This document shows, in pieces, positions 1-37,023 of a DNA stretch of 37,023 nucleotides. This DNA is from Magnetococcales bacterium DCbin2 (GTDB lineage Bacteria > Pseudomonadota > Magnetococcia > Magnetococcales > UBA8363). The stretch spans positions 1 through 37,023 of the forward strand of contig PEAO01000019.1 of NCBI GenBank assembly GCA_002753615.1. The letters run 5' to 3'. How positions within the stretch are numbered: the stretch's first letter is position 1; every line of letters begins with the position of its first letter. The notes beneath the pieces are model-generated. The model searched no databases. It was not told the DNA's origin and saw only the letters and a program-made list of their open reading frames with translations. A program made the position numbers and the translations under genes.

Positions 1-143
1 CTGCCAAAGCCTCCGGTCTGGAACCCTACGCCTACCTCCGAAAAGTCTTCAGCGAGATCCCAAACGCAGTCACAGTTGACGATTTTGAGGCACTTCTCCC
101 CTGGAACGTTCAAAAAAATTCGGAAAAAAGCAAGTCGCCTTGA
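1..143 (+). CDS. IS66-family transposase, C-terminal fragment
   Basis: The open frame enters from the left edge, is read from base 3 and stops at TGA 141-143. The 46 visible residues contain GLEPYAYLRKVF, an acidic VDDFEALLPWN stretch and a short basic tail. This is the usual ending of IS66 TnpC transposases, where the pattern is YLR-x-V followed by LLPWN. The catalytic domain lies outside the window, so activity cannot be judged. The gene belongs to an insertion sequence next to the prophage, not to the phage programme. Confidence 0.85.
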   Translation, partial: AKASGLEPYAYLRKVFSEIPNAVTVDDFEALLPWNVQKNSEKSKSP

Positions 144-167
144 GAACGGGGTTTGTTCGGCGCTTAC
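1..167 (+). mobile_element. Right end of an IS66-family insertion sequence
   Basis: The transposase fragment is followed by a 24-bp non-coding tail ending in GGCGCTTAC at 159-167. Read on the other strand this is GTAAGCGCC, the typical terminal start of IS66-family inverted repeats. I therefore place the end of the element at 167. The partner repeat and the target duplication lie outside the window, so it is not clear whether the element landed in the phage end or in host DNA beside it. Confidence 0.7.
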
Positions 168-238
168 TTTGGACTGGCCTGGTCGAGGCGGGACTTTCTG
201 AGGCTTGAAATGGATGGTGAAAAACATTCGGGTGGTGG

Positions 239-266
239 AGAGGGGCTTTTGGCCCCTCTTTTTTTT
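239..266 (+). terminator. Rho-independent terminator, plus-strand orientation
   Basis: A perfect 8-bp stem (AGAGGGGC / GCCCCTCT) with a 5-base loop runs straight into eight T residues at 259-266. The T tract lies on the plus strand, so the element stops transcription coming from the IS66 side. It abuts the stop codon of the convergent minus-strand gene. No T tract follows the stem on the minus strand, so it is a poor terminator for that gene. Confidence 0.85.
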
Positions 267-612
267 ACTGCGCAAGCCTGATGAGGTAGGCCTGGGCGGC
301 GTCGTGCTGGCTGCGGGTCAGGTTGGCGGTTGCGCGAATCTCGAACTGTCTCCAAAAATCGGCGCTGATGCGTTGGGGTGGAAGATGGCGGGATTTGGCG
401 GCGCGGTCAATTAAGGCGTTGAGGTTCACTATCTCCTGGGTGGTGATGGGTTGGGATTGATGCCAAACCCAGAAAATACCGCAACTTATCACGGAAAATA
501 TCAGAAAAACCGTGATTATTATGGGTTTTCTCCGGGTTGGTTGTCGCCCTTCTGAGGACAAATGGGCAACATCTACTGCAACATTCTGCAACGCTTTCTT
601 GTTTCCGATCAT
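265..612 (-). CDS. Small single-pass membrane protein downstream of the repressor
   Basis: This 115-residue protein is not recognised. It has a polar N-terminus with a basic patch (RQPTRRK), one hydrophobic segment at about residues 30-50 (PIIITVFLIFSVISCGIFWV), and a soluble C-terminal half of about 65 residues rich in Gln, Arg and Ala. The positive-inside rule puts the C-terminal half in the periplasm. A GGAG Shine-Dalgarno lies 7 bases before the ATG. It is co-oriented with the repressor gene 90 bases upstream, so it may be transcribed in the lysogen. Phage membrane proteins at this position are often exclusion factors, but that role is inference only. Confidence 0.65.
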   Translation of the reverse strand: MIGNKKALQNVAVDVAHLSSEGRQPTRRKPIIITVFLIFSVISCGIFWVWHQSQPITTQEIVNLNALIDRAAKSRHLPPQRISADFWRQFEIRATANLTRSQHDAAQAYLIRLAQ

Positions 613-701
613 GTGATTACTCCATTTCGGTAGGAAGTGAAGAGCCTATCGAAGAGAAACGCAATGCAAATGCCGGAAACTAGGGTGGATCACTTTGGAA
701 G

Positions 702-1172
702 TCATGGTAATCTTAGGATGTTCTTGATTTCCTCCCGGTTAATTACGTCCGCCATTGTTTTATGGTGATCCGGTTTGTTTGGATCTGAAAGTTTTTCCAG
801 TCCTTTCTCTGTAACTGCCTGAATTAGAATAGCTAATTTCATTGGATCATCCACCGTCATCCTCCTGGTTTTGATCAGTTGGCTCATTTCGTAGACAACT
901 ATCGCAACATCGGAGGATGTCATGCAGTACGCCGAGTCTTTGACGTGCGGATCGGTCGGCGCGGGCTGATTACGTAGCATGGAACCTTCTCCAGTCAGAA
1001 TCCAATTCACATCAAAACCAAGATTAGCAAGCTTTCTGAGCAAGTCAGAACCCGGTTCGCTTTTCCCTTGTTCATAGACCTGCCAAGAATTAGCTCCTAG
1101 CGCAAGACGCTGGGATACGCCGCGTTGGGTCTCCCCCAAGTGTTTTCTGACTTGGAGTAACCTGTCTTTCAT
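702..1172 (-). CDS. CI-type phage repressor, HTH domain protein
   Basis: Residues 1-66 form an XRE/CI-repressor helix-turn-helix: RLLQVRKHLGETQRGVSQRLAL followed by WQVYEQGKSEPGSDLLRKLA, ending in the typical DVNWILTGEG turn. The remaining 90 residues contain no recognisable S24 LexA-like protease domain, so RecA-driven self-cleavage is unlikely. The start is well supported: AGGAGG lies 6 bases before the ATG. It is transcribed leftward, divergent from ner, as the c repressor is in Mu, and should maintain lysogeny by binding the AT-rich region between the two genes. Its domain type is closer to lambdoid or P2-type CI proteins than to Mu c. Confidence 0.85.
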   Translation of the reverse strand: MKDRLLQVRKHLGETQRGVSQRLALGANSWQVYEQGKSEPGSDLLRKLANLGFDVNWILTGEGSMLRNQPAPTDPHVKDSAYCMTSSDVAIVVYEMSQLIKTRRMTVDDPMKLAILIQAVTEKGLEKLSDPNKPDHHKTMADVINREEIKNILRLP

Positions 1173-1385
1173 GCGACGCCTCCTGCCTTAAGTGGTGCCG
1201 AAAAGCACCTCTTAAAATTATCGACAAATTCAAAATATATTATCTTTATATTCATAGGTTTACACTATATTAAAGGAGTTTATTGACGATTTTTAAGGGT
1301 CGCACACTTTTTTTTCTTTGTTACTGACGATAATAATGTGTATTCTTCCGTTCATGCACAATCACCAAGCAAAAAAAAGGGCCAA
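1173..1385. promoter_or_regulatory. Repressor/ner divergent control region with repeated operator-like motif
   Basis: This 213-bp AT-rich gap separates the diverging repressor and ner genes. A motif close to TGWCGATAATTTTAA occurs three times: inverted at 1212-1226 (read on the minus strand as TGTCGATAATTTTAA), direct at 1284-1296 (TGACGATTTTTAA), and direct at 1325-1338 (TGACGATAATAATG). These are good candidates for repressor or Ner operators. Promoters must lie here for both genes, but no -35/-10 pair stands out clearly enough to assign. TTGACG at 1283-1288 could be a rightward -35 element overlapping the second operator copy. Confidence 0.6.
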
Positions 1386-1649
1386 ATGAAAATGACCGGG
1401 AAAGTCTACACAAGAGCCAAAATCAAATACCTACTTGAAGAGGCTGGGTGGAACATGGCCGAACTTAGTGAGAAGCATGGACTATTCCGTACCGCCTGTT
1501 CAAACGCCCTGCGCGAACCATGGCCGCGAGTTGAGCGCATCATTGCCGACGCAATCGGTGTCGCACCCGAGGTTATCTGGCCAGAGCGTTACAATGAAAA
1601 AGGAAAACCGCTGGTAAGTCCTCTCTCACGTCGGCGTCGCATCGCCTAA
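1386..1649 (+). CDS. ner: Ner-like DNA-binding protein
   Basis: The 87-residue product matches the Nlp/Ner winged HTH family: a two-helix start (RAKIKYLLEEAGWNMAELSEKHG), a recognition region (FRTACSNALREPWPRVERIIADAIG) and the diagnostic end APEVIWPERY. Mu Ner has the same SNALE-x-HWPKGEQIIANAL and PEVIWPSRY elements. The ATG at 1386 is chosen because upstream codons to 1338 add only low-complexity sequence. In Mu, Ner is the first early protein and turns down both the early and repressor promoters. The position here, first gene of the rightward operon, fits that role. Confidence 0.9.
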   Translation: MKMTGKVYTRAKIKYLLEEAGWNMAELSEKHGLFRTACSNALREPWPRVERIIADAIGVAPEVIWPERYNEKGKPLVSPLSRRRRIA

Positions 1650-1716
1650 CCAACGATTGCAGGATACCACAATAACGGTGTCAGTCTTCAATATCTACCC
1701 AAGGATTGATTCAGAC

Positions 1717-2169
1717 ATGCTGAAACATGTTACCGAAAGAGACCTGATCAACAGCCGGAACCTGTTTACCGTGGGTCTGGGACAGGTTGGATTCGCCATC
1801 AGTCAGGCGATGAATCATGCAGCCAAAGAGTGTGGATTGTCCCGTGAACAAATCGTGGACCGGATGAATGAGGTGGCTGCCCAGTTGAACATCAACATCA
1901 CCTCGGGCAACTCCAAAACCCTGACCCTCACCACCCTGGATAAATGGCTCAACCCCAATGAGCGGCACAAGCCAAACTTTGAAGCCTTTGTACTGTTTTG
2001 CCAAGTGACTGCCAGCCTGGAACCTATCAACGCCATGGGGGGACCGTTGGGAGGCGTTATGATTACGACATATCGGGCAAAGATCCTGGAAATGGCAGAG
2101 GGTGAACTTGCAATTAAAATGTTGCGAAAAAAGAACCGCGAACTGCGCAAGCAGGTGACGACGAAATAA
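1717..2169 (+). CDS. Conserved early phage protein, possible DNA-binding
   Basis: About 150 residues of unknown function. The N-terminal half contains ISQAMNHAAKECGLSREQIVDRMNE, which resembles an HTH, then a TTLDKWLNP segment, and the end is strongly basic (LRKKNRELRKQV). Such short proteins are common right after ner in Mu-like phages and may be regulators. The frame is open from TTG 1657, but no ribosome site precedes it. ATG 1717 has AAGGA 11 bases upstream and is preferred. The spacing to ner and to the next gene suggests one early operon. Confidence 0.7.
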   Translation: MLKHVTERDLINSRNLFTVGLGQVGFAISQAMNHAAKECGLSREQIVDRMNEVAAQLNINITSGNSKTLTLTTLDKWLNPNERHKPNFEAFVLFCQVTASLEPINAMGGPLGGVMITTYRAKILEMAEGELAIKMLRKKNRELRKQVTTK

Positions 2170-2200
2170 ACAACAACATGGGACTTATAAGGAAACGGCC

Positions 2201-2539
2201 ATGTCAGCAGTCATCCGGGAAATTGAATCGGTCATCGGCAAAAAGGGTCTGCCATTGCTCTTGACCCGATATTCCGGCCAAAAGGTTTGCGTCCCCCGTC
2301 CAGAGAATCTTCACGGTAAGCACGACTTGGTGACGTTTCTGGGGAATGAGGTCGCTAAAAAGTTTTGTACGCGCTTTGGTGGCAACCAGATGTACATCCC
2401 CATGAATAACGCCGCCAGGATTTTTTCGCGCAACCAGGCGATTATCAAAGATTACAGTACCGGAATGACGGTGAACGACTTGGCGCGTAGACATGGGATC
2501 AGTATACGAACTGTCGCAAAGGCGTTGAACGGTAAATAA
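2201..2539 (+). CDS. Early Mor-family transcription activator-like protein
   Basis: This 112-residue protein has the two-part layout of the Mor/C family. A first domain contains the FGGNQMYIP loop (WGGDRLYVP in the second family member of this phage). A C-terminal HTH follows (RNQAIIKDYSTGMTVNDLARRHGISIRTVAKAL). In Mu the family members Mor and C activate middle and late promoters by contacting RNA polymerase. Finding one at the start of the early region, far from the usual site after gemA, is unusual, so its target is unclear. AAGGAA lies before the ATG. Confidence 0.8.
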   Translation: MSAVIREIESVIGKKGLPLLLTRYSGQKVCVPRPENLHGKHDLVTFLGNEVAKKFCTRFGGNQMYIPMNNAARIFSRNQAIIKDYSTGMTVNDLARRHGISIRTVAKALNGK

Positions 2540-2561
2540 CCCAGAAGATTGGAGATATGTC

Positions 2562-2942
2562 ATGAGTGTTAGTTTTGAACCTTCAAAACCGGGGATCGAG
2601 AACCGTGTATTTCAAGGAATATACACAATCACCAGGGACGGGAAAGAGGTAGCGTACTGCGCATTTACCGATGAAGCTTTTAAACACCTCGTCCTGGCCG
2701 CTCCCGATTTGTTTGCCGCTTGTGATGCGGTGATGAAAGCCGTTTATGAATTCGATCTTCACGAAGATGCGCGTAAACATGATTTGGAAACTTGCTTAGA
2801 TCCTGCGGCACTTGCCCGCATCATGGCAGATACCCCGTCTACCGGTGCCTTGGCTATCGCGCTAGAGCAAGTGATGGAGGCTTGTGTGAAGGCCAGGGGT
2901 GAATCTCAGGAAGACTATGATAACCCTCGGTTGGCCCATTGA
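2562..2942 (+). CDS. Hypothetical small phage protein
   Basis: A 126-residue acidic protein of unknown function. Residues 33-55 contain FKHLVLAAPDLFAACDAVMKAV, a pattern (HL..AAPDL..A) seen in many short phage early proteins of no known role. The rest is alpha-helical in character, with no Cys-rich or membrane segment. GGAGA lies 7 bases before the ATG. It is the last gene of the first early cluster before the minus-strand cassette. Confidence 0.65.
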   Translation: MSVSFEPSKPGIENRVFQGIYTITRDGKEVAYCAFTDEAFKHLVLAAPDLFAACDAVMKAVYEFDLHEDARKHDLETCLDPAALARIMADTPSTGALAIALEQVMEACVKARGESQEDYDNPRLAH

Positions 2943-3023
2943 AGGGCATTTCACCTTGGGAGTTGTGGTCCGGGGAATGGTTCCCCGGACCAATCCAAAG
3001 AATGATGCAGAGTATGCACATGG

Positions 3024-3473
3024 TTAACCGTCTTCATCATCCTCAAGAAAAGGGGAATCATCATATGGCCATTCAAGTTCCTCGTCTTGGTACAACTTCC
3101 CCAGAAGTTGCCGACATTGCAATCCGGCCTGACTCGCCACGATGCGATTGGTTAGCCCGGCAAGATCAACAAGACGATCCGCAAAAGAAAGAAGCAGATA
3201 GCCTTCACGACAATGTTGATAAGCCGCAAGTGTCAGCAGAAGTTTTTTCTCTGGCGGATGATTCCATGCTTTTCGCTTCTTACGTTCAGAAGGCGAGGCG
3301 GCGACAAAGGCTGCTATCTCAACTTTGTTCTGAAGTTTCCATACATCCCAGTTCAAGCGCGGCATTTTTTCGGAGAAATGCGCCCTCAGAGTTTGTATTT
3401 CTCTCTCCGAGAGGGAATCCGCAAGTTCTTCCGAGAATCCGAGTGCTGCTGAGGCGTAGCTTGCTAAGGACAT
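3024..3473 (-). CDS. Hypothetical protein of a minus-strand two-gene cassette
   Basis: This 149-residue protein is not recognised. It is helical, with ELADSLSEREIQTLRAHF near the start, a basic middle (SERKKRKAWNHPPEKK) and a very acidic tail (YQDEELEWPYDDSPFLEDDEDG). AAGGA lies 9 bases before the ATG, and the composition looks like a real protein. The overlapping plus-strand frame is rich in Arg, Ser and His and has no plausible start. It runs against the early genes and follows a 42-codon gene on the same strand. The arrangement suggests an acquired cargo module, possibly expressed in the lysogen. Confidence 0.65.
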   Translation of the reverse strand: MSLASYASAALGFSEELADSLSEREIQTLRAHFSEKMPRLNWDVWKLQNKVEIAAFVAASPSERKKRKAWNHPPEKKLLLTLAAYQHCREGYLLLSFADRLVDLAGLTNRIVASQAGLQCRQLLGKLYQDEELEWPYDDSPFLEDDEDG

Positions 3474-3476
3474 GGA

Positions 3477-3605
3477 TCAGGTTCCTTGTCTGGGTGAAAG
3501 GTTACTGCCCAATATCCTTGAGAATGAAAGATCCACGGCAATGTCGCTGGCATGGTCCTGGATGTCGTTGTAATTAAATAAAAACACAGTAATTTTGTTT
3601 TTCAT
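3477..3605 (-). CDS. Small 42-residue protein, first gene of the minus-strand cassette
   Basis: A short open frame begins MKNKITVFLFNYNDIQDHAS and ends with SNLSPRQGT, stopping 3 bases before the ATG of the 149-residue gene. An AAAGG stretch lies about 10 bases before its ATG, and a promoter-like pair sits further upstream. Close coupling to the next gene favours real translation, but a leader peptide cannot be excluded. It has no recognised family. The N-terminal half is mildly hydrophobic and too short to call a membrane helix. Confidence 0.45.
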   Translation of the reverse strand: MKNKITVFLFNYNDIQDHASDIAVDLSFSRILGSNLSPRQGT

Positions 3606-3646
3606 GGAGGGCACCTTTGTTTGTTGATGGTTTGTGGTGAACCTTG

Positions 3647-3676
3647 ATCATAACAAAGGGTAAGCCCCTCCACCAA
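3647..3676 (-). promoter_or_regulatory. Candidate sigma-70 promoter for the minus-strand cassette
   Basis: Read on the minus strand, TTGGTG (3676-3671) is followed after 18 bases by TATGAT (3652-3647), which matches the -10 consensus at five of six places. It lies about 45 bases before the 42-codon gene. Its own promoter would let the cassette be expressed while the phage early operon is repressed. Confidence 0.45.
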
Positions 3677-3723
3677 ATTTGATTTTTTTTGTATTTAAAA
3701 CATCGAGCAGAAAAGGCAAAACC

Positions 3724-4593
3724 ATGATCGTCCAAGAAATTACCGTTGAGAATATTGTTGAAATCGACCGTTTGCGAGAAGTGGACAGGGATATTGTTGA
3801 GGGTCTGGTGACCTCGATCCAAGCCAACGGGTTGCAACAACCCATCCAGGTTCGTCAACAACCGCTCGCCAAGGACAGGTTTATTCTCATCTCCGGGGCG
3901 CATCGTCTTGCCGCTTGCCGGAAGATCGGAATGGAATCGGTCCCGTGTGTGGTGACGGAATGTTCGGATCTGGAAGCGCGGTTGATGGAGGTGGATGAAA
4001 ACCTGATCCGTTATGAGTTGACCCCTTTTGATCGATCAACGTTTTTGGCCGAAAGAAAGAAAATTTACGAAAAGATGTATCCACAAACCAAAGCGGGTGT
4101 CGCTGGGGCAATTGCTAAACATCACAGATCAGAAAAAACTGATAATACAGATAGTTCTGCAAACGGCATCATGTCGTTTGCAGAATCAACCGCCGAAAAA
4201 CTCAATCTTAACCGCAGAACAATCGAACGATCCATCCGTCTACATCGGGATCTATCCCCCGAATCCAAAGCCGCCATCGCAGGGACATGGTTGGCGCGGT
4301 CGGGTAAGGATTTGGAGATGCTGTCTCGGCAGGAGCCAGAAATTCAAGCGAAGGTGTTGAACCTGATGGCCTCGGTGACGCACATGGAGAAACCGGGCGG
4401 GGTGGCTTTGGCTCTTAACCGGATCATCGGCAAGGGAGAACCTGTCTCTGCGATGGCCGATGCGGACAAACGGTTTTGGGCTTTGATGAGGCTGTGGGGT
4501 GAAGCACCAGTCACGGCGCGAAATAAATTCATCAGCTATCTCAATGAAAACAACCTCCTGGACCATCTCAAAGGTGAAAAAGAGGTGCCGTGA
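3724..4593 (+). CDS. ParB/Spo0J N-terminal domain protein
   Basis: This 289-residue protein carries a ParB N-terminal (sulfiredoxin-like) domain. It has RLREVDRDIVEGLVTSIQANGLQQPIQVR, then the nucleotide-binding ISGAHRLAACRKIG motif and the VDENLIRYELTPFDR segment. An HTH-like central part (FAESTAEKLNLNRRTIERSIRLHRDL) follows. ParB-like proteins directly before MuA occur in several transposable phages. A role in DNA binding is likely, but partition is not shown because no ParA gene is present. The ATG at 3724 has AAAAGG 7 bases upstream. The stop overlaps the next start (TGATG). Confidence 0.85.
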   Translation: MIVQEITVENIVEIDRLREVDRDIVEGLVTSIQANGLQQPIQVRQQPLAKDRFILISGAHRLAACRKIGMESVPCVVTECSDLEARLMEVDENLIRYELTPFDRSTFLAERKKIYEKMYPQTKAGVAGAIAKHHRSEKTDNTDSSANGIMSFAESTAEKLNLNRRTIERSIRLHRDLSPESKAAIAGTWLARSGKDLEMLSRQEPEIQAKVLNLMASVTHMEKPGGVALALNRIIGKGEPVSAMADADKRFWALMRLWGEAPVTARNKFISYLNENNLLDHLKGEKEVP

Positions 4594-4910
4594 TGTCCAA
4601 CCTCACTGAATACGGCCTGCCGGTGAATGTTTCGGAGTGGATATTTGCCGCTGATCTTTATGGAAAGTATGGATTTCCGGCGCACAGAGGGAGTTTTGCC
4701 AGGACTGCCATAGATTCCGGTTGGCGTCGCCCTGAATGGGAAAACATCAAATGGCGTAAACGACAGGGAAAGGGTGGCGGTTATGAATACCACTACACCC
4801 TCCTCCCCCCCCTGGGCGATGGCTGCGTGGCTGAAGGAGCAGGTCAAGGCGAGCAAGATGGAGGAGCCGGACAAAGAGACGCGCCGGGAAGAGTTATGGG
4901 AAGGGTATGA
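4593..4910 (+). CDS. MuA transposase N-terminal HTH fragment (frame interrupted)
   Basis: The first 70 residues form the Mu-type winged HTH that in MuA binds the internal enhancer: VSEWIFAADLYGKYGFPAH, then SGWRRPEWENIKWRKRQGKGGGYEYHY. After the C8 tract at 4805-4812 the frame yields unrelated Gly-rich sequence and stops. The catalytic part continues in the +1 frame. Removing one C would join the two halves into one normal MuA (YTLLPP then WAMAAWLKEQ). Ribosome site GAGGTG lies 5 bases before the ATG, coupled to the ParB stop. If translated alone, this would be a free 105-residue DNA-binding protein. Confidence 0.75.
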   Translation: MSNLTEYGLPVNVSEWIFAADLYGKYGFPAHRGSFARTAIDSGWRRPEWENIKWRKRQGKGGGYEYHYTLLPPLGDGCVAEGAGQGEQDGGAGQRDAPGRVMGRV

Positions 4911-6708
4911 GCGGTTGCCGGAACGGCGCAAGGAAGTGGCTAAGAAGCGGTTGGCGGCACTCTTGTCGGTGGAGGCGATGATTAAGGCAGGACATGAGGC
5001 GGACTTTGCCTATGGCAGGGTGGCTGAAGAACTGAAAACTTCTAAATCATCGGTCTACAAATGGCGGGCTAAGGTGCGGGGCAAGCGTCGGGATGATTGG
5101 TTGGTGCATCTGGTGGATGGTCGAATCGGATCTATGGGGAGGGCGGAATGCAGCGATGAAGCGTGGGAAATCTTCAAGGCGGACTATCTGCGCTTGGAAC
5201 GCCCTTCGGCGGAGTCCTGCTACCGGCGGTTGAAGCGGATCGGCAGGGAGAAGGATTGGAAACTCCCATCGTTGAAAACACTTCTCAGAAACATAGCCCG
5301 GGGAATCCCCATCGAGGCGCGGGTGTTGTGCCGCGAGGGTGAAGAGGAGTTGGACAACCTTTATCCAGCGCAGCGGCGCAGCAAACTGCATTTGGCGGCC
5401 ATGATGGCGAACGATGTCGATGGTCATCGGTGGGACGATTGGGTGCGCTGGCCAGATGGCGAAACCATGCGTCCGTGCATGGTGGCAATCCGGGATGTGT
5501 TTTCGGGGAAATTCTTGGGCTGGCGGGTGGATAAAACGGAAAACCGCGAGGCGTTCCGGCTGGCTTTTGGGGATGTGGTGGAAAATTGGGGTATCCCCGA
5601 AGCGATGTATATGGATAACGGGCGGGCGTTTGCCAGCAAATGGATGACGGGTGGGGTGGCCAACCGCTACCGCTACAAAATCAAAGAGGATGATCCCGTC
5701 GGAATCCTGAAAACGCTGGGGGTGGAAGTGCATTGGACAACCCCCTATTCGGGCCAATCCAAGCCTATCGAGCGGGCGTTCCGGGATTTTTGCGGTACAC
5801 ATGCCAAACATCCCGCCTTTGCCGGGGCGTGGACGGGGAATTCACCGGAAAATAAGCCGGAAAATTATGGCGAAAGGGCGGTGGATTTGGATGTGTTCTT
5901 GGATGTGGTTGCTTCGGAGATCCGGGAGCATAACGCGCGGTCAGGGCGACGCACCGAGACCTGTAACGGTCGATCCTTTGATGAAACTTTTGCAGAGTCC
6001 TACACCAAGGCCCAGGTGCGTCGGGCATCCCCTTCTCAAAGACGCCTGTGGTTGATGGCTGCCGAAGGGGTGACGGCCAGCCGCAAGAATGGCGAGATCA
6101 CATTGATGGGAAACCGCTATTGGGATGCCGCCCTGCGGGGATATCGGGGAGAGAAACTGACCGTCCGGTTTGACCCGCAGGCATTAAAAAAACCGTTGAG
6201 TGTCTATCGCCTGGATAACGTGTTCATTGTGGAGGCGGCTTGCATTGAGGATGCCGGGTTTGATGATGTCGAAGCGGCGCAAGAGCATAATCGCACCCGC
6301 GCAAAATTCAGGAAAGCCAGTAAAGAGATGGCCAAGGCAGCGGTCACGATGACTCCACAAGAGGTTGCGGCACTGGTGCCGAGTTTTGAGCGTTCGGAAG
6401 TTCGGCTAACCCCTGGGATTCCTCAGATCGTGACGCCGTTCATTCCAAGCAAACCCATCCAGGAACGGAGTGCGGAGGAGAAAGCCCGGTTGGATGCGGT
6501 GGCAAAACGGTACACCGAGCCCAAGGTGACGGCACCGGTGGAGACGGCGGCGGATCGTTACCGGCGGGCGGTGACTATCGAGGAAAGCATTGATGCCGGG
6601 GAAGTGGTGTCGGATCACGATCTTGACTGGTTGGATCTCTATACCCAGTCGGCGGAATATCGCAGCCAAAAGCGGATTGCAAATTACAAGGTGGCCGTGG
6701 GCCAATAA
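4774..6708 (+). CDS. MuA-type DDE transposase, catalytic part
   Basis: The open frame starts at GTG 4774. ATG 4783 has AGGG 8 bases upstream and could be used. The protein aligns with MuA from the end-binding domains onward. Catalytic DDE residues, numbered from 4774, are D216 (NDVDG), D281 (YMDNGRAFASK) and E333 (KPIERAF). They correspond to MuA D269, D336 and E392. TGGVANRYRYKIKEDDP and KPENYGERAVD are also strongly conserved. The C-terminal beta-barrel and the MuB-contacting tail (to residue 644) are present. Only the N-terminal enhancer-binding domain is out of frame. The enzyme would integrate and replicate the phage by transposition. Confidence 0.9.
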   Translation: MAVMNTTTPSSPPWAMAAWLKEQVKASKMEEPDKETRREELWEGYERLPERRKEVAKKRLAALLSVEAMIKAGHEADFAYGRVAEELKTSKSSVYKWRAKVRGKRRDDWLVHLVDGRIGSMGRAECSDEAWEIFKADYLRLERPSAESCYRRLKRIGREKDWKLPSLKTLLRNIARGIPIEARVLCREGEEELDNLYPAQRRSKLHLAAMMANDVDGHRWDDWVRWPDGETMRPCMVAIRDVFSGKFLGWRVDKTENREAFRLAFGDVVENWGIPEAMYMDNGRAFASKWMTGGVANRYRYKIKEDDPVGILKTLGVEVHWTTPYSGQSKPIERAFRDFCGTHAKHPAFAGAWTGNSPENKPENYGERAVDLDVFLDVVASEIREHNARSGRRTETCNGRSFDETFAESYTKAQVRRASPSQRRLWLMAAEGVTASRKNGEITLMGNRYWDAALRGYRGEKLTVRFDPQALKKPLSVYRLDNVFIVEAACIEDAGFDDVEAAQEHNRTRAKFRKASKEMAKAAVTMTPQEVAALVPSFERSEVRLTPGIPQIVTPFIPSKPIQERSAEEKARLDAVAKRYTEPKVTAPVETAADRYRRAVTIEESIDAGEVVSDHDLDWLDLYTQSAEYRSQKRIANYKVAVGQ

Positions 6709-6709
6709 A

Positions 6710-6739
6710 AAACCCTGATGTTGTGCGACACCAGGGTTT
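6710..6739. other. Hairpin between transposase and MuB genes
   Basis: AAACCCTG at 6710-6717 pairs with CAGGGTTT at 6732-6739 around a 14-base centre that can extend the stem further. No T tract follows, so it is not a standard terminator. It could attenuate or stabilise the transcript between A and B. Confidence 0.55.
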
Positions 6740-6769
6740 AACCAGCAGATGCACGATCAAGGAGCGATT

Positions 6770-7516
6770 ATGTCCAAAAGAACAACCCAAGTCAATAGTG
6801 CTGCGATGTTGAAAAACGTGGCATCCATTACCGAGGCGGTGGAACACGCCTTAAATCGTCCATCGCACCTTCCAGGGCTTGTTTGTTTCCATGGCCATTC
6901 GGGGTTTGGCAAGACGACGGCGGCACTTTTTTTGACCGTGCAGTTTCGCGCCTACCATGTCGAGGCAGATTCTACGTGTTCCCGCAAAGAGTTGTTGCTG
7001 GATATTGCGGAAAAGATGGGGCTGACACCCACCAAAACCATACGGGAACTTAAAGGCCAGATTGGCGAGCAATTGGCGGCCTCACGGCGACCGTTGATCA
7101 TCGATGATGCGCATCACCCGGCCAGGAAGGGTTTCCTGGAAATCCTGCTCGATATCTACAAGAAAAGCCGTGATCAGGGGACGATTGTGCTGATCGGTGA
7201 ACCGGCATTGCCGTTGGAGTTGAAAAAGCATTTTGAACGCATCGACAACCGGATTCTGCGCTGGGTGGAGGCCAACCCGTTGGATATGGATGATGCGCGG
7301 GTATTGCGGGATTTCTATGCACGGGGGGTGATGGTTGGGGATGATTTATTGGAGGAAATCCATCGGAGCCATGCTGGGTGTACACGCCGGATTGTCATCG
7401 ATCTGGAAAACGTCCGGGAGAAAGCGTTGGCCATGGGGTTACGGGAGATCGGGCTTGACGCATGGCGTGATGAAAAACCGGCAGAACCTAAAAAGGCGAT
7501 TCGGAGGGTGGGATGA
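6770..7516 (+). CDS. MuB-like AAA+ ATPase, transposition target protein
   Basis: A 248-residue P-loop ATPase. Walker A is GHSGFGKT (residues 42-49) and Walker B is LIIDDAHH (109-116). A sensor-type IVLIGEP follows, then the C-terminal helical lid. MuB binds DNA as an ATP-dependent filament, delivers target DNA to MuA and gives target immunity. The protein is shorter than Mu B (312 residues) and lacks its N-terminal HTH appendage, as in many non-Mu transposable phages. The ATG at 6770 has AAGGAG 5 bases upstream, whereas the earlier in-frame codon at 6749 has none. Confidence 0.9.
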   Translation: MSKRTTQVNSAAMLKNVASITEAVEHALNRPSHLPGLVCFHGHSGFGKTTAALFLTVQFRAYHVEADSTCSRKELLLDIAEKMGLTPTKTIRELKGQIGEQLAASRRPLIIDDAHHPARKGFLEILLDIYKKSRDQGTIVLIGEPALPLELKKHFERIDNRILRWVEANPLDMDDARVLRDFYARGVMVGDDLLEEIHRSHAGCTRRIVIDLENVREKALAMGLREIGLDAWRDEKPAEPKKAIRRVG

Positions 7517-8259
7517 GCCGGAGAGCGTCAATGGTCATAGAACCCGAGGAGAGGATTTGGGCCAAAGTCCGGGAGTTTGGCCTATTAAAGACGTGGCGGT
7601 TCCAGGATTTGGCGGATGACATCACGGTGCATCGCGAAATGGTGCGTAGTTATGTGTCACGTTTGATTCGCGGTGGATTTCTGACAAAGACCGGGAGGCG
7701 TTATCAGTTGATCCGCGACAACGGTGTCGAGAGTCCGCGGTTACGCAAAAGCGGTGAGCCGGTTCCTACGTCCAACCGGGAGAAAATGTGGCTGGCCATG
7801 GAGGGGATGCGAGATTTTTCGGCACTTGATCTGGCCTTTGTGACGGCGGTGCCGGTGAACGATGCCAAAAGCTATATCAGCCATCTGGCGCACGTCGGGA
7901 TTCTGGTACTGGTGTCGGCCAGTAGACCGGGAAAAGCGGCTCGTCGTCATACCCTGCGCAAATGGACCGGACCCAAGCCTATGCGGATCCTGCGGGACAG
8001 GTCAGTGTTTGATCCGAACACCGGAAAAAGATATCTCGTGCCTGGTCCCAACGTCAAACTGGTACGGCGCACTATGGTGCCATTGCCGGATTGGATATTG
8101 AAGCTGGCGGAACGGTGTGATTCGGAAGGTCAAGGACGGGTTGCGGCACAGATTGGTTACAGCAAAAGCGTTATCAGCCAGGTTTTGTCTGGGAAATATA
8201 CGGGTCGGATTGATTGGGTGGAGCGGGCGGTAGTGAAGCATCTTATATCCATAGAATAG
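7513..8259 (+). CDS. Winged-helix and HTH DNA-binding protein
   Basis: This 248-residue protein is conserved next to MuB in transposable phages. The N-terminal part looks like a winged helix (WRFQDLADDITVHREMVRSYVSRLIRGGFL), with a second similar repeat (DFSALDLAFVTAVPVNDAKSYISHLAHVGIL). The C-terminal 50 residues form a lambda/XRE-like HTH (AERCDSEGQGRVAAQIGYSKSVISQVLSGKY). It probably binds DNA during early regulation or replication. The target is unknown. Its ATG overlaps the MuB stop (ATGA), showing translational coupling. Confidence 0.75.
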   Translation: MSRRASMVIEPEERIWAKVREFGLLKTWRFQDLADDITVHREMVRSYVSRLIRGGFLTKTGRRYQLIRDNGVESPRLRKSGEPVPTSNREKMWLAMEGMRDFSALDLAFVTAVPVNDAKSYISHLAHVGILVLVSASRPGKAARRHTLRKWTGPKPMRILRDRSVFDPNTGKRYLVPGPNVKLVRRTMVPLPDWILKLAERCDSEGQGRVAAQIGYSKSVISQVLSGKYTGRIDWVERAVVKHLISIE

Positions 8260-8269
8260 GGGACTGTAA

Positions 8270-8797
8270 GTGAAACTGGCACTGACAAACAGAAGAATCA
8301 AACCAAAACCAACCATCGTGATCCAAAATCTGGATGATGCGGATCGGGTGTTGGCGGAGATCGGCGACTTGCAACGCCGACTCGAAGATATTGAGACGAG
8401 TATGAACGATGCCATTGATCGGCATAAGGATGAGGCGGCGAATTTGGCGGCACCGCTCCGGGATCGATATAAGGTTTTGTCCGAGGGGTTGGCAGTCTTT
8501 GGCGAGCTTCAAAGGGACAATGTTTTTGCAGCAAAACGGACGATCAATCTGGTTTTTGGTGTCCTTGGATTTCGCAAGTCCGCCGAGATCAAAGCCGCTG
8601 CGGGCAAGAAATTGGCGGATGTCCTGGAAGCCCTTAAAACGCACAAGTTCCCTGAGGCGATCAAGGTGACGGAGAAGGTCAACAAGGATGCTATGCGGGA
8701 CTGGACGGATGACAAGTTGGCCCTGGTCCATGCCGTTCGGGAGGAGAAGGATACGTTTTGGTTCGAGGTCAAGGAAGAGGGGGTGAGTCATGGATAA
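8270..8797 (+). CDS. gam: Gam-like host-nuclease inhibitor
   Basis: The 175-residue protein matches Mu Gam, a Ku-like dimer that coats double-strand DNA ends and protects phage DNA from RecBCD-type nucleases. Visible features are the long N-terminal coiled coil (DADRVLAEIGDLQRRLEDIETSMNDAIDRHKDEA), the core NLVFGVLGFRKSAEIK and a C-terminal EEKDTFWFEV. The start is GTG 8270 with GGGGA upstream. Length is equal to Mu Gam (about 174). It sits between the transposition genes and a set of small accessory genes, as in Mu. Confidence 0.93.
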   Translation: MKLALTNRRIKPKPTIVIQNLDDADRVLAEIGDLQRRLEDIETSMNDAIDRHKDEAANLAAPLRDRYKVLSEGLAVFGELQRDNVFAAKRTINLVFGVLGFRKSAEIKAAAGKKLADVLEALKTHKFPEAIKVTEKVNKDAMRDWTDDKLALVHAVREEKDTFWFEVKEEGVSHG

Positions 8798-8987
8798 TGG
8801 CGAGTCGAAAGTTCCTTCGCTGGCGGGGGGTCCTGTCCCGCTGGCGGTATTTCCAGTGATGCTGTTGGCAACGATATTGGGTTTTTTTTGGGGCTGCATC
8901 CGATTAGCGTTCAATGATGGAGGTCTGACGGCAGATCGGATGGTGGCGCGTGCGAGTTTGAAAGGGCGCAGTGATGCAGGTAGATGA
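8790..8987 (+). CDS. Small membrane protein
   Basis: A 65-residue protein with one hydrophobic segment at about residues 14-40 (GPVPLAVFPVMLLATILGFFWGCIRLAF) and a basic C-terminus. It overlaps the end of gam by 8 bases and has a purine-rich GAAGAGGGGG site upstream, so it is likely translated. Function is unknown. It lies among early accessory genes. Confidence 0.6.
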   Translation: MDNGESKVPSLAGGPVPLAVFPVMLLATILGFFWGCIRLAFNDGGLTADRMVARASLKGRSDAGR

Positions 8988-9282
8988 AATGGTTGATGAC
9001 GACCCGGAAAGGATGTTGTGGGTGAATGTCCTGTGGGTGGCGATCAAGGATGTAGCGCGAGATGACGTGAGTATGGTGCGAGATTGCAATCGGCGAGAAG
9101 TCTCTCGGAATCGGGAAAATGCCAAAGAGTGGTTTTTGTCTCAAGAGGACGAGGAAGGGTCATTCCGCTGGGTATGTCTGATACTTGGCCTTGATCCCGA
9201 CTGGGTACATCGATGGGTATCGGGCTTTATGAAATCGCCTCGGAAAAAGGAGATATCAAGAAGATGGAGGAATTACCAATGA
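8974..9282 (+). CDS. Conserved small early phage protein
   Basis: About 102 residues. The C-terminal half contains AKEWFLSQEDEEGSFRWVCLILGLDPDWVHRWV. This WF...SF.WVC..LGLDP pattern recurs in short proteins of Mu-like phages, but no function is known to me. The N-terminus is acidic (DEMVDDDPERM). ATG 8974 has AAAGGG 7 bases upstream and GTG 8971 is an alternative. It overlaps the preceding membrane-protein gene. Confidence 0.65.
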   Translation: MQVDEMVDDDPERMLWVNVLWVAIKDVARDDVSMVRDCNRREVSRNRENAKEWFLSQEDEEGSFRWVCLILGLDPDWVHRWVSGFMKSPRKKEISRRWRNYQ

Positions 9283-9506
9283 ATCAAGATCGTATCGGAA
9301 GTGTGGTCGAACACGCTGTCTGTCAGTTGACGGAGGGGAATGGCGATGCGGTAGCCTGTCTGTTACAGACGATACCGGTGGGCGATCTGGCCGAGGCCGT
9401 GGCCCAGGAATGCGAAGATGGGGTGAAGGTGGGTGATTATAGTCTGCTGCATGTGATGAGCGATGTGTTGTCTCGTGCGTTGAGCCTCCATGGAGATTCG
9501 TTATGA
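9279..9506 (+). CDS. Hypothetical small acidic early protein
   Basis: A 75-residue acidic helical protein (GSVVEHAVCQLTEGNGDAV and GDLAEAVAQECEDG) without a recognised family. The start ATG 9279 overlaps the previous stop (ATGA) and has GGAGG 8 bases upstream. The frame also extends upstream to 9213, but that part lies inside the neighbour and lacks a ribosome site. Confidence 0.6.
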   Translation: MNQDRIGSVVEHAVCQLTEGNGDAVACLLQTIPVGDLAEAVAQECEDGVKVGDYSLLHVMSDVLSRALSLHGDSL

Positions 9507-9754
9507 GCAAAACCTTATCGCTGGAAGAATTCAAGAAGAGACTTAGAGACGCGAGTTGGTTTTATATGATGGCTGACAGCCTTCGATTAGAGATGGAGGA
9601 GAAAGCACAATTGGATGCGTTGCGGGAAATAGCCAATGAACGTGGTGGCGCATGGAAAGTGGCGTTTAACGACGAGTTTCGTCGCAATTATGAAAAGATG
9701 GGTAATCTCAGTCTCCCGTTCCCTGATGCGGGAATGTCGCAATCATGCGTCTGA
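9503..9754 (+). CDS. Hypothetical small early protein
   Basis: An 83-residue helical charged protein (LEEFKKRLRDASWFYMMADSLRLEMEEKAQLDAL) of unknown function. Its ATG overlaps the stop of the previous gene by 4 bases, and the next gene starts within its last codons. This tight overlap on both sides supports it as part of the early operon. Confidence 0.6.
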   Translation: MSKTLSLEEFKKRLRDASWFYMMADSLRLEMEEKAQLDALREIANERGGAWKVAFNDEFRRNYEKMGNLSLPFPDAGMSQSCV

Positions 9755-10332
9755 TCTGTCCCTGCTGTCAGGCGGTTGCCAGCCTGGAGGCATGGAGTGG
9801 CAATGTGGCTGCCAGGGGTGCCCTGGCAGCTATTGCCCAATTGCCGGGTGAGGTTGTGCGCCATGTCCCCCATTACCTGGCTTTATTCCGCCCCGCATCC
9901 GACCAAGGACTCTCCTGGGAGAATGCGCACAAGGTGGTGACGGAGCTGGGTGCGCTGATCGCCAAAGGGACGGTGGCACATACCCATAGGGTGGCGCGGC
10001 CCTGTTCACCTGCGATATGGGCGGAGGCACTGGCGACCATGCTGGCGCAGACATCGAAAGTCAAACGACCCCTCAAGGGGCACGGCTACCTGATCACCAT
10101 CGCTTATGAGTTGGCGGACAAGGCGGATGCCCAGCGGGAACACGGTGTGGAAATAAGTCGGGTCAACCGGGTGGTCGCGGATACCGGGGTGCCGAAAGAA
10201 TTTGATTGGAGTCAGGCGGTCACCCCCGAAGAAGCGGCGGAAATCAAATCCAAAAGCGAGTTATTCGGACGTGCCTACAAAAACAGAATTAGCCAGGATT
10301 CACATTGCCCGGAAGGCGATGGGGTTGGATGA
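9745..10332 (+). CDS. Conserved Mu-like phage early protein with CPCC motif
   Basis: A 195-residue protein. It opens with MRLICPCC, half of a zinc-ribbon-like knuckle, followed by VPHYLALFRPASDQGLSWENAHKVVTELGALIAKG and a C-terminal PLKGHGYLITIAYELADKA. The same arrangement is seen in transposable phages of Pseudomonas and other hosts, just before GemA. I know of no proven function, though the position among replication genes suggests a DNA-related role. It overlaps its neighbours on both sides. An unusual perfect hairpin lies inside its 5' part (9808-9830). Confidence 0.75.
   Translation: MRLICPCCQAVASLEAWSGNVAARGALAAIAQLPGEVVRHVPHYLALFRPASDQGLSWENAHKVVTELGALIAKGTVAHTHRVARPCSPAIWAEALATMLAQTSKVKRPLKGHGYLITIAYELADKADAQREHGVEISRVNRVVADTGVPKEFDWSQAVTPEEAAEIKSKSELFGRAYKNRISQDSHCPEGDGVG
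9808..9830. repeat. Perfect 10-bp-arm palindrome inside a coding gene
   Basis: GCTGCCAGGG at 9808-9817 and CCCTGGCAGC at 9821-9830 pair perfectly around a 3-base loop, 60 bases into the CPCC-motif gene. No T tract follows. It could slow translation or transcription at the start of this gene. Confidence 0.7.
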
Positions 10333-10720
10333 CGATGACTATCGCTGCATGTTGCGGGATCGCTACGGGGTCCAGTCGGCCAAGGATCTGAACCCGGAGG
10401 ATGTCCGGGATCTTTTGGCGCACTGTGCCAAGGTGGGGGCATTGTCCAGCGGCAAGGGTTGGCAGGGGCGACCCCAACCCAGCGAAGATCGTAAACCGAT
10501 GATCAACAAAATCATTAAACTGTCTGATCTCCTGGGGCGGCTAGGAGAAGGAAAGACCTTTTTGCGTTATGCGGACGGTATTGCCAAGGCAATGTTTTTC
10601 CGAGGCGAAGAGAACGTGGAAATCTTTGTGGAACATCTGACCTCGAGCCAACTGCACAAGGTGGTGACGGCGTTGATCGTGCAGTGCAAGCGGGAAAAGG
10701 TGCAAGGATTCATCGAATGA
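10271..10720 (+). CDS. gemA: GemA-like regulatory protein (Mu gp16 family)
   Basis: About 149 residues from GTG 10271. The core ARIHIARKAMGLDDDDYRCMLRDRYGVQSAKDLNPEDVRDLL is the DUF1018/GemA signature, and the C-terminal part (LRYADGIAKAMFF...LHKVVTALIVQCKR) is also typical. In Mu, GemA alters host gene expression and DNA supercoiling. The frame opens at TTG 10202, but the 23 extra codons are basic, lie inside the preceding gene and do not look like family sequence. The gene overlaps both neighbours and directly precedes the Mor-like activator, exactly as gp16 precedes mor in Mu. Confidence 0.88.
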   Translation: MPTKTELARIHIARKAMGLDDDDYRCMLRDRYGVQSAKDLNPEDVRDLLAHCAKVGALSSGKGWQGRPQPSEDRKPMINKIIKLSDLLGRLGEGKTFLRYADGIAKAMFFRGEENVEIFVEHLTSSQLHKVVTALIVQCKREKVQGFIE

Positions 10721-11163
10721 CGGCCCCGCGCATCCCATTGACCGTCGAAGATATGGAACGGTGTTGGTTACCGGAAACGGCCATCCGTTTGGTCGAGGTG
10801 ATCGGCACGACGGCGGCACTGGCACTGATTCAGGAGTTCGGTGGGATCGAGATTGATATTCCCAGGAAGGTCGGGCCGGAACATCGTCTGGCCAGCCTTG
10901 TCGGCTTGGAAGCGGCACGGGAATTGGTTGCTCACTGGGGGGGTGATCGGTTGTATGTCCCCAAGGCGGATCATGCTGTCCGCTGCGTCCGTAACCAGGA
11001 GATGATTCGCGGTTATGATGCGGGCCAGAGCGAAAAAGAAATTGCGCTGGAATATCGCATTACCAGCCGCCATGTACGGCGTATCTTAAACAGTCCATCC
11101 CCTTCCCCTGGGCAAGGTCGGCCCAAACCCGATTTGCGGCAGCTATCGCTCTTCGAGGAATAA
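10717..11163 (+). CDS. mor: Mor/C-family middle-late transcription activator
   Basis: A 148-residue activator. The first domain contains LIQEFGGIEIDIPRK and the family hallmark HWGGDRLYVPKAD. The C-terminal HTH is RNQEMIRGYDAGQSEKEIALEYRITSRHVRRIL, and a tail of about 20 residues ends LSLFEE. Mor-family dimers bind upstream of weak promoters and recruit RNA polymerase. It overlaps the gemA stop (ATGA) and AAGGA lies 8 bases upstream. It stands immediately before the lysis genes, with no separate C gene, so it probably does the work of both Mor and C. The dyad motif at 11161-11176 directly after it is its likely binding site. Confidence 0.88.
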   Translation: MTAPRIPLTVEDMERCWLPETAIRLVEVIGTTAALALIQEFGGIEIDIPRKVGPEHRLASLVGLEAARELVAHWGGDRLYVPKADHAVRCVRNQEMIRGYDAGQSEKEIALEYRITSRHVRRILNSPSPSPGQGRPKPDLRQLSLFEE

Positions 11164-11176
11164 CGGACATACGTCC
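11161..11176 (+). promoter_or_regulatory. Dyad motif TAACGGACATACGTCC, candidate late-activator site before lysis genes
   Basis: The 16-bp sequence starts at the stop codon of the Mor-like gene and is identical to 19108-19123 before protease I. Its centre CGGAC-ATAC-GTCCG is a dyad. These two spots correspond to Plys and PI of Mu. No clear -10 box is visible downstream, so the exact promoter is not placed. The activator link is inference. Confidence 0.55.
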
Positions 11177-11191
11177 GACTGCCCACCCCTT

Positions 11192-11202
11192 CCCCCCCCC
11201 CC
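11192..11202 (+). repeat. C11 homopolymer tract before endolysin start
   Basis: Eleven consecutive C residues end one base before the first ATG of the muramidase gene. It is the longest homopolymer in the window. Tracts like this change length by slippage and here could alter promoter spacing or leader structure. Confidence 0.85.
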
Positions 11203-11203
11203 G

Positions 11204-11731
11204 ATGATGGCGGGCATGAAAAACACACCCCAACAAACATTCAAGAATTGTCTCGCCCATGTGCTTTTGCATGAGGGTGGCTACGTCAATGACCCCAAAG
11301 ATCCTGGTGGTGAAACCAACTTTGGGATCTCCAAACGCCAATATCCCACGGTGGATATCGCCCATTTGACCCGAGATGCGGCGGCGGACATCTATGAGCA
11401 GGACTACTGGCGGAAGATCCAGGGAGACAGTCTGCCACCGGCGATTGCCCTGGCGGTGTTCGATACCGCCGTCAATTGCGGGGTCTCCAAGGCGTCCCGG
11501 ATGCTCCAGGAGAGTTGTGGGGCGGCAGCGGATGGGGTGATTGGTCTGGGGACACTCCAGGCTATCGAGAATAAAAACCCGGTAGACGTGGTGCAGGCGT
11601 TCATGGCCCGTCGTGCGGCACATTACGCCAACATCGTCATTAAAAACCCAACCTCGGCCAAGTTTTTGTTCGGCTGGTATCGACGCTGCTTTGCGGTTCA
11701 TGGGGCGGCCATGAAACTTTTGGAGGGATAA
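11204..11731 (+). CDS. GH108-family muramidase endolysin
   Basis: This protein of up to 175 residues carries the GH108 (ZliS-like) N-acetylmuramidase motif HEGGYVNDPKDPGGETNFGISKRQYP, whose Glu (E24 from the first ATG) is the expected catalytic acid. The C-terminal peptidoglycan-binding part is visible as AADGVIGLGTLQAI. It cuts the glycan backbone of peptidoglycan at lysis. No signal peptide or membrane anchor is present, so it needs a holin for export. The start is uncertain among ATG 11204, 11207 and 11216 because the upstream region is poly-C and no Shine-Dalgarno is visible. It opens the late lysis operon. Confidence 0.92.
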   Translation: MMAGMKNTPQQTFKNCLAHVLLHEGGYVNDPKDPGGETNFGISKRQYPTVDIAHLTRDAAADIYEQDYWRKIQGDSLPPAIALAVFDTAVNCGVSKASRMLQESCGAAADGVIGLGTLQAIENKNPVDVVQAFMARRAAHYANIVIKNPTSAKFLFGWYRRCFAVHGAAMKLLEG

Positions 11732-11733
11732 TC

Positions 11734-11949
11734 ATGGAGGAGAAACATTGGTATCAAAGCCGTACCATCTGGGGAGCGGTGATTCTGATTCTCTCCCGGT
11801 TTGCGCCGTCCTTGGGGTTGGAGGTCGATCCTGGGAGTTTGACGGAACTTGCCAATTCCGCAGCGGATCTGACGGGAGTTGCTATGGTGCTGTATGGCCG
11901 GGTTAAAGCGGAACGGCCAATCCGACTCAGTGCCCCAAAAGAGATTTGA
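11734..11949 (+). CDS. Small membrane protein, candidate holin
   Basis: A 71-residue protein with WYQSRTIWGAVILILSRFAP near its N-terminus and a second weakly hydrophobic segment (LTGVAMVLYGRV). Short proteins with this WY-S-TIWG opening commonly stand next to phage endolysins. Its position directly after the muramidase, with GGAGGG before the ATG, supports a holin or lysis accessory role. Two membrane segments would suit a class II or III holin, but this is inference. Confidence 0.65.
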   Translation: MEEKHWYQSRTIWGAVILILSRFAPSLGLEVDPGSLTELANSAADLTGVAMVLYGRVKAERPIRLSAPKEI

Positions 11950-11951
11950 CC

Positions 11952-12314
11952 GTGAGTGCCGAACTCTTTCTAAAATGGTGGCCGATCTTTGGGGCGGTGA
12001 TTCAAGGGGTTTTCCTGTGGCTTGCATGGTCCATGCGCAAGATGTTCGTCACCAAGGACGAGCTTAAAATATTCCAGGAAGAGTTGGTCGAACGGTTGTG
12101 TGACCATGACCACAAGATCGATACCATCGAAGCCAAGATGCAGACGATCCCAGGGGGGCGAGAATTCCAAGAATTATCCTGCAAGGTCAACACGGCGGCT
12201 GGTGACATCAAAGCCGTTGGCGTCTCCTTGGAAGGGATCAAAGAACTGCTGGCACGGTCGGATCGTCAACTCAACATGTTGTTTCGGGCGCACATGCCCG
12301 AAGGGGACAAGTGA
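11952..12314 (+). CDS. DUF2730-type membrane-anchored protein (Mu gp25-like)
   Basis: About 120 residues. An N-terminal membrane helix (FLKWWPIFGAVIQGVFLWLAWSM) is followed by a long charged coiled-coil-like region (KDELKIFQEELVERLCDHDHKIDTIEAKM). This matches the DUF2730 family found between lysis and packaging genes in Mu-like phages. The layout, a membrane anchor plus a periplasmic coil, resembles an inner-membrane spanin subunit, though no outer partner is visible. GTG 11952 is preferred over TTG 11946. Confidence 0.75.
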   Translation: MSAELFLKWWPIFGAVIQGVFLWLAWSMRKMFVTKDELKIFQEELVERLCDHDHKIDTIEAKMQTIPGGREFQELSCKVNTAAGDIKAVGVSLEGIKELLARSDRQLNMLFRAHMPEGDK

Positions 12315-12607
12315 TGAGCGCCAATCAGGTGATTCGGGAAGAGCGCCGGGGGTTGATATTGCAACTGCTCTCGAAGGTGCCGCAGTTTACCGCCAATGAG
12401 GTGATCATCCGTGATCACCTCATTGGCATGGGATGCCCCACCGGCTGGGATGTGTTGGTGGGAGAACTGGCTTGGTTGGATGAGCAGGGGTTGATCCAGT
12501 TGGATAAACCGGGCGGTCTGGCCATCGCGAAAATCACCCGCCAGGGACAGGATGCTGCCGATGGCACCACCCGGTATCCGGGTGTACGGACCCCGCTACC
12601 CCTATGA
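12314..12607 (+). CDS. Mu gp26-like small winged-helix protein (VpaChn25_0724-type)
   Basis: A 97-residue protein with an ArsR-like winged-helix pattern: REERRGLILQLLSKVPQFTANEVIIRDHL, then VLVGELAWLDEQGLIQ and a short wing ending ITRQGQDAADG. Proteins of this type stand between the DUF2730 gene and the DUF3486 gene in most Mu-like phages, and the same order is kept here. The function is not established. A perfect 16-bp-arm palindrome lies inside the coding sequence (12392-12427). The start overlaps the previous stop (TGATG). Confidence 0.75.
   Translation: MSANQVIREERRGLILQLLSKVPQFTANEVIIRDHLIGMGCPTGWDVLVGELAWLDEQGLIQLDKPGGLAIAKITRQGQDAADGTTRYPGVRTPLPL
12392..12427. repeat. Perfect 16-bp-arm palindrome inside the gp26-like gene
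   Basis: GCCAATGAGGTGATCA at 12392-12407 and its exact complement at 12412-12427 flank a 4-base loop (TCCG). It is the strongest perfect hairpin I found in the window. It encodes ordinary family-like sequence (ANEVIIRDHLIG), so both coding and structure are preserved. Confidence 0.9.
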
Positions 12608-13128
12608 GTCGGCCATCCACCATCAAGCGACTACCGCCTGAGATTAAAAAGGAGCTTGACCGACTGCTGGAGTCGGGGGTTCCCATTCATGAAATCCGCT
12701 CCAGTCTGCAAAATCTTGGTACCACACCCCCATCCAAATCGGCCATCGGTCGCTATAAACAAGATTTTGATCAACAGATGATTCATTTGCGATTGGCCAA
12801 TGAGATGGCGTCAACCTGGGCTAAAAGCGTCAGGGATGAGCCGGAAAGCGAAATGGCCCTGTTGGCCATGCAACTGCTGGAGGCGCATGCCGTATACATA
12901 GCCCGTCAGGCCATGGACGGCGATCAAGCCATCAGCGTCAATGATGTCAAGAGTCTTGCCGCTGCTGTGCGGGATCTTTCGGCAACGCGCCGTTCTATGG
13001 TGGATACGGCCAACAAAATACGCGCCCAAATCTTGAATGAAACCAGTGAAAAAATGGATCGGGTCATCCAGTCCCAAGGGCTGTCAACCGATGTCGCCGC
13101 CGCGATCCGTGAGGCGATGACGCAGTGA
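12604..13128 (+). CDS. DUF3486 protein, putative small terminase subunit (Mu gp27-like)
   Basis: A 174-residue protein starting SRPSTIKRLPPEIKKELDRLL, the conserved opening of DUF3486. It continues with an HTH-like SKSAIGRYKQDF and helical segments (LAAAVRDLSATRRSMVDTANKIRAQ). In Mu the homologue gp27 lies before the large terminase and is taken to be the small, DNA-recognising subunit for headful packaging. It overlaps both neighbours by 4 bases. Confidence 0.85.
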   Translation: MSRPSTIKRLPPEIKKELDRLLESGVPIHEIRSSLQNLGTTPPSKSAIGRYKQDFDQQMIHLRLANEMASTWAKSVRDEPESEMALLAMQLLEAHAVYIARQAMDGDQAISVNDVKSLAAAVRDLSATRRSMVDTANKIRAQILNETSEKMDRVIQSQGLSTDVAAAIREAMTQ

Positions 13129-14690
13129 CGAACACCCCGCAAGAGATATTGCTCCCTTACCAAAAAGCTTGGATGGCGGATCCATCCAAAGTCAAGGTGT
13201 GCGAGAAGAGCCGCCGTGTGGGACTCTCTTGGTGCGAAGCGGCGGATGCGGCGTTGACGGCGGCTTCGGTCAAACAAGCGGGCGGCATGGATGTGTGGTA
13301 TGTGGGCTATAACAAAGATATGGCCCAGGAATTCATCCGCGATGCCGCCAACTGGGCCAAGATTTATCACCGGGTGGCGGTCAAAGTGGAAGAGGAGGTC
13401 TTCAAGGATGAGGATGGCGAGCGGGAGATTTTGACCTATGTGATCCGCTTTCAATCGGGCTATCGCGTCACGGCCCTGTCGTCCCGTCCATCCAACCTAC
13501 GCGGCAAGCAAGGGGTGGTGGTGATCGACGAGGCGGCGTTCCATGATGATCTGCCGGGATTGATCAAAGCGGCCATGGCGTTGACCATCTGGGGGGGGCG
13601 GGTTCGTATCATCTCCACCCATAACGGCAACCATAATGCGTTCAATGAATTGATCGAGGAGGTTCGTGCGGGGAAAAGGGGTTACAGCCTGCACCGGATC
13701 CCCTTCAATGAGGCGGTGGAACAGGGTCTCTATCGGCGGATCTGTGCGCACAACGGGAGCGATTGGACCACCCTAGCGGAATCGGCCTGGGTGACGGAGA
13801 TCCGCACCATCTACAAGGACAATGCGGCAGAGGAACTTGATTGTATCCCCAGGGAAGGGTCCGGCAACTGGCTGACGCGGATCATTATCGCTGGGTGTAT
13901 GATCGATGGACCGCCGGTGATCCGGCTGGCACTCCCGGATGATTTTGTCGAAAAGCCGGAGTCTGAACAGCGGGCGGCCACCCGGTTGTGGTGCATGGTC
14001 CATCTGGAAGAACCGCTCGCCGCTTTGGATCCCAACCTGGAATCCTATTTTGGCCAGGATTTTGGGCGTAAGGGGGACTTGTCGGTGATCTGGGTATTGC
14101 AAAAGCAAGCCAACATGACCCTCGTGACCCGGTTCACCGTGGAGCTGCGCGAGACCCCGCACGAAGTACAAAAAACCATTTTGCTCACCATCCTGGCCCG
14201 CCTACCTCGTTTTCGGGCGGGGGCGATGGATGCGACCGGGAGTGGCATCACCCTCGCGGATGCGGCACGGTCTAAGTACGGCTCCACCATCGTCGAACAA
14301 GTTCAATTGAACAATGGTTGGTATCGGGAACACATGCCGCCACTCAAGGCGGCCTTGGAAGAACGGACCCTGTTGATCCCCAAACATGCCGATGTCATGG
14401 CCGATCTTGCCACCCTCCAGATGGAGGAAGGTGTCGCCAGAATCCCCAAGTCCGGGGGGCGTAGCAAGGGGACCGACGGGGGTTGGCGTCATGCCGATTC
14501 GGCCATTGCACTTGCCCTGGCCCATTATGCTGCAACCTGGATGAATCCGGTGAAGATTGAATTTCAGGCAGTGGATCTGGGGCGTCCGGCGGCGAATCTT
14601 GCGGGGTGGGATATGGAACCGCAATCGGCTTTTGAGACGGATGAGGATTGGGGTGCATCGGGACAGGCGCGTGATTTTACCGGATTTTGA
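13125..14690 (+). CDS. Terminase large subunit (Mu gp28-like)
   Basis: A 521-residue packaging motor and nuclease starting at GTG 13125. A Walker A variant (EKSRRVGLSW, residues 27-36) and Walker B plus catalytic Glu (VVVIDEAAF, D135 E136) are followed by coupling motif RIISTHNG. The C-terminal RNase H-like nuclease shows GQDFGRKGD (D312), GAMDATGSG (D369) and HADSAIALA (D458), a suitable acidic triad. It cuts and pumps phage DNA into proheads. A G8 tract (13591-13598) lies in the ATPase domain without breaking the frame. The start overlaps the small-subunit stop (GTGA). Confidence 0.93.
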   Translation: MTNTPQEILLPYQKAWMADPSKVKVCEKSRRVGLSWCEAADAALTAASVKQAGGMDVWYVGYNKDMAQEFIRDAANWAKIYHRVAVKVEEEVFKDEDGEREILTYVIRFQSGYRVTALSSRPSNLRGKQGVVVIDEAAFHDDLPGLIKAAMALTIWGGRVRIISTHNGNHNAFNELIEEVRAGKRGYSLHRIPFNEAVEQGLYRRICAHNGSDWTTLAESAWVTEIRTIYKDNAAEELDCIPREGSGNWLTRIIIAGCMIDGPPVIRLALPDDFVEKPESEQRAATRLWCMVHLEEPLAALDPNLESYFGQDFGRKGDLSVIWVLQKQANMTLVTRFTVELRETPHEVQKTILLTILARLPRFRAGAMDATGSGITLADAARSKYGSTIVEQVQLNNGWYREHMPPLKAALEERTLLIPKHADVMADLATLQMEEGVARIPKSGGRSKGTDGGWRHADSAIALALAHYAATWMNPVKIEFQAVDLGRPAANLAGWDMEPQSAFETDEDWGASGQARDFTGF

Positions 14691-14701
14691 GGGATTCTCT
14701 C

Positions 14702-17389
14702 ATGAGTGAACAGGACCTACCAGAAACGGCCAGCATGGTGGAAATTGCCACCCTGGAATCGGGCAAGGATATCACCCGCGGATATATCGACCCCATGATG
14801 CCTTTGTCGCCCCAGGATACGGTGCTTCAGGCCCGGGGGCGTGGAGATTATGCACAGTATGAGTTGATCCTCCAAGATGACCAGGTGGCCTCCACGTTTC
14901 AGCAACGGCGATTGGCGGTGGTCAGTCGGGAGTGGACGGTGGATCCTGGTGCTTCGGACAAGGCGAGTCAAATGGCGGCGGATTATCTGCGTGAGACCTT
15001 GGACCATATCCAGTTTGACTGGATCACCGACCGGATGCTCTATGGGGTATTTTATGGATTTGCCATCGCCGAATGCCTTTGGGGGCGCGATGGAGCCAAG
15101 ATTGCTCTGGAGGCGATCAAGGTGCGCAAACAGCGGCGGTTTCGCTTTGGCATGGATGGACGCCCGCGTCTCATAACGACCGATGATCCCATGGTTGGGA
15201 TGCCCTTACCGGAGCGCAAGTTTTGGCATTTTACCGCCGGTGCCGACAACAATGATGAGCCTTATGGGCTGGGGTTGGCACATGCCCTTTATTGGCCGGT
15301 CTATTTCAAGCGGGCCGCCATCAAAAGCTGGAGTGTGGCGTTGGATCGGTTTGGTGCCCCGACGGTCAAGGGGGTATTCCCAAAAGCCGCCACAGAGGCA
15401 GAAAAAAAACAACTGCACAAGGCGGTGCAGTCGGTACACGCCAAGGGGGCCATCATCATCCCGGAGGGGATGCAGGTGGAACTGCTCATGGCTGGATCTA
15501 CGGGCCAAGTCAGTTTTACCGACATGACGGACCGAATGAATGATGCCATCTCCAAGGTGGTTCTTTCGCAAACCATGACGACCGACGTCGCCGGGGGGCA
15601 ATACAAGGGTGAGGTACAAAAATCGGTCAGAAACGAAGTGGTCCAGAGCGATGCCGATCTGGTGTGCCATTCGTTCTCGCAGTCGGTTGGTCGTTGGCTG
15701 ACGGAGTGGAATTTTCCCGGTGCCGCCGTCCCCCAGGTGTGGCGCGTGGTGGACGAACCGGAAGACCTGGTTCAGCGAGCCAACCGGGATAAGGTGGTTT
15801 TTGATATGGGGTTTCGGCCATCCTTGGCGTATATCAAGGAGACTTATGGGGAGGGCTGGGAAGCGGCGACAGCACCAGCAGCCACACCCATTCCATCCAA
15901 AGAGACGCAAAACTTCACCGAGGTCTACGATGAAGACGACACGGTGCTGCCGCTTATCGAACAAACGCTGGCTCGGTTGAATCCTGTCCTTGAAGAAATG
16001 TTGGCCCCTGTGATCGCCACGCTTGACCAGGTGGCAACGCTGGCCGATTTTAAAGACCGCTTGCCCGGCCTGATTAGAAAAATGGGGATCACGCCACTCA
16101 CTCGCTTGACGCAACAGGCTTGCCTTGAGGCCAACCTGAGAGGACGTAGCGAGGTGTTGGATGAAGACCGGGAAAAGGTTGTGAATGATTGGCTTTCAAG
16201 CCATCAGTTTGCCGATCCTCAAGCGGTCTGGGGTGGTCTGCCATTCAATGAAGCGATTGATTTTTTCCGCGACAAGGTCAATCTTCCCACGGAAAAATGG
16301 GATGATTTGAAAGGTGAAATGCACGCCAAAGCGTTTGTTTCGGCGGGGGCGATGCGCGATGATCTTCTCGCCGATCTGCATACGGCGGTTGATGCGGCAA
16401 TGACGGAAGGGATCACGCTTCAGGACTTCCGCAAGCGTTTCGATCAGGCAGTGGCAGAATACGGATGGGATTATAAAGGGACACGCAACTGGCGCAGTCG
16501 CCTGATTTTTGAGACTAATATTCGCACCGCGTATGCTGCGGGCCGGTATAAGCAGATGACCGACCCGGAGTTGCTCAAGCGTCGCCCGTATTGGCAATAC
16601 AAACATTCCGGGTCATCCCATCCACGCCCGGCACATAAAGCACGAGACGGGATGATCTTGCTCGCGAGCGACTCCTGGTGGCAAGCCAATTATCCCCCCA
16701 ACGGGTTTGGTTGCAAATGCCGGGTGATCACTCTGGCAGAAAGGGATCTCAAGCGGATGGGGCGAACCGGGCCGGATCAGGCACCAGAGCAGAACGCTGC
16801 GGATACCGGCTGGGATTATAATGTGGGGGTGGCAGCTTACGGAGACCGGGTGGCCGCCAAAGCCATGCAGGCATGGCAGGAACAGGAATCTAAGTGGGAA
16901 CCGTTGCTTACTGGCGACTGGAAAAGTTATGACCGCCCGGAAAAGATTCCTGTGGCTCGCACAGGCATTCCCCGTGGAAAGCCCGCAACGGACGCGACGG
17001 AAATGGCATCCCTGATCAAGGAGGCTATTGGTGGCGAAAAAGCAATATTCAGTCTGGAAGCGAATGATGGGTTCGTCTATCCGGTGGAACTCAATGCTGC
17101 CGCTTTGGCAGAGCATTTGAACCCAGACAGGGCACCGTTTTTACCCTGGCTGACACAAACTGTGGAATCACCTTTTGAAGTCTGGTTGCAGTTCATGCGT
17201 CACAAGGAGAGTCGCAAGGTGGTGTTGCGAACCCGATTCATCCGGGGGATTGATGATGGGTCTGGGAAGGGGTATATCCTGGTTCTACAGGCAAGCCGAG
17301 GGGTGCTGGAAAGCTGGACTGCTTTGACGGTCAGGAGTTGGGCTTACGTGCAAAAGCAGAGGACTGGAAGTCTGATCTTTGGAAGATAA
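14702..17389 (+). CDS. Fused portal (Mu gp29) / Mu F head protein with C-terminal toxin-like domain
   Basis: One 895-residue protein combines genes that are separate in Mu. Residues 1 to about 430 are a DUF935 portal (YGVFYGFAIAECLW, KSWSVALDRFGAPTVKG, MTTDVAGGQYKGEVQ). Residues of about 530-690 are a Mu F head-morphogenesis domain (FETNIRTAYAAGRY, SSHPRPAHKARDGM, NGFGCKCRV). The last 130 residues (VESPFEVWLQFMR, KVVLRTRF, WTALTVRSWAYVQKQRTG) look like a PBECR-type nuclease domain often found at the end of Mu F proteins. Portal and F build the prohead vertex and assist head assembly. ATG 14702 has GAGGG 8 bases upstream. Confidence 0.9.
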   Translation: MSEQDLPETASMVEIATLESGKDITRGYIDPMMPLSPQDTVLQARGRGDYAQYELILQDDQVASTFQQRRLAVVSREWTVDPGASDKASQMAADYLRETLDHIQFDWITDRMLYGVFYGFAIAECLWGRDGAKIALEAIKVRKQRRFRFGMDGRPRLITTDDPMVGMPLPERKFWHFTAGADNNDEPYGLGLAHALYWPVYFKRAAIKSWSVALDRFGAPTVKGVFPKAATEAEKKQLHKAVQSVHAKGAIIIPEGMQVELLMAGSTGQVSFTDMTDRMNDAISKVVLSQTMTTDVAGGQYKGEVQKSVRNEVVQSDADLVCHSFSQSVGRWLTEWNFPGAAVPQVWRVVDEPEDLVQRANRDKVVFDMGFRPSLAYIKETYGEGWEAATAPAATPIPSKETQNFTEVYDEDDTVLPLIEQTLARLNPVLEEMLAPVIATLDQVATLADFKDRLPGLIRKMGITPLTRLTQQACLEANLRGRSEVLDEDREKVVNDWLSSHQFADPQAVWGGLPFNEAIDFFRDKVNLPTEKWDDLKGEMHAKAFVSAGAMRDDLLADLHTAVDAAMTEGITLQDFRKRFDQAVAEYGWDYKGTRNWRSRLIFETNIRTAYAAGRYKQMTDPELLKRRPYWQYKHSGSSHPRPAHKARDGMILLASDSWWQANYPPNGFGCKCRVITLAERDLKRMGRTGPDQAPEQNAADTGWDYNVGVAAYGDRVAAKAMQAWQEQESKWEPLLTGDWKSYDRPEKIPVARTGIPRGKPATDATEMASLIKEAIGGEKAIFSLEANDGFVYPVELNAAALAEHLNPDRAPFLPWLTQTVESPFEVWLQFMRHKESRKVVLRTRFIRGIDDGSGKGYILVLQASRGVLESWTALTVRSWAYVQKQRTGSLIFGR

Positions 17390-17483
17390 TCAAAAAGCCA
17401 TCACCCCCCGCATGGGGCGGCGGCCCGGTCGAGTCAAAGGGATGCGGCCCGGCTCGACAAGCCCAATCCAAGGATACCATCCC

Positions 17484-17963
17484 ATGGCTGGAACGCAAAT
17501 CAAATTTGAGATACACGGGTTGGAAGCGGTGCAGAATGCGCTTCGGGATCTTCAGGAACGTGGACGATCCCTGGGGCCAGCCTTGAAGGAGATCGGCGAG
17601 CATATGATTGAATCGACCCAGAGTCGTTTCGATGCTGAACAAGATCCTGATGGCAATGCTTGGGCACCCCTGGCCGAGGCGACGCAAGCACGCATCTCCG
17701 AGTTCAATGGTAAAAAACCCAGGGGCGGTGACCATGTTCTGAGAGACAGCCGCCATCTGCGCAATTCCATCGCCTACCGTGTCGCAGGTGACGAGCTGCG
17801 GGTTGGCACCATCGCAGTCTATGGAGCCATCCACCAGTTGGGTGGTGAAGCGGGTCCGACCGCCCACCGGGTTTTCATCCCCCCCCGTCCCTTCCTGGGG
17901 GTCTCCGACGCGGATCAAGAATACGCCTTGGAGGTCATTCGCGACCATCTTTTGGAAGGGTAA
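17484..17963 (+). CDS. Virion morphogenesis protein (Mu G / gp31-like)
   Basis: A 159-residue protein of the phage virion-morphogenesis family, with an N-terminal helix (LEAVQNALRDLQERGRSLGPALKEIGEHM), the typical FDAEQDPDGNAWAPLAEAT, and the C-terminal YGAIHQLGGEAGPTAHRVFIPPRPFLG. Mu G helps join head and tail. ATG 17484 with AAGGA 9 bases upstream is preferred, although the frame opens at TTG 17379. A C8 tract (17879-17886) is tolerated within IPPRP. It ends just before the inverted repeat bounding the toxin cassette. Confidence 0.85.
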   Translation: MAGTQIKFEIHGLEAVQNALRDLQERGRSLGPALKEIGEHMIESTQSRFDAEQDPDGNAWAPLAEATQARISEFNGKKPRGGDHVLRDSRHLRNSIAYRVAGDELRVGTIAVYGAIHQLGGEAGPTAHRVFIPPRPFLGVSDADQEYALEVIRDHLLEG

Positions 17964-17968
17964 GGTGT

Positions 17969-17994
17969 GCAGCAAACGTCCGGGTTAAACTGTT
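17969..17994 (+). repeat. Left 26-bp inverted repeat flanking the toxin cassette
   Basis: This copy begins GCAGCAAACGTCCG and ends GTTAAACTGTT. It pairs with 19010-19035 in inverted orientation with only two mismatches. It starts 6 bases after the stop of the G-like gene. Confidence 0.8.
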
Positions 17995-18027
17995 CATCCA
18001 CAATCTGGCGCATCCTGGGTGCTTTAG

Positions 18028-18036
18028 TGGTATATT
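18028..18036 (+). promoter_or_regulatory. Candidate extended -10 promoter of the toxin operon
   Basis: TGGTATATT fits an extended -10 element (TGnTATAAT with one mismatch). It lies 45 bases before the first gene of the toxin operon and inside the inverted repeats. No good -35 box is visible, which is acceptable for this promoter type. Confidence 0.35.
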
Positions 18037-18080
18037 GTGGACTGAGGATAAAATGATCATCTTGCGGCAGGAGGTATCCC

Positions 18081-18611
18081 ATGACGACATTGGCGACGGA
18101 ATGGACCGACTTTCATACCAGAAATGCCTTGCCTCCCGTTTTGTTTCAAACCGAGGAAGACGAGACGCTCCGTGGAATGGACAATTGGATTTATTCTCGA
18201 ATGGAGCATCATGTCCAATCGATTCACGAACATGTGGACCTCATGCTTGATGGTATTCAACGATTGTCCAGCCTGATCCAAAAGGAGATGGAACAGGGGG
18301 GATCCTTCGATTTTGAAGCCATGATCAAAGCCAGCGAAGACTTGGAACGCGAGGTTGGTGCGCAAAAGGCCCGCCTTGAAAAATCCGTTCGGTCAAAGAA
18401 AAAAATCTTGTTCAGAAACGATCCAGAAAAGGCATATCAGTTGATGACCATGTTCGGGGATATTTTGAAAACCAATGATCGGTACATCGATGGTTTACGT
18501 TCCGCACGGTTTGGATTGATGGCGATGCAGGCCGAAGCCGAAGATGACGGATCTGGGGAAGTGTTGACTTCCGAGAAGGACGTGGTTCGTTTTTTTGCTA
18601 GGTTCAAGTGA
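18081..18611 (+). CDS. Unrecognised partner of a RelE/ParE toxin, putative antitoxin
   Basis: This 176-residue protein is of unknown family. Its middle is strongly helical and coiled-coil-like (VDLMLDGIQRLSSLIQKEMEQ, KASEDLEREVGAQKARLEKSVRSKKK), and the end is acidic (EAEDDGSGEV). No AbrB, ribbon-helix-helix or HTH motif is visible, and it is about twice the usual antitoxin length. GGAGG lies 6 bases before the ATG. The toxin gene overlaps its stop by 4 bases, the normal order and coupling of type II antitoxins. The antitoxin role is inferred from position only. Confidence 0.6.
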   Translation: MTTLATEWTDFHTRNALPPVLFQTEEDETLRGMDNWIYSRMEHHVQSIHEHVDLMLDGIQRLSSLIQKEMEQGGSFDFEAMIKASEDLEREVGAQKARLEKSVRSKKKILFRNDPEKAYQLMTMFGDILKTNDRYIDGLRSARFGLMAMQAEAEDDGSGEVLTSEKDVVRFFARFK

Positions 18612-18874
18612 TCATTCAGTTACATGTGTCACCCCAGTTTGAAAGGGATCTTCAAAAAATCGGGAGCGACATATTAAAACGAGTGGAAAAATCCTTGCGC
18701 CAGTTTGTTCAGAACCCCAGTCACCCCGGGTTGAATTTTGAAATGATGGCGGGTTATTCAAACCGGTTCTCCATTCGGGCGGGGAAGAATCATCGTATTC
18801 TTTTGAAAAAATGCGGTCTGGATTGTTACACCCTGCTGCGGATTGCTAACCATGATGTGTACCGCAAACTTTGA
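18608..18874 (+). CDS. RelE/ParE-superfamily toxin
   Basis: An 88-residue protein with the small RelE/ParE fold pattern: VSPQFERDLQKIG (first strand and helix), VEKSLRQFVQNPSHPGLNFEMM, then NRFSIRAGKNHRILLKK and a closing IANHDVYRKL. Members either cleave mRNA at the ribosome or inhibit gyrase. The sequence does not decide which. Starting at GTG 18608, it overlaps the upstream gene (GTGA). Inside a prophage such a module can stabilise the element or block competing phages. Confidence 0.8.
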   Translation: MIIQLHVSPQFERDLQKIGSDILKRVEKSLRQFVQNPSHPGLNFEMMAGYSNRFSIRAGKNHRILLKKCGLDCYTLLRIANHDVYRKL

Positions 18875-19009
18875 ACCTTCCTACGTTCATAGTTGATGTT
18901 TCAGAAAGGGCAACGGTCTGATCCAAAAAAATGGCCATTTGCGCCCGCTTGATGGCCTACCCTACCTAGGGCAAGGGTTTGGTAAACCAACGCGACAGGC
19001 GACGATTTA

Positions 19010-19035
19010 AACTGTTTAACTCGGACGTTTGCTGC
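19010..19035 (-). repeat. Right 26-bp inverted repeat flanking the toxin cassette
   Basis: Inverted copy of 17969-17994, two mismatches in 26. The repeats enclose about 1.07 kb holding only the toxin pair and its flanks. No transposase is present and no target duplication is evident outside the repeats. Confidence 0.8.
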
Positions 19036-19107
19036 CGCCGGTTGTACCCCTCATAAATTCGTTTGCGTCATCACCCTTTCGTCCCTTGTTTTAAGACCCT
19101 CTCAAAG

Positions 19108-19123
19108 TAACGGACATACGTCC
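19108..19123 (+). promoter_or_regulatory. Second copy of TAACGGACATACGTCC, candidate late-activator site before protease I
   Basis: Identical over 16 bp to 11161-11176 and located 30 bases before the first ATG of the I-like gene, where Mu has promoter PI. The gap 18875-19153 holds no gene. Besides this motif and the right inverted repeat it contains a short palindrome (GGTTTGGTAAACC). Confidence 0.55.
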
Positions 19124-19153
19124 CTCTGTTTTCGTTTTTCGGCACCCGTCATC

Positions 19154-20194
19154 ATGCCGACCATGAACACACCAACCGACACCATCAGCATCCAAATCTT
19201 CCGTCCCGGTCGCCATACGGCGATGAACGGCAAGACTTTGGAGTTTACCGATACCGACCTTGCACACATCGCGCAAGGCTATCACCCGGAAGTCCATGAG
19301 GCCCCCGTGGTGATTGGACACCCCGCGACCGATGATCCCGCCTGGGGTTGGGTCAAAGGCTTAAGTGTCCGAGACGGTGGCCTGGAGGCAACTTTGACCC
19401 AGGTGGATCCAACCTTTGCCCAGGCGGTGCAGGATGGGCGTTATAAAAAGGTATCCGCCAGTTTTTACCCTCCCGGTGCCGCAGGAAACCCCAAACCCGA
19501 TTCCTGGTATTTGCGCCATGTGGGATTTCTTGGGGGGCAACCACCGGCGGTCAAGGGGTTGCGCACCATCCAATTTGGCGAAGACGCCGACGTAATTACC
19601 GTGGAATTCATTGAGACAAAACCGACCGAAGGAAAACCCATGACTGAACCAACCAAGGAAGTGGCGGCGCAACCCGACAGTGCTTTGATGGCACGGGAGA
19701 GGGCTTTGAAGACCCAGGAAGTCCAGTTTGCCGAGCAAGCAAAGGCTCTAAGAACCAGAGAAGAGCAAATGGCCGCCCGCGAAAAAGCCATCCAGGCCAA
19801 GGAGGCCGAGGCACGGTCACGCCGTTCTGCCGAATTCGCCGAACAGCACACCAAAGAGGGGCGTCTCCTCCCACGCGAGACTGGACCGGTCGCGGCCATT
19901 CTGGATTATCTGGAAACGGGTGGTGAAACCATCAGCTTTTCCGAAGGGGTGGGATCTGCCGCCCAAAAAATCTCCAAAGGGGCTGCCGCCTTGTTTCAGG
20001 AGTTTGTCGCTGGTCTGCCCAAACGGGTGGAGTTTGCCGAGATTTCTGGTGGTGCTGCCGCCATCCCGGCCACCACCAATGCCAACATCATGGCCGAACA
20101 GGCTTTGGCCTTCTGCGAGGCGCAACGCAAGATCGGCAATCACGTTTCCATCGCCGATGCCGTTACCCGGCTTGCCCAGGGAGGTGCGCAATGA
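19154..20194 (+). CDS. Prohead protease / scaffold precursor (Mu I-like)
   Basis: A 346-residue Mu-type protein I. The N-terminal protease part shows FRPGRHTAMNGKTLEFTDTDL, VVIGHPATDDPAWGWVKG, the self-assembly YKKVSASFYPP strand and YLRHVGFLGGQPPAVKG. From residue 163 onward it is a coiled-coil scaffold (EQAKALRTREEQMAAREKAIQAKEAEA). The protease cleaves scaffold and head proteins during prohead maturation. The start could be ATG 19154 or 19163. Neither has a clear Shine-Dalgarno. Confidence 0.9.
   Translation: MPTMNTPTDTISIQIFRPGRHTAMNGKTLEFTDTDLAHIAQGYHPEVHEAPVVIGHPATDDPAWGWVKGLSVRDGGLEATLTQVDPTFAQAVQDGRYKKVSASFYPPGAAGNPKPDSWYLRHVGFLGGQPPAVKGLRTIQFGEDADVITVEFIETKPTEGKPMTEPTKEVAAQPDSALMARERALKTQEVQFAEQAKALRTREEQMAAREKAIQAKEAEARSRRSAEFAEQHTKEGRLLPRETGPVAAILDYLETGGETISFSEGVGSAAQKISKGAAALFQEFVAGLPKRVEFAEISGGAAAIPATTNANIMAEQALAFCEAQRKIGNHVSIADAVTRLAQGGAQ
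19640..20194 (+). CDS. Nested scaffold protein (Mu Z-like) from internal start
   Basis: An in-frame ATG at 19640 is preceded by AAGGAA about 6 bases upstream, a better ribosome site than that of the full-length gene. It would yield 184 residues holding only the coiled-coil scaffold and C-terminal domain (MTEPTKEVAAQPDSALMARE onward). Mu makes its scaffold Z by the same in-frame nesting within I. The scaffold fills the prohead and is removed by the protease. Confidence 0.65.
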   Translation: MTEPTKEVAAQPDSALMARERALKTQEVQFAEQAKALRTREEQMAAREKAIQAKEAEARSRRSAEFAEQHTKEGRLLPRETGPVAAILDYLETGGETISFSEGVGSAAQKISKGAAALFQEFVAGLPKRVEFAEISGGAAAIPATTNANIMAEQALAFCEAQRKIGNHVSIADAVTRLAQGGAQ

Positions 20195-20562
20195 ACCCGA
20201 TCCTGACCAAGGCTTTTACTGCCGGTGCCGCCATCAACCCTTATCGCATCGTCCAGTTTGGCAGTGCCGACGCCACCGTCATTCAGGCGACTTCATCCAC
20301 CGATGCCGCCTTGGGTATTGCCAACAGCCTGGGTGCCCAAAGTGGCGACAGGGCCGATGTATGCCTAGTGGGAATTGCCGATTGCGAGTTCGGCGGTGCC
20401 ATTACCCGTGGTGCCCTGGTGACTGCGGATGCCAACGGCAAGGCGGTCGCGGCTGCCCCTGGTGCTTCTGTCAATGCCCGTATTATCGGTGTCGCCATGG
20501 TGTCCGGGGTCTCCGGCGACATCGGCACCATTCTGATCAACCCGACACAGATTCAAGGATAA
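20191..20562 (+). CDS. Capsid decoration (cement) protein, DUF2190-type
   Basis: A 123-residue Ala/Gly-rich protein with the DUF2190 pattern: YRIVQFGSADATVIQATSSTDAALGIA and VCLVGIADCEFGGAITRGALVTADANGKAVAA, ending with a GVSGDIGTILINP strand. These beta-barrel proteins attach to the outer capsid and stabilise it after expansion. It overlaps the I-gene stop (ATGA), has GGGAGG upstream, and lies directly before the major capsid gene. Confidence 0.85.
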   Translation: MNPILTKAFTAGAAINPYRIVQFGSADATVIQATSSTDAALGIANSLGAQSGDRADVCLVGIADCEFGGAITRGALVTADANGKAVAAAPGASVNARIIGVAMVSGVSGDIGTILINPTQIQG

Positions 20563-20566
20563 GACC

Positions 20567-21505
20567 ATGCCTATTGCACTCACCCCATTTCCGGTCGATC
20601 CGTCGCTCACTGCCGTAACCATCGCCTACCGCAACAATCGGATGATTGCCGATGAAGTCATGCCACGGACACCGCCGCTGGCAACACAGGCGTTCAAATA
20701 CCACCGATTCGATCTTGGCGATTCGTTCCGTATCCCCGAAACCGGCGTCGGTAGGACATCGCGTCCGAACCAGATTGAATTTGGGATGACCGAGACATCG
20801 GGGTCCACCAAGGATTATGGCCTGGATGATCCCATCCCATACGACGACATTCAGCAAGCCCCCAAAGGCTATGATCCCCGCGCCCATGCGGTTATGAGCC
20901 TGTCGGACTTGATTGCCCTGGACCGGGAAAAGCGGGTAGCGGCCAAGGTGTTCAACACGGCCAACTATGCCACCGGCAACAAAGTCACGCTGTCGGGGAG
21001 CAGCCAGTTTTCCGACCCGACATCCGATCCGATTGGAGGGATCATTGACCCCCTCGATGCGATGGTCATGCGGGCCAACATCATGGTCATCGGACGACCT
21101 GCATGGACCAAACTGATCCGCCATCCCGCCATACTCCAGGCGATGCATGGGACCAGCGGTGACAAGGGTGTCGCCAACATTGGTTTTTTGAAGGAGCTGT
21201 ATGAATTGGAGGATATCTTTGTTGGCGAGGGGTATGTCAACACCGCCCGGAAGGGACAGACCGCCGCCATGGCCAGGGTTTGGGGTAAGCATATTGCCCT
21301 GTTGTATCGTGATCGTATGGCCAACAGCAGCAGTGGCCGCGCCACATGGGGATTTACCGCCCAATACGGTACGCGCGTCGCGGGGGCCATCGAAGACAAG
21401 GATATCGGCCTGAAGGGGGGTGTCCGGGTACGTATCGGCGAAAGTGTGGAAGAGGTCGTCGCCGCCCCTGACCTGGGATATCTCATCGAAAACGCCGTGG
21501 CGTAA
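20567..21505 (+). CDS. Major capsid protein
   Basis: A 312-residue protein placed after protease/scaffold and decoration genes. MIADEVMPRTPPLATQAFKYHRFDLGDSFRIPETGVGR, ALDREKRVAAKVFNTANY and VMRANIMVIGRPAWTKLIRHP resemble HK97-fold major heads of transposable siphophages rather than the Mu T protein itself. AAGGA lies 7 bases upstream. It forms the icosahedral shell. Confidence 0.87.
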   Translation: MPIALTPFPVDPSLTAVTIAYRNNRMIADEVMPRTPPLATQAFKYHRFDLGDSFRIPETGVGRTSRPNQIEFGMTETSGSTKDYGLDDPIPYDDIQQAPKGYDPRAHAVMSLSDLIALDREKRVAAKVFNTANYATGNKVTLSGSSQFSDPTSDPIGGIIDPLDAMVMRANIMVIGRPAWTKLIRHPAILQAMHGTSGDKGVANIGFLKELYELEDIFVGEGYVNTARKGQTAAMARVWGKHIALLYRDRMANSSSGRATWGFTAQYGTRVAGAIEDKDIGLKGGVRVRIGESVEEVVAAPDLGYLIENAVA

Positions 21506-21535
21506 GGCAAGCCAAGGAAAATGAGGAAAAACGCT

Positions 21536-21730
21536 ATGCAATACCGTGCCACAGCCCATGTCCACCATAACGGGCGGACGTATCGCCCTGAGGATGTGCT
21601 GGAGATCGATGACAGGTCCGAGATTGAGAGGGCTGATATGGCAGTCCTGGTGGCTTTGGGTCGGGTTACTCTGGTCGCAGAGAACCTAGACCCCGCTTCC
21701 ACCACCAAAAAGCGGGGGGCGGCCCAATGA
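21536..21730 (+). CDS. Small head-region protein, DUF7210-like
   Basis: A 64-residue protein (YRATAHVHHNGRTYRPEDVLEIDDRSEIERADMAVLVALGRVTLV) with the mini-beta pattern typical of short proteins between the major capsid and connector genes. The role is unknown. ATG 21536 has GAGGA 8 bases before it. It overlaps the next gene by 4 bases. Confidence 0.7.
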   Translation: MQYRATAHVHHNGRTYRPEDVLEIDDRSEIERADMAVLVALGRVTLVAENLDPASTTKKRGAAQ

Positions 21731-22230
21731 GCTATACCACTGCATCTGAGATGTTGATTCGGTTTGGCGGTGTTGAAATGGCGCAGGTGGCAACATCTGA
21801 CGAGGCTGTCGTCATCGATGCCGGTCTTTTACGGCTGACGGTGACAGGGGGCGATCGGGGCAGCTATGACCCGGCACTGGTCGCCGTCGCGGATGCGGCG
21901 TTAAACCGGATCAATCTGGCCATCGGTGAGGCGGAGTCCAGGATCAATGCCTATCTGGGGAGCCGCTACCCCTTGCCCATCGCCACGGAAGTGGTTGCGT
22001 CGGGTTGTTTGCCCGGTATCTGCGCCGATATGGCCCGCTATCTCCTGCACGACAACCAAGTGATCGAAGTGGTCACCCAACGGTACGCGGCGGCTATGCG
22101 GTGGTTGCAGGATGTGGCGGCAGGGAGAGCGAATCTTGGCACCGGTGCCGATCAGTCATCCGTGCCCTCCGGAGCGGGGATGCCCGACTTTGTGGCGCAC
22201 GGTGATCCCATCGATGTGACGGGGTTTTGA
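21727..22230 (+). CDS. Head-tail connector, DUF1320 (Mu gp36-like)
   Basis: A 167-residue protein with the DUF1320 arrangement: YTTASEMLIRFGGVEMAQV, ALNRINLAIGEAESRINAYLGSRYPLP and the helical CADMARYLLHD followed by QRYAAAMRWLQDVAAGRANLG. Homologues sit under the portal and form the adaptor ring on which the tail docks. Its order after the capsid genes agrees with Mu. Confidence 0.88.
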   Translation: MSYTTASEMLIRFGGVEMAQVATSDEAVVIDAGLLRLTVTGGDRGSYDPALVAVADAALNRINLAIGEAESRINAYLGSRYPLPIATEVVASGCLPGICADMARYLLHDNQVIEVVTQRYAAAMRWLQDVAAGRANLGTGADQSSVPSGAGMPDFVAHGDPIDVTGF

Positions 22231-22233
22231 GTG

Positions 22234-22662
22234 ATGGCTACGATCCGCAAGGCCATCGAAGATCGCATCAGAGGCCAAGTGCAAACTTTGAGGCATGTGG
22301 CGGGGGCGGCTGATCTGGATGCGGTTACAAAAGGGCGGGCCGTTGCGCCGTCCGCCCATGTGTTCGAGGTAAGCCGTACCGCCCAGCCCAATAGCCTGCT
22401 CATGGCGGTGCATCAGGAAACCACCGACAGCTATGCCGTGGTGGTCGTTGTCGCTAACCATCGGGATGCCAGCGGCAGTGACAGTTCGGACGCCTGCCGA
22501 CTGTTGCGGGATCAGATTGCCACCGCCCTCATTGGTTGGCAGGCGAATCCCGAAAGTGCTGCGTTGGAGTATGTCGGGGGCCATCTGGTCGATTTTGCTA
22601 ATCAACACCTCTATTGGCAGGAGGTGTATCGCACCACCGGCACCCTGCGGTCGGTGGCGTAA
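22234..22662 (+). CDS. Tail terminator/completion protein (Mu gp37-like position)
   Basis: A 142-residue protein (TIRKAIEDRIRGQV, YAVVVVVANHRDASGSDSSDACRLLRDQIATALIGWQ, LYWQEVYRTTGTLR) with the alternating alpha/beta layout of tail terminators. Such proteins cap the tail tube at its head-facing end. GTG 22231 is an alternative start. It lies between the DUF1320 connector and the tail tube gene. Confidence 0.72.
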   Translation: MATIRKAIEDRIRGQVQTLRHVAGAADLDAVTKGRAVAPSAHVFEVSRTAQPNSLLMAVHQETTDSYAVVVVVANHRDASGSDSSDACRLLRDQIATALIGWQANPESAALEYVGGHLVDFANQHLYWQEVYRTTGTLRSVA

Positions 22663-22677
22663 AGGAAAGGAAGAATC

Positions 22678-23607
22678 ATGGCACTGAAATATCGCAAAAG
22701 GGTGGTGCTGGCCAAGGTGGAGTCGAGCTATGGGGTGGATGTATCACCCGTGGGAGCCAACGCCATTTTGGCACGCGGTCTGACGATCACCCCCATGGCG
22801 GGGGAGACCGTCAAACGCGGATTGATCAAACCGACGTTGGGCAATGAACCGGAAATCCATGTCGGCACTCACGTTTCGGTGGGGATCGATGTTGAATTTG
22901 CCGGTGCTGGCGCGGCAGGGGGCGTCCCTGGTTGGGGGGTGTTACTCCAAGGGTGCGGCTTCAGTGAAACTGTTTCTGCTGGCGTTGATTGCCATTACAA
23001 GCCGGTTTCCAGTGGGGAAAAATCATTGACCATCCATTTCCATCTGGATGGCCAGAAACATGCCCTGGTCGGGTGTCGGGGATCGTTTAAGCTGTCCGTC
23101 GATACCAAGAAGGCCCCGGGTTTGGAGTTCACGTTTTTGGGATTGTGGGTGGATCCGGCGAGTGTGGCCGATCCTACCCCCGACTTCTCCGCTTTCCAAA
23201 CGCCGGTTCCGGTCAGTAACGTCACCACCCCCACGTTGGATATTCATGGATATTCGGCGGTGGCTTATGCCCTGGACATCGACATGGGGATCAAAGTCGT
23301 CCACCAGGATTTGATCAACTATGCCGGGGTGGACATTCTCGACCGCGCCCCATCGGGATCGATCAAGATCCAAGCACCACCACTTTCGAGCAAAAATTTC
23401 TTCGCCATCGCCAAAGCGGAAACCACCGGCACCCTGGCGTTCGAGCATGGAACCGCCAGCGGCAACATCGTCCGTATCGATTGTCCCAAGGTGCAATTGT
23501 TGAAACCGGCCTACGGCGATCAGGATGGAGCGACGACGTTGACGTTGGGGCTGTCACTGATGGCCACCGACACCGGCGACGATGACATTACCATTACCAG
23601 TAAATAA
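22678..23607 (+). CDS. Major tail tube protein
   Basis: A 309-residue protein of the phage tail-tube type: VVLAKVESSYGVDVSPVGANAILARGLTITPM at the N-terminus, HFHLDGQKHALVGCRGSFKLSV in the centre, ISK-like strands, and IDCPKVQLLKPAYGDQDGATTLTLGLSLMATD at the end. It builds the hollow tube of a long non-contractile tail. No sheath gene follows, unlike Mu, so a siphovirus-like tail is expected. A good AAGGA site precedes the ATG. Confidence 0.87.
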   Translation: MALKYRKRVVLAKVESSYGVDVSPVGANAILARGLTITPMAGETVKRGLIKPTLGNEPEIHVGTHVSVGIDVEFAGAGAAGGVPGWGVLLQGCGFSETVSAGVDCHYKPVSSGEKSLTIHFHLDGQKHALVGCRGSFKLSVDTKKAPGLEFTFLGLWVDPASVADPTPDFSAFQTPVPVSNVTTPTLDIHGYSAVAYALDIDMGIKVVHQDLINYAGVDILDRAPSGSIKIQAPPLSSKNFFAIAKAETTGTLAFEHGTASGNIVRIDCPKVQLLKPAYGDQDGATTLTLGLSLMATDTGDDDITITSK

Positions 23608-23620
23608 AAAGGATTGACCA

Positions 23621-23962
23621 ATGTTCAAGATTCAAGAGCAACGCACAGTGACGTGGCCTGTCGAAGTTCGCGTCCCCGTCAGTGGAGGACGATTTGAGAA
23701 GGCGGAATTCCAGGTTGATTTCGCTCTGCTCGATCAATCGCGGATCGATGAGATCCTGCACGCCGAAGACCGACCAACCAGTATGGATGTTGCGTTTCTG
23801 CGGGAAGCTGTGACCGGATTTCGTGATGTTCGGTGCGAAGATGGGGGCGAAATGGCTTTTTCCAGCGAGAACCTGGGGATACTTTTGGGGATCCCTTATG
23901 TGCGCAATGCCATGATTGAAGCCTTTTTCTCCTGCATTTCGGGTCGCCGCCGGGGAAACTGA
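23621..23962 (+). CDS. Tail assembly chaperone (lambda G-like), short product
   Basis: A 113-residue protein (FKIQEQRTVTWPVEVRVPVSGGRFEKAEFQVDFALLDQ, LGILLGIPYVRNAMIEAFFSCIS) typical of G-type chaperones that coat the tape measure before tube assembly. Its stop directly follows a GGGAAAC slippery heptamer, so a fraction of ribosomes should continue into the T frame. AAGGA lies 7 bases before the ATG. Confidence 0.85.
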   Translation: MFKIQEQRTVTWPVEVRVPVSGGRFEKAEFQVDFALLDQSRIDEILHAEDRPTSMDVAFLREAVTGFRDVRCEDGGEMAFSSENLGILLGIPYVRNAMIEAFFSCISGRRRGN

Positions 23963-24297
23963 TCACCGCAGCCCGCCATTGGGCGCGTGCTGCGGTGCAA
24001 AGTCATGGTGATCAGGATACCGCCCAAGAGGATCTGGCGGCGTGGAATGCCCCTGATGCGGTGGTTGCCGCCATGGCGCGGTCCGAAGAAGAAGACGCCT
24101 GTATCGTCTGGCCCGAGAATGAAAGTGTGTTGCGGTTGTTTTTGCGACTCCAGACTGCATGGCGCGACACCGGCCTGGATTATCCATCGGTCCGAGTGGT
24201 TATGGAATCGCTAGGACGCTGGCCCGATGATGCATGTTTCGCCGATATCCAGGCGATGGAGTATGCAGTGCTTGATGAATGGCGGAGTGAACCATAG
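23621..24297 (+). CDS. Tail assembly chaperone G-T fusion made by -1 frameshift
   Basis: The T part reads in the -1 frame from the slippery site at 23953-23959 to TAG 24295-24297: LITAARHWARAAVQSHGDQDTAQEDLAAW, WPENESVLRLFLRLQTAW and YAVLDEWRSEP. This about 225-residue fusion corresponds to lambda gpGT, which recruits tail tube subunits to the tape measure. The T frame has a stop at 23917-23919 and no convincing start of its own, which supports expression only as a fusion. Confidence 0.8.
23953..23997 (+). promoter_or_regulatory. Programmed -1 ribosomal frameshift signal
   Basis: The heptamer G-GGA-AAC lies in correct register (X-XXY-YYZ) immediately before the zero-frame TGA. Lambda uses GGGAAAG at the same gene. 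Four bases downstream a perfect 9-bp stem (CACCGCAGC 23964-23972 / GCTGCGGTG 23989-23997) can form, with a smaller CGCC/GGCG stem in its loop. Confidence 0.88.
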
Positions 24298-24722
24298 TGT
24301 CTGACAACCATACCGTCGGTATCGTGATCAGGGCAGACGGATCGTCCTTGGTCGCCGAGGTCGAGAAATCCAAGAAATCCTTGGTTGATCTGACCGAAAG
24401 CACCCAGAAGGTGGGGGCGGAAACCGGGAAAGCGACATCCGAGATCGGTCGCTTGGATGACTCTATGTCTCGTGCCGCAGATTCATCGAGTCGGGCGGCG
24501 CGGGAACTGGCGGCGATGTCCACCCAGTCGAGTGGTCTTTCTTCCGCCGTTGCCGGGTGGCAACAGACGTTGGGCATGGTTGCGGCCATCGGCGGGGTCA
24601 CTGCTACCCTGAAGTCAACAGTCACCGCTTATGCCTCTTTATCAGGAGGGGTTGATTGCTGTTGGCAAAACAGCCGATCTGGAGGGATCCAAGCTGGCTC
24701 AATTCGGCACCCGGATCGATAA
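24297..24722 (+). CDS. Tape measure protein, N-terminal fragment (frame interrupted)
   Basis: The first 115 residues are tape-measure-like: VGIVIRADGSSLVAEVEKSKKSLVDL, helical heptads and AAIGGVTATLKSTVTAYASL. After about 24640 the frame gives unrelated Cys- and Arg-rich sequence and stops. The natural continuation (QEGLIAVGKTADLEG) lies in the +1 frame, so one extra base in the TCTTTATCAGG stretch breaks the gene. The GTG start overlaps the T stop (TAGTG). Confidence 0.8.
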   Translation: MSDNHTVGIVIRADGSSLVAEVEKSKKSLVDLTESTQKVGAETGKATSEIGRLDDSMSRAADSSSRAARELAAMSTQSSGLSSAVAGWQQTLGMVAAIGGVTATLKSTVTAYASLSGGVDCCWQNSRSGGIQAGSIRHPDR

Positions 24723-27114
24723 CCTTTCTCACCATATGCCGGTTGCTGCGACACAACTCCTCGATATCGCACAAGCCGCTGGACAGCTTGGCGTGAAAGG
24801 GGAGGAGAACATTATGCGGTTCACCGAAACCGTGGCCCGGATGGGATCATCCACCAATCTGTCCGGGTCGGAAGCGGCAACGACGCTGGCACGACTACTC
24901 AACGTAACCCGCGAGTCTATGGGGTCGGTTGGGACATTGGGTAGCGTGCTGGTCGCGTTGGGCAATAATTTTGCGACTACAGAGGCGGAGATTGCCCACA
25001 CAGCCAATGAGGTTGCCCGTGCAACATCGGTGTTCGGTGTGTCGTCAGCCAATGCATCCGCCCTGGCCGCCGCTATGTCATCGATGGGCATCCAAGCAGA
25101 GCTGGGGGGATCCAGCGTTGGCAAAGCGATGCGTAAGATGGATGAAGCTATCCGTGAGGGGGGCGATGGCTTGAAGAGGTTGGAGGAGTTGACTGGCCTG
25201 ACCGGAGAGCAACTGAAGAAGACCTTTGCCGAAGATGCCACGAAAGCTTTCCAACTGTTTCTACAAGGTGTTGGGCGGGTAATCGATAGCGGAGGCAGTG
25301 CCACGGAGACGCTGGAGGAGTTTAACCTTAAAGGTGAAGAGATTGAGAAGACTTTGCCGGTGCTGGCGCAAAATGCCGACGAGGTTGGTCGCGCCATAGA
25401 TACGGCAGCCAGAGAGGTGAAGAATGCCACGGCACTGGTGACCGAGTCGGATAAGGCGTTTGAAAGCTTTAATTCGGAAATGCAACTGCTGCGGAACACC
25501 ATCACATCGATTGCCGTCGCTATCGGTGCGGAATTGGCCCCACGTCTGGAAATCTTAAGCCGGGGGGTGCGATGGGCACTGAACGGTGGCAGTTTTGGTC
25601 TTGAACCCGGCAAGTCTGAGGCACGCATCGATGACGATGTTATGCAAGGAATTAACAATTATAGCGAATTTAAAACCGGAATCGATGATGATGTCATGCA
25701 ATTGCTCAACCAAGCTACCGATTTTCGGCAAGGCGACCCTGTACCAACACCCGCACCAAAGAAGCGCGGCACCAATGACGAGTCTGCGGATGATTCGGTG
25801 GTTGCTGCCTCTGCCGCGACCAAAGGACGATTGCTGACGCTTGAAAAACAACTCCAACGTGAGCTGCTGGACGCCAAGTTTAGCGGCTCCGAAAAGATTA
25901 TCGAAGAACATCGGCGTATGCTTGCCGAGCTAGAAAAGATCCGGAACCCCAAAAACACGGCCCAGGTTGACGCCATGAAAGAGCAAGCCCTGGAGTTGCG
26001 GGACGCCAAACTTGCGAAGTATGCCGCCAAGGAGTCTGAGAGGGAATCCAAGGCAGCCAAGAACAGACGCGATGAAAACGCAAAGCTGATCGCCGACTTG
26101 CAGCAGGAGGCGGCAGCGATATCCATGACCGATCAACAACGGTACGTCTCTACTGCCTTGCGACGCCTATCGGCAACGGCCACCAAGGAGCAGCGTCAGG
26201 AGGTGGAGAAGCTGGCGACGGTGATGTACTCCGAGCAGGAGGCCGTCAAGCAGTTAAAGAAGGCGGCGGAAGACCACGAAAAACTGTTGGAGCGGGGTAA
26301 AGAGGTTACAAAATCGGTGGCGACGGAGGAGGAAAAGCGTGCCGCAGTGGTTGCTGAACTCAACACCCTGCTCAAAGAGGGGGCTATCGACCAGGAGACC
26401 TACACCCGCGCGATGATGGCGTCGGCAACAGACTGGTCATCCGGGATGCAGCGTGCATTGAGGGCTTACTCCGATGATGCTACGAACTCGGCCAAAAATT
26501 GGGAAATCGCCACCAGCAACGCCTTTCGCGGGATGGAAGACGCGCTGACTTCGTTTGTTGCCACCGGCAAAGCGGATTGGAAAAGCTTGGTTGATTCCAT
26601 TTTAGCCGATTTAGCCCGTATCGCTGTGCGTGAAAGCATCACTGGACCTTTGGCGAAGGCCTTGGGGATGAGTATGGGCGGTTCGTCTTCAGGTGCCGCC
26701 GGTTCCGGCTTCGGTTTTGGTGATGTGTTCGAGGGAATCGGATCTCTGTTCTCTTCGATCTTCCATGACGGTGGAATTGTGGGTGATGGTGCCATCTCCC
26801 GCCGATCTGTCCCTTCCCAGATTTTCGTCGGCGCACCCAGGTTCCATTCTGGCGGCATCATTGGACCGGATGAGGTACCCATCATCGCTCAACGTGGCGA
26901 ACGGGTGTTGTCGCGCAAGCAAAACAAGGCCTATGAAGCGGGACAAACCGGTGCGGGAGACAATGGTCGGGTCGAGGTACAAATTATCAATGTGACCAAC
27001 CCCGACATGATCAAACGATTGGTTGCGGACACCATCGTTGAGAAAAAGGATACCGTGGTCAACATGGTCCTGAACGCCATGGACGAACGCAACTTGGTTG
27101 TGAGGCGATTCTGA
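24631..27114 (+). CDS. Tape measure protein, main part
   Basis: This 827-residue frame holds most of the tape measure: a TP901-type core (LLDIAQAAGQLGVKGEENIMRFTETVARMGSSTNLSGSEAA), long charged coiled coils around residues 390-560, and the C-terminal FHSGGIIGPDEVPIIAQRGERVLS motif usual in lambda-like tape measures. It sets tail length and helps DNA pass the membrane. No ribosome site precedes 24631, so it depends on the upstream fragment. Joined, the protein would be about 938 residues. Confidence 0.85.
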   Translation: MPLYQEGLIAVGKTADLEGSKLAQFGTRIDNLSHHMPVAATQLLDIAQAAGQLGVKGEENIMRFTETVARMGSSTNLSGSEAATTLARLLNVTRESMGSVGTLGSVLVALGNNFATTEAEIAHTANEVARATSVFGVSSANASALAAAMSSMGIQAELGGSSVGKAMRKMDEAIREGGDGLKRLEELTGLTGEQLKKTFAEDATKAFQLFLQGVGRVIDSGGSATETLEEFNLKGEEIEKTLPVLAQNADEVGRAIDTAAREVKNATALVTESDKAFESFNSEMQLLRNTITSIAVAIGAELAPRLEILSRGVRWALNGGSFGLEPGKSEARIDDDVMQGINNYSEFKTGIDDDVMQLLNQATDFRQGDPVPTPAPKKRGTNDESADDSVVAASAATKGRLLTLEKQLQRELLDAKFSGSEKIIEEHRRMLAELEKIRNPKNTAQVDAMKEQALELRDAKLAKYAAKESERESKAAKNRRDENAKLIADLQQEAAAISMTDQQRYVSTALRRLSATATKEQRQEVEKLATVMYSEQEAVKQLKKAAEDHEKLLERGKEVTKSVATEEEKRAAVVAELNTLLKEGAIDQETYTRAMMASATDWSSGMQRALRAYSDDATNSAKNWEIATSNAFRGMEDALTSFVATGKADWKSLVDSILADLARIAVRESITGPLAKALGMSMGGSSSGAAGSGFGFGDVFEGIGSLFSSIFHDGGIVGDGAISRRSVPSQIFVGAPRFHSGGIIGPDEVPIIAQRGERVLSRKQNKAYEAGQTGAGDNGRVEVQIINVTNPDMIKRLVADTIVEKKDTVVNMVLNAMDERNLVVRRF

Positions 27115-27482
27115 TGGCTTGGTACTCCTCCGACCTGCCGACATTTCCGGCCATCCCCTTTGAGTCGGCCCAAGAACGACGTTCCGACCCGACCAAGGTT
27201 GTGGAATTCAGCGGGGAGACCGAGCAGCGCGTCTCTTACGCCGGGCCACGGCGGCGTGCGTGGGAAGTACGCACACCTCTGGTTCGTTCCGTGACGGTCG
27301 ATTTGTTTACCGCATTTTGGGAAGAGCGGCAGGGGCAGAGATTTCCGTTCAAGTTTACTTGGCGTCAGGTCGTCTATTTCACCCGTTTTGATGGATCATT
27401 CACCATCTCCTGGAGTGCCCCCAACCTGGGATTGATCGAGTTTTCCGTCAAAGAGATGCACCCATCGGAGATCATCACGTAA
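27114..27482 (+). CDS. Minor tail protein after the tape measure
   Basis: A 122-residue beta-rich protein (VVEFSGETEQRVSYAGPRRRAWEVRTPLVRSVTVDLFTAFWEERQGQRFPFKFTW). Size and place, directly after the tape measure, fit a distal-tail or lambda M-type minor tail protein at the tube tip. Family assignment is uncertain. It overlaps the tape-measure stop (TGATG) with GAGG 8 bases upstream. Confidence 0.6.
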   Translation: MAWYSSDLPTFPAIPFESAQERRSDPTKVVEFSGETEQRVSYAGPRRRAWEVRTPLVRSVTVDLFTAFWEERQGQRFPFKFTWRQVVYFTRFDGSFTISWSAPNLGLIEFSVKEMHPSEIIT

Positions 27483-28210
27483 TGGACAAGATCTGGTACA
27501 AGGATTTCACCCCCTTCGAGGCGTCGGCGGGAATTGCCACCGACAAAAGCGGCAACGGCTTTGATGCCACCCTGGCGGGAGCTTGTGAGTTCAGTAACTT
27601 TGCCGCCAGGGGGAAGGTCTTGCGGTTCCCTGTCACGACGACCAGTTATGCCCACAGCGACAGCAACCAACGGATGAACATTGCTAACGGGTTAACGGTC
27701 GGTGCCTGGATCTGGCGGGATGACAACTCCCAGGCCATGGTGATCGACCGTAATCTTTCCTTTCGGCTTTGGTTCCCAGACTCATCAGGCAAACCCCGGT
27801 TTGATATTCATGTCGGTGGCAATTGGTATGGGATTTGGTCTGAAATTGCCATCCCGACGCAACAATGGGTCTTTATCCAAGCCGCCTACGGACCCACTAT
27901 CACACACATCTACGTCCACGGCACCCTGCGCGGAGCCGGAAGCCCAGCCGGTGGGGCGTTCACCGACAGCCAGGAGCCTGTCTGGATCGGTCGTTATCAA
28001 TATGGGGGATACCAGTTTTCCGGTCACATCGGTGAGATCATCGTCAAAGATGCCTTCGTGGATCTTGATACCCACCGGGCTGACCTGAAGCGGTGGATTA
28101 AGAGGACCGAGGGATCGGTGGTGGAGTTATTGGAACTCCATGCCCCCGGTGAAACATTGCGGTTTTGTTCGCTGGCGACCCCCATCACTCTGACCGTCTA
28201 CGATATGTGA
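27482..28210 (+). CDS. LamG-like (concanavalin-fold) tail protein
   Basis: A 242-residue protein. GIATDKSGNGFDATLAGACEF, NIANGLTVGAWIWRDD, IPTQQWVFIQAAYGPTITHIYVHGTLRGAG and WIGRYQYGGYQFSGHIGEIIVKDAF form the succession of strands of a LamG jelly roll. Such folds bind sugars, here probably on the host surface. It starts one base within the preceding stop (TAATG), inside the tail-tip gene order, which suggests it is a structural part of the tip. Confidence 0.78.
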   Translation: MDKIWYKDFTPFEASAGIATDKSGNGFDATLAGACEFSNFAARGKVLRFPVTTTSYAHSDSNQRMNIANGLTVGAWIWRDDNSQAMVIDRNLSFRLWFPDSSGKPRFDIHVGGNWYGIWSEIAIPTQQWVFIQAAYGPTITHIYVHGTLRGAGSPAGGAFTDSQEPVWIGRYQYGGYQFSGHIGEIIVKDAFVDLDTHRADLKRWIKRTEGSVVELLELHAPGETLRFCSLATPITLTVYDM

Positions 28211-28215
28211 TTGCG

Positions 28216-31047
28216 ATGAGTGATGAAATTGCTTGGCCAGTCACCGATCTCCAAATCACGGAGCTTACCCACCCAGGTGGTGGAGTAACCCAGGTCACCG
28301 TGGCTTGGAATATACCGGCAGCACCGGAACACATAAACAGCGTCGTCTGGTACAAATCGCTTGAGGGGGTCTGGGAATGGCCCATTGAAAACCTAGGCGG
28401 GAATCGATACGGGCCACTCACGTTCTTGTGGCCGCATCAGGAAGGGTTGCTGGAAATAAAAGTGGTCTCAATGTTTTTGTATGGGACCAACTATGTCAAC
28501 AACACCGACACGGCCCCGACGATTTCGTTGTATGTCGGTAGCACGGATGAATATTTAATCAGTGGTCTGACGCGGCTCAAAACGTTCAATGCTCGGCTTC
28601 TAGGCAGCACGGTCAAGCGTGGCACGCGCATCGATGATTGGATCCAGTATGGTCTCTATTATGGCGACCCAGCCTATCTGGAGGTCCATGATTTTTCCTC
28701 CTGGGATTTAATCGTGCTTGACCGCGCCTTCCTGTGGAGTATGGACCGGGCGGGCATCGCCGCCGACGTGTTGATTTATCTGCCATGGGGGTCCGACTTT
28801 CGGAAAGCAGCGACGATATCCGGGGATACGGCACCGGCGTATGACGCCGCAGGGATCGAAAATTTTATTAATGAATACAAGAGCAAAATCGACGATATTT
28901 TTGCCCAGGGGTGCAATGGGGTATTTTACGACGAATGCGATGTTGGGTATTGGGATCCCAATTATGCCGCCGAATCCGCACAAATCATGCGCGATATCGG
29001 GCTGGCACCGTTGTGTGATTATGTCCGCGCCCATGGGGGCAGGTCCATCGTCAACGGCGCGACATGGTTTGCCAAGGTTGGCGAGATATTCCTGGTAGAG
29101 TCATTCGTGGGTCATTGGACGGGGAACCCCTTTCGACCCAGTTGGGGGTGGCTCCCCTTTTTCTGGCGTTACGGCCAAAGTCTTGGAGAAACCGGCGAGT
29201 TGGGTGGCGTCGATTGGACCACCGGAATACGCGCCTACCTTTACAACTGGAAGTATGCCAACGCTGGCCCCAATGCCACCGTCATGTATGGGCACACTTA
29301 CGGGGATCCGCTCTCCCCCTGGCAAAATAATCGGCAATTGACTTGCTACGCCGCCTTCCGGGCATCCGGCATTGCATCGTTCAATTACATCAGCCCGGAC
29401 AACCAAATACTGCGGGAGATCCTGGCACACCGCTATTACCTTGGGGCACCCCTGGAACCTCCCCGGTTTGACCTTGTGAACGAAACGATTTCCAGGCGGT
29501 TTTCGGGCGGAAGGGTGTTTTATGACAGCAAAAACCCAGAGGCCAGTTATCTCAATCTGGATGTCTCACCGGGGTATTGGTTTGACATTGGCCGTGATTT
29601 TGATGATGTCCCCTGGGATTCAGTCCAAGTCCAGTCCGGTGCCGGTCTTCAACAAACCGGAAACATCCCGACTTATTTGAGAGTTGTCTCCGCAAAATCC
29701 TGGGATGACCGATCATTCGTCTATCTTCGGGTAGAAATGGAAACGGCCCTGGAACAAGCAGATGCCATCCCGGTTTTTGTATACGTGGAATTGGATGGGG
29801 CGCAGGCGGGATGGCAGAGTGCGCTCCAAGAGGACAAAGTCTCTGTCTACCTGAATTTTTCCACGATCAAGATTCAGCTTTACCTCTATTGGAAATCATT
29901 GTTTGTGTACCAGGGGGCCGGTGGGTCGGAATACAATTTCCGGTATCTGTACGGGGTTGACTGCGAAAAAAGGGGGTCCGTGATGTATTGGCGGATCCGC
30001 AAGGAGACCCTGCGCTACTGTATGCCCACCTGGAACGGGCAGTCCATCAACTGGATCCCGTGTTACGAAGGGTGGTCGGGGGCCGGGTTTTTCATCAACG
30101 GAAATATTGTGGCGCAGAATGAATCCCCACTGCTCAGTGTGAATGGTCATCTCGTCAGCCCCATGGTGACCCCTCTGGCCTACGTCCCGCACACGGCGGT
30201 GATGTACAAGGGGACCGCGAGCAACAACAGAAGGATCATCCAGGTATCCATCACCGGGACTTGGGATAAAGCGTGGGTGTTCGACCGCAAGACTGGAACA
30301 TTCATCGGTCCAGACGGAACCCCCGACTCCTGGTTTACGACATCCCCCTTCAATCCCCCCCGGAATCTGGATGCGCGGGATGTCTATGTCCTGGTGGCGG
30401 GGAACAATGGCACCAGTGCTACCGACGAAAGTTTCTCAGTGAGCGGCGTGACCGTCATCCTGGCAACTTATGCCATCAACGATACCCCAGGATATGACGT
30501 ACCTCCACCCGACCTTATTGAATGGCAATCCGTCTATGATGGATGGGAGTATGAGAAATTGCCCGCATCGAATATCCGCACATTTGTCCCGATGGGGATC
30601 AACCGAGGGACCGTTAAGTTCAAAAAAGACACCCTTACCGACCGATTCGTAATCACGGTTCAGGGGACGGATGCCATCGCGAATCTATTAGATTCCACCG
30701 ACATTCGTGGTGCCAAGGTGGTGCTGCGCCGAACTTTCGAGGACGCCAACCATACGGATCCAGATCAGACCGAGACTATGGTGGTGGCCTACGTGGAATC
30801 CTGGGAGTTGGCGGAAGTGGGATTGACCATCCAGGCCAGAACCAATCTACAAAACTGGCAATCCAGCTTTCCCAGGCGTCGTCTGAGTTATTTTTGCCCG
30901 TACATCTTCAAAGACCCGCGATGCACCTACGGTGGCGTGGTATCGACGTGCGACAAGACGTTACCTACCTGCCAAGCACTTGGCAATGCTGCGCATTATG
31001 GAGGCTTTCCGACCATTCCACGTATGCAGCGGGGGAAATGGGGATGA
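28216..31047 (+). CDS. Tail hub protein with glycoside-hydrolase-like barrel and gp84-type C-terminus
   Basis: A 943-residue mosaic. Residues 1-110 form an FN3-like beta domain (HPGGGVTQVTVAWNIP to TAPTISLYVGS). Residues of about 120-430 resemble a TIM-barrel glycoside hydrolase of the GH114/spherulin-4 type, with the likely catalytic stretch GVFYDECDVGYW (D239, E240, D242). After a beta-rich middle, the last 150 residues match the phiJL001 gp84/BR0599 hub domain with four cysteines (CPYIFKDPRC, TCDKTLPTC) and a final GGFPTIPR. It may digest capsule or cell-surface polysaccharide. ATG 28216 is chosen, but its ribosome site is weak. Confidence 0.75.
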   Translation: MSDEIAWPVTDLQITELTHPGGGVTQVTVAWNIPAAPEHINSVVWYKSLEGVWEWPIENLGGNRYGPLTFLWPHQEGLLEIKVVSMFLYGTNYVNNTDTAPTISLYVGSTDEYLISGLTRLKTFNARLLGSTVKRGTRIDDWIQYGLYYGDPAYLEVHDFSSWDLIVLDRAFLWSMDRAGIAADVLIYLPWGSDFRKAATISGDTAPAYDAAGIENFINEYKSKIDDIFAQGCNGVFYDECDVGYWDPNYAAESAQIMRDIGLAPLCDYVRAHGGRSIVNGATWFAKVGEIFLVESFVGHWTGNPFRPSWGWLPFFWRYGQSLGETGELGGVDWTTGIRAYLYNWKYANAGPNATVMYGHTYGDPLSPWQNNRQLTCYAAFRASGIASFNYISPDNQILREILAHRYYLGAPLEPPRFDLVNETISRRFSGGRVFYDSKNPEASYLNLDVSPGYWFDIGRDFDDVPWDSVQVQSGAGLQQTGNIPTYLRVVSAKSWDDRSFVYLRVEMETALEQADAIPVFVYVELDGAQAGWQSALQEDKVSVYLNFSTIKIQLYLYWKSLFVYQGAGGSEYNFRYLYGVDCEKRGSVMYWRIRKETLRYCMPTWNGQSINWIPCYEGWSGAGFFINGNIVAQNESPLLSVNGHLVSPMVTPLAYVPHTAVMYKGTASNNRRIIQVSITGTWDKAWVFDRKTGTFIGPDGTPDSWFTTSPFNPPRNLDARDVYVLVAGNNGTSATDESFSVSGVTVILATYAINDTPGYDVPPPDLIEWQSVYDGWEYEKLPASNIRTFVPMGINRGTVKFKKDTLTDRFVITVQGTDAIANLLDSTDIRGAKVVLRRTFEDANHTDPDQTETMVVAYVESWELAEVGLTIQARTNLQNWQSSFPRRRLSYFCPYIFKDPRCTYGGVVSTCDKTLPTCQALGNAAHYGGFPTIPRMQRGKWG

Positions 31048-31370
31048 CCGGCGATTGCTTTCAAATTTTGGCCACATGGCATCCCACGTTTGTCGATGCG
31101 TTTCGCGGATTACAGCATGTCCCTGTGAGCGATGTCGTTGCCAGACTGCGCATGCAGTTTTCCGTCACGGATTTTTTCTTGGCCGGAGTACGGGACAGAG
31201 ATGTCGTCCTTTGGCTTGATCCCAACGGCAAGGTCCATCTGTCGATCTACTCTCAGAGCCGGTTTACCATTATTGGCAAAGATGGTGCCGAAAAGACCAT
31301 CCACCTCCGCGCCAGATGGCAACGGACTGCGTTGCGCCCTGCTTATATCGTGAGGAATAAAACGCCATGA
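31044..31370 (+). CDS. Hypothetical tail-tip-associated protein
   Basis: A 108-residue protein (ATWHPTFVDAFRGLQHVPVSDVVARLRMQFSVTDFFLAGVRD...HLRARWQRTALRPAYIV) with no recognised family. In related tails a peptidase-type gene stands here, but no NlpC/P60 Cys-His motif is visible. It overlaps both neighbours by 4 bases (ATGA), and a purine-rich site precedes the ATG. Confidence 0.6.
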   Translation: MTGDCFQILATWHPTFVDAFRGLQHVPVSDVVARLRMQFSVTDFFLAGVRDRDVVLWLDPNGKVHLSIYSQSRFTIIGKDGAEKTIHLRARWQRTALRPAYIVRNKTP

Positions 31371-33541
31371 TGGCAGTGATCCCTGCCCTCGTGGGGGCAT
31401 CCACCTACATGGCTACAGGGTCAGTCTGGATGGCCCTAGGCAAGATCGGGCTGATGGCCTTGGGGCAGTTTTTGACGCCCAACGGACAACAAGGGGCAGT
31501 CTCGTCCGCCACGGGGAACACTGTCCCTCCCGTAGATCCCGGCCTTGGGTTTGCCCCCATGCCCCAATATCCCTCCCCAGAACTGCCTGTCCCCATTGTT
31601 TTCGGTAAAAGTCGGCTCAACGGTCTGGTGATCCATACCCGGATCTATGGAGGAGATTATCAGAAAGGCCATTACTTGGTCGTCTTCGGTGAAGTTGGCC
31701 TCACTCTGGATCAACTTTACATCGACAAATACAAAATCGAAGATCTGCCCAATTATTTCACCAAATCTGGAGGCGTCCAGAATGCTGAGTCATCCTGGTA
31801 CACCTTCCATCCCTTGGGAGGGCAAGCGCAAATATCCCTAGATAACAGCGGCACCTGGGAGATTGGGATTTATCGCAACACCATTGGCACCATCGCCGCC
31901 CCTGTCCCCGCGATGTTCTACGGCGGTGGGACGTTGACCTGTTGGTCGTATCATTCGTTCACTAATGAAGGGTCCATGCAATGGTATCGCTGGAAAGTCA
32001 CCAACATCAGTAACCCTAACCAAGTTTATTATTCCCCGACCTATTGGGAGTGGTTCTTCGAGGAGGTCGAGGTGAGCGGCAATTATGCCAAAGTTCCAGG
32101 CTCCAAGCTGCGGTCACATCAATTTAACATTTCCGCCCCACTCTCACGGTGGGCCGTAGAACTTGAAGTCACGGTACTCCTCAAGGGTGCCGAGGGCGAA
32201 GGGACCAAAGAAGGGTCTCAGATCGGAATCTACAAGTTTGATCTCACCGACATGCCCTTCACCGAAGGGATCCCGGTCAACGCGACCTATGCCCATATCC
32301 ACTTGGTCAAAGACGCCTCTCTAGCATCCAACAACCCGGTCATCTCGGCATTGGTCCATTCGACGGGGACTTCGGGGATGGGGGGCAACCCTGCCGATGC
32401 CATGTTGATCTTCCTGACCGACCCCGTAGTCGGGCTGGGGCTGCCGGGAGATTCCATCGATTATGCCTCCCAACTGACGACCTCTTACTGGTGCGAGCAG
32501 AAGGGGTATGGCTTCAACCGCGCCATCGCCGCCTTTTATGATGCCGAGCAAGTATTCCGTGAGATTTGCACCGCCGGACGTATCATGAGCCTCTCCAGGG
32601 ATGGAAGGATCTATCTCAAACCCGATGACGTGGAACCGGCTTCCTACAAGGTGGGGGAGACGGAGACTATCCCCGGATCCATCCGCGTCGGGATCCAGGC
32701 CACCAGTCGCCCAAACAGGATCGAGGCGCAGTACGTTGAGCCTTATTACGGCTACGTCGTGGAACGGATTTATGCGGAAGATCTTGATGCCATCGCCAGG
32801 GATGGTCTCCAGGTACAAACCATCGATCTGACTGGGGTAACGGACCAGGCGCAAGCCTATGCCCTGGCGGTCTTCATGCTGCGCACTATCCAAGAATGTC
32901 CCTACTGGTGCCGTTTCAAAGTCGGGATGGAAACGGCCAGGCTACTCCCTCTTGGCGGCGTCATCGAGATTGAAAGCACGACCAACACGCTTGTCGGCTC
33001 CAAACAATGGCGCGTGGTGGCCATCGAGGAGACGGAAGCGTTCATCTACCAGATCGAATGCATCCAGTATTCTGCTGCTGTCTATGCCGAACCAACCTTT
33101 ACGCCATGGTACAACGACACGGTGGACTTGGAGCCGGTCCAGGGATGGCCCGACCCCTACGGAGGTGCGTTGATGGTGGTCAACTTTCGGGTCACGGGGA
33201 TCTCGTATCCCGATGGTGGCGGGTCATTGGTCACCGTGGATTGGAATACTCCGCCAATATCACCGAGATATGACTACTGCAAAATTCAGTGGCTTCATCC
33301 CGGCGGTGAATGGGTGGACCAGGGGACATCCGTGAATGGACCCTTCCAGTTCGTCTGGCCATACCGCTATGGGATGATGTCTCTTAGGGCAGTCTCATGC
33401 GTTAATTTGGGGGGATCCCTCCCATTGCTGACCAATGTTGACACAGCACCGATCATTGAAATGTATGTCTCCGGCAACGAGACCAACGATTTCCCAGGAT
33501 ATGGTAGCGGAATGTATGGACAACAATATTATGGATTTTGA
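31367..33541 (+). CDS. Tail tip / host-specificity protein (lambda J-like position)
   Basis: A 724-residue protein. The opening is hydrophobic and Gly-rich (ASTYMATGSVWMALGKIGLMALGQFL), followed by PVPIVFGKSRLNGLVIHTRIYGGDYQKGHYLVVFGEVGLTLDQLYIDK, typical of tip assembly proteins. FNRAIAAFYDAEQVFREICTAGRIMSLSRDGRIYLKPDD belongs to the hub core. The last 110 residues are an FN3-like domain related to the one at the start of the hub protein. It probably forms the central tip contacting the host. Confidence 0.78.
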   Translation: MMAVIPALVGASTYMATGSVWMALGKIGLMALGQFLTPNGQQGAVSSATGNTVPPVDPGLGFAPMPQYPSPELPVPIVFGKSRLNGLVIHTRIYGGDYQKGHYLVVFGEVGLTLDQLYIDKYKIEDLPNYFTKSGGVQNAESSWYTFHPLGGQAQISLDNSGTWEIGIYRNTIGTIAAPVPAMFYGGGTLTCWSYHSFTNEGSMQWYRWKVTNISNPNQVYYSPTYWEWFFEEVEVSGNYAKVPGSKLRSHQFNISAPLSRWAVELEVTVLLKGAEGEGTKEGSQIGIYKFDLTDMPFTEGIPVNATYAHIHLVKDASLASNNPVISALVHSTGTSGMGGNPADAMLIFLTDPVVGLGLPGDSIDYASQLTTSYWCEQKGYGFNRAIAAFYDAEQVFREICTAGRIMSLSRDGRIYLKPDDVEPASYKVGETETIPGSIRVGIQATSRPNRIEAQYVEPYYGYVVERIYAEDLDAIARDGLQVQTIDLTGVTDQAQAYALAVFMLRTIQECPYWCRFKVGMETARLLPLGGVIEIESTTNTLVGSKQWRVVAIEETEAFIYQIECIQYSAAVYAEPTFTPWYNDTVDLEPVQGWPDPYGGALMVVNFRVTGISYPDGGGSLVTVDWNTPPISPRYDYCKIQWLHPGGEWVDQGTSVNGPFQFVWPYRYGMMSLRAVSCVNLGGSLPLLTNVDTAPIIEMYVSGNETNDFPGYGSGMYGQQYYGF

Positions 33542-34019
33542 TCGTATCACCGTTGGCCCCTGGGGGTGGCAGGATAGTGCAAGCCTGAAACGGCTTGTGT
33601 TGCAACGGTATCCATCATATGCCGTCCATGAGTGGCCATCCCCGTTGATGGGATTCAACCTCACCCTGTCAAAAAAATTCCCAGGAAAATTTGCACAGAC
33701 CATGGAACTGGCCATGGAAGAGCAAAGAAAGTTTATGGATTCCCAGCCAAAGACAATCATTATCGGTACGCCTTTATTATGGCTTGCCTATTACCGTTCC
33801 GCAGGGGGCGTGGTGTCGTCTGCGCTCGTCAGGCAAGCGGCGTCCTTGTTTTCGACGCACCATCTTGCAGTTTTGCCGGATGACAGTCCCGACAACACAT
33901 CAATGAGGGTTAAGGAGATGTGTGCAACGTGGTCGGCGATCCATGACATTGATGACGCCAGCTTGCCACTCTTGACCACGATTGAAGACTTCTTAGCCAG
34001 CCGACATAAGAGGGAATAA
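33516..34019 (+). CDS. Hypothetical protein between tip and fibre genes
   Basis: A 167-residue protein (ITVGPWGWQDSASLKRLVLQRYPSY, IIIGTPLLWLAYYRSAGGVVSSALVRQAASLF) of unknown function. It has some hydrophobic stretches but no clear membrane helix. ATG 33516 has GGAATG just before it, and ATG 33531 is an alternative. It overlaps the end of the tip gene. Confidence 0.6.
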   Translation: MDNNIMDFDRITVGPWGWQDSASLKRLVLQRYPSYAVHEWPSPLMGFNLTLSKKFPGKFAQTMELAMEEQRKFMDSQPKTIIIGTPLLWLAYYRSAGGVVSSALVRQAASLFSTHHLAVLPDDSPDNTSMRVKEMCATWSAIHDIDDASLPLLTTIEDFLASRHKRE

Positions 34020-34022
34020 CCC

Positions 34023-34523
34023 GTGGCAAATAATATTGTATACACCAGCAGGTACCATTTGGGTAAGCACGATCCTGGTTATGTGGGGTGGGCTGGAGGA
34101 ATGAACGCCAACCTGGACGCCATTGACGATGTGCTTGGTCTCGTCCTGGCCGGTGCCTCCGATCCCACCCCTGGTTTGCTGTCCCAGAAGGTGGACGGCG
34201 ATACTCTTGTCTCCGACATGGTAGCCCACAAGATCAAGGCTGTCCCTGTAGCGATTGTGCAAAAGCTCTATGCAGTAGACGGTGGATCGACCAACGCCCT
34301 CACGGTAAACCCATTTCCGGCATGGTCCGCCTACGCCGAAGGACAAACCCTCTGGGTCAAAGTCGCCAACACCAACACCGGAGCGGCCAACATCAACGTG
34401 TCGGGGTTGGGGGTAAAGTCGATCAAAAATGCGGATGGATCAGAACTGGGTGCCAGCCAGTTGTATAGCGGCGGCATCTACATGCTGTGTTACAACGGCA
34501 CGCATTTTCAACGGATTGCATAA
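34023..34523 (+). CDS. Tail fibre-type protein
   Basis: A 166-residue protein. Its second half, TNALTVNPFPAWSAYAEGQTLWVKVANTNTGAANINVSGLGVKSIKNADGSELGASQLYSGGIYMLCYNGTHFQR, is the repeated beta module of phage fibre and spike proteins. The start is GTG 34023 with AGGGA 7 bases upstream. It is the first of a run of short fibre-like genes. Confidence 0.7.
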   Translation: MANNIVYTSRYHLGKHDPGYVGWAGGMNANLDAIDDVLGLVLAGASDPTPGLLSQKVDGDTLVSDMVAHKIKAVPVAIVQKLYAVDGGSTNALTVNPFPAWSAYAEGQTLWVKVANTNTGAANINVSGLGVKSIKNADGSELGASQLYSGGIYMLCYNGTHFQRIA

Positions 34524-34533
34524 GGACGCCCCG

Positions 34534-34797
34534 ATGACGACTCCCATGGATAGACCCGTGTTACGCAACTCACTTGGGTCAGAAGATTGGTTTACCCCCC
34601 GTTACGCTTACGATGCCAATGGCGATACCGAGTATATGGGTAAAGCCGAAGCCGGTACCCAAGACGGCGAACCGAAATGGCTTATCAAAAAGCTCGTATA
34701 CGATGGTTCGCGTCAACATATTGCGACAATATTTGCCAACGGGAAGGCCGCTTTCGACCAAATTTGGAATAATCGCGAGAGCCTACCTTATTTATAA
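34534..34797 (+). CDS. Small tail-fibre-region protein
   Basis: An 87-residue protein (LRNSLGSEDWFTPRYAYDANGDTEYMGKAEAG, LVYDGSRQHIATIFANGKAAFDQIW). Its content of short beta strands and loops fits a small fibre-associated protein. AAGGA lies 8 bases before the ATG. No specific family is recognised. Confidence 0.6.
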   Translation: MTTPMDRPVLRNSLGSEDWFTPRYAYDANGDTEYMGKAEAGTQDGEPKWLIKKLVYDGSRQHIATIFANGKAAFDQIWNNRESLPYL

Positions 34798-34807
34798 GGA
34801 TGAGTTT

Positions 34808-35404
34808 ATGCGCACCAAAGTTAACCCGGAAACGGGGCGGTTGGACCTTGTTGGTGACACGCTTGACCTTGGACCTGCATTGCAAGGGGTATGGTCCGGG
34901 AGTGTGACCTATGCCAAAGGTGAGGTTGTCAGCTATGGGGGACCGCTGTATGTCTCGCTCGCGGATGCCAATACTGACCATCAACCGGACGCGAATCCCA
35001 CATGGTGGGGCGAGGTGACCCAGCGGGGGGCCACCGGACAACCCGGGGTTAACCCTGGCGTTACGACCATGGTAGCTGGTGAGGCACTGGCCAGCTTAAG
35101 GGTGGTATCTGTGAATGCAACCGGGCACGCCGTTTACGCGGATGCTCAGGTCGATGCGTTGGCCACGTCGGTAATCGGGGTAACACTGGTGTCAGTCGGC
35201 ATTGGCGAGTCCGTGTCGATCCAAACGTTTGGGGTGGTAACCGATCCTGGATGGACTTTTACTCCAGGCAGCCCAATCTTCTTGGGTATCAATAGCTTGT
35301 TGTCAGCGTCCCCCCCACTGACAGGGTGGATGGTAAAGATGGGTATCGCATTATCATCAACGGATGTCGCAATACAGCGGCAACTAATCGTCAAACTTGC
35401 GTAA
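34808..35404 (+). CDS. Tail fibre protein with carbohydrate-binding-like module
   Basis: A 198-residue protein. GVWSGSVTYAKGEVVSYGGPLYVSL followed by NPTWWGEV is the W..Y..GE.V.Y.G..Y pattern of CBM5/12-type chitin/carbohydrate modules common in fibre proteins. A short collagen-like linker (GATGQPG) follows, and then a beta domain with SVNATGHAVYADAQVDALATSVIGVTL. AAGGA lies 7 bases before ATG 34808. Confidence 0.72.
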   Translation: MRTKVNPETGRLDLVGDTLDLGPALQGVWSGSVTYAKGEVVSYGGPLYVSLADANTDHQPDANPTWWGEVTQRGATGQPGVNPGVTTMVAGEALASLRVVSVNATGHAVYADAQVDALATSVIGVTLVSVGIGESVSIQTFGVVTDPGWTFTPGSPIFLGINSLLSASPPLTGWMVKMGIALSSTDVAIQRQLIVKLA

Positions 35405-35419
35405 AACTGGAGAATATTT

Positions 35420-35935
35420 ATGGCTGGAGAGAAATTTCCAAAACACAATGGTTCCGGTCTTTTTGAGGAAACTGAAGCCGTACAAGAAGGTGGCCCAGGG
35501 TCTGCGAATAAAATTGCAGCACTGGACAATAGTGGCAGATGGGCGACGACGATGATGCCGCCGGGGATCGGTGCCGATACCACGGCCCTTGCCACGAGCG
35601 AGGATCTTGCTTCCGGGGATTTGGTCAATATTTACGATGTCGCCGGAACGCCGACGGCACGCAAGGCCAATGCCTCGGACACAACGAAACCGTGTGACGG
35701 CTTTGTCTTGGCGGCGTCCACAGCCCCAGGTCCAGCGATCGTCTACCTCGAAGGGCCGATTGTCAATCTGTCCGGTTTGACTGCCGGGACAAGGATGTTT
35801 CTGAGTGCGGCGACATCCGGCGCATTGACTGCTACGCCGCCGACGGGGGGCGGCAAGGTGGTCCAGTATGTCGGCAAAGCTGTCAACGCAACCACTGTCA
35901 ATTTTGAACCGGAACAACCGATCAAGTTAGCTTAA
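35420..35935 (+). CDS. Fibre-region structural protein, cement-like fold
   Basis: A 171-residue Ala/Thr-rich protein. Its second half, SGDLVNIYDVAGTPTARKANASDTTKPCDGFVLAAS and GPIVNLSGLTAGTRMFLSAATSGALTATPP followed by GGGKVVQYVGKA, resembles the beta-barrel of capsid cement proteins and the C-terminal domains of fibre proteins. GGAG lies 7 bases before the ATG. Its role as part of a fibre is inferred from position. Confidence 0.65.
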   Translation: MAGEKFPKHNGSGLFEETEAVQEGGPGSANKIAALDNSGRWATTMMPPGIGADTTALATSEDLASGDLVNIYDVAGTPTARKANASDTTKPCDGFVLAASTAPGPAIVYLEGPIVNLSGLTAGTRMFLSAATSGALTATPPTGGGKVVQYVGKAVNATTVNFEPEQPIKLA

Positions 35936-35947
35936 GGAGGAACTGTC

Positions 35948-37023
35948 ATGGCCACCAAAAAACCTCTTGCGATTGACGATGCTACTGGTTTGATTCGTGA
36001 AATAGACCTATCTGAGGCGTTGCCGGTGGCCAATATTCCAGCGATGGTTGGTGCCACCGCTGGCAGTGCTGGCACCGCAGGGCTGGTGCCAGCACCCGCC
36101 TCCGGGGACGAGGAGAAGGTACTCACTGGTGGAGCGACCTATATGCCCATCGGCTTAGCCGCCCAAAAGAAAAGCAATCTGAGTGCGACAGTCGCACCTG
36201 GAGTCAGTGACGATTTGGCCGCAGGGTACGACATCGGATCCCTGTGGGTCGATGTAGTTGCAAATACATCATACACTTGCGTTGACGCAACAGCCGGTGC
36301 CGCCATCTGGGAGCGTAGGGGGCAAGACGGTGCGCCTGGCCAAGCCATTGTTGCCAGGGACCATTGGTCATCATCCGTAGCCTATGTGGTCGGCGACGGA
36401 ATTGACCATAACGGGTCGAGTTATTTTGCCAAGGTCAACAACACCAACCAGGAGCCGCCCAACGAGACGTATTGGCAATTGCTCGCATCGAAGGGTGATC
36501 CTGGCACTCCGGGGTCAGGGCTAGAGATCACCGTCCCGGCGACCATATCAAACAATATTGTAAACTTGGATATGGAACTCGGCACCGTCTTCACGACAAC
36601 GCTCAGTCAATACGTCAGCTATATCAACATACTCCATACCCCACAGGGTGTTGCATCAACAGTTACGTGGATTGTCACTCAAGCCAGTGACACCCCCTAT
36701 CCCATCTATCTGCCCGAAGGGATGGTTTGGGCAGGAGGGCAGGATCCCGATTTTTCGACACCATCGGCAATATACGTGTTGGTGTTCAAGACCGTTGATG
36801 GTGGTTCAAACTGGGTTGCCGCCAGTGTTGGCTCTGGTGGTGGCGGGATTACCGGGTTCACTCCGGGGAGCGTGCTGTTCGTGGGCCCTGACGGAACACC
36901 CTCTGAAGATCCAACCGGGTTTTATTACGATCCTGTGAACAGAAGATTTGGGTTCGGAACGAACCTGCCGACGAATTTTATGTCATTTAACCTGCAAGCC
37001 CCCGCTGTGACAAACCAAGTGTC
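35948..37023 (+). CDS. Long tail fibre protein, 3' end outside the window
   Basis: This open frame has a strong AAGGAGG site 7 bases before ATG 35948 and runs without a stop to the window edge (at least 358 residues). It begins ATKKPLAIDDATGLIREIDL, then SLWVDVVANTSYTCVDATAGAAIWER, a collagen-like GQDGAPGQA, a carbohydrate-module pattern (HWSSSVAYVVGDGIDHNGSSYFAK to YWQLL), and a second linker (KGDPGTPGSG). Near the edge, DPVNRRFGFGTNLP is the typical repeat before a fibre tip or chaperone domain. It is likely the receptor-binding fibre. Confidence 0.78.
   Translation, partial: MATKKPLAIDDATGLIREIDLSEALPVANIPAMVGATAGSAGTAGLVPAPASGDEEKVLTGGATYMPIGLAAQKKSNLSATVAPGVSDDLAAGYDIGSLWVDVVANTSYTCVDATAGAAIWERRGQDGAPGQAIVARDHWSSSVAYVVGDGIDHNGSSYFAKVNNTNQEPPNETYWQLLASKGDPGTPGSGLEITVPATISNNIVNLDMELGTVFTTTLSQYVSYINILHTPQGVASTVTWIVTQASDTPYPIYLPEGMVWAGGQDPDFSTPSAIYVLVFKTVDGGSNWVAASVGSGGGGITGFTPGSVLFVGPDGTPSEDPTGFYYDPVNRRFGFGTNLPTNFMSFNLQAPAVTNQV

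Follow-up and report, generated by a model that had tools for sequence, protein, structure and literature searches.

An enlarged gpL-type collar protein with a putative GH114-like barrel, apparently divided over two genes, in a Mu-like prophage of the Magnetococcales

A Mu-like siphophage prophage in a Magnetococcales MAG encodes a 943-aa tail protein that appears to be the larger part of a two-gene collar protein of the gpL/RcGTA-hub family. The full explanation, which we favor by a modest degree, combines a gpL split between two genes, an inserted barrel of the GH114 group of glycoside hydrolases (GH), and cleavage of host exopolysaccharide. The separate elements are all of known kinds (i.e., gpL, LamG, FN3-like domains, GH114-like barrels, and GH-like baseplate domains). 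Neither a GH114-like barrel in a gpL protein nor a gpL encoded over two genes was found in the sequences and literature searched (few subscription papers among the latter).

The window (i.e., the whole stretch of DNA that was analyzed; 37,023 bases) is the complete contig C21 of a 3.36-Mb assembly (78% complete), the relatives of which are Magnetococcales MAGs. It carries a Mu-like transposable siphophage prophage, in which homologs of MuA and MuB (phrog_310 and phrog_296) occur with Mu-type head genes (portal, gpF-like protein, and protease). The head and packaging genes also include the small and large terminase subunits and the major head protein; the tail genes include those for the tail tube, tape measure, Dit, and a J-like protein, and genes for a late activator and an endolysin are present. 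A ParB-like partition/nuclease protein (positions 3679 to 4593) is encoded upstream of the MuA gene. In a probable tail-fiber protein (34574 to 35404), one stretch weakly resembles CBM5/12 (1.2e-3, short of the cutoff) and is another possible sugar-binding part. The tape measure is spread over two overlapping frames (24297 to 24722 and 24631 to 27114) in the window and is a single 940-aa ORF in the related prophage L008; the broken frame reflects either decay or a sequencing error.

Table 1. Positions in the window of the features discussed in the text
Feature	Position	Strand	Evidence
MuA	4774-6708		profile search
MuB	6749-7516		profile search
gpM/distal-tail (Dit, DUF2460, Rcc01695-like) protein, 122 aa	27114..27482	+	PF09343 2.2e-5, below its cutoff; TIGR02217 4.7e-4, below its cutoff; one-base overlap with next gene, as lambda M-L
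LamG-domain protein, 242 aa, where gpL should begin	27482..28210	+	PF13385 1.2e-15, residues 53-186
C-terminal tail of LamG protein (VVELLELHAPGETLRFCS), like first strands of gpL attachment domain	28106..28171	+	glocal score 16.1
FN3-barrel-beta-gpL(C) protein, 943 aa	28216..31047	+	ATG 28216, stop ending 31047
FN3-like domain, paralog of J C-terminal domain	28240..28548	+	30% identity, E 1e-13 to J residues 604-705
GH114/GH135-like putative barrel, residues 128-415	28597..29460	+	hhalign P 2.4e-4 to GH114; dN/dS 0.052
GVFYDECDVGYW, beta-4 motif, residues 235-246, with nucleophile candidate D239	28918..28953	+	aligned with GH114 GLFIDTMD
E295 (FLVES), beta-6 acid/base candidate	29098..29100	+	aligned with GH114 ILAES
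Beta-rich region, residues 441-765, no assigned family	29536..30510	+	no Pfam match
gpL/hub C-terminal part, residues 766-943; Fe-S-type Cys 894, 903, 912, 919	30511..31044	+	phrog_778, BR0599, Cys spacing
Small tail gene, K/I position, 110 aa	31038..31370	+	ortholog in L008
J-like central tail-tip protein (axis), C-terminal FN3-like domain	31367..33541	+	phrog_31 8.5e-28; PF13550

The first-pass annotation had read the 943-aa ORF as a tail hub protein in which a glycoside hydrolase-like barrel lies between an FN3-like N terminus and a gp84/BR0599-type C terminus, with a LamG-like protein next to it. The ORF was confirmed with its start and stop, and it is not a chance frame because residues 128 to 415 have a dN/dS of 0.05 against the nearest ortholog. 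The FN3-like N terminus also held (residues 9 to 111), as did the LamG-like neighbor, which scored 58 bits against the PF13385 cutoff of 27.6. The motif GVFYDECDVGYW, named as lying near the center of the barrel, starts at residue 235, within the flagged stretch of residues 110 to 440. For the middle region (residues 441 to 765), CBM9 was tried as a family and rejected, its profile score being no better than those of shuffles.

Only two other MAGs, both of the same genus, yielded orthologs (locus L008 in genome G001 and locus L009 in genome G007); no relatives were found in 50,697 phage records, plasmids, or IMG/VR. Inspected matches with E values of >0.5 (H74 to H76) were due to chance, a weak match within the phylum (L013) sits in the frame of a TonB-type receptor, and matches of the barrel profile to T4 lysozyme were at chance level (E of 0.05 or worse). 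Among viral contigs, none with GH114 relatives was confirmed. The L008 ortholog is full length (88% identity over the barrel), and the L009 ortholog (67% identity) lacks the FN3-like domain and the gpL part. The L009 copy looks decayed, because other tail genes there are truncated too. Over positions 5437 to 12189, the tail tube is incomplete, the tape measure is largely missing, and neither the gpL part nor the start of J is present; the barrel and LamG are retained. The J-like ORF of L009 (9733 to 12189) contains a HINT/intein-like domain (residues 213 to 339; PF07591, 2.2e-9) that is absent from the J of the window.

Between the window and L008, dN/dS was 0.05 for the barrel, 0.04 for the C-terminal gpL part, and 0.23 for the FN3-like domain. 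The barrel-like domain is thus under strong purifying selection. These data bear on the possibility that the arrangement is a relic, i.e., a by-product of deletions and assembly in a decaying prophage. The out-of-frame tape-measure ORF of the window and the large losses from the tube, tape measure, and gpL in L009 would fit such an origin; however, L008 has the same two-gene arrangement together with an intact tape measure, and dN/dS is low across the domains. We consider a relic very improbable.

The hub assignment of the C terminus was upheld in part. The C terminus matched phrog_778 (8e-11) and, when scanned alone, Pfam BR0599 (2.9e-5, above the cutoff), and lambda gpL in the PDB gave a weak match to it. 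Its four cysteines are separated by intervals of 9 and 7 residues (CX8C and CX6C), exactly the spacing in lambda gpL (C173, C182, C205, and C212 [PMC10721106]). The C-terminal iron-binding domain with four cysteines and the gene order Dit, L, small gene(s), and J, by which gpL/GTA-hub proteins are recognized, are therefore both present; the product of the small gene gave no match in family searches. The N-terminal attachment (HDI) domain was not found in the same chain (no match to PF09931), and the ORF lacks the first half of the gpL/hub domain. Because the start of the attachment domain is absent from the chain, we regard the 943-aa protein as a variant rather than a plain member of the family.

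The protein shares its C-terminal domain, four-cysteine spacing, and the order Dit, gpL, small gene, and J with lambda gpL, JBD30 gp50, and the RcGTA hub Rcc01696, and JBD30, like this prophage, is a transposable siphophage of the Mu type. Those proteins, however, are single chains of about 230 to 300 aa, whereas the C-terminal gpL part here follows about 770 other residues, and another gene seems to encode the beginning of the attachment domain. An RcGTA-type hub in our data (L063; a 736-aa open frame on the reverse strand) is likewise a gpL/hub-family protein with a large insert, but its insert (about 225 aa; no family in a Pfam search) lies between the cysteine pairs of the ion-binding domain and not in the attachment domain.

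The phrog_778 match of the 943-aa protein begins at profile position 43 of 287, and the missing beginning may be supplied by the LamG gene. The tail of the LamG protein (SVVELLELHAPGETLRFCS) resembles lambda ASVVLWEIDLTEVGGERYFFC and its homologs. Its glocal score of 16.1 compares with a mean of -3.3 (standard deviation, 4.0; maximum, 11.9) for 1,500 shuffles, and no score above 10.0 was obtained with 22 other proteins of the window; by HMMER local search, the tail did not reach significance. The tail (residues 206 to 242; dN/dS, 0.046) evolves like gpL, unlike the LamG part (residues 1 to 205; 0.133). Furthermore, the Dit and LamG genes share a one-base overlap (27482), as do lambda M and L, and the split site corresponds to a loop of variable length in lambda-type gpL proteins (differences of up to about 25 residues). 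A programmed frameshift joining the LamG and barrel proteins is unlikely because their relative frame is not conserved (offset of 2 in the window and 1 in L008); two coupled polypeptides are more likely than a frameshift product. Taken together, these sequence comparisons lead us to think it likely, with some reserve, that gpL is divided over two polypeptides, the LamG tail providing the missing first strands of the attachment domain.

The first-pass annotation had placed depolymerase activity at the tip axis of the tail instead of on side spikes. The family name "hub" speaks for such a position, as does the attachment domain, which lines the final ring of the tail (PMC10721106). In lambda, though, three copies of the gpL-type protein form a collar below the distal-tail ring; the Fe-S domain lies at the outer surface, and J occupies the axis (PMC10721106). 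In the Mu-like siphophage JBD30, gp50 is the homolog and is present as three upper-baseplate proteins, which anchor the side fibers together with the distal tail proteins, and gp53 is the axial protein (PMC11445458); in RcGTA, the hub likewise forms a collar of three and is a separate protein from the megatron (PMC7296036). The prophage has a separate J-like gene, the product of which would be axial. Because the homologs form a collar of three and the J-like product is axial, the barrel insert should project sideways from the collar, and a depolymerase on the axis in place of side spikes is highly unlikely.

The family of the barrel was addressed by profile-profile comparison. Against a GH114 alignment of proteins from Magnetococcales and other Pseudomonadota, hhalign gave a score of 35.1 (P, 2.4e-4), which none of 600 column shuffles reached (best, 28.6). 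Spherulin-4/GH135 gave a weak match (29.5; P, 0.0023), and the profile scores of GH18, GHL10, and GTA_TIM as parent families were no better than those of shuffles. Smaller GH114 subsets scored lower, i.e., 19.6 for three deeper members, 26.8 for four magnetococcal members, and 26.2 (P, 0.0073; 147 columns aligned) for 15 mostly magnetococcal sequences. Most of the GH114 score comes from the beta-4 motif GCNGVFYDECD, because shuffles that kept 12-column blocks intact reached up to 38.7; the sequence in which the other elements occur contributes little. Pfam and NCBIfam scans of the barrel yielded no match, the GH114 family threshold was not reached, and AlphaFold2 gave a pLDDT of 36 for both of two barrel crops with the three available orthologs.

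These comparisons also weigh on the possibility that the barrel is unrelated to GH114 and has another fold, its motif having arisen by convergence. The lack of a family match, the two low pLDDT values, the concentration of the signal in one motif, and the number of sequences (three) would be expected in such a case. On the other hand, column shuffles and unrelated TIM-barrel families fall short of the GH114 score, and the matches land on both families (GH114 and spherulin-4) that the first-pass annotation had named from the sequence alone. We judge an unrelated fold to be improbable and assign the barrel, as a probable member, to the GH114 group, an assignment that profile-profile comparison with specificity controls supports at the level of a putative fold and activity. 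The barrel resembles Ega3, TM1410, Sph3, and PelA (GH114/GH191/GH135/GH166) in profile and, in one alignment, in the register of Asp, Glu, and Asn, but it differs from them in that it scores below every family threshold, has a putative fold and activity, and belongs to a virion protein.

The 15-sequence alignment pairs the barrel segments FSSWDLIVLD, GCNGVFYDECD, SIVNG, and FLVES with FEPFDLIVFD, GFHGLFIDTMD, MINRG, and ILAES of GH114, placing D239, N280, and E295 opposite the invariant GH114 Asp, Asn, and Glu, respectively. The best-scoring alignment stops after D239, and only the 15-sequence one extends to E295. In Ega3, Asp189 and Glu247 are the catalytic nucleophile and acid/base and have counterparts in GH191, GH135, and GH166, including Sph3 and PelA (PMC12054363). 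Because they align with the GH114 Asp and Glu, D239 (nucleophile-like) and E295 (acid/base-like) are the likely candidate catalytic pair, replacing the D239/E240/D242 proposed in the annotation.

A barrel that is derived from a glycoside hydrolase but serves as a noncatalytic carbohydrate-binding or structural collar domain would have a parallel in the megatron of R4C and RcGTA, whose peripheral domain (mannanase-like; GTA_TIM) places a GH-like barrel in a baseplate, likewise on a gpL-type tail. In this lineage, the GH-like domains of baseplate proteins have been discussed only as sugar binders (PMC10276861), and the single alignment of E295 is compatible with such a role. The megatron barrel, however, sits in megatron/J and not in gpL, and it has no detectable sequence similarity to the barrel described here (score below those of shuffles). 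Moreover, the invariance of D239, N280, and E295 in all three orthologs (67 to 88% identity), together with the low dN/dS of the barrel, argues against a loss of catalysis. A noncatalytic domain is accordingly a less likely outcome, to be kept in mind, and we lean slightly toward an enzymatically active barrel of the GH114 group.

Enzymes of the GH114/135/166/191 group cut galactosamine-rich polymers (e.g., Pel and galactosaminogalactan [PMC12054363]). PelF is encoded in both other prophage-bearing genomes, G001 and G007 (about 450 bits against an NCBIfam cutoff of 100), and a Pel-like galactosamine polymer is for this reason our best guess for the substrate; a search of the genome to which the window belongs (78% complete) found no PelF. 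The distance between pelF and a host gene of the GH114/TM1410 type is about 7 kb in G007 (C205:31749-40016 [L228]), and such genes also lie within roughly 7 to 15 kb of pelF in other Magnetococcales genomes (G018, G022, G025, G028, G029, and G042); this proximity suggests that Pel clusters include an enzyme of the GH114/GH191 type. We propose tentatively, and with limited confidence, that Pel is what the phage barrel acts on.

The mechanism that we propose is as follows. The tail of the LamG protein would complete the gpL attachment domain, so that two chains form one collar subunit, and the barrel would be a TIM-barrel endo-galactosaminidase of the GH114/GH135/GH166/GH191 group with D239 as the nucleophile and E295 as the acid/base. 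Next to the sugar-binding LamG domains, three such barrels would stick out laterally from the collar and would cut the host exopolysaccharide, possibly a Pel-type galactosamine polymer, thereby allowing J to reach the outer membrane. In its most specific form (a two-polypeptide gpL collar with a lectin [LamG] and an active GH114-type hydrolase, i.e., a lateral galactosaminidase ring digesting a Pel-type host matrix), the proposal is rather unlikely to hold in every part.

Most polysaccharide depolymerases of phages have been described in tailspikes and fibers. If the proposed reading is true, a hydrolase in the gpL collar would add to the ways in which siphophages gain matrix-degrading activity, and completing the gpL sandwich with a second chain would be an unusual way of assembling this conserved protein. 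D239 and E295 give specific positions at which the reading can be tested directly. Little is known about the phages of the hosts, which are uncultured magnetotactic bacteria.
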